The position numbers were made by a program, and so were the translations under genes. A DNA stretch of 36,342 nt from Neocallimastix lanati (nom. inval.) (lineage: Eukaryota; Neocallimastigomycota; Neocallimastigomycetes; Neocallimastigales; Neocallimastigaceae), in NCBI GenBank assembly GCA_016946835.1, contig JACVTC010000371.1, forward strand, positions 1 through 36,342, written 5' to 3'. Under the pieces are notes generated by a model. That model ran no database searches. It saw only the letters and a program-made list of their open reading frames with translations, and was not told the DNA's origin. This document shows, one piece after another, positions 1 through 36,342 of this stretch. Each line of letters begins with the position of its first letter. Within the stretch, counting starts at the first letter, position 1.

Positions 1-755
1 CGAAATGAAATTTTGCGAAATGCTCCTTCCCCATTTTTATTATTTAATTTAAACATTAATTTCTCTGTCCAAGAATAATAAATACTAGATTATAGTAATT
101 CTTGAGATCAAAATATGAAAATAAATATTAATTTTAGGAATAAATGTTAGTTTACATTTTAAATAATGATAAGTAAATGTAATTCTTCTAAATAAATAAA
201 ATTTAAATAAAATAATTATTATAAAACATATAAACTATATCTCCCATTTAAAGAACAAACCTTAAAAGAACCGAACCTGAACTTCGTACTTTATCAATAT
301 TATGAATTTTCTATAGTAAACTCTACTAAGTTAATATTCTTCTTTATTAAACTATATTAAATTATTCTCATATTTTCATATTAAAAAGTTTATTATAATA
401 TCATTCTGTATATATATTCCATTTAGAAAATACACCAATAAAATATGATAATGAAGATTTTCTTTTGTTTTATTTTACTATATTTTAGAACACTATATTA
501 TTAATTATATTAATAATGCATACTTTTTATATATACTTTTACATGGTAATACATATACTAATAAACGATTGAACCATATCTGTATCACATTAACAATCAA
601 TCATATATTTATATGATCTAGCCATAATACATTAGATACACAAAATACAATACATAAATTATACATATATTTAATCTAATACTTATACATAAAATATATT
701 ATTAATAGCTATAATTAATATTAAACTTTAATAAATAATTCATAATATTTTAACA
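1..755 (-). mobile_element. 3' LTR region of the outermost Ty1/copia element
   Basis: On the minus strand the copia coding tail ends at 778, is followed by a purine tract, and then by sequence starting TGTTAAAA at 755, the expected LTR start. The far end of the LTR could not be fixed because the second LTR of this element lies outside the window, so the leftmost few hundred bases may be flanking DNA. A TATATAAAAAG motif (plus 523-533) lies about 230 bp into the LTR and could be its TATA box. No open reading frame of interest is seen. The LTR start is well supported by its position after the purine tract; the left limit is not. Confidence 0.6.
523..533 (-). promoter_or_regulatory. Candidate TATA box in copia LTR
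   Basis: The minus strand reads TATATAAAAAG, about 230 bp from the LTR start, a plausible distance for a U3 promoter. The region is very AT-rich, so chance occurrence is likely enough to keep confidence low. Confidence 0.25.
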
Positions 756-767
756 TTCCCCCTAAAG
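756..767 (-). promoter_or_regulatory. Copia polypurine tract
   Basis: The minus strand reads CTTTAGGGGGAA directly before the TGTTAAAA LTR start and just after the pol stop codon (778-780). Composition and position are those of the plus-strand primer of an LTR retrotransposon. Confidence 0.7.
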
Positions 768-777
768 TTTAATATGG

Positions 778-1301
778 TTAAAACTTGGTAAGTATGAATT
801 CTCTGAATTTAGTCATTAATGTATTATTGAGGTATTTAGTAAAACCATCAGCTAAGTTCACATTTGTCCTAATATGTGTCTTATATATTTATAATTAAGT
901 CCCTAATATGGTGATATTTAATGTCAATATTTTTGATTTAGGGTTTATTGTTTGATTGATACAATTCTGAATAGCAGCTTTATTATCTGTTTTTATTTCT
1001 GCATATTTTATGTTCATATTAAGTTCTTTAAAAATATTTTTATACCATAAACAATGTTTTGCACATTCATCTATAGCATAAATATTCGCTTTTCCATAGT
1101 AGAAGTTGATACACAATTTTGTAGTTTTGAATACCAACTTGTGGTGCTCCATTCATCATGGATTATATACCCTGTTGTTGACTTCCTAGTTTCAGTGTCT
1201 CCGCCATAATCTGCGTCAACATAGATGTCAAATGTATTACTATTTTTAAATTTTAAACCATATCTAGGATGACCTTTTAAATACCTGAAAATTTTTATAA
1301 C
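778..1301 (-). pseudogene. Ty1/copia pol C-terminus (RNase H), left fragment, frameshifted
   Basis: Read leftward from 1301, the minus strand resembles the end of a copia polyprotein. First comes the link from RT to RNase H with the FRYLKG stretch, then a YVDADY catalytic Asp region, the RKSTTGY motif, an AIDECAKHCLWY stretch, a TDNKAAIQ stretch, and finally the usual copia ending with NLADGFTK and a TAA at 778-780. These pieces lie in different frames: there are indels near 1105 (before AIDECAKH) and near 940, plus extra disruption near 893. The gene is dead. Its N-terminal continuation is at 35991-36342 on the same strand; roughly 34.7 kb of later insertions separate the halves. A short open stretch at 895-1152 is only part of this fragment. 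Confidence 0.85.
1297..1301. repeat. Left target-site duplication of the split LTR (imperfect)
   Basis: ATAAC here corresponds to ATATC at 35991-35995 with one mismatch. Removing the insertion and one copy joins the two copia halves in frame on the minus strand. That fit is the main reason for choosing these boundaries. Confidence 0.6.
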
Positions 1302-1769
1302 TGTAACAAATCTTAATGTTACTTAAGATTGTTATAAGGTTTTTTTACACAAAAGGTTCTCGACACTAAAGTAATTCAAAATATGTTTTATTAAAATAAG
1401 TTTTTTTTATTAGTAAAAATATAAATTATTATTTTATTAATTAATCATTGTAATATTTTAAATTACTTTAAAATTAATTAATAAAAGCACAAGTAAAAAT
1501 ATTTTATTATGAAATTTTACACCTATTTATAGTTTTTCAGGAAAATTAATTATTTTAAGTTATCAGTTGTTATTAGTAATTATTAGAAATAAAAGAAAAT
1601 TAAAGAAAATTAAAGAAAACAAGTTTTCTTTCTAGAAAATGAATCTTAGATAAAAAATGATAAAAAATATTAATAAAATAGATTTTTCTAGTTTTATCGG
1701 TTCAATTGTTTAACCGATAAACACTAGTAATTTCTTTAATATTCTAGTTATAATAAATAAAAAGTTATT

Positions 1770-1773
1770 AAAA
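1770..1773 (-). terminator. Candidate Pol III terminator of tRNA-like module
   Basis: TTTT on the minus strand, 3 nt after position 73 of the tRNA-like module, with TTTTT at 1759-1763 as a second run. T runs are common here, so this counts only together with the A and B boxes. Confidence 0.35.
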
Positions 1774-1775
1774 TT

Positions 1776-1848
1776 TGTAAAGAGTGGGTGTCGAACCCTA
1801 AGGGTTCAGCCCGATGGTTATGGTAACTTACCATTGAACCATATTTAC
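1776..1848 (-). other. tRNA-like module with A box and B box (73 nt)
   Basis: The minus strand has an A-box match TGGTTCAATGG at tRNA positions 8-18 and a full B-box match GGTTCGACACC at positions 52-62, in the spacing of a 73-nt tRNA gene. The ends pair as an acceptor stem (GTAAATA with TCTTTAC, 6 of 7) with discriminator A. A TTTT run follows 3 nt later (plus 1770-1773) and TTTTT at 1759-1763. D, anticodon and part of the T stem do not pair in cloverleaf fashion. Instead the 5' half folds as GGTT/AACC plus ATGGTAA/TTACCAT. It is therefore a tRNA mimic or degenerate tRNA rather than a usable tRNA. The TATG-tagged Ty3 train begins exactly 17 bp upstream of its first base. Confidence 0.65.
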
Positions 1849-1860
1849 TAATTTACTAGT

Positions 1861-1864
1861 TATG
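1861..1864. repeat. TATG target duplication, copy 1
   Basis: TATG directly before the TGATAAAG start of element 1. The same four bases recur after element 1 (10753-10756), after LTR X (11781-11784), before element 2 (12997-13000) and after element 2 (35975-35978). It lies 13-16 bp upstream of the first base of the tRNA-like module. Confidence 0.85.
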
Positions 1865-2893
1865 TGATAAAGAATGAAGTAATAAATTGATTCTTATTAA
1901 AAACCTTTTAATATAGTCAATGTGATTTTTAAAATATTAATAAATTTATGTATTCTTTACATTAATAATTTTACTATATTATTTGATCTGAAAATTTAAG
2001 TTTATACATAAAATTTAATTTAAATTTATGTTCATTCCTTATAAAGGTAAATTAAATTTATGAGAGTTTAGCAATAACATAGTACTAATTACTTTTAGTA
2101 TTATTTTTCTAAATAAGGAATAATTCCTGTATATAAACAACTTAAATAACTTTATCAATATTTCTGTCTTTCGAATTAAGAAATAATTGAAATGAAAGAA
2201 ATAAATAAAATAAAATTTTCTGTATTTAAAATTGTAAAAGATTTTTCATATATTAATAAATGTATTTTATTTTCTATTATGTCATTCAAATTAATATATA
2301 AGATTACATATTAAATTAGTATCAAAATTAAGTTAAAGTATTCAATTTTATTGTAATACTGCTTCTCTTTTTTTTGTTTAATTCTTATCTATAATGCATC
2401 TTTTATATTATAGATTTATTTTGGTTAATTTGAATATTAGGAAATAATAAAATTTCTATTTATTACAATAAGGAAATAATCAATAAGATTTAAAAATCTA
2501 TTGTTTTTCCATCTCTTCAACTACTTCCAGAGGCTTTGCTACTATTATATCTTCAAAAAGATATAAATTGACTACCTTGGAACCCCTTTTTAGGGGAGAG
2601 AAAAAAAAAAAGAAAATAAAAATAGAAATAATAAAAATAAATAAATAAAAAAAAAATAAATAAAAATAAATAAAAATAATAATAAAAATAAAATAAAAAT
2701 AAAATAAATAAATAAAAATAATAATAAAAATAAAATAAAAATAAAATAAATAAATAAAAATAATAATAAAAATAAAATAAAATTAAAATAAAAATATAAT
2801 AAATAAATAAAAATTATTGTGAAAGAATAAAATTTTTTTTTTTGTGTTTTAATATTATATAATTTTTTTTTTTGAATTCCTCGAACCATAACA
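1865..2893 (+). repeat. 5' LTR of element 1 (1029 bp)
   Basis: Starts TGATAAAG and ends ATAACA. It begins with an inverted repeat TAAAGAAT (1868-1875) / ATTCTTTA (1952-1959). CCCC TTTTTA GGGG (about 2583-2596) forms a short hairpin, followed by about 220 bp of A-rich sequence with a 42-bp period (AAAAT/AAAT blocks, about three copies). No ORF here is credible; the Phe-rich reverse reading frame at 2590-2952 is a by-product of that repeat. Confidence 0.93.
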
Positions 2894-2900
2894 TAAAGTT

Positions 2901-2918
2901 TGGTGGAGATATCGGGGA
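2901..2918 (+). promoter_or_regulatory. Primer binding site of element 1
   Basis: TGGTGGAGATATCGGGGA begins 7 nt after the LTR. TGG is the complement of a tRNA CCA end; the rest implies a tRNA 3' end of TATCTCC, discriminator A, CCA. The tRNA could not be identified; Leu-type acceptors of the form GGAGA would fit. Element 2 has the same site. Confidence 0.8.
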
Positions 2919-2965
2919 TTTCAAAATTAAAAACTAATATTAAAACATACACAATAATTTTATTT

Positions 2966-3013
<48 letters not shown>

Positions 3014-3806
3014 TTTTTACAATAATATAGAAATATAATATATACATAAATAAATATTAATAATTTAAAGTAGCACCTACGTCCTTACTATATTAGTTGG
3101 ATAAATAATTTCATTCAACAAAGTTGTTATATTTCTGTTTGTGCAAGAGAAACAGTGTGATATAAAACTTTGAAATATTTATTCCTGTCAAGTACTAATT
3201 AGTAAGAATAATAATTTAATTATATTATACATTTATTCATTAATATAAGAATACTTTTATACAATTTATAACTTATTGTAATCGGCGGCTGTTGGATGAA
3301 AAACTCCTTAGCTTAAGGCTTTGTTACAATTAAGTGTATATAGTAATTCGTATTTATATTATCGACTAAATTATATTATAATTGAAATTATAAATTCAAA
3401 TTTATAAATATATACATATATATAGTATCTATACATTGATACCAAGACTGTTGATATATATAGATATAAAAATTAGACGTTTATATTAGAGAATAGGAGA
3501 AGGATTGCTTTACACATAGGGAGGTAGTAGAGCATTATTGAATAAGGTTTAGTGATACAAGTGATAACAGAATAGAAAAAGTGGTAAGGTCCCGTGTTCG
3601 TACAGGCACACACTACTCTGTTATATTCACTATTCTGACGGTTCAATAGTGGAGGTCGAACGGCCCTGTAAAGAATCTGCGGATCCGAAAATAATATAAA
3701 GCTAATAATATATATATAAGAAATATTTATAAATTTTCCATATTAATTTTTTTTAATTTAGCAATTAATTTATTCCGTGCTACATATAAGAAATTCTAGT
3801 GTACTG

Positions 3807-3849
<43 letters not shown>

Positions 3850-4449
3850 TTGTTTACTGTTCTTACTCTGTGGTTAAGTGAAATTGAGCCAAAGAAGAAA
3901 GACTACTATATTTTTTTTTACTACCTGTTTAATTTGGTTGTCGAGGTGTATCTTGAACCAAATAATTATCATTATAAGTGGTCGAAGTGTCATTCGAGCT
4001 TATAACCTTAATATAATTATATCTTCTATTGGTGATCGAAAGATATTCGAACCAATAATATAAAATTTCCTTAGGTGGTCGAGTGTTATTCGAACCTAAA
4101 AATATATTTCTTGTAGGTGGTCGAAGTGTATTTCGAACCTCATATAAATAACTATAAAGATATAATTTAATAAACAATAATTATAAAATATTTTAATCTT
4201 GGATATCAAAATAAAACAAAACAAAAAAACAAAAACAAAAACAAAAACAAAAACAAAAACAAAAAAAAAAAACAAAAAAAAAAAAAAAAAAAAACAAAAA
4301 AAAAAAAAAAAAAAAAATTTTACTTATTTTTTTTTATCTCTGAAGTGTTTGTAAACTTACCTATTTTTTTTTCTAATCTCTGAAGTGTTTGTAAACTTAT
4401 AAATTCTAATACTATATTATATATATCTATAACATACTCACACACACAA

Positions 4450-4486
<37 letters not shown>

Positions 4487-4544
4487 TATTATTTTTATTT
4501 TGAATATTTTACCTATATTACTGTATAATTTCTACTCAAGAAAT
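2919..4544 (+). other. Untranslated leader of element 1
   Basis: No gene. It holds four long A tracts (about 2971-3009, 3813-3845, 4261-4317, 4452-4482), a CAAAAA repeat (about 4214-4262), a GC-richer stretch at about 3580-3690, and a 40-bp direct repeat of ATCTCTGAAGTGTTTGTAAA (starting about 4336 and 4376). A set of five related stem-loops at 3934-4140 is listed separately. The long homopolymers are assembly-sensitive, so the exact leader length is uncertain. Confidence 0.7.
3934..4140 (+). repeat. Array of five TCGAA/TTCGA stem-loops in leader of element 1
   Basis: Five short stem-loops at 3934-3961, 3972-4005, 4028-4056, 4071-4099 and 4115-4140, each built as GGT.GTCGA(A)...TTCGAACC. Flanking bases change together and keep pairing: TTATAAG/CTTATAA in the second, ATTGGT/ACCAAT in the third, TTAGGT/ACCTAA in the fourth. 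This is compensatory change between repeat units and suggests a selected RNA structure, such as a packaging or dimer signal. That role is inference. Confidence 0.65.
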
Positions 4545-5504
4545 ATGGCTTCAGTTACTAATGATACTACTAATGTTCCTTCATTTAAAGATCTTAAAAA
4601 GGAACTAAAATATGTTGATAAATTAAACAAGGACCATTTGGATATAAAATCTTGGGCTTCTGAAATTGAGTTATGGATCCAATTACAAAATATCACTGAT
4701 CCAAAAACTATTTTTGTTGCTTGCCTATTAACGTCTACTGGTGAACCAAGACAAATTATCCAAGAATTAGAACTACCTGCTACTACAGCAGAAGAAGATG
4801 TAGAATTGAATGGTTCCACTGATACTGGTGAGATGTCAGGATCTAGCACCAGTAGCTCTACTAGTTCAAGTAGTTCTAGTAATGATAGTGTTAGAACTAA
4901 CCGTTATCCTTCTTTTGTCGAGATCGTCAACGCTCTTGAAGTATTCTATGGGGCAAAGGAAGATCAGAATACCTTATTAAGAGAATTGCGTGCTCTTAAA
5001 ATTGGTAGAAATGAAAAAGTAAGGGATTTTAATAAAAGATATCGGACATTATATTTAAAATTAGATAAAACTCACAAAAAACAAATCAGTATCTTGGACT
5101 ATGCTGATGCACTTGAGAATAATATTGAGGCCTGGAAAAGAGTAACTTTAATTGATGATATACCACTTTCAAAGGCTTATGAAATTGCAGAAAAAGTGGA
5201 TAGACTTGCTGTGAGGTTACATCGTGTACCAAGTCCTAATAGAAATGTTTCCAACAATAATAATAATAATTATAATAAGAGTCGTAGTTCACCACCAAGA
5301 AATACTTATGAAAACAGGGACAATAGGAAAGTTTCTGATGAAAGTGAAAGGGAGAACCTTACACGTGGACCAAGAAACTCTACCGTCAAAACCTGTTTCT
5401 TCTGTAAGGAACCTGGACATTATCAACAACATTGTCCCAAACTACAAGCCATTATAGAAGAAAATAAGAAACTGATTTTTTCCAAAGGACCTTTAAACCA
5501 GTAG
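4545..5504 (+). CDS. gag: Gag of element 1 (capsid and nucleocapsid)
   Basis: A 319-residue Gag starting at the first ATG (4545, MASVTNDT). The frame is open further upstream to about 4500 but has no earlier ATG. The N-terminal half resembles element 2 Gag in the stretches around SWASEIELW and LLRELRALKI, a capsid-type retrotransposon Gag region. After a Ser-rich linker and a basic Asn-rich stretch, one CCHC zinc knuckle (CFFCKEPGHYQQHC) near the C-terminus would bind genomic RNA. Gag assembles virus-like particles in the cytoplasm. The ORF ends TTA AAC CAG TAG; the heptamer just before the stop is the frameshift site feeding pol. It overlaps the pol frame by about 36 nt. Confidence 0.9.
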   Translation: MASVTNDTTNVPSFKDLKKELKYVDKLNKDHLDIKSWASEIELWIQLQNITDPKTIFVACLLTSTGEPRQIIQELELPATTAEEDVELNGSTDTGEMSGSSTSSSTSSSSSSNDSVRTNRYPSFVEIVNALEVFYGAKEDQNTLLRELRALKIGRNEKVRDFNKRYRTLYLKLDKTHKKQISILDYADALENNIEAWKRVTLIDDIPLSKAYEIAEKVDRLAVRLHRVPSPNRNVSNNNNNNYNKSRSSPPRNTYENRDNRKVSDESERENLTRGPRNSTVKTCFFCKEPGHYQQHCPKLQAIIEENKKLIFSKGPLNQ

Positions 5505-5524
5505 AAGGGAGAGGAAGCACTCCC
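5492..5524 (+). promoter_or_regulatory. -1 programmed frameshift signal of element 1
   Basis: TTTAAAC (5492-5498) is read in the Gag frame as T TTA AAC, the classic -1 slippery pattern X XXY YYZ. An 8-nt spacer containing the Gag stop follows, then GGGAG (5507-5511), an 8-nt loop and CTCCC (5520-5524). Pol is in the -1 frame and open through this point. Geometry is identical in elements 2 and 3. Confidence 0.85.
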
Positions 5525-8500
5525 ATCAAAAAAATAGCTTCATTAAAATATACTTCCAATTCTTCTGATGCAGAAAGTAAAGACTACAGAGTGGATTATA
5601 CTATCAAAAGTCATGATCAGGTAGGAGAATATTTTGTCGGTGCGGCAAAAAGAAAACTTGATGAAAGTGATGTTGAGTTAGATAATGGAAAAGGAAGGAA
5701 AATTCATAAAAACCTACGTGATAATCCACGACCTATAAACACTCCTGCATTAAGAAAAAGAAAAGAAAGAGAATTGGAAACTGAAGAGGTGATACCTCAT
5801 AAGAAACAGTTGCAAACATCAATAATTATGCAACCAAATATCAATAAAGAAAAGAAAATTGAAAAAGCAATACGTGATAAAGAAAGATTTTTGAAATCTA
5901 GTACTAATTCTAAAGAATTCGAAACTGCATCATCCAGTCAGTCTAATGTAAACTTAATTACTAATAAAGAGGAAATAACTTCAAAAGTTGATAATGTAGA
6001 AGCTCCAAGGGAAATTAACCAAACTAGAGAAAGAAAAAAAGACAAAAATAATAATAATAATACTAGTAATCCTAATAATAGTAACAACGGAACTATTAGA
6101 AAAACCCCAGTCGTAAATGATAATAATAATAATAATACTATTAATATTAATAATAATGAAACTATTATCGATAATAATCATGTAACGAATAATAAAAATA
6201 TATTAAATAAATTAATTAATACAGATGGTATTAATAATAATAATAATAATGATAATAATAATAGTATGAAAATACCTCGGGTAAATCGAATTATTAAAAT
6301 GCTTTCTAATTATAAGGAATATGATGTATGGGATGATTTAAGCAATACCAAGTGTAATATTACCTTTGGACAGCTTTGGAATGCTGCGCCTAAAATAAGA
6401 AGTCAAGTTTCCCAAGGTTTAAAACTAGAAAAAGCCACCACTAATGTTGTTGGCGCTATTAATAATGTAGTTGCTACTACAACATTAGTTAATAATGTTG
6501 ATCATAACTATAAAAGTAAAAGTACAGAAATAACAGAGGAGGATATTGCAATGGTAGATGCCTCTGTTGATGGTGTATCTGGAAAATTACTTATTGATAC
6601 GTGTAGTAATTTAAATATTATGTCACAAAAATATTATAATTCTCTACCATACCAATATACCGCTGTTGGTCATAGTTGTGGTAGAATAATGCTTGCCACT
6701 AGAGACGATGAATACTCTGAAGGAATAGTCGTTAGGATACCTGTGAAAATTAATGAGCTTTCATTGTTAATTGATTTCCGAATTGTAGAAAAAGAGGAAC
6801 CATTTTATGACATGCTAATTAATTTAAAAACTATAGTTGATAATAGATTATTTATTAATCCCTTAAATAATTGCTTATGTAAATATAACATGGATGGTAC
6901 TATCAGTTCTATTACACCAATAAATAATTCTGCAATTGACGAAAAATATATTTGTAGTGTTAACAAATTACTTGAGGATAATAGTAAGGAAAAATATGCT
7001 GGTGGGGAATTAAAGAAATTAGAAGGATTACCACCTATGGAATATATACATAATACAATATTTATGAATACTCTAAATGAAAAATATAGAACTGATATAA
7101 TACACCTATTAGAGGACAATATAGAAATTGTTGCTACGTCGTCTGAGGAATTAACACCATCATTGCTTTCACCACACAAAATAAATCTAAAAGCTGGTAC
7201 CAAACCTATAAAACAAAGAGCTTATCGGCTAACAAAATTAAAGACAGATATTTTAAAGGAAGAATTAACTAAGTTAATTAATAAAAAGTTAATTGAGCCT
7301 TCAAATTCTGAATGGTCTTCGCCTATTGTTCTAGTACCAAAGCCTAATGGGAAATGGCGTATGTGTGTAGATTATAGGAAGGTTAATGACTCTACTATAA
7401 AGGATTCTTATTCTATACCATACATTGATGAAATTTTTGATAGTCTCAATGGTGCAACTATCTTCACTACCATTGACTTATACTCTGGATATCACCAAAT
7501 TTTAATGGAGGAAGAAAGTATTGGTATAACAACTTTCACCACTAAGTTTGGTAACTACCAATTTAAAGTTATGCCATTTGGTCTAACCAACGCTCCTGCA
7601 ACCTTTCAAAGAGAAATGAATAGAATCCTATTTCCTTTAATAGGAAAGTGTGTTTATAATTTTATCGATGATATACTTATATACTCTAAAACAGTTGAAG
7701 AACACCTCCAACATATTCAACAAGTTTTATCCATACTCAAAGAAAATAGATTAAAACTTAATATTGAAAAGTGTCACTTCATGAAAACAGAAGTGAATGT
7801 TTTGGGGCATAGATTAACCACTAAAGGCTTAAAACCTCTTGATAGTAAAATCGAGGTTATCAGAGATTGGAAATCCCCTCAGGACATCCATGAATTACGT
7901 TCATTTTTAGGAGCTGTTGGATACTATAGAAATTTCATCGATAAATATTCACAAATTACTGCGTGTTTGTGTAAATTATTAAGGAAAGGTGTGAAGTATG
8001 TTTGGACTAGTGAACACCAAAAATCGTTTGAAGTACTGAAAGAAAAACTAATAAATGCACCCATATTAAGTTTCCCTCAGTTTGATAAAGAATTTATTAT
8101 ACGTACCGATGCTTCTTATGATGGAATAGGAGGTGTGTTATTACAAAAAGATAATGAAACTGGAAAAGAACACCCTATTCACTTTATTAGTAGAAGTTTG
8201 ACCAGAGCAGAAAAGCATTATGGTATAACGGACCTAGAAGGTGCTGCCCTATATTATTGTATAACTAAATTAAAACCGTATATAGATGGAAATCCAATAC
8301 CAACTATTGTATATACGGACCATAAACCGTTACTAGGGTTGTTCAAAAATAAGGAACCACATAATGCAAGGCAAACTAGATGGTGTTTGACAGCTAGTAT
8401 GCTTGGTGTAGACATTAGATATGAAACCGGTAAAAAGAATGTGCTTGCTGATGCCCTATCCCGAATGAAAAATAATAAAGAAAATGTAGTTTTAGCTACG

Positions 8501-9700
8501 AAAATAATTAACCATGATATTACGAATGATGAAAATGAAGCCTTATTATCCAAAGTAATACATGATTTTATCAATGAAAAATTCACCACTATTGATGGTA
8601 TTGACTACTTTATTGATGGTAACAATTATAGAAAATTAGTAACCGATCTTAATGAAAGAATAAAATTAATATTAGAGGCTCATAATATTGGACACGATGG
8701 TTATTATAAGACTTATCAACGTTTACGTAAGAGTTATTATTGGAACGACATGGTGAATGATGTTAAACGTGTTGTCAGTAAGTGTGAAAAATGTCAATTA
8801 AATCGACCACAACCTTATCCAGAGCCTACAGAAAATCTACCTACTAAAGTGGAAGGACCTTTTGTACATCTTGGTTTGGACATTATCGGTCCACTGGTTA
8901 AAACTAGAAGTAATAATCAATATATAATAGTAGCTGTTGATTATTTCACTAAGTGGGTAGAAGCAGAACCGACTGAAAATATCACTTCTAAAGATGTAAT
9001 TAAGTTCCTTATTAACGTATTTTCTCGTCATGGAGTTCCCCAAATAATTACCACCGATACTGGTGCCCAATTTACATCAGATATGACTAAAATATTTTTA
9101 GATCTATATGATGTATATATAAAATTTGTTACAACATATCATCCCGAATCTAATGGACTTACGGAAAATCGTAATAAAGAAATTGGTAAACTCCTTAGAT
9201 TGCTTGGGACGAAAAATAAAGATTGGGATGAGGTATTACCCTCTGCTCTCTGGGCTTTAAGAACTGTTAAAAATAGTACCACTAACCATTCTAGTTTTGA
9301 ATTAGTTTATGGTCGTGAAGACCAACAACCTTTTGATATAGCTGCAAGACCGACTAAAGGTATAAATAAATCTTCTGATGAAATTCTATTGGAAAAGTTT
9401 ATATCTCATTATAGATGGACCATAGAAGCATCAGAAAATGTGAAAAATGCAAATAAATATTGGGCTGTTAGACGAGAAGAAAAACAAAGTATGAATCAGG
9501 CTAAGGAAATCAAGGAGGGAGATTTAGTCCTAGTTAGAAACTTTAGTAGAACTAAACTAGAACCTTATTTTAATGGACCTTTAAAAGTAATCAAGAAAAA
9601 GTTTAATACAGTTACGTTAGCTGATCCAAATTCAGGAATATTATTAAATCGGAATGTACACCTCAAAAATATAGTAAAATATAACTCAGCTACAATATAG
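5498..9700 (+). CDS. pol: Pol of element 1: protease, RT, RNase H, integrase
   Basis: About 1400 residues entered by -1 frameshift at 5498; there is no early ATG, so it should be made as Gag-Pol. An N-terminal 250-residue Lys/Asn-rich linker precedes an aspartic protease whose triad is D-T-C (gat at 6596) rather than DTG. RT has LVPKPNGKWRMCVDYRKVN and FIDD (7661-7672). RNase H shows RTDASYDG (Asp at 8108) and YTDHK (8318). Integrase has the HHCC zinc module (His 8681 and 8693, Cys 8783 and 8792) and the D,D(35)E triad: GLDIIGP (8879), TTDTGAQF (9056), TENRN (9164). A GPY-type module (EPYFNGPLKV) follows and there is no chromodomain. The usual Asn after the second Asp is Thr here; element 2 keeps Asn. 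The frame is intact. Confidence 0.93.
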   Translation, partial: PVEGRGSTPIKKIASLKYTSNSSDAESKDYRVDYTIKSHDQVGEYFVGAAKRKLDESDVELDNGKGRKIHKNLRDNPRPINTPALRKRKERELETEEVIPHKKQLQTSIIMQPNINKEKKIEKAIRDKERFLKSSTNSKEFETASSSQSNVNLITNKEEITSKVDNVEAPREINQTRERKKDKNNNNNTSNPNNSNNGTIRKTPVVNDNNNNNTININNNETIIDNNHVTNNKNILNKLINTDGINNNNNNDNNNSMKIPRVNRIIKMLSNYKEYDVWDDLSNTKCNITFGQLWNAAPKIRSQVSQGLKLEKATTNVVGAINNVVATTTLVNNVDHNYKSKSTEITEEDIAMVDASVDGVSGKLLIDTCSNLNIMSQKYYNSLPYQYTAVGHSCGRIMLATRDDEYSEGIVVRIPVKINELSLLIDFRIVEKEEPFYDMLINLKTIVDNRLFINPLNNCLCKYNMDGTISSITPINNSAIDEKYICSVNKLLEDNSKEKYAGGELKKLEGLPPMEYIHNTIFMNTLNEKYRTDIIHLLEDNIEIVATSSEELTPSLLSPHKINLKAGTKPIKQRAYRLTKLKTDILKEELTKLINKKLIEPSNSEWSSPIVLVPKPNGKWRMCVDYRKVNDSTIKDSYSIPYIDEIFDSLNGATIFTTIDLYSGYHQILMEEESIGITTFTTKFGNYQFKVMPFGLTNAPATFQREMNRILFPLIGKCVYNFIDDILIYSKTVEEHLQHIQQVLSILKENRLKLNIEKCHFMKTEVNVLGHRLTTKGLKPLDSKIEVIRDWKSPQDIHELRSFLGAVGYYRNFIDKYSQITACLCKLLRKGVKYVWTSEHQKSFEVLKEKLINAPILSFPQFDKEFIIRTDASYDGIGGVLLQKDNETGKEHPIHFISRSLTRAEKHYGITDLEGAALYYCITKLKPYIDGNPIPTIVYTDHKPLLGLFKNKEPHNARQTRWCLTASMLGVDIRYETGKKNVLADALSRMKNNKENVVLATKIINHDITNDENEALLSKVIHDFINEKFTTIDGIDYFIDGNNYRKLVTDLNERIKLILEAHNIGHDGYYKTYQRLRKSYYWNDMVNDVKRVVSKCEKCQLNRPQPYPEPTENLPTKVEGPFVHLGLDIIGPLVKTRSNNQYIIVAVDYFTKWVEAEPTENITSKDVIKFLINVFSRHGVPQIITTDTGAQFTSDMTKIFLDLYDVYIKFVTTYHPESNGLTENRNKEIGKLLRLLGTKNKDWDEVLPSALWALRTVKNSTTNHSSFELVYGREDQQPFDIAARPTKGINKSSDEILLEKFISHYRWTIEASENVKNANKYWAVRREEKQSMNQAKEIKEGDLVLVRNFSRTKLEPYFNGPLKVIKKKFNTVTLADPNSGILLNRNVHLKNIVKYNSATI

Positions 9701-9710
9701 CTTGAGTCTT

Positions 9711-9723
9711 AGCGGGGGCATCA
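9711..9723 (+). promoter_or_regulatory. Polypurine tract of element 1
   Basis: AGCGGGGGCATCA between the pol stop (9698-9700) and the 3' LTR start TGATAAAG at 9724. GGGGGCATC is shared with elements 2 and 3. Several non-purine bases stand between the G run and the LTR, unlike most polypurine tracts. Confidence 0.75.
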
Positions 9724-10752
9724 TGATAAAGAATGAAGTAATAAATTGATTCTTATTAAAAACCTTTTAATATAGTCAATGTGATTTTTAAAATATTAAT
9801 AAATTTATGTATTCTTTACATTAATAATTTTACTATATTATTTGATCTGAAAATTTAAGTTTATACATAAAATTTAATTTAAATTTATGTTCATTCCTTA
9901 TAAAGGTAAATTAAATTTATGAGAGTTTAGCAATAACATAGTACTAATTACTTTTAGTATTATTTTTCTAAATAAGGAATAATTCCTGTATATAAACAAC
10001 TTAAATAACTTTATCAATATTTCTGTCTTTCGAATTAAGAAATAATTGAAATGAAAGAAATAAATAAAATAAAATTTTCTGTATTTAAAATTGTAAAAGA
10101 TTTTTCATATATTAATAAATGTATTTTATTTTCTATTATGTCATTCAAATTAATATATAAGATTACATATTAAATTAGTATCAAAATTAAGTTAAAGTAT
10201 TCAATTTTATTGTAATACTGCTTCTCTTTTTTTTGTTTAATTCTTATCTATAATGCATCTTTTATATTATAGATTTATTTTGGTTAATTTGAATATTAGG
10301 AAATAATAAAATTTCTATTTATTACAATAAGGAAATAATCAATAAGATTTAAAAATCTATTGTTTTTCCATCTCTTCAACTACTTCCAGAGGCTTTGCTA
10401 CTATTATATCTTCAAAAAGATATAAATTGACTACCTTGGAACCCCTTTTTAGGGGAGAGAAAAAAAAAAAGAAAATAAAAATAGAAATAATAAAAATAAA
10501 TAAATAAAAAAAAAATAAATAAAAATAAATAAAAATAATAATAAAAATAAAATAAAAATAAAATAAATAAATAAAAATAATAATAAAAATAAAATAAAAA
10601 TAAAATAAATAAATAAAAATAATAATAAAAATAAAATAAAAATTAAAATAAAAATATAATAAATAAATAAAAATTATTGTGAAAGAATAAAATTTTTTTT
10701 TTGTGTTTTAATATTATATAATTTTTTTTTTTGAATTCCTCGAACCATAACA
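9724..10752 (+). repeat. 3' LTR of element 1 (1029 bp)
   Basis: Matches 1865-2893 throughout by eye, except one extra A in the A-rich tract and one fewer T in the T run near 10692-10701. It ends ATAACA at 10752 and is followed by TATG. Confidence 0.93.
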
Positions 10753-10756
10753 TATG
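10753..10756. repeat. TATG target duplication, copy 2
   Basis: TATG between the ATAACA end of element 1 and the TGATAAAG start of LTR X. Confidence 0.85.
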
Positions 10757-11780
10757 TGATAAAGAATGAATTAATAACCTTTATTTTATTATTAATAATT
10801 CTTTACTAAATTGTACTTTCCTATATTCTTCATAACCTAAACCTCATTGTAAATTTAATTTATTTTGATATAAATTAATTTTAACTTGTAAATAATGTAA
10901 ATAAATTTTAATTAATTACTTTATTGTTATATTATTAAATATATGTATATATTAAAATACAATTATAAATATTAAAATTATACTTTTAAGATACTAAATT
11001 ATTAAAACTATTAATTAAATATTATTATAAAAATTATTATAAAATTATTAAAATTATTAATTAAATATTATTCTAAAAATTATTATAAATTATTAATATT
11101 ATAAAATTATTTAAAATTATTAAATATTATTATAAAAATTTATATATTATAACTATTAAATATTATTATAAAATTATTAAGATTATTAATTAAATTTATT
11201 ATTAAAAATTATTATTAAAAATTTTTACTTATTATAAAAATTACTATTTAAATATTATCAAATTTATTAATTAAATATTATAAAAATTTTATTTTATTTT
11301 GAAAATAATTACAAGTATTATTTAAAATAATTAAAGATTATTAAATTTATTATATTAATCTTTAAAAACAATTTATTTAACTTAAAAATATCAAAGAAAA
11401 TAGTAAAAACTATTTTCTATATATTTATTTTATAATTATTTTTAATTAAATTATATTTGAATATTATATTATTATATTTATAAAAATTAAAACAAAAATG
11501 AATTATTGATATAAAATTAATTCAATAATTCTATAAAATTACTTAAATTATAAACAATTAATTATACTTTAAATTTATAAAAAAATATAAATATTGTAAC
11601 AATTTCTTAAAAATTAAATATGTGTACTTTAAATAAAAAAAAAAAAAACTTTTATATTAATAAAAAAAATAAATAATTTTTAATAAAGAAAGATTTATTT
11701 TTTTTTAAAATCAAAGCAGGGTAATACCCGTCCCCCCCTGCTTGATTTTAAATATCTAAGTGTCAACCCCGAGTCTACCA
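10757..11780 (+). mobile_element. Solo LTR X (1024 bp)
   Basis: Begins TGATAAAGAATG like element 1 but diverges soon after, and ends GTCTACCA directly before TATG. An inverted repeat TAAAGAAT (10760-10767) / ATTCTTTA (10798-10805) opens it, as in element 1. A strong hairpin AAAATCAAAGCAGGG / CCCCTGCTTGATTTT lies at 11707-11749. No coding sequence, primer site or purine tract is present, so it is read as a solo LTR of a related Ty3-type family left after LTR-LTR recombination. Outer edges rest on the TATG copies and TG...CA ends. Confidence 0.7.
11707..11749 (+). repeat. C-rich hairpin in LTR X
   Basis: AAAATCAAAGCAGGG (11707-11721) pairs with its near-complement ending CTTGATTTT (to 11749) across a short loop that contains part of a seven-C run. 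In otherwise very AT-rich DNA this is the strongest GC-containing stem in the LTR. A role as a transcription end or RNA structure is possible but unproven. Confidence 0.55.
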
Positions 11781-11784
11781 TATG
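11781..11784. repeat. TATG target duplication, copy 3
   Basis: TATG between the CTACCA end of LTR X and the TGTGTAATAATC start of LTR Z. Confidence 0.75.
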
Positions 11785-12466
11785 TGTGTAATAATCTATT
11801 TATAATATACTAACTATAACTAGATTATTAATATTTTAAGATATAAAAATTTATACTTAACTTTATATAGAGTTTATTATAAACACTAAATATTGAAATA
11901 AACAAAAAGACTTTATTTTCTTTTAATTTATTATATAGCATTATATAATAATAACTCTAATTTCTTTAATCAAAGAAATTTGAGTTCTTTTATACTTTTT
12001 TATTTATAATTATTTTAATAGATGAAATTATTAAATAGATGTAATTATTAAATAAATAAAATAGATAAGATAAAGTTAACAAATCAAATAAAGGTATCTA
12101 ATCTTAACAAATTGATATTCAGGAAAAGATTAGTAGAAAAACCTGAATAACTTCGATTAATATTCTAATATATTAATCATCGAATTAATTAATAAAAACC
12201 CAATCATAATAATATTGGGGAAAAAATTAATTAACCGATTGCTAAAATCTTATAAATTATCAACTAATTGAAATAATAAAATATAAATAATATTTTTAAG
12301 TAATTAATACATTACAACAAATTTGTTTACATTATTTTTCAATATATTAATTTGGATAAATTAATATATTTTTTACATGTTAATAAATATTGAAATATAA
12401 ATGAAATATAAATTAATTAAATAAGAAGATAGATTATTTTATAAGAAATAAATCTATATTCTTACA
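11785..12466 (+). mobile_element. Solo LTR Z (about 682 bp)
   Basis: Begins TGTGTAATAATC after TATG and ends near CTTACA before AATG and the next LTR start. A perfect 10-bp inverted repeat TAATAATCTA (11789-11798) / TAGATTATTA (11821-11830) stands at the start, in the same place as the unrelated-sequence repeats of LTRs X, Y and element 1. No coding remains. The right boundary is uncertain by one or two bases because the duplication there is AATG rather than TATG. Confidence 0.55.
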
Positions 12467-12469
12467 ATG
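12466..12469. repeat. Degenerate target duplication, copy 4 (AATG)
   Basis: AATG stands where the train predicts TATG between LTR Z and LTR Y. It is either a one-base change or a lost T, and its first base may belong to the Z terminus. Confidence 0.45.
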
Positions 12470-12996
12470 TGATAAAGAATAGAATAATAATGATATTTTT
12501 AATTAAATTTTTAATAATTTATTATATAAAAATATATTATTATATTCTTTACTATTAATAATTTTCTTATATTCTATATTAATAATTTTTATATTAATTA
12601 TATTTTATTATTTTAAATATTAAATTTATGTAATTAATTAATTTATGTGATTGGTTTTAATAATGTAATTAAATAATATAAAATATGTATTATCCATATT
12701 ATTTTATGAAGGGGGCCTTTCTGAGAAAAGAAATAGTAGAAATAGTAGTGATAATGAAATAGGAATAATAATTGAAAGGTTTTCCATATTGTTATTAAAA
12801 TAAATATTAATATTAATAAAGTTATTTTTAACAATAAAATAATTATATAATTTATAAATAATAAATATTTTTAATAATAGTTCTTTGAAATAAATTTATA
12901 ATGTGTAATGATAAATTCTTTTAGTGTAATTTAATAGTTATTTAATTTATCTATTTATTTAATGTTCACACTCCTTTTCTAATATGAACCTCAACA
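12470..12996 (+). mobile_element. Solo LTR Y (527 bp)
   Basis: Begins TGATAAAGAATAG and ends GAACCTCAACA before TATG; compare the GAACCATAACA end of element 1 and GAACCATACCA of element 2. The opening inverted repeat is TAAAGAAT (12473-12480) / ATTCTTTA (12544-12551). No internal sequence is present. The reverse reading frame at 12643-12834 is low-complexity and not a gene. Confidence 0.68.
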
Positions 12997-13000
12997 TATG
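12997..13000. repeat. TATG target duplication, copy 5
   Basis: TATG between the CAACA end of LTR Y and the TAATACAG start of element 2. It matches TATG after element 2 at 35975-35978. Confidence 0.82.
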
Positions 13001-13789
13001 TAATACAGAATGAACAAATAATACTAATTGTGCTAGAATAATATAAATTATTCTAACCTTATAGATTATTCTATTCTATATAATTGGAACTTTCCAATAT
13101 TCTTCAAATATTACTAAATAAAAATCTTAAGTTAATAAATCACTAATTAACTTATAATTCCTTTTTGAATTATCGATCCGATTCCATTATAATGTATTAA
13201 AAATCTTTAGCCAAGAATATTGTCCTTGCCCACTTAATATATTAATATTATATTTCTTTTGTATTATGTTATATTGAAAATAATCAAATCTATTTAATTA
13301 GTTATTAAAATTTTCGTTATCAATTTAAATTTATTTTTAATTACTAAATTTAACTAAACCACAATAAAATATTCTGTATAATCTCTTTATTTTTATTTTA
13401 TATATATTAGTATTAAACTATTATTAAATAATTAATAATTCAATAATATATAACTACTATTTATAACAATAATATTATTAACTAAAATAATAATTCAATT
13501 TCAATTTAAATGTTTTATTTATAAAAATAATTAGTAATTAGTTTATTAAAAAAATAGTTAGGCTTTACAAATTTTAATTTGATAAAAAAATATAAATACA
13601 TGTAATTTTAGTGAAATAAAATATAATCAATAACTTTCTTTTTATTAAATAAATAATTATATTATTATTTTTCTTTTATAAATTTAAATAAATAAATATT
13701 GATTTTAAAACAAATTATTTTTTTTTTATTGTAATTTTATTATTTGTGTTAATTATTATTATATTCCTAAAATTATATGAACCATACCA
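13001..13789 (+). repeat. 5' LTR of element 2 (789 bp)
   Basis: Starts TAATACAG and ends ATACCA. Both LTRs start TA, not TG, so the change predates or accompanied this insertion. It differs from the 3' copy only in about the last 90 bp by eye. Confidence 0.9.
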
Positions 13790-13797
13790 TGAAAAAT

Positions 13798-13814
13798 TGG
13801 TGGAGATATCGGGG
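13798..13814 (+). promoter_or_regulatory. Primer binding site of element 2
   Basis: TGGTGGAGATATCGGGG, identical to the site of element 1 and 8 nt after the LTR. Same primer tRNA expected. Confidence 0.8.
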
Positions 13815-14297
13815 AATATAATAATAAATTAATACATTGGGGATAAAATTATAATATTAATAAATAATTTTTCTAATAAAACAAATATTTTTTTAAAAAA
13901 TAAAACAATTTTTATATTTTTAACTAATTATTATTAATTGTTAAAAATATTAATTAATATTAAATTAAACTAATATTTGTGCATAGATTTCCTGGTTAAG
14001 TTTATCCTACATAGTAATTGGGCTAGTAGGCTCTGGACTGCTATTTTTTATATTGAAAATAGTAACCGTGGCACACGCGTGGCATGACACCTTTCAAGAG
14101 GTAAGCTGCACGTCAGACAGTGTGTACTATCAGATTGCACGATTATTATAATTTAATAAGTGATTAATAATAATAAATAATTAATAATTTTATTAGTTAA
14201 AAGATTTATTTTTTTTAATTTTTTTTTATTTTTACTTTTTATAACAATTTATACATTACGAGGTTTAGCATTCTATAGATACAATAAATTTTATTTA
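13815..14297 (+). other. Untranslated leader of element 2
   Basis: No gene. An AT-rich first part is followed by a GC-richer block at about 13979-14146, which includes the stem CTATTTT/AAAATAG (14041-14062) and a GTGGCACACGCGTGGCATGACAC stretch that could fold. It lacks the A tracts and the TTCGA stem-loop array of element 1. Confidence 0.6.
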
Positions 14298-15215
14298 ATG
14301 AGAACATCCAGTACTTCCAGTACTCCAACAGAGAGTACTCCAGAAAGTAAGCTTAGCTTCCGAGAATTAAAGAAAGAATTAAAAGATTTTGAAAAGCTTA
14401 CTAAACAAAACCTAGACATCAATTCCTGGACAAACGAGTTAAAGGCATGGATAAAATACCAACATATCAAGGATCCTGAAACTATTTTTATTGCTTGTAT
14501 ATTAACGGCTTCTGGAGAACCAAGAGAAATTATCCAAGAACTAGAAGATGGAAATGACCTTACTGAAGATGAAGATTCTGATTTCGATAGCGATAGTGAA
14601 GGAGAAAATGATGAAGAAAGTGAATCTACTAGCACCTACCCAAGCCTTGATGAAATCATAAATCATCTGAAGACTTTCTATGGACTTAAAGAAGATCAAA
14701 CCAATTTGTTACGAGAATTACGTTCCATGAAAATAAAGAAGAACGAGAAAGTTAAAGATTTTAATGTCCGTTATAGATCTTTGTACCATAAATTGGATAA
14801 AAAGAGAAGAAGAAAAATTAGTGTTTTAGATTATGCAGATTCCTTAACCAATAATCCTGACGCATGGAGAAAGGTTATGCTTAAAGACCATATTTCTATT
14901 ACCAAAGCGTTCGCTATAGCCGAAAAAGTTGATCGTTTATCTATTAAAAATAGTACTGAATATTATGATAAGACTCATTACAATCTCCTTAACTCTAAAA
15001 GTAATTTTAATAAGAACATTTCAAATGATTTTAACAAACCAAAAACCCACAAAAATGTATCTATAGAAAATATCACTAACAAGATGAAAGAAATGAAAAT
15101 TAGTACTTGCTGGTTTTGTAGCAATGAAGGACATACCAAACGAAACTGTCCTAAATTAAATTCTATATTGGAAAATAACCGCAAGAAGTTTTATGAAAAT
15201 TATTTAAACCACTAA
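14298..15215 (+). CDS. gag: Gag of element 2 (capsid and nucleocapsid)
   Basis: 305 residues from the ATG at 14298. It resembles element 1 Gag in the stretches around SFRELKKELKDFEKL and LLRELRSMKI, with an acidic Glu/Asp/Ser linker between the two capsid-like parts. One CCHC knuckle (CWFCSNEGHTKRNC) lies near the C-terminus. The frame is intact even though the pol of this element is broken. It ends TTA AAC CAC TAA, so the T TTA AAC shift site lies two codons before the stop, as in element 1. Confidence 0.9.
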   Translation: MRTSSTSSTPTESTPESKLSFRELKKELKDFEKLTKQNLDINSWTNELKAWIKYQHIKDPETIFIACILTASGEPREIIQELEDGNDLTEDEDSDFDSDSEGENDEESESTSTYPSLDEIINHLKTFYGLKEDQTNLLRELRSMKIKKNEKVKDFNVRYRSLYHKLDKKRRRKISVLDYADSLTNNPDAWRKVMLKDHISITKAFAIAEKVDRLSIKNSTEYYDKTHYNLLNSKSNFNKNISNDFNKPKTHKNVSIENITNKMKEMKISTCWFCSNEGHTKRNCPKLNSILENNRKKFYENYLNH

Positions 15216-15235
15216 AAGGGAGTAGAAGCACTCCC
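15203..15235 (+). promoter_or_regulatory. -1 programmed frameshift signal of element 2
   Basis: TTTAAAC at 15203-15209 in the Gag frame, an 8-nt spacer with the Gag stop, then GGGAGT (15218-15223) and ACTCCC (15230-15235). The pol frame is open from the slip point. Confidence 0.85.
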
Positions 15236-16513
15236 ATCGTCAAAAAAATTGCTTCAGTCTGCCATCGTCCCAAAACAGTTAACTTAAAAGAAGATGATGA
15301 TTATGAAGAAATTGCTGATTTCCAAGAAGGTACTACTACGGATTATTACGAAGATTTTGATGATGAGTCGGATGGTTCCAAAGAATTGGATTACTTAGTA
15401 AACGTTATAAAGAGAAAGGCAAATCCTAAAGATGAAGAGACTAGTGACCAAAGAGGAAAGAGGGTTCACCGTAGTCTAAGAGATGATCCTAAGCCAATAG
15501 TTACTCCAGGTTTACGAAAACAAAAAGAAAATAAATTAAGGGGAACATCGCGACCAGTCAAAAAGCCAACAACTCATTTACATCCTTCGATTATAGCTCA
15601 ACCCAGAATAGAGAAAGAAAAGAGGATTGAGAAAGAGCTAAGAGATAAGGAAAGAGCTAGTACTAGTACTTCTGTGGAAAATAATAAAAATAGTAATGTT
15701 AATATTATTAATGAAGAAACTTCTCAGGAAGGAAATAATTCTAAACAAACTTTAAATAAATTAATTCAAGAAAAATCATCAGAAAAGTCAACTGAAATTA
15801 TGACAACTAGAATTCCAAAAAGAATACAAATGCAAACTGATTGTGAGAGTTATGACGTGATCAAAGATTTAAACTCCAGTAATTGCAATATTACATTTGG
15901 ACAATTATTGGACGTTGCTCCAAAGATACGGTCTCAAGTATCACAAGGACTTAAATTAGAAAAGAATAATACTAAAATTTCAGGTGCAGTGGATAATATG
16001 TGTGCTACTACAATAATAACGAACAATATAGATCATACATATAAAAGTAAACATCATGAACCACAAGAAGATGATATTGCTATGGTTGATGTAATAGTAG
16101 ATGGAGTTCGTGGTAAGGCTTTAATAGATTCATGTAGCAATTTAAGTATTATCACAAAGCAATTTTTAGATAAATTAACTTATCAGTATGAACCTATAGG
16201 AGTTAGTGCAGGACGAATACGTTTAGCAACGATGAATGATGATTACTCAGAAGATGTGTTAATCAAAGTTCCCGTAAAAATTAATGAACTAGAACTACTT
16301 GTTACGTGTAGAATTATAGACAAGGAGGATCCATTCTATGATATATTAATCAACCTCAAAACTCAAATTGATAACCAGTTATTTATACATCCAATTAGAT
16401 ATAGTCTTTGTCGATTTAATGATCAAGGTTTAATTGAAGAAATTGCACCTATTAATAATGAATATGATGACGAAGAAAAATTATTATGTGTAATCAAAGC
16501 ATTGAATCACTAA
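15209..16513 (+). pseudogene. pol: Pol of element 2, linker and protease part, ends at in-frame TAA
   Basis: From the slip point the -1 frame encodes a Lys/Glu-rich linker like that of element 1, then an aspartic protease with triad D-S-C (16127-16135, LIDSCSNLSII) in place of DSG. The frame stops at TAA 16511-16513 after VIKALNH. The same frame continues at once with sequence matching element 1 (EGLPPIKY against EGLPPMEY), so this is a single nonsense codon and not a normal protein end. RT and integrase would not be made unless the stop is read through. Nothing around it suggests programmed readthrough. Confidence 0.85.
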
Positions 16514-19068
16514 GAAGCTAAGCAACAATTGAAAACGATTGAAGGATTACCACCCATAAAATATATATATGACAGAGTTTTTCAAAGTACAATTAATTCA
16601 AATTATAGAGAAGCTATTACTAAATTACTTGAAGAATATATTGATATAATTGCAACTTCTTCTGAAGAATTAACACCTTCAGATTTATCACCACACAAAA
16701 TTATTCTTAAGGAAGGAGTTAAACCTATTAAACAAAAATTTTATCGACTTAGTAAATTAAAAACAGATATCTTAAAAGAAGAATTAACCAAACTCATATA
16801 TAAACGATTAATTGAACCTTCATGTTCAGAATGGTCATCACCAGTAGTACTTGTGCCTAAAAAGAACGGTAAATGGCGCCTGTGTATTGACTATAGGAAA
16901 GTAAATGAAGCAACTAAGAAGGATTCTTATTCTTTACCAAATATTGAGGAAATTTTTGATAGCTTAGATGGAGCAAAAATCTTCTCAACATTAGATCTTT
17001 ATTCCGGTTATCATCAAATATTAATGGATGATGATAGTGTTGAAATCACTACCTTTACAACTAAGTTCGGAAACTACCAATTCAAGGTAATGCCCTTCGG
17101 TTTAACAGGTGCTCCAGCTACATTCCAAAGAGAAATGAACCGTATACTATTTCCCTTAGTAGGAAAATGCGTCTATAACTTTATCGATGATATTTTAATC
17201 TACTCAAGAACTGAAGAAGAACATCTAGAACATCTTAAACAAGTCTTAGAAATATTCAAGGAACATAAGTTAAAAATCAATATTGAAAAATGTTCTTTCA
17301 TGCAAACTGAAGTAGAAGTACTTGGACATAAAGTATCCTCAGAAGGTTTAAGTCCATTGGAAAACAAAGTTGAAGCTATTAAAGAATGGAAGGCTCCCTC
17401 TAACATTCATGAACTTCGATCATTTTTAGGAGCCATTGGATATTATAGAAATTTTATTAAGGACTTTGCAAAAGTTACTGCTCCTCTCTGCACTCTATTA
17501 AGAAAAGGTATTAAGTTTGAATGGAAAAAGGAACAAGAAGAAAGTTTTAAAATTCTTAAGGAAAGATTAATCAATGCCCCAATATTAAGATTTCCTAGAT
17601 TTGATAGAGAATTTATTATAAGAACAGATGCTTCCTATGATGGAATAGGCCTTGTGCTTTTACAAAAGGATGATGAAACCGGAAAGGAGCATCCGGTTTA
17701 TTATATTAGTAGAAGTTTATCTAAATCGGAAAAGAATTATGGAATTACGGATCTAGAAGGTGCTGCTCTAATTTACTGTATTAATAAATTAAAATCTTAT
17801 ATTATGGGAAATCCTAAGCAAACTATAGTATATACAGATCATAGACCATTAATCGGATTACTTAAAAGTAAGGAACCACAAAATTCTCGTCATACTAGAT
17901 GGTGTTTGACTGTCAGTATGTTAGGAATTGATTTACGATATGAAACTGGAAAGAATAATGTTGTCGCAGATGCTTTATCAAGAATGAAAAATGAAAAAGA
18001 AATAGTTGTCTTAACAACACAAATTATCAAGGAACAAGATGAAAACCTGCTTTCAAGAACCATTAAGGAATTTATTGAAGAAAAATTTACGACAATTGAT
18101 GGTGTGGACTACTTTGTTGATGGCAATAATTATAGAAAATTAGTTACAGATACAAAAGAAAAACTTCAATTAATTTTTCAAGCACACAGTATAGGACACG
18201 AAGGCTATTACAAGACATACCAACGTTTGAAAAAGAGCTACTATTGGAACAATATGGTTAATGACATTAAGCGAATTATAAGTAAATGTGAAAAATGTCA
18301 ATTAAATAAATCTCAACCATACCCTGAACCAACGGAAGATAAACCAACTGAAGTGGAAGGACCATTTACACACTTAGGATTGGACATTATAGGACCTCTA
18401 AGTAAAACCAGAAATAATAATCAATATATAATCGTTGTGGTTGATTATTTTACTAAATGGGTTGAGGCAGAGCCCACTGAAAATGTTACTTCTCAGGATG
18501 TGATAAAATTTTTAATTAATGTATTTGCTCGACACGGTGTACCTCAAATTATCACTACTGATAATGGAACACAATTTACATCAGATATGACAAAAATCTT
18601 CCTTGATTTATATGATGTATATGTTAAATTTATCACTCCATATCATCCTGAAAGCAATGGTTTAGTTGAGAATCGTAATAAAGAAATTGGAAAATTATTA
18701 CGATTACTAGGACAACAACACAAAGAATGGGATGAAATTTTACCATCTGCACTTTGGGCTTTAAGAACTACTAAAAACTCAATCACCAACCATTCAAGTT
18801 TTGAATTAGTTTATGGAAGGGAGGACCAACAACCTTTTGACATTGCTGCCAGACCAACTAAGGGTATAAATAAGTCTTCTGACGAAATTCTACTGGAAAA
18901 ATTTGTATCACACTACCAATGGGTAATGGAGGCCGCATCTAATATCAAAAATGCTTCGAAATATTGGGCTACTAGGAGAGAAGAAAAGACCAGTATGAAT
19001 CAAGCTAAAAGAATAAAACCAGGTGATTTAGTACTAGTAAGAAATTTTAATCGAACTAAATTAGAACC
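16514..19068 (+). pseudogene. pol: Pol of element 2, RT, RNase H and integrase part, cut by element 4
   Basis: Same frame as the upstream part. RT has LVPKKNGKWRLCIDYRKVN and FIDD (17180-17191). RNase H has RTDASYDG and YTDHR. Integrase has AHSIGHEG, CEKCQ, GLDIIGP, TTDNGTQF and VENRN, so the HHCC and D,D(35)E residues are present. The real sequence stops at TKLEP (19068), where element 4 begins. The open frame runs on for about 29 codons into element 4 LTR and that tail is meaningless. The missing C-terminus is at 35031-35172. Confidence 0.9.
19064..19068. repeat. Target duplication GAACC, left copy (element 4)
   Basis: GAACC here and at 35026-35030 flank element 4. Merging them restores the frame of element 2 pol at the GPY module. 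Confidence 0.88.
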
Positions 19069-19543
19069 TATAACAAAATATTATAATAAATATAATAACA
19101 CTCAAAAAAAACAAAAATTATTTTATTTTTTATTTATTTTTTTTCTTTTATTATAATTATTTTATTAATTATATTTATTATAATACTATAAGCCGCAAGG
19201 GTTGATATAGTATTAATATTAAAAAAAGTTTTATTAAAAAATTAAGTTTTATTAACTAAACAAAATTAAAATAAAAAACACAAAGAAAAGAATATTTGTT
19301 AATAAGAATTTTACTCATATTTATATTTTTTTCAAAAGTTAAAGTTATTAAAAAATAAAAATAAAAGTTTCTAAAAAGTTCTTAAAAATCGAAAAATTTA
19401 GAAAAAATAGAAAACAATAATAGAATTAAGAATTTAATAGAATAAATTTTAATTAATTAAACACAAGAATTATCAAGAAATTCTAGTAATTTCTTGAACT
19501 ATAAAGAATCTTCTAGATATTTTTTAGAATAAAACTATAAAAT

Positions 19544-19616
19544 AATAATAAATGTGAATCGAACCCTAAGTAGTTTGATTCACGGTATTAGTTACTAACA
19601 ACTATACCAGAAATAA
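19544..19616 (-). other. tRNA-like module inside the element 4 3' LTR
   Basis: The minus strand has an A-box match TGGTATAGTTG and a near B box GGTTCGATTCA, with the same 51-nt span from TGG to TTCGA as the module at 1776-1848. A TTTT run follows two bases after position 73 (plus 19539-19542). Folding favours two hairpins, GGTAT.AGTT/AACT.ATACC and GTGAATC/GATTCAC, over a cloverleaf; acceptor ends do not pair. Element 3 begins 17 bp upstream of its first base. Confidence 0.6.
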
Positions 19617-19628
19617 TATTTTTTAAAC

Positions 19629-19632
19629 TTAA
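19629..19632. repeat. Target duplication TTAA, left copy (element 3)
   Basis: TTAA here and at 28749-28752 flank element 3. The uninterrupted LTR copy has a single TTAA at 34942-34945. Confidence 0.85.
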
Positions 19633-20247
19633 TGATGCATGTCCAGTAAAAATAATAGAAAATAATAGAAAAATTATTTAGAAAAATTATTAATATAAAT
19701 ATTTATTAAAAATTAATTTTATATAATGAATCTTAAAATATATTATTAATATATTATTAAAGATAATTTATTATTATTAATTATTAAAATATTAAATTAA
19801 ATAATAATATTAAAAATATTAAAAGAATTGTTGATAATATAGTAAAATTAGTTATATTAATTATAACGGAGATTGAATGTTTAATTAAATTGATGTTAAT
19901 ATTAAAATAATTTTTAAATAATGTTAAACAAGATGAATTAATAGTTATAAGTAAAAAGTTATGAATATTTATATTTATTAATTAATTTTAGTGTTTCGAT
20001 AAATAAAATTTATAAAATTAGTAAAAAATATAATTATGAAAATAATTTATAAATAAATATTTTCTTTTTTTTTAAGGAATAATAATAAAACATGTATTTT
20101 TTTTATGATAAAATATAATAAATAAAATAATAAAAGATAAATAAATAAAAAGTAAATATAATTATTGTAATATAATATTCTTGGAGTAATTCCCTTTTGC
20201 ACAAACGCCCAACTAACATATACGGTATTTAATAAAATATCGTATCA
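19633..20247 (+). repeat. 5' LTR of element 3 (615 bp)
   Basis: Starts TGATGCATG and ends CGTATCA. It appears identical to 28134-28748. No ORF. Confidence 0.95.
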
Positions 20248-20251
20248 AAAA

Positions 20252-20269
20252 TGGTGGAGAATCCGGGCG
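20252..20269 (+). promoter_or_regulatory. Primer binding site of element 3
   Basis: TGGTGGAGAATCCGGGCG, 4 nt after the LTR. It shares TGGTGGAGA with elements 1 and 2 and then differs, implying a different tRNA or isoacceptor with 3' end ATTCTCC, A, CCA. Confidence 0.8.
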
Positions 20270-20397
20270 TGCAAACCAAGAATATTATGAAATTTATATT
20301 TATATTGATATTTACTTTTTAAAAAATAAAGACAATTAAATAATTAATATTAAATTAAAATTAAATAATTAATTTTTTTATAATAGTAATATATAAA

Positions 20398-20449
<52 letters not shown>

Positions 20450-20481
20450 GCCTAAAATTATTATGATTATTATTAAATAAT

Positions 20482-20636
20482 AATTAAAGGTAACTGGGAG
20501 TTCGAACCAGAATAAAAACGAATAAGTCTTTAATTATTATTATTAGTATAGTTAATTTTTTTTTATTATTATCTTTATTAGTAATTAAAGACAACTGGGA
20601 ATTCGGACCAGTATAAAAACGAATAAACCTTTAATT
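20482..20636 (+). repeat. Two copies of a 54-nt stem-loop in leader of element 3
   Basis: Each unit opens AATTAAAG, closes CTTTAATT, and holds an inner stem around CTGG..(A)TTCG.ACCAG, then ATAAAAACGAATAA. Copies are 20482-20535 and 20583-20636. The inner TTCGAACC-type core recalls the leader array of element 1 although surrounding sequence differs. Confidence 0.65.
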
Positions 20637-20764
20637 AAGAAATGATATTATAATAAAAAGTAGTAATAGTTTAGTATAAAAATTAATATTAAATAATATT
20701 TTATTAATAGTATATGTGATAATATTTAGAAAAAAAAAAAAAATAATAGATAATATTTTAATAA

Positions 20765-20940
20765 TAATAATAAATAATATTTTAGTAATGGTGAATTAAG
20801 TAATAATTAATAATAATAAATGATATTTTAGTAATAGTGAATTAAGTAATAATTAATAATAATAAATAATATTTTAGTAATAGTGAATTAAGTAATAATT
20901 AATAATAATAAATAATATTTTAGTAATAGTGAATTAATAA
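20765..20940 (+). repeat. 46-bp tandem repeat, about four copies
   Basis: ATTTTAGTAATAGTG recurs at 20779, 20825, 20871 and 20917, a strict 46-bp period, with few changes between copies. No spacer structure, so it is not a CRISPR array. Confidence 0.85.
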
Positions 20941-21002
20941 TTAATAATAATAAATAATATTTTAATAATAGTAATATTTTAGTAATAGTATATAAAATAA
21001 GA

Positions 21003-21052
<50 letters not shown>

Positions 21053-21138
21053 TAATAATAACAATAATAAAAATAATATTATTATACTCGTAAAAGTATA
21101 TAAGAATATAATTTCAAATTAAAATAATAATTAGATAA

Positions 21139-22443
21139 ATGGCGGACGCTTCGAAAATTAGAAGAGACTTACCATACTTAGCAAATTATGGTAAGGACAT
21201 AGATTCTTGGATAGAAGATTTCAAAAATGTTATGGAAATTTACAACATTGAGGAACCAAACAGAATTTTTATTTGGGTAAAGAACGCAGTAGAGGCTGAC
21301 ATAAAAAACCTTTTAAAATCTTTATGTACTACAAGAAATAATGTTAAAAGGTTTCCCTCATATAAAGAAATCCAGAGAGCCATTGAAGATTATTTAGAAA
21401 TTACTCAAAATGATAAGTGTTCAATTTTAAAGGCCTTAAAAATAAAAAGAAATGAAACAATTAAAGGATTTAATTATAATTATTTAACTCTTTATCATCG
21501 ACTTGACTTGGAATATAAAAAATTAATATGTGTCGATGATTATTTAAATGCTATACATGATAGGGTATATGTACATTCTCAAGTAATTTTGGCCAACTGT
21601 AAAACATTAACAGAAGCGTTCGAAGTAGCAGAACGTGCAGAAAAAGCTGAAGTACGAACTATAACAAACAAAAATTCTCAGAATGTTATGGTATATCAAA
21701 ACAACATAAATAAAAATAGTAACAATTTATTAAATCATCCAATTTATAGGAGCTTAAGAGAACATGGAAATAATTTAGATAATTCATATCAAGTGTCATC
21801 ATATGTTATGGGTTATATAAATAAAAACTCCACCAATAATAGAATGTTTACACCAGGTAGATATAGTAACCATAAAAATAAAAGTTTTAATAATAATAAT
21901 AATTATTATCACGGAGTAGAACAAATTCAACAAAATAATACTTATGATACAAGAAGATTCTATAATAACTACGAACCAAAAGCTAGAAAATCAGTTATGT
22001 GTTACTCATGTAAACAAGTAGGACATAAAGCTTATGAATGTCCTAATAATAAAAATAATGGTAGTAATAGAAATAATAATCTTTATAATATGAATAATAA
22101 TGATATGGGTAATAATTATAATAATAATTTTGATTATAATAATAATAGTAATAAATATAACAATTATTATAATAATAGTAATAAAAATGGCTACAATAAT
22201 TCTTTTAATGGTAGTAATTATTACTTTAATAAAAATAATAAATTTACTGGAAATAATATTGCTAATAGAAATAATAATAATTTTAATGAGAATAATATGC
22301 CCACTGGAAATAATAATTTTAATAGAAATTCTAATGGAATAAATCAGGATATTAATACTACTAGTTCAAATATTAATAGTAATTTCAAAGCTAATGTAAA
22401 TAATAATAATAATAATGGAGATAGCTTTAATAATTTAAACTAA
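21139..22443 (+). CDS. gag: Gag of element 3 with Asn-rich C-terminal tail
   Basis: 434 residues from the first ATG (21139, MADASKIR). The capsid-like region (about residues 1-180) keeps patterns of elements 1 and 2 such as DIDSWIEDFKNV and SILKALKIKRNE, but is otherwise divergent. A CCHC knuckle CYSCKQVGHKAYEC sits at about residues 292-305. After it comes a tail of about 130 residues made largely of Asn coded by AAT runs, much longer than after the knuckles of elements 1 and 2. The ORF ends TTA AAC TAA, so the T TTA AAC heptamer directly abuts the stop. It has diverged more from elements 1 and 2 than they have from each other. Confidence 0.9.
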   Translation: MADASKIRRDLPYLANYGKDIDSWIEDFKNVMEIYNIEEPNRIFIWVKNAVEADIKNLLKSLCTTRNNVKRFPSYKEIQRAIEDYLEITQNDKCSILKALKIKRNETIKGFNYNYLTLYHRLDLEYKKLICVDDYLNAIHDRVYVHSQVILANCKTLTEAFEVAERAEKAEVRTITNKNSQNVMVYQNNINKNSNNLLNHPIYRSLREHGNNLDNSYQVSSYVMGYINKNSTNNRMFTPGRYSNHKNKSFNNNNNYYHGVEQIQQNNTYDTRRFYNNYEPKARKSVMCYSCKQVGHKAYECPNNKNNGSNRNNNLYNMNNNDMGNNYNNNFDYNNNSNKYNNYYNNSNKNGYNNSFNGSNYYFNKNNKFTGNNIANRNNNNFNENNMPTGNNNFNRNSNGINQDINTTSSNINSNFKANVNNNNNNGDSFNNLN

Positions 22444-22466
22444 ATAATGGGAGAAGGACAACTCCC
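22434..22466 (+). promoter_or_regulatory. -1 programmed frameshift signal of element 3
   Basis: TTTAAAC (22434-22440) in the Gag frame, an 8-nt spacer starting with the stop TAA, then GGGAG (22449-22453), an 8-nt loop and CTCCC (22462-22466). The pol frame is open from 22440 without a stop. Confidence 0.85.
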
Positions 22467-25400
22467 GTTAACCAAACCAAACTTCAAACTTATAATAAAA
22501 ATAATAGTATTAATGAAGAATATGTAAATTTAACATACTCTCCCAAGTTAAATAATAATACTATGAAAACAAAAAATAATTATAATAATACTAATGATAA
22601 TAATTTACATAATAATAATAATAATAATAACTTACATAATAATAATAATAATAATAATAATTCATATAATGCTAGTGCAACTTCAAATAATGATGTAATA
22701 AATAATGGATATCCTTATAATGATAATTCACATAATTATGATATAAACAATAATTATTTAAATAAGAATAATAAAATAAATTATACAAACAGTTTATTTG
22801 ATGATAATCATACAAGTATTGATAATATTTATTCCAATAATAATAATAATAATAACTTAAATAATATAGAATATCTTAGTAAGAATACTAGTAACGGTTA
22901 TAAATTAAATAATAGTAATCATAACAACATCTATGAAAATGACACTATTAATAAACAAGTTAACAATGATGTTAATATAAATAATACTTATAAAAATAAT
23001 AATGATGATCAAAGTAACAATGAAATTGATTTAAATAGAATTTCTATAAATGATAATGAAAAGAAAATTAATAATGAACCTAATTCAAATAATATTTATA
23101 ATAATTTTGATAATTACCATAATGAGGAAATTATCGCTGTTGCCCAAAAGAAAGGTAAAAATAATTCAATAAAAATCTCCCCATATACCAAAGAAATAAA
23201 GAAAAAGCTTATAGATAATCCAGTTCCAATTATTACAAATGCTATGAAGAAAAATACTATTATGAAAAGAAAATTAAACGTTAATAAATTAGCAACTACA
23301 GGAACACCTGATATGATAATAGATGAGGGAGGAACGAATGTCAAACTATCAACAGAAAAAGAAGAAGGTAAAGAATTTAAAGAAAATAAAGATCATAAAA
23401 ATGTTACTTTCAATGAATCTATTGAAATTTTTGAGGATTCACAACCACCAACTAATCAAACAATAACTAATAATAATACAAATAAATTAGAATATTTGGA
23501 TCTTTCTTATATCAATCAACCAAATATTAGAAATGTAAAAAAAGCGAATAAATTGAATAAAATAAATGAAATACTGAGCAGTAACAAAGATGATATACCC
23601 ATCAATGTTAAAAGTTATTCCAAGCCAGAGAAACACATAAAAATGATGGAAGATTTTAATGAATTTAAAATTAAGGACTTTATCAAGGAAGTAGCATCAA
23701 CCGAAGTCATAACGAAGTTAGTATATTTGTTAGACCTGTTTCCAAAGTTCAGGTCAGAATTTACAAAAGCATTAAAATTAACCGAAGGAAAAGAGAAAAT
23801 AAAGAAAAATTTGAATACATCTTTAATAAATGTAATGACAATTATAAGCCAACATAAAGTGATTAAAGTTAAAGGCACTGTGGATAAGAAACCAGCTGAA
23901 ATTTTCTTGGACTCGTGTGCTAGCGTTAATTTGATTACCACTACGGCTTTAAAAAAATTTAAAATTAATAAAAATCCTATTGGGAGAATATCCGAAAAAA
24001 TTTTTCAGGTATATTCCAACAATTCAACTTGTTCAGATATTTATGAACTAAAAATATCTATTGGAAATTACACTTTTATCGATTACTTTAGGAAAATTGA
24101 TAAGGATGATATCTTTGATATATTAATAGGTATTGACACACTTAAACGAAATAGATTTGATATAAATTTAGTTAATGATACCTTATATCATATTGATGAA
24201 AATAATAATCCTATAGAATTAGCTTCTTTATTTTATGATGTTAGCTTGAGTCCTTCTGAAAGTACAAATAGAATTAATGACGAAGAAAATAATATGAATA
24301 AGGAGAATAATATAAATAATAATTCTTCTGAAGAGAATGATGAGGATTCTGAAACTAGTTGGAGTGACAATGATAATAATAATGATAATAATAATATACT
24401 TTTTACATATGCTAAATCAGAGTTACCTAATATTAACATAAATAATTTTAATGTAAAATTACCTTTCTTTAATAGTGTCGACATCGATAAAGAAAATAAT
24501 ATCAAAATAAAAACGAATAATAATAAGAATGATGATAAAATTGACAATTATAAAATAAATGATCATAAAATTAATTCTAAAGTTACAAACAATATAAATC
24601 CCATACTACATTCTAAACTTCCATCAAAAATCGATTCTGATCAAAACGGCAATAACAAATTAAATAGTAATTATAAATTAGTAGATAGAAATATTGAAAG
24701 GAAAGAATATAAGAATAAAACGGTTGATATTACAACACAATTGATTCCATCTCTTTTATTAATAACTAATGAAGTACTACATAATGAAAACGAGGTTTGC
24801 ACAGACGACACAATATCTAAACTGGAAATGATTCACTCTATTGTAAAAAAATTACCAGAAAATTTGAAAGCTGATGTAGAAAAATTATTTTTAAATTATA
24901 TTAGTGTTCTTGCACTGAAAACTGACGATTTGGGTTCGTCAAAGCTATATCCTCATAGAATTAATTTAATACCAGGAACAACACCTATTAAACAGAGGGC
25001 CTACCGTATTTCAAAAGTGCAAGCTGATGCACTTAAAAAGGAATTAATTAAACTTATAAATAATAACTTAATTGTCCCTTCTAGTTCTCCTTGGTCTTCT
25101 CCTGTAGTACTGGTACCGAAAAAGAATGGTCAAGTGAGAATGTGTGTTGACTACAGGAAGATTAATAATTGTACATTAAAGGACGCTTATGCACTTCCTT
25201 TAATAGATGATATACTTTACTATGTTAGCGGTGATATTTCTATTTTGTCTACTATTGATCTCTTCTCAGGGTACCATCAGATTCCTATGCATTCTGATGA
25301 TAAAGATATCACTTGCTTTACGACCATTTACGGAAACTTTAATTTTGAAGTTATGCCTTTTGGACTATGCAACGCTCCCGCTACTTTCCAAAGGGAGATG

Positions 25401-27915
25401 AACAGAATATTTTTTGATTTAATCGGAGTATGTGTTTTTATTTACATAGATGACTTAGTTATTTATTCTCCTTCATTAGATCAACACATCAAAGACCTAG
25501 AAAAAGTATTCCTCATTCTTGCTAATAATGGATTAAAAGTGAATTTTGAAAAATGTGATTTCTTTAAAGAAGAAGTTGAGCTCCTTGGTCATACTCTTTC
25601 TACTAAGGGTATAAAACCTATGAATTCTAAAATAAAAGTTATTGCTAATTGGTTACCTCCTTCTAATTTAAAACAGTTACGTTCTTTCTTAGGGGCAATT
25701 GGATATTACCGGAAATTCATTAGCCATTTTGCCCAAATTGCTAAACCTTTATATGATTTAACAAAAAAGAATGTTCCTTTTGTTTGGTCTACCGAATCTA
25801 ATAATGCATTTGAATTTTTAAAAATTCGTCTTATTAATGCACCTATATTGTCACCTCCAAATTTTGATAAACCATTTATTGTTCGTTCAGATGCATCTAA
25901 ATCAGGAATTGGCGGGGTACTACTTCAGTTAGACGATGACAACATTGAGAAGCCATTATATTATGAAAGTAGGACACTTTCCAATTCTGAAATCAATTAT
26001 AGCATTACAGAACTTGAGGGGCTTGCCGCATTTTACTGTGTCATGAAATTTAAACCTTTTCTCACTGGTAATAGTTTTGAGACAATTCTTTATACCGATC
26101 ATAAGCCTTTAGTTTACATATTTAAAAATAAAGAACCTTCTTCAGCAAGGCATGTCAAATGGATAACTGAGTTCAGTATTTTAAAAATTAAAGTGTTATA
26201 TGAAGAGGGGAGGAGGAATGTAGTTGCTGATGCACTATCTAGATTACATTCTAACAATGAAAAATATATAATCAAAAATATAAAAAATGATGATAAACAT
26301 ATAAAAAATAAAAATAAAAGAAATAATATAAAAAATTATAATAAAGATGTATTCAACCAAGTTATAAATAATGAAATTCAAAATTGTGAAATTAAAAATA
26401 ATGAAGAAATTAGAAATAAGAAAAATACTAAAATTAATAAAATAAAAGAGTTAGTGGATGAAATTAAGATCAATAGTAATAATGAAAATTACAAAATGGA
26501 ATATGAGGAAATTAAAAATAATGTAAATAACATTAATAAGTTTAATAAGTTTAATAATAAATTACATAATAATAATAGTGAAAATAATGGAGTGGAAAAT
26601 AAATTGAATGTGAATTATATGGTATTTCAAACTGAAGAAAATAATAAACATAGTTTTAATAATAATGATAATAATAATAATAATATTAATCATGTTAATA
26701 CTAATAATAATGATATTGATGATAGTACTGAAATACTAAATGATTTCTATAAAAAAATAATAAACCAGAAATTTGTATTAATTGATGGAGTTCAGTATTA
26801 TAAAGATAATAATGAATTAAGAAAAGTAATATTTAATGATAATGAAAAATGGGAACTTATTAGTAAAGCTCATTGTTTAGGACATGAAGGTAACTTTAAA
26901 ACCTACCATCGTTTGAAAAGGAACTATTATTGGATAGGAATGAATAAGGATATCAGATTATTTATTAAATCTTGTCATGTATGTCAATTATGTAAACCAC
27001 AACCACCGAATGTATTTACAGAAGATTTAGCTACACCCCCAGGTCTACCTTTTACTCGGGTAGGATTGGATTTAGTTGGACCCTTATACGAATCTTTCAG
27101 AGGTAATAAATATATAATAGTACTTGTAGATTATTTAACAAAATGGGTGGAAGCTGAAGCATTAGCCAAAACAGAATCAGAAGATGTCATTAGATTTTTA
27201 AATAATATATTTTCAAGACACGGGATTCCAGAGATATTAATTACTGATAATGGCCCGCAATTCATATCTGATAAAACAAAAGCTTTCCTAGATTTAAATG
27301 ATGTCTATGTACATTATATTAGTACTTATCATCCTGCTTCTAACGGAGAAGTTGAAAACAGGAATAGAGAAATAGTCAAATATATTAGAATTCTTAAAAG
27401 CCAATTTAAAGAATTAAGTAAACAAAATCAAGAATGGGATGATATTTTACCTAGTGCACTTTGGGCTTTAAGAACAACAAAAAATGAAGTTACTAAATTT
27501 AGTAGTTTCGAATTACTTTATGGTAGGAAAGACTTACAACCATTTGAATTAGCAATTAATATTGACAAAAGATTTCCTGAAGAATCAGAAGAAGAATATT
27601 TTGTTCGAAAATTTATTAATCACCATAATTGGATTTCTGAAGCAATCAAAAATATTGAAACTGCAAATGAATTATGGAAAGATAGGAGAAGACAGATTAA
27701 AAGATTAAGAAGTGAATTCAAACCAGGAGACCTAGTTTTAGTTAGAAATTTCAATCGAAGGAAACTAGACCCTTATTATATCGGACCATTAAAAATAGTT
27801 AAACAGCAATTTAATACTGTCACAGTATGTGATCCTTATACGAACGAAATTGCAGAGAGAAACATTCATCTAAAAAATGTAATTCCATATATTAGTAATT
27901 TCCTAAATTATAATC

Positions 27916-27920
<5 letters not shown>
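22440..27920 (+). CDS. pol: Pol of element 3: protease, RT, RNase H, integrase, Asn-rich
   Basis: About 1826 residues if entered by -1 frameshift; the first ATG in the frame is 22563, but the frame is open back to the slip site. Residues before the protease are largely Asn tracts. The protease triad is D-S-C (Asp at 23910). RT has LVPKKNGQVRMCVDYRKIN and YIDD (25443-25454). RNase H has RSDASKSG (Asp 25890) and YTDHK. An Asn/Lys-rich insert of roughly 150 residues separates RNase H from integrase, absent from elements 1 and 2. Integrase has AHCLGHEG (26871), CHVCQ, GLDLVGP (27069), TDNGPQF (27246) and VENRN (27354), giving D,D(35)E, then a GPY module (DPYYIGPLKI). No chromodomain. The frame is intact. 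Confidence 0.92.
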
Positions 27921-27961
<41 letters not shown>

Positions 27962-28120
27962 ATGATATATATATATAAAAAAAAAAAAAAAAAAAATTTT
28001 GATATATATAAAAAATATAAAAAAAAATATAAAAAAAATATTATAAAATATATAATAGTATTATTAGTTTAATAAATATTTTAATATGCTTATAGACTTC
28101 AAGGGACGAAGTCTAAGCTA
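27921..28120 (+). other. 3' untranslated segment of element 3 with A tracts and hairpin
   Basis: An A tract of about 38 directly after the pol stop, a second of about 18, then AGACTTC (28094-28100) / GAAGTCT (28108-28114), extended by GCTTA/TAAGC, a solid hairpin just before the purine tract. Nothing coding. Confidence 0.7.
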
Positions 28121-28133
28121 AGTGGGGGCATCT
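28121..28133 (+). promoter_or_regulatory. Polypurine tract of element 3
   Basis: AGTGGGGGCATCT directly before the LTR start TGATGCATG. It shares GGGGGCATC with elements 1 and 2. Confidence 0.75.
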
Positions 28134-28748
28134 TGATGCATGTCCAGTAAAAATAATAGAAAATAATAGAAAAATTATTTAGAAAAATTATTAATATAAA
28201 TATTTATTAAAAATTAATTTTATATAATGAATCTTAAAATATATTATTAATATATTATTAAAGATAATTTATTATTATTAATTATTAAAATATTAAATTA
28301 AATAATAATATTAAAAATATTAAAAGAATTGTTGATAATATAGTAAAATTAGTTATATTAATTATAACGGAGATTGAATGTTTAATTAAATTGATGTTAA
28401 TATTAAAATAATTTTTAAATAATGTTAAACAAGATGAATTAATAGTTATAAGTAAAAAGTTATGAATATTTATATTTATTAATTAATTTTAGTGTTTCGA
28501 TAAATAAAATTTATAAAATTAGTAAAAAATATAATTATGAAAATAATTTATAAATAAATATTTTCTTTTTTTTTAAGGAATAATAATAAAACATGTATTT
28601 TTTTTATGATAAAATATAATAAATAAAATAATAAAAGATAAATAAATAAAAAGTAAATATAATTATTGTAATATAATATTCTTGGAGTAATTCCCTTTTG
28701 CACAAACGCCCAACTAACATATACGGTATTTAATAAAATATCGTATCA
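28134..28748 (+). repeat. 3' LTR of element 3 (615 bp)
   Basis: Appears identical to 19633-20247. It ends CGTATCA and is followed by TTAA. Confidence 0.95.
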
Positions 28749-28752
28749 TTAA

Positions 28753-28832
28753 TTATTTGTTTTAAAACTTTATTGAAAAATAATACTAAATATTAAAATA
28801 ATAAAATAATTGTAATTATTAATTCTGTTATA
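28753..28832 (-). repeat. 3' LTR of element 4, inner part (80 bp)
   Basis: Matches 34946-35025 and ends TGTTATA at the purine tract. With 19069-19632 it completes a 644-bp LTR. Confidence 0.9.
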
Positions 28833-28845
28833 ACTCTCTCCCTTA
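28833..28845 (-). promoter_or_regulatory. Polypurine tract of element 4
   Basis: The minus strand reads TAAGGGAGAGAGT next to the LTR start TATAACAG. The TAA is the pol stop codon, so coding sequence and plus-strand primer overlap with no 3' untranslated spacer. Confidence 0.75.
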
Positions 28846-31800
28846 GAGACGGATTCCAGACGTCTTAGGTTTTGGTTTATTTGGAAACTTCTTGTGGAAT
28901 TCGGCAAGAAGTTTATTGCAATGAAGATTCTCAAAAGGTTCCCATGAGTTTTCAGAATCATCATAACCTTTCCAATGAATTAAATATTTAATTTTGTTAT
29001 GAAATTTCTTTGAATCAAGAATAGATTCAACTTCATATTCTTTTTCTCCATTAAGTATAATAGGTTTTGGAGTTGGGATATTTCTTTCTGTAAATTCATT
29101 TTCATAGGCTGGCTCAAGAAGTGAAACGTGGAAAACTGGAAAGACCCTAAAAGAGTTTGGTAACTTTAATTTATAACTTACATCTGAAATTTTCTTTAAA
29201 ATAGTAAATGGACCAGATTTCTTAGGAGCAAGTTTACCTTTTTTATTATTTATTAAATCATTCCTTAACAGCCAAACTTTTGAGCCAACTTTAAACTCAG
29301 GCGGAGACATATGTTTATCATCATAATATTTTTTTTGAAAATTAACTGCACTTTGAAGATTTTCTTTAAGTACATTTCTTAATTCTTTTAAGTCTTTAGA
29401 AATAATTTCAGCACGAGGGACAATAGAAACATCTGGAGTAGAAGGATCAAATTTAAGATTGAACCCATAATTAAGAAAGAAAGGAGTAGCATTTGCAGAT
29501 TCTTGTATTGTGTTATTGTAAGCAAATTCTGCAAGAGATAAATATTCCATCCAATTATTTTGTTGATAATTAACATAACATCTTAAGTATTGTTCAAGTA
29601 TTGCGTTTACCCTCTCCGTTTGACCATTAGTTTGCTGATGATGAGCAGATGATAAACAAAGATCAACATGAAGTAAATTAAATAATCTATTCCAAAATTT
29701 AGAAGTAAACTGAGTACCTCTATCCGACACAATATCCTTTGGCAGACCATGAAGTTTGAAAATAGAATTAAGAAATTGTTCAGCACAATCCTCAGCAGAG
29801 GGAACTGATTTAAAGGGAACAAAATGAGCCATCTTCGTAAAGCGATCAACTACGACAAGAATACAAGACATACCATTGGAAGAGGGAAGATCTGTTATAA
29901 AATCCATTGAAATTGATTCCCAAGGATTATTGCCAATGGGTAAAGATTTAAGTAAACCGTAAGGTTTATGACGAGGAGCTTTTGAAGCGCAGCACACATT
30001 ACAAGTACGAATATATTTTTTAATATCCTTATGCATACCAGGCCACCAATAATTTCTAGAAACTAAGTCAGAGGTTTTATTTATGCCAAAGTGGCCAGCA
30101 GTAGGAGAATCATGACAAGAACAAAGAATTTTAAATCTAAGGCATTCAGGAATATAAATAAGATTGTCATATAAAAGAATACCATTGGAGAACGAAAGGA
30201 GATCAACCGAAGCAATGGGTTTCTCATTAGCAGAAGGCTTTTCAAAATATATCTTAACATTATTATAGAAAGGATCCTTGGAGTAACACTTTTTAATTTC
30301 ATCTTGTAGATTTGATTCAATAGAGATCCTTGAAGTAAAACAAAAATTTTCCGGTTTAAGTACTTGGTAAGGTTTAGCAGGTTCATGATTATCATAATCA
30401 GGACGGCGAGATAAAGCATCTGGCTTACCACCGCGAGAACCTGGACGATACTCAATTTGAAAGTCAAATCGAGTAAAGAACATTGACCATCTAATTAAAC
30501 GTTGTGAAAGCTGTTCTGGTTTCTTAAAGTAGAGTAGATTTCTATGATCAGTAAGAACTTTAATAGTATTCTTAGCACCTTCTAAATAGTACCTCCAAGT
30601 TTCAAAAGCAGTCTTAATAGCAAGTAACTCTTTATCATAAATTGGATAATTGCATTCAGCAGAGGTAAAAGCTCTAGAATAGAAAGCAATTGGATGAAGC
30701 TTATTATCTTTAGAGCTAACTTGGGATAAAATACATCCAAGCGCAAAATTACTTGCATCCGTTTCAACAAAAAATTGAGAATTAGGATCAGCAGGAATAA
30801 GGATGGGAGCAGAAGTAAAAGAACGTTTAAGAAGTTCAAAGGAGTCATTAGCATCCTTTGACCAAACAAAAGGAACATTTTTTCTTGTAAGTTTATTAAG
30901 AGGATAAGCAATTTTAGCAAAATTTTTTATAAAGCGTCTGTAGAAATTGGCTAGGCCAAGAAACGATTGAACTTCTTTAACTGTAGTTGGAGCAGGCCAA
31001 TCTAAAATAGCTGAGACTTTCTTAATATCCATCTTAAGACCATCTGAAGATACATAATATCCTAAAAATTTAACTTCGAACTTATCAAACTCACATTTTT
31101 CAAGGTTAACATGTAAATGAAATTTCCTAAGTTGTAATAGTACTTTTTTAACGTGTAAATGATGTTCAGAAAGATCATCAGAAAAAATGATAATATCATC
31201 AATATAGGCATAACAAAATTTACCTAAATAGTCACTTAATGCAGTATCAATCATTCTTTGAAAACAGGCAGGTGCATTCTTGAAACCGAAAGGCATAACT
31301 CTAAATTCAAAGTGTCCTAAGCTACATACAAAAGCTGTTTTGTATTCATCTCCAGACCTGATACGAATTTGGAAGTAAGCAGATTTTAAATCAAGCTTTG
31401 AGTAATACTTATGACCAGGAGCTTTATTAAAAATAACAGTTGTTAAAGGCATAGGATAACTATCTCTAATGGTGATTTCATTAAGTTTCCTAAGATCAAT
31501 ACACATACGTAACTCACCATTATCTTTTGGAGCAAATAAAATTGGATGACCAGCTTCTGATTTTGACCTAACAATAAAACCGTATTTTAAATAGTCTTTA
31601 ATAATTTTTTCTAAAGCTATTTCTTCGGGAATTGTAAGGGGATAAATTGCACTATAATATAACTTAGTATTAGGTTTAAGGTCAATAGCACAATCAAAAC
31701 TAGAATGAGGAGGTAAGATTTTAGCTTCTTCTTCACTAAATACATCAGAGAATTCTAGATAAATGGCGGGAAGTGTTTTATTTGGAGTATCCATGTTTGG

Positions 31801-33171
31801 GGAAGAGGCAATTGAATTCTTCAACACGGAAGGAGAAATAGAAGAATTATCAAACAAAGAATTATTAGGGGTGCATGAACTGGAATAGGCTGGTTTCGAA
31901 GAGATAGAGTCGGAAGTATTAGAAGTAAGAGAAAGTGAAGTAGAGTTAACCGAGGTTGAAGGTATTGATTCAACAAAGGAAGAATCTGACGCATTGTTAT
32001 TACTATTGCAAAAGCTTAAAATATTATTGTTGAAATCAATTGATGATTTATTTTCTTTAAGAAATCTAGAACCAATTAAGCACTCAAATTTGTCGTTCAA
32101 ATCAATAACAAAAAATTCTGTTAAGACCTGAAGGTTACTAACTTTAAATAATATTGGTATAGTTTTACCAACAACGTCTTTGTCACCACCAATACCAGTA
32201 ATGTTATCAGCTTCTAAATTATCATGTACAAGCTTAAAATTATTAATTTTAGCAAAATTACTATCCATAAGATTCAAGTCGGAGCCGGAATCTATAAGAG
32301 CCTTAGCTTTAATCCATTTATTTTTGTAGTTAAAGGAACACTTAATAATACAATCTTTATTAAATTTCTTAGAAGAATTAGATCTAGCCATGTGGGAGGA
32401 GCAAGGTTTATTTGCTCGCTTTGGACAATTTATTAACTTATGGCCTGATTGTCCACAATATAGACAAAGCCCTTCTTTAATTCTTCTTGCTCTTTCTTCA
32501 GGGGATAAATGAGAGTAATTTGAATCATTATTTGATTTGAAAAAAGAATTAGAATTGGCGTTTCTATTATTACTAGAGTTAAATCTATAATACTTCCTAT
32601 TATTACGAGAATTATTATTATTATTACTGTTATTTCTAGAATTGTAATTGTTGATCGTTGCGAATCGAGTCATTTGATGATCTATACGATTGGTAATTCG
32701 CATTAGTTCACTTAATTTGGCAGGAGGAGGGAACAAACTAATTACTCTTTCTTGAAGTCTTGGTAGCAATCCTTCAATATAAACATCCATTAAGGCAAAT
32801 TCATTCCAGTCCGTTTTTTCCGAAAGCCTACGGAATTCATTATTGTAATCAGTGACTTTACCATATGCTTTTTGCTTAATATGCATAAGAGCTTGATTAC
32901 AATTAAAAACTGCATCTTCGTCACTGAATCTATCCTTCATAAGTTCAATGAAAGCGTTAAAATCGTCAAGGACTGGGTTATTTTCATTCATCAAGTCTGC
33001 AGCCCAATCCATAGCTTCATCTCTTAACAAAGTGATGGTATAAGCTACTTTTAACGGATCATTGGTGAAATATTCAGGACGAAGAGCAATGGCTAACCCA
33101 ACATAAGCTAAAAATCCCTTGAGCTTAGTTGAATCGCCATTAAAATGAAAATCGTTTGATGAAGAAGACAT
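28843..33171 (-). CDS. gag-pol: Gag-Pol polyprotein of element 4 with chromodomain
   Basis: One 1442-residue ORF starting at the first ATG (33171, MSSSSNDF). Gag capsid region covers about residues 1-170, a CCHC knuckle CLYCGQSGHKLINC starts at residue 236, and the protease carries the usual DSG at 294-296. A Ser-rich linker leads to RT with YIDD at 656-659 and RNase H with TDASNFALG and LTDHRN. Integrase has an HHCC module (HDSPTAGHFG, CNVCC) and D1090, D1150 and E1186, a D,D(35)E triad. A chromodomain (YEVESILDSKKF to WKGYDDSENSWEPFENL) ends the protein. Chromodomains of this group bind modified histone H3 and guide integration to chromatin. A single fused ORF without frameshift is the Tf1 arrangement. 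It appears intact. Confidence 0.95.
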   Translation of the reverse strand: MSSSSNDFHFNGDSTKLKGFLAYVGLAIALRPEYFTNDPLKVAYTITLLRDEAMDWAADLMNENNPVLDDFNAFIELMKDRFSDEDAVFNCNQALMHIKQKAYGKVTDYNNEFRRLSEKTDWNEFALMDVYIEGLLPRLQERVISLFPPPAKLSELMRITNRIDHQMTRFATINNYNSRNNSNNNNNSRNNRKYYRFNSSNNRNANSNSFFKSNNDSNYSHLSPEERARRIKEGLCLYCGQSGHKLINCPKRANKPCSSHMARSNSSKKFNKDCIIKCSFNYKNKWIKAKALIDSGSDLNLMDSNFAKINNFKLVHDNLEADNITGIGGDKDVVGKTIPILFKVSNLQVLTEFFVIDLNDKFECLIGSRFLKENKSSIDFNNNILSFCNSNNNASDSSFVESIPSTSVNSTSLSLTSNTSDSISSKPAYSSSCTPNNSLFDNSSISPSVLKNSIASSPNMDTPNKTLPAIYLEFSDVFSEEEAKILPPHSSFDCAIDLKPNTKLYYSAIYPLTIPEEIALEKIIKDYLKYGFIVRSKSEAGHPILFAPKDNGELRMCIDLRKLNEITIRDSYPMPLTTVIFNKAPGHKYYSKLDLKSAYFQIRIRSGDEYKTAFVCSLGHFEFRVMPFGFKNAPACFQRMIDTALSDYLGKFCYAYIDDIIIFSDDLSEHHLHVKKVLLQLRKFHLHVNLEKCEFDKFEVKFLGYYVSSDGLKMDIKKVSAILDWPAPTTVKEVQSFLGLANFYRRFIKNFAKIAYPLNKLTRKNVPFVWSKDANDSFELLKRSFTSAPILIPADPNSQFFVETDASNFALGCILSQVSSKDNKLHPIAFYSRAFTSAECNYPIYDKELLAIKTAFETWRYYLEGAKNTIKVLTDHRNLLYFKKPEQLSQRLIRWSMFFTRFDFQIEYRPGSRGGKPDALSRRPDYDNHEPAKPYQVLKPENFCFTSRISIESNLQDEIKKCYSKDPFYNNVKIYFEKPSANEKPIASVDLLSFSNGILLYDNLIYIPECLRFKILCSCHDSPTAGHFGINKTSDLVSRNYWWPGMHKDIKKYIRTCNVCCASKAPRHKPYGLLKSLPIGNNPWESISMDFITDLPSSNGMSCILVVVDRFTKMAHFVPFKSVPSAEDCAEQFLNSIFKLHGLPKDIVSDRGTQFTSKFWNRLFNLLHVDLCLSSAHHQQTNGQTERVNAILEQYLRCYVNYQQNNWMEYLSLAEFAYNNTIQESANATPFFLNYGFNLKFDPSTPDVSIVPRAEIISKDLKELRNVLKENLQSAVNFQKKYYDDKHMSPPEFKVGSKVWLLRNDLINNKKGKLAPKKSGPFTILKKISDVSYKLKLPNSFRVFPVFHVSLLEPAYENEFTERNIPTPKPIILNGEKEYEVESILDSKKFHNKIKYLIHWKGYDDSENSWEPFENLHCNKLLAEFHKKFPNKPKPKTSGIRL

Positions 33172-33351
33172 TGAAAGAATTATTAAATTATAAACAAGTT
33201 TAAGAATTGCAATAGGAAGATTTATTTAATATTATCACTATTATTATTATTATTATTATTTTTTTTTTTATTAGTGCTCCCGAATGAAAATTGTAATGAT
33301 AAAGAATTATAAATTATTATTTTTCTAGGCGTTTAGTTTAATTGCTGATTT

Positions 33352-33394
<43 letters not shown>

Positions 33395-34066
33395 ATTTGG
33401 TAAATATAATAACTAGACTAAATTTCACTCTTTTATGCCTTACAACAAAATAAAAAACCGGCAAGAGTTACTAACTAGAGGTATATACTAGACCTCAAAA
33501 TAAAAAATTATAAACTATATATTTTAAAGTCGCTTTACCTTCACGACCAACCTATAGCCTTCGGTGACTATAGTTCCTTATTCGCCAGAGCTTATTCGAA
33601 TAGAGCAACCACCGAACTGTTGAAGTTGGTTGGTAGGATGTGGGCTTTCGTTTAATCCACACGCTCTTCACGCCCTAGGGTTTTGAAGCCCGTTTATATT
33701 CGAATAATTAACGGCTATAGTTTCTAACCTACTGAAACTAGTTACTAACCGCCGAAACTCTGTTTATGAGCTCTAATCGCTCCTAGTATATTTAAATATT
33801 ATATTTACCTGTAATATTCTTTAAAAAGTCTCAAGAACTGTAGAACTTCTTAAAGAATTTTTTATATCAAAAAAATTTTTTTTTTTTTTCGCCTAGATAG
33901 ATTTTGGTATAATTGTGAGTATGCTATTAATACCAAAAACCGAGAATTTTATTTTTTAAAGAAAAAAAAGTAGATTCAAGAAGCAAGGCTGAACCCAAAG
34001 AAGATATCAGAGACTAAGAGAAGAAAAGATTTTGTCCAAAAGTAGAAACCAAGAATCAGAAACCCG

Positions 34067-34154
34067 AAACCAATGGAAACAAAAACCAAGTCCAAAAACT
34101 AAGAAATCTGAAACCAATGGAAACAGAAACCAAGACCAAAAATAAGAAATCCAA
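34067..34154 (-). repeat. 44-bp direct repeat in leader of element 4
   Basis: AAACCAATGGAAACA begins at about 34067 and 34111 on the plus strand, followed in both by similar AAACCAAG(A/T)CCAAAAA sequence. Two adjacent copies with a few changes. Confidence 0.65.
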
Positions 34155-34368
34155 GGCAAACAGAAAGAATCTAACCAAAAGTGGAAACCTGAAGCCAATA
34201 AGATAAGTAGCCAAACAGAAACCAAAAACAAGGGAAACAGAAAATCCGAGAGATTCAAAAAAAAAAAAGTCCAAAAAGAAAACAAAAAGGCAGTAGACAC
34301 TAATTCCAAAAGAAAGCTTCAAACCAAACAAAAGGGTAGATATATCAAGGCACGGCGTCTAAATCTTG

Positions 34369-34380
34369 GGTGTTTTTTAT
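34369..34380 (-). promoter_or_regulatory. Self-complementary primer site of element 4
   Basis: Next to the 5' LTR the minus strand reads ATAAAAAACACC, with no TGG typical of tRNA primer sites. ATAAAAAACAC is fully complementary to GTGTTTTTTAT in the LTR (plus 34584-34594), 11 bp, or 12 with the last LTR base. Tf1 of fission yeast primes reverse transcription with the first 11 nt of its own RNA at this position. Confidence 0.7.
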
Positions 34381-34583
34381 TATAACAAAATATTATAATA
34401 AATATAATAACACTCAAAAAAAAACAAAAATTATTTTATTTTTTATTTATTTTTTTTCTTTTATTATAATTATTTTATTAATTATATTTATTATAATACT
34501 ATAAGCCGCAAGGGTTGATATAGTATTAATATTAAAAAAAGTTTTATTAAAAAATTAAGTTTTATTAACTAAACAAAATTAAA

Positions 34584-34594
34584 ATAAAAAACAC
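34584..34594 (-). promoter_or_regulatory. Predicted RNA 5' end (R start) of element 4
   Basis: If self-priming works as in Tf1, the transcript should begin at 34594 with GTGTTTTTTAT, the complement of the primer site. An AT-rich AAATATAAATATG stretch roughly 45-55 bp upstream could be the TATA region. The same 11-mer is at 19271-19281 in the other LTR. Confidence 0.5.
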
Positions 34595-34856
34595 AAAGAA
34601 AAGAATATTTGTTAATAAGAATTTTACTCATATTTATATTTTTTTCAAAAGTTAAAGTTATTAAAAAATAAAAATAAAAGTTTCTAAAAAGTTCTTAAAA
34701 ATCGAAAAATTTAGAAAAAATAGAAAACAATAATAGAATTAAGAATTTAATAGAATAAATTTTAATTAATTAAACACAAGAATTATCAAGAAATTCTAGT
34801 AATTTCTTGAACTATAAAGAATCTTCTAGATATTTTTTAGAATAAAACTATAAAAT

Positions 34857-34929
34857 AATAATAAATGTGAATCGAACCCTAAGTAGTTTGATTCACGGTA
34901 TTAGTTACTAACAACTATACCAGAAATAA
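34857..34929 (-). other. tRNA-like module inside the element 4 5' LTR
   Basis: Second copy of the module at 19544-19616, with the same A-box and B-box matches and TTTT run (plus 34852-34855). It lies in U3 and points the same way as the element. Presence in both LTRs shows it is part of the LTR and not target DNA. Confidence 0.62.
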
Positions 34930-35025
34930 TATTTTTTAAATTTAATTATTTGTTTTAAAACTTTATTGAAAAATAATACTAAATATTAAAATAATAAAAT
35001 AATTGTAATTATTAATTCTGTTATA

Positions 35026-35030
35026 GAACC
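35026..35030. repeat. Target duplication GAACC, right copy (element 4)
   Basis: Matches 19064-19068. Confidence 0.88.
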
Positions 35031-35172
35031 TTACTTTGTTGGACCTATGAAAGTGGTAAAGAAACAATTCAATACAGTCACTTTAGCTGATCCTGCTACT
35101 AATATACAAATGAATCGTAATGTTCATTTGAAAAATATTGTCAAGTTTAAACTCAGCTTCTACCTAGCTTGA
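35031..35172 (+). pseudogene. pol: C-terminal end of element 2 Pol, stranded by element 4
   Basis: Continues the integrase GPY module from TKLEP at 19068: YFVGPMKVVKKQFNTVTLAD, then a RNVHLKNIVKF stretch, parallel to the end of element 1 Pol (YFNGPLKVIKKKFNTVTLAD, RNVHLKNIVKY). An extra A near 35149 compared with element 1 shifts the last few codons, so the frame now ends at TGA 35170-35172 instead of the TAG seen in the other frame at 35165. The piece is about 47 codons and is separated from the rest of pol by 16 kb. Confidence 0.85.
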
Positions 35173-35177
35173 GTCTT

Positions 35178-35190
35178 AGCGGGGGCATCT
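35178..35190 (+). promoter_or_regulatory. Polypurine tract of element 2
   Basis: AGCGGGGGCATCT directly before the 3' LTR start TAATACAG. The preceding CTTGAGTCTT is identical to element 1. Confidence 0.75.
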
Positions 35191-35974
35191 TAATACAGAA
35201 TGAACAAATAATACTAATTGTGCTAGAATAATATAAATTATTCTAACCTTATAGATTATTCTATTCTATATAATTGGAACTTTCCAATATTCTTCAAATA
35301 TTACTAAATAAAAATCTTAAGTTAATAAATCACTAATTAACTTATAATTCCTTTTTGAATTATCGATCCGATTCCATTATAATGTATTAAAAATCTTTAG
35401 CCAAGAATATTGTCCTTGCCCACTTAATATATTAATATTATATTTCTTTTGTATTATGTTATATTGAAAATAATCAAATCTATTTAATTAGTTATTAAAA
35501 TTTTCGTTATCAATTTAAATTTATTTTTAATTACTAAATTTAACTAAACCACAATAAAATATTCTGTATAATCTCTTTATTTTTATTTTATATATATTAG
35601 TATTAAACTATTATTAAATAATTAATAATTCAATAATATATAACTACTATTTATAACAATAATATTATTAACTAAAATAATAATTCAATTTCAATTTAAA
35701 TGTTTTATTTATAAAAATAATTAGTAATTAGTTTATTAAAAAAATAGTTAGGCTTTACAAATTTTAATTTGATAAAAAAATATAAATACATGTAATTTTA
35801 GTGAAATAAAATATAATCAATAACTTTCTTTTTATTAAATAAATAATTATATTATTATTTTTCTTTTATAAATTTAAATAAATAAATATTGATTTTAAAC
35901 AAAATTATTTTTATTGTAATTTTATTATTTGTGTTAGTTATTATTATATTCCTAAAACTATATGAACCATACCA
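35191..35974 (+). repeat. 3' LTR of element 2 (784 bp)
   Basis: Matches 13001-13789 except two substitutions and three run-length differences close to the end (T run 10 against 5). It ends ATACCA and is followed by TATG. Confidence 0.9.
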
Positions 35975-35978
35975 TATG
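35975..35978. repeat. TATG target duplication, last copy
   Basis: TATG after element 2, closing the train that starts with TATG at 1861-1864. Confidence 0.8.
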
Positions 35979-35990
35979 AGTTTCGTTACA
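35979..35990 (-). mobile_element. Terminal 12 bp of the split solo LTR
   Basis: AGTTTCGTTACA completes the LTR begun at 1302: GTTACA is the inverse of TGTAAC there. It abuts copia coding sequence at 35991. Confidence 0.6.
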
Positions 35991-36342
35991 ATATCATTAA
36001 TCCAATCTTCTAAATTCGGATTACTTGTGCGTCTAGAAGCTTTATTAACAGCAAATAGTATATCCGGCCTAGTACATCCAGCTAAGTATAACAAACATCC
36101 TATAGCTTGCCTATATAGATTTTCATCAAACCTTCTTTTTCGTAATCTTTCATTTATTATTGGCACCATATTTGAACATGGTGTATATTTTTCAATATTA
36201 AATCTTTTTAAAATATCTTTAAGATATTTTTCTTGATGGATTAAGTAACCATCATTTTGTTTTTCAAATTTAAAACCTATCATATAATCTGCCTTACCTA
36301 CATCAGTAATATTAAATTTACTTTTTATGCATTCTTTAGCTT
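35991..36342 (-). pseudogene. Ty1/copia pol, end of reverse transcriptase, right fragment
   Basis: A minus-strand frame open to the window edge (36340) encodes the last part of a copia-type RT: YMIGFKFEKQNDG, an HQEKYLKDILKRF stretch, YRQAIGCLLYLAGCTRPDIL, FAVNKASRR and NLEDWIND. These are family-typical Pseudoviridae motifs between the RT palm and RNase H. The fragment is itself undisturbed but is cut by the LTR ending at 35990; the few codons read past that point are LTR and element 2 sequence. Its continuation is at 778-1301. Codons upstream of the first Met at 36283 also fit the family (for example SKFNITDVGKAD), so the ORF continues beyond the window. Confidence 0.88.

Follow-up and report, generated by a model that had tools for sequence, protein, structure and literature searches.

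The insertions of three Ty3/gypsy-type retrotransposons (elements 1, 2 and 3) and of other LTR families in the genome of the anaerobic gut fungus Neocallimastix lanati are, very probably, best explained by Ty3-like targeting to assembled RNA polymerase III (Pol III) promoters, including tRNA-like modules carried in the LTRs of other retrotransposons. True tRNA genes and LTR modules are shared targets of these elements. The stretch of DNA analyzed here, hereafter the window, is contig C303 (36,342 bp), and the genome searched comprises 199 Mb in 762 contigs.

Nested elements and tRNA-like modules of the window

The window consists of nested LTR retrotransposons (Table 1). Its outermost sequence appears to be copia-type, based on a minus-strand Pfam RVT_2 match at the right end (E 2.5e-5, below the curated cut-off) and on inspection by eye at the left end. 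A solo LTR of family M lies within this copia-like coding sequence, and its outer ends (1317 and 35991) show no clear target duplication by eye. It begins with TGTTACTTAAG at 1317 and reads CTAGTTATG at 1856; elsewhere, M copies without interruption run on from there as TTATGAGTTTCGTTACA. Family M is assigned to the chromoviruses because a pol end coding for an integrase and a chromodomain (Pfam PF00385, E 1.4e-17) adjoins the LTR, on its upstream side, in the M copy L003.

Table 1. Features of the window (positions in bp; base 1 is the predicted first base of a module).
Feature	Position	Strand	Remarks
Solo LTR, chromovirus family M	1317..1864	-	Carries tRNA-like module 1
M solo LTR, last 12 bp	35979-35990		AGTTTCGTTACA; past the stacked insertions
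Module 1, tRNA-like A/B	1776..1848	-	A box from 1841, B box from 1797, base 1 = 1848
Target site TATG	1861..1864		Repeats at 10753-10756, 11781-11784, 12997-13000 and 35975-35978; ATG at 12467-12469
Element 1, Ty3/gypsy-type	1865..10752	+	LTRs 1865-2893 and 9724-10752
Solo LTR, family d	10757..11780	+	Same TATG target site as element 1
Further solo LTR	11785..12466	+	Same TATG target site; start uncertain by 2 bp
Element-1-like solo LTR	12470..12996	+	Same TATG target site
Element 2, Ty3/gypsy-type	13001..35974	+	Interrupted by element 4
Element 4, chromovirus	19069..35025	-	GAACC at both flanks; modules 2 and 3 in its LTRs
Module 2, tRNA-like, element 4 left LTR	19544..19616	-	A box from 19609, B box from 19565
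Element 3, Ty3/gypsy-type	19633..28748	+	TTAA at both flanks; 16 bp beyond base 1 of module 2
Module 3, tRNA-like, element 4 right LTR	34857..34929	-	Uninterrupted copy

Elements 1, 2 and 3 code for reverse transcriptase (RT), RNase H and integrase in the Ty3/gypsy order (Pfam). No chromodomain was matched by Pfam in elements 1 and 3, and the frame scanned in element 2 stops where element 4 interrupts it. For element 1, the top match among solved structures is Ty3 itself (7q5b, E 2e-100), and the relatives of its pol include two proteins, 49% and 56% identical, with the name code Orpsp1_1, which we take to be the JGI code for Orpinomyces sp. C1A, an anaerobic gut fungus. No relatives from viral contigs were found for element 1 or element 4. 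The latter retains an intact reading frame of 1460 aa (28843-33225) with a Ty3-type capsid, RT, RNase H, integrase and chromodomain (Pfam); its left LTR is split by element 3, and its right LTR represents the empty site. The window looks like a near-duplicate, either a haplotig or a segmental copy, of a region of contig C749 near 778 kb, with which it has the examined flank and the element-1 insertion in common.

Module 1 consists, on the minus strand, of an A box (TGGTTCAATGG at 1841) and a B box (GGTTCGACAC at 1797) spaced by 44 nt, and its base 1 was set by counting 7 nt back from the A box. A scan of both strands for strict A/B-box pairs at tRNA spacing detected three in the window (1841, 19609 and 34922), all on the minus strand and all with a spacing of 44, and none in 100 dinucleotide shuffles. 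A relaxed B box returned the same three pairs, against 0.02 per shuffle. A and B boxes at tRNA spacing are a feature of type-2 Pol III promoters, and all three modules lie inside LTRs, one in the solo M LTR and two in the LTR pair of element 4. Module 1 is tRNA-like in its boxes, and by the tools used it is not a tRNA gene: ARAGORN called none of the modules a tRNA, Rfam gave none of them a match at E<=1, and modules 1 and 2 did not fold as a cloverleaf, so that the modules were rejected as tRNA genes or Rfam RNAs. An acceptor-like pairing seen in module 1 of the window was likewise dismissed, being missing from the other M copy that was folded (L010). The fold obtained for modules 1 and 2 is a pair of strong hairpins, the first at one box and the second at the other (z -3.5 and -4.2 vs. 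shuffles). In the module found at locus L178, a perfect stem, longer still than those of modules 1 and 2, surrounds the B box.

At least three LTR families carry an A/B module with tRNA spacing, namely M and E4, the family of element 4 (both chromoviruses), and M3. The M3 family came to notice at L162, where it is the target of element 3. Its module is similar and folds without the two hairpins of modules 1 and 2; 40 M3 copies were scored from 529 first-look candidates. Paired LTRs of M, and likewise of M3, are ~5-7 kb apart. The modules of M, M3, E4 and L178 can be aligned, and many positions invariant across these four module types are A- and B-box letters, while outside the boxes the ungapped identity of the LTRs is mostly 0.2-0.6. 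Base 1 lies at LTR position 29 in M and M3 and at position 97 in E4. Whole-LTR comparison of the three families by blastn was abandoned as uninformative, AT-rich chance matches swamping the result. Two more tRNA-like A/B modules, unlike those of M, M3 and E4, are used by elements 3 and 2 at L169 and L178, respectively.

A previous sequence-only reading of this DNA had placed element 1 (1865) at an offset of 17 from base 1 of module 1 (1848), with TATG at 1861-1864, and had reported the same distance at 19616/19633, a coincidence that it held to be unlikely by chance; both placements were confirmed, the second insertion being element 3, and 16 bp lie between base 1 and the element in either case. 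The insertion of element 1 at module 1 is one of five in a row between the module and the last 12 bp of the M LTR, namely element 1, three solo LTRs and element 2. TATG is found at five of the six boundaries of this stack and ATG at the remaining one, a record of repeated insertion at one 4-bp site. If newcomers enter next to the module, the nearest member of the stack should be the youngest, and the ages of the two members with paired LTRs fit: element 1, the nearest, whose LTRs align over 1029 bp with no mismatch and 2 gap columns, is younger than element 2, the farthest, with 4 mismatches and 5 gap columns over ~785 bp. The order of nesting agrees with LTR divergence too, as element 4 (1 mismatch and 1 gap column over 645 bp) lies in element 2, and element 3 (identical LTRs over 615 bp) lies in element 4. 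Target duplications are mostly of 4 bp, TATG and TTAA in the window; solo insertions in M copies elsewhere show TATG (L020), TTAT (L023), a possible 5-bp TATGA (L029) and an imperfect TTAA/TTAT (L057). The target duplication of Ty3 is 5 bp, a length from which the mostly 4-bp duplications seen here depart.

Insertion distances across the genome

The exact A-box string of M occurs 72 times in the genome. The loci sampled for M were 30 of the 40 scored matches to a query ending at TATG and the first 30 of the 72 A-box matches; these 60 loci correspond to 49 sites distinct by coordinate, 24 of which are interrupted upstream of the module within ~33 bp and 25 of which are not. If the M site of the window and its near-duplicate on C749 are counted once, 23 of 48 are interrupted. 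In all but one of the 24 cases the interruption lies 12-20 bp from base 1 (six at 16, five at 15, four at 14, three at 17, two at 18, and one each at 12, 19 and 20). The exception, L058, is broken at -5, within the module, and counts against targeting at a fixed upstream distance. The rest of the LTR is rarely hit: the 527 bp on the other side of the module, 22 of which are fixed by the search string, are broken at only 4 of the 49 sites. Since the query ended at TATG, its matches could be biased towards copies intact up to that point; among the 30 loci recovered with the 22-base A-box string alone, 17 are interrupted and 13 are not, and 16 of the 17 interruptions lie at 12-20 bp. Sixteen different LTR ends adjoin the interrupted M sites, which represent at most 14 families because the d ends at L020 and the b ends at L023 are in each case the two ends of one family. 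A solo LTR with both d ends, those of the family d solo LTR of the window, sits at the M module of L020. On C334, an element-1 end and an M module are ~14 bp apart, judging from coordinates alone. No tRNA gene was found by ARAGORN, with no introns allowed, in the 60 M loci (L001-L060), and neighboring ordinary tRNA genes therefore do not explain the M hotspot.

The E4 module, searched as a 29-base pattern with up to 2 mismatches, has 145 matches in the genome. Of the 40 copies examined, 30 are uninterrupted and ten are interrupted; the gap from base 1 is 16 bp in six of the ten, 15 bp in three and 14 bp in one. The invaders are element 2 (in both directions), element 3, families b and f, and others; b, f and elements 2 and 3 are also found at M modules or tRNA genes. 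The LTR start of the element-1-like solo LTR of the window (12470..12996) recurs at the E4 module of L147.

True tRNA genes were examined with LTR ends listed from outside the loci concerned. The sample of loci is not random: 63 of 9278 first-look candidates were scored, and the first 30 of the best-scoring set were taken, all of one tRNA-Arg type with Asn and Thr neighbors. A listed LTR edge lies 10-18 bp upstream of 17 of the 49 distinct tRNA genes, or of 16 of 48 without L101, which had been chosen as an element-1 flank. As for other upstream distances, there is no edge at 0-9 bp, two are at 26 bp (both at tRNA-Thr genes) and none are at 30-79 bp; downstream, no listed edge occurs within 29 bp of the 49 genes. 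Sixteen of the 49 have no listed LTR edge within 300 bp, and by eye an LTR-like end from a family not on the list occupies the same place at some of the remaining genes. One end of element 2 lies 14 bp from a tRNA-Asn gene. Together with the flanks described below, the isotypes with an LTR edge 10-18 bp upstream are eight (Arg, Asn, Thr, Met, Gly, Val, Ser and Trp). Contig C555 contains, at ~170-400 kb, dozens of near-identical tRNA-Arg(TCT) matches, some 0.5-1 kb apart, which form a large tRNA array; in two of the six loci examined there (L085-L090), a listed LTR end lies 14 bp upstream of a tRNA-Arg gene. The tRNA loci of contigs C202, C232 and C409 resemble one another.

The LTR edges of elements 1, 2 and 3 have 169, 526 and 160 matches in the genome, of which 20, 12 and 20 flanks, respectively, were examined from the start of the coordinate-ordered lists, hence not at random; once six 3' LTRs were dropped, 46 of the 52 were usable 5' flanks. 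A tRNA gene, a piece of one or an A/B module lies 13-16 bp away in 12 of the 46. Seven have a tRNA gene called by ARAGORN at 14-16 bp (Gly, Val, Ser, Trp, Ser and Met for element 3, Met for element 1), three have an A/B pair found by script at 14-16 bp, one of which (L179) is a weak Rfam tRNA (31 bits), and two were recognized by eye, L110 with the 5' part of a tRNA-Ser at 14 bp and L178 at 13 bp. A further 27 adjoin, within a few bp, the listed end of another LTR, as in the stack of the window, some of these listed ends having been noticed initially in the very flanks of element 1. Four others abut TG ends that are not on the list, and the last three (L096, L098 and L166) have no Pol III gene and no recognized LTR end. 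Element 1 has an annotated tRNA gene in just one of its 16 usable flanks, a scarcity accounted for if subsequent insertions separated the element from its Pol III gene, as in the window. In L091-L110 and L151-L182, where the type of end is known, the 5' end of elements 1-3 mostly faces the 3' LTR end of the stacked neighbor, L115 and L164 being exceptions. This orientation suggests that newcomers mostly enter with the 5' end directed at the Pol III gene. The sequence-only reading had proposed a plot of the distance from LTR edge to tRNA position 1, in which a sharp peak at 17 bp, at tRNA genes and LTR modules alike, would support targeting; on these samples, the distance is 13-16 bp wherever a tRNA gene or A/B module lies next to the insertion, 12-20 bp at M and 14-16 bp at E4, and the interpretation given in that reading is supported.

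Proposed Pol III targeting and its alternatives

Elements 1-3 and the other LTR families would integrate at the Pol III initiation region, ~13-16 bp upstream of tRNA base 1, where their integrase most likely recognizes the assembled Pol III initiation complex (TFIIIB positioned by TFIIIC at the A/B boxes), as that of Ty3 does. The modules of M, E4 and M3 would assemble the same complex and would thereby turn LTRs into landing pads at the same distance; repeated insertion at one pad would build a stack, each newcomer entering next to the module and adding a further duplicate of the same short site. Binding of Pol III factors to the modules, and contact between integrase and TFIIIB as the guide, are suggested by the distance and by the precedent of Ty3. 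Because Ty3 avoids sites occupied by TFIIIC only, the LTR modules likely assemble TFIIIB and not TFIIIC alone.

Insertion hotspots that reflect the sequence or shape of the DNA at the site (AT-rich, TATG or TTAA), with no part played by Pol III, would account for the site sequence common to all M copies and for the AT-rich target duplications; indeed, the M hotspot taken alone could be sequence-driven because M copies share sequence. However, the sites at M, M3, E4 and tRNA genes differ in sequence, and their common property is the distance to the A box; moreover, the M insertions are spread over 12-20 bp and do not mark one motif. The same distance at dissimilar sequences already disfavors such hotspots, which we consider very unlikely. 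The copying of a few old nested insertions by duplication or recombination, in place of independent targeted events, would leave traces like the near-duplicate on C749 at 778 kb, with its shared insertion and flank, and the similar-looking loci on C202, C232 and C409. As a general account it is likewise very unlikely, given that 16 distinct LTR ends in M vary slightly in position, that E4 copies on separate contigs were hit by several families, and that LTR edges lie 10-18 bp upstream of tRNA genes of eight isotypes.

It is more conceivable, yet doubtful, that the module owes its retention chiefly to a role as a folded RNA structure in the chromovirus transcript and draws the Pol III machinery as a side effect. 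The two hairpins of modules 1 and 2, which fold far better than shuffles, speak for this role; against it, many of the positions invariant in the four module types are A/B-box letters, all three window copies retain the tRNA spacing of 44, and M3 does not share the two-hairpin fold. Starting again from Ty3-like targeting to Pol III promoters, we tentatively raise the possibility that autonomous chromoviruses keep in their LTRs a tRNA mimic that would assemble Pol III initiation factors in vivo and act as a decoy for tRNA-targeted retrotransposons. One lineage would then give another safe landing sites, with the possible effect that tRNA genes are spared or that its own LTR is insulated, and the insertions would footprint TFIIIB on hundreds of LTRs.

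Comparison with known systems

Targeting of tRNA genes by retrotransposons is itself already known from yeasts and dictyostelids. Ty3 inserts immediately 5' of Pol III start sites, at ~12-15 bp upstream of the mature tRNA (PMC5911963, PMC5006619); it requires boxes A and B and is guided by TFIIIB, and TFIIIC-only sites of yeast are not targeted (PMC5911963). Similar targeting has been described in Saccharomyces, Schizosaccharomyces japonicus, Yarrowia, Candida and dictyostelids, the yeast elements of this kind being Tj1, Tyl3, Ylt1, Tyl6 and Beta/Tca8 (PMC5911963, PMC5006619). In the accounts cited, the distances given for Ty3, Tj1 and DGLT-A are similar to those found here. The elements described above resemble Ty3 of S. 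cerevisiae in their Ty3/gypsy gene order and in their insertion just upstream of the Pol III start; they differ from it in their host, an anaerobic gut fungus, in their mostly 4-bp target duplication, in the many families involved at once, and in the use of LTR modules of other retrotransposons as targets. DGLT-A of dictyostelid amoebae is an LTR element without chromodomain that inserts ~15 bp upstream of tRNA genes (PMC5006619). Its hosts are Amoebozoa, and LTR-borne landing pads do not figure in the description of it cited here.

tRNA-like sequences in LTRs also have precedents. The LTRs of Helenus, one of the TRIMp3 elements, carry a tRNA-like sequence with conserved boxes A and B, whereas those of Cassandra carry a 5S-like one (PMC10886601, Kojima 2024); Helenus is reported from rust and some other fungi, animals and one plant, and its author did not conclude on a promoter function without experiments and expected autonomous partners to use Pol II (PMC10886601). 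The M, M3 and E4 modules share with Helenus/TRIMp3 the tRNA-like sequence in the LTR. On the other hand, Helenus/TRIMp3 elements, as described in that source, are short (~0.3-1.3 kb) and non-autonomous, whereas here the module resides in LTRs of full-length chromoviruses (the gag-pol frame of element 4 is intact) and other elements insert at it. The retrotransposition profiling of TRE5-A in Dictyostelium used insertions as a readout of Pol III complexes (PMC5391098); as presented there, it concerns one non-LTR element and extrachromosomal rDNA, whereas the insertions analyzed here are natural ones on retrotransposon LTRs.

In the open-licence literature searched, we found no earlier report of autonomous chromoviruses with tRNA-like modules or of such LTRs as targets, and none on tRNA-gene targeting by retrotransposons in Neocallimastix or other anaerobic fungi. 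What appears to be new is an autonomous chromovirus LTR with a tRNA-like module used as a landing pad by other retrotransposons. These observations extend precise Pol III targeting to an anaerobic gut fungus and to many LTR families at once, and the landing positions provide evidence that LTR tRNA-like sequences can assemble Pol III complexes, a point left open for Helenus in the published account (PMC10886601).
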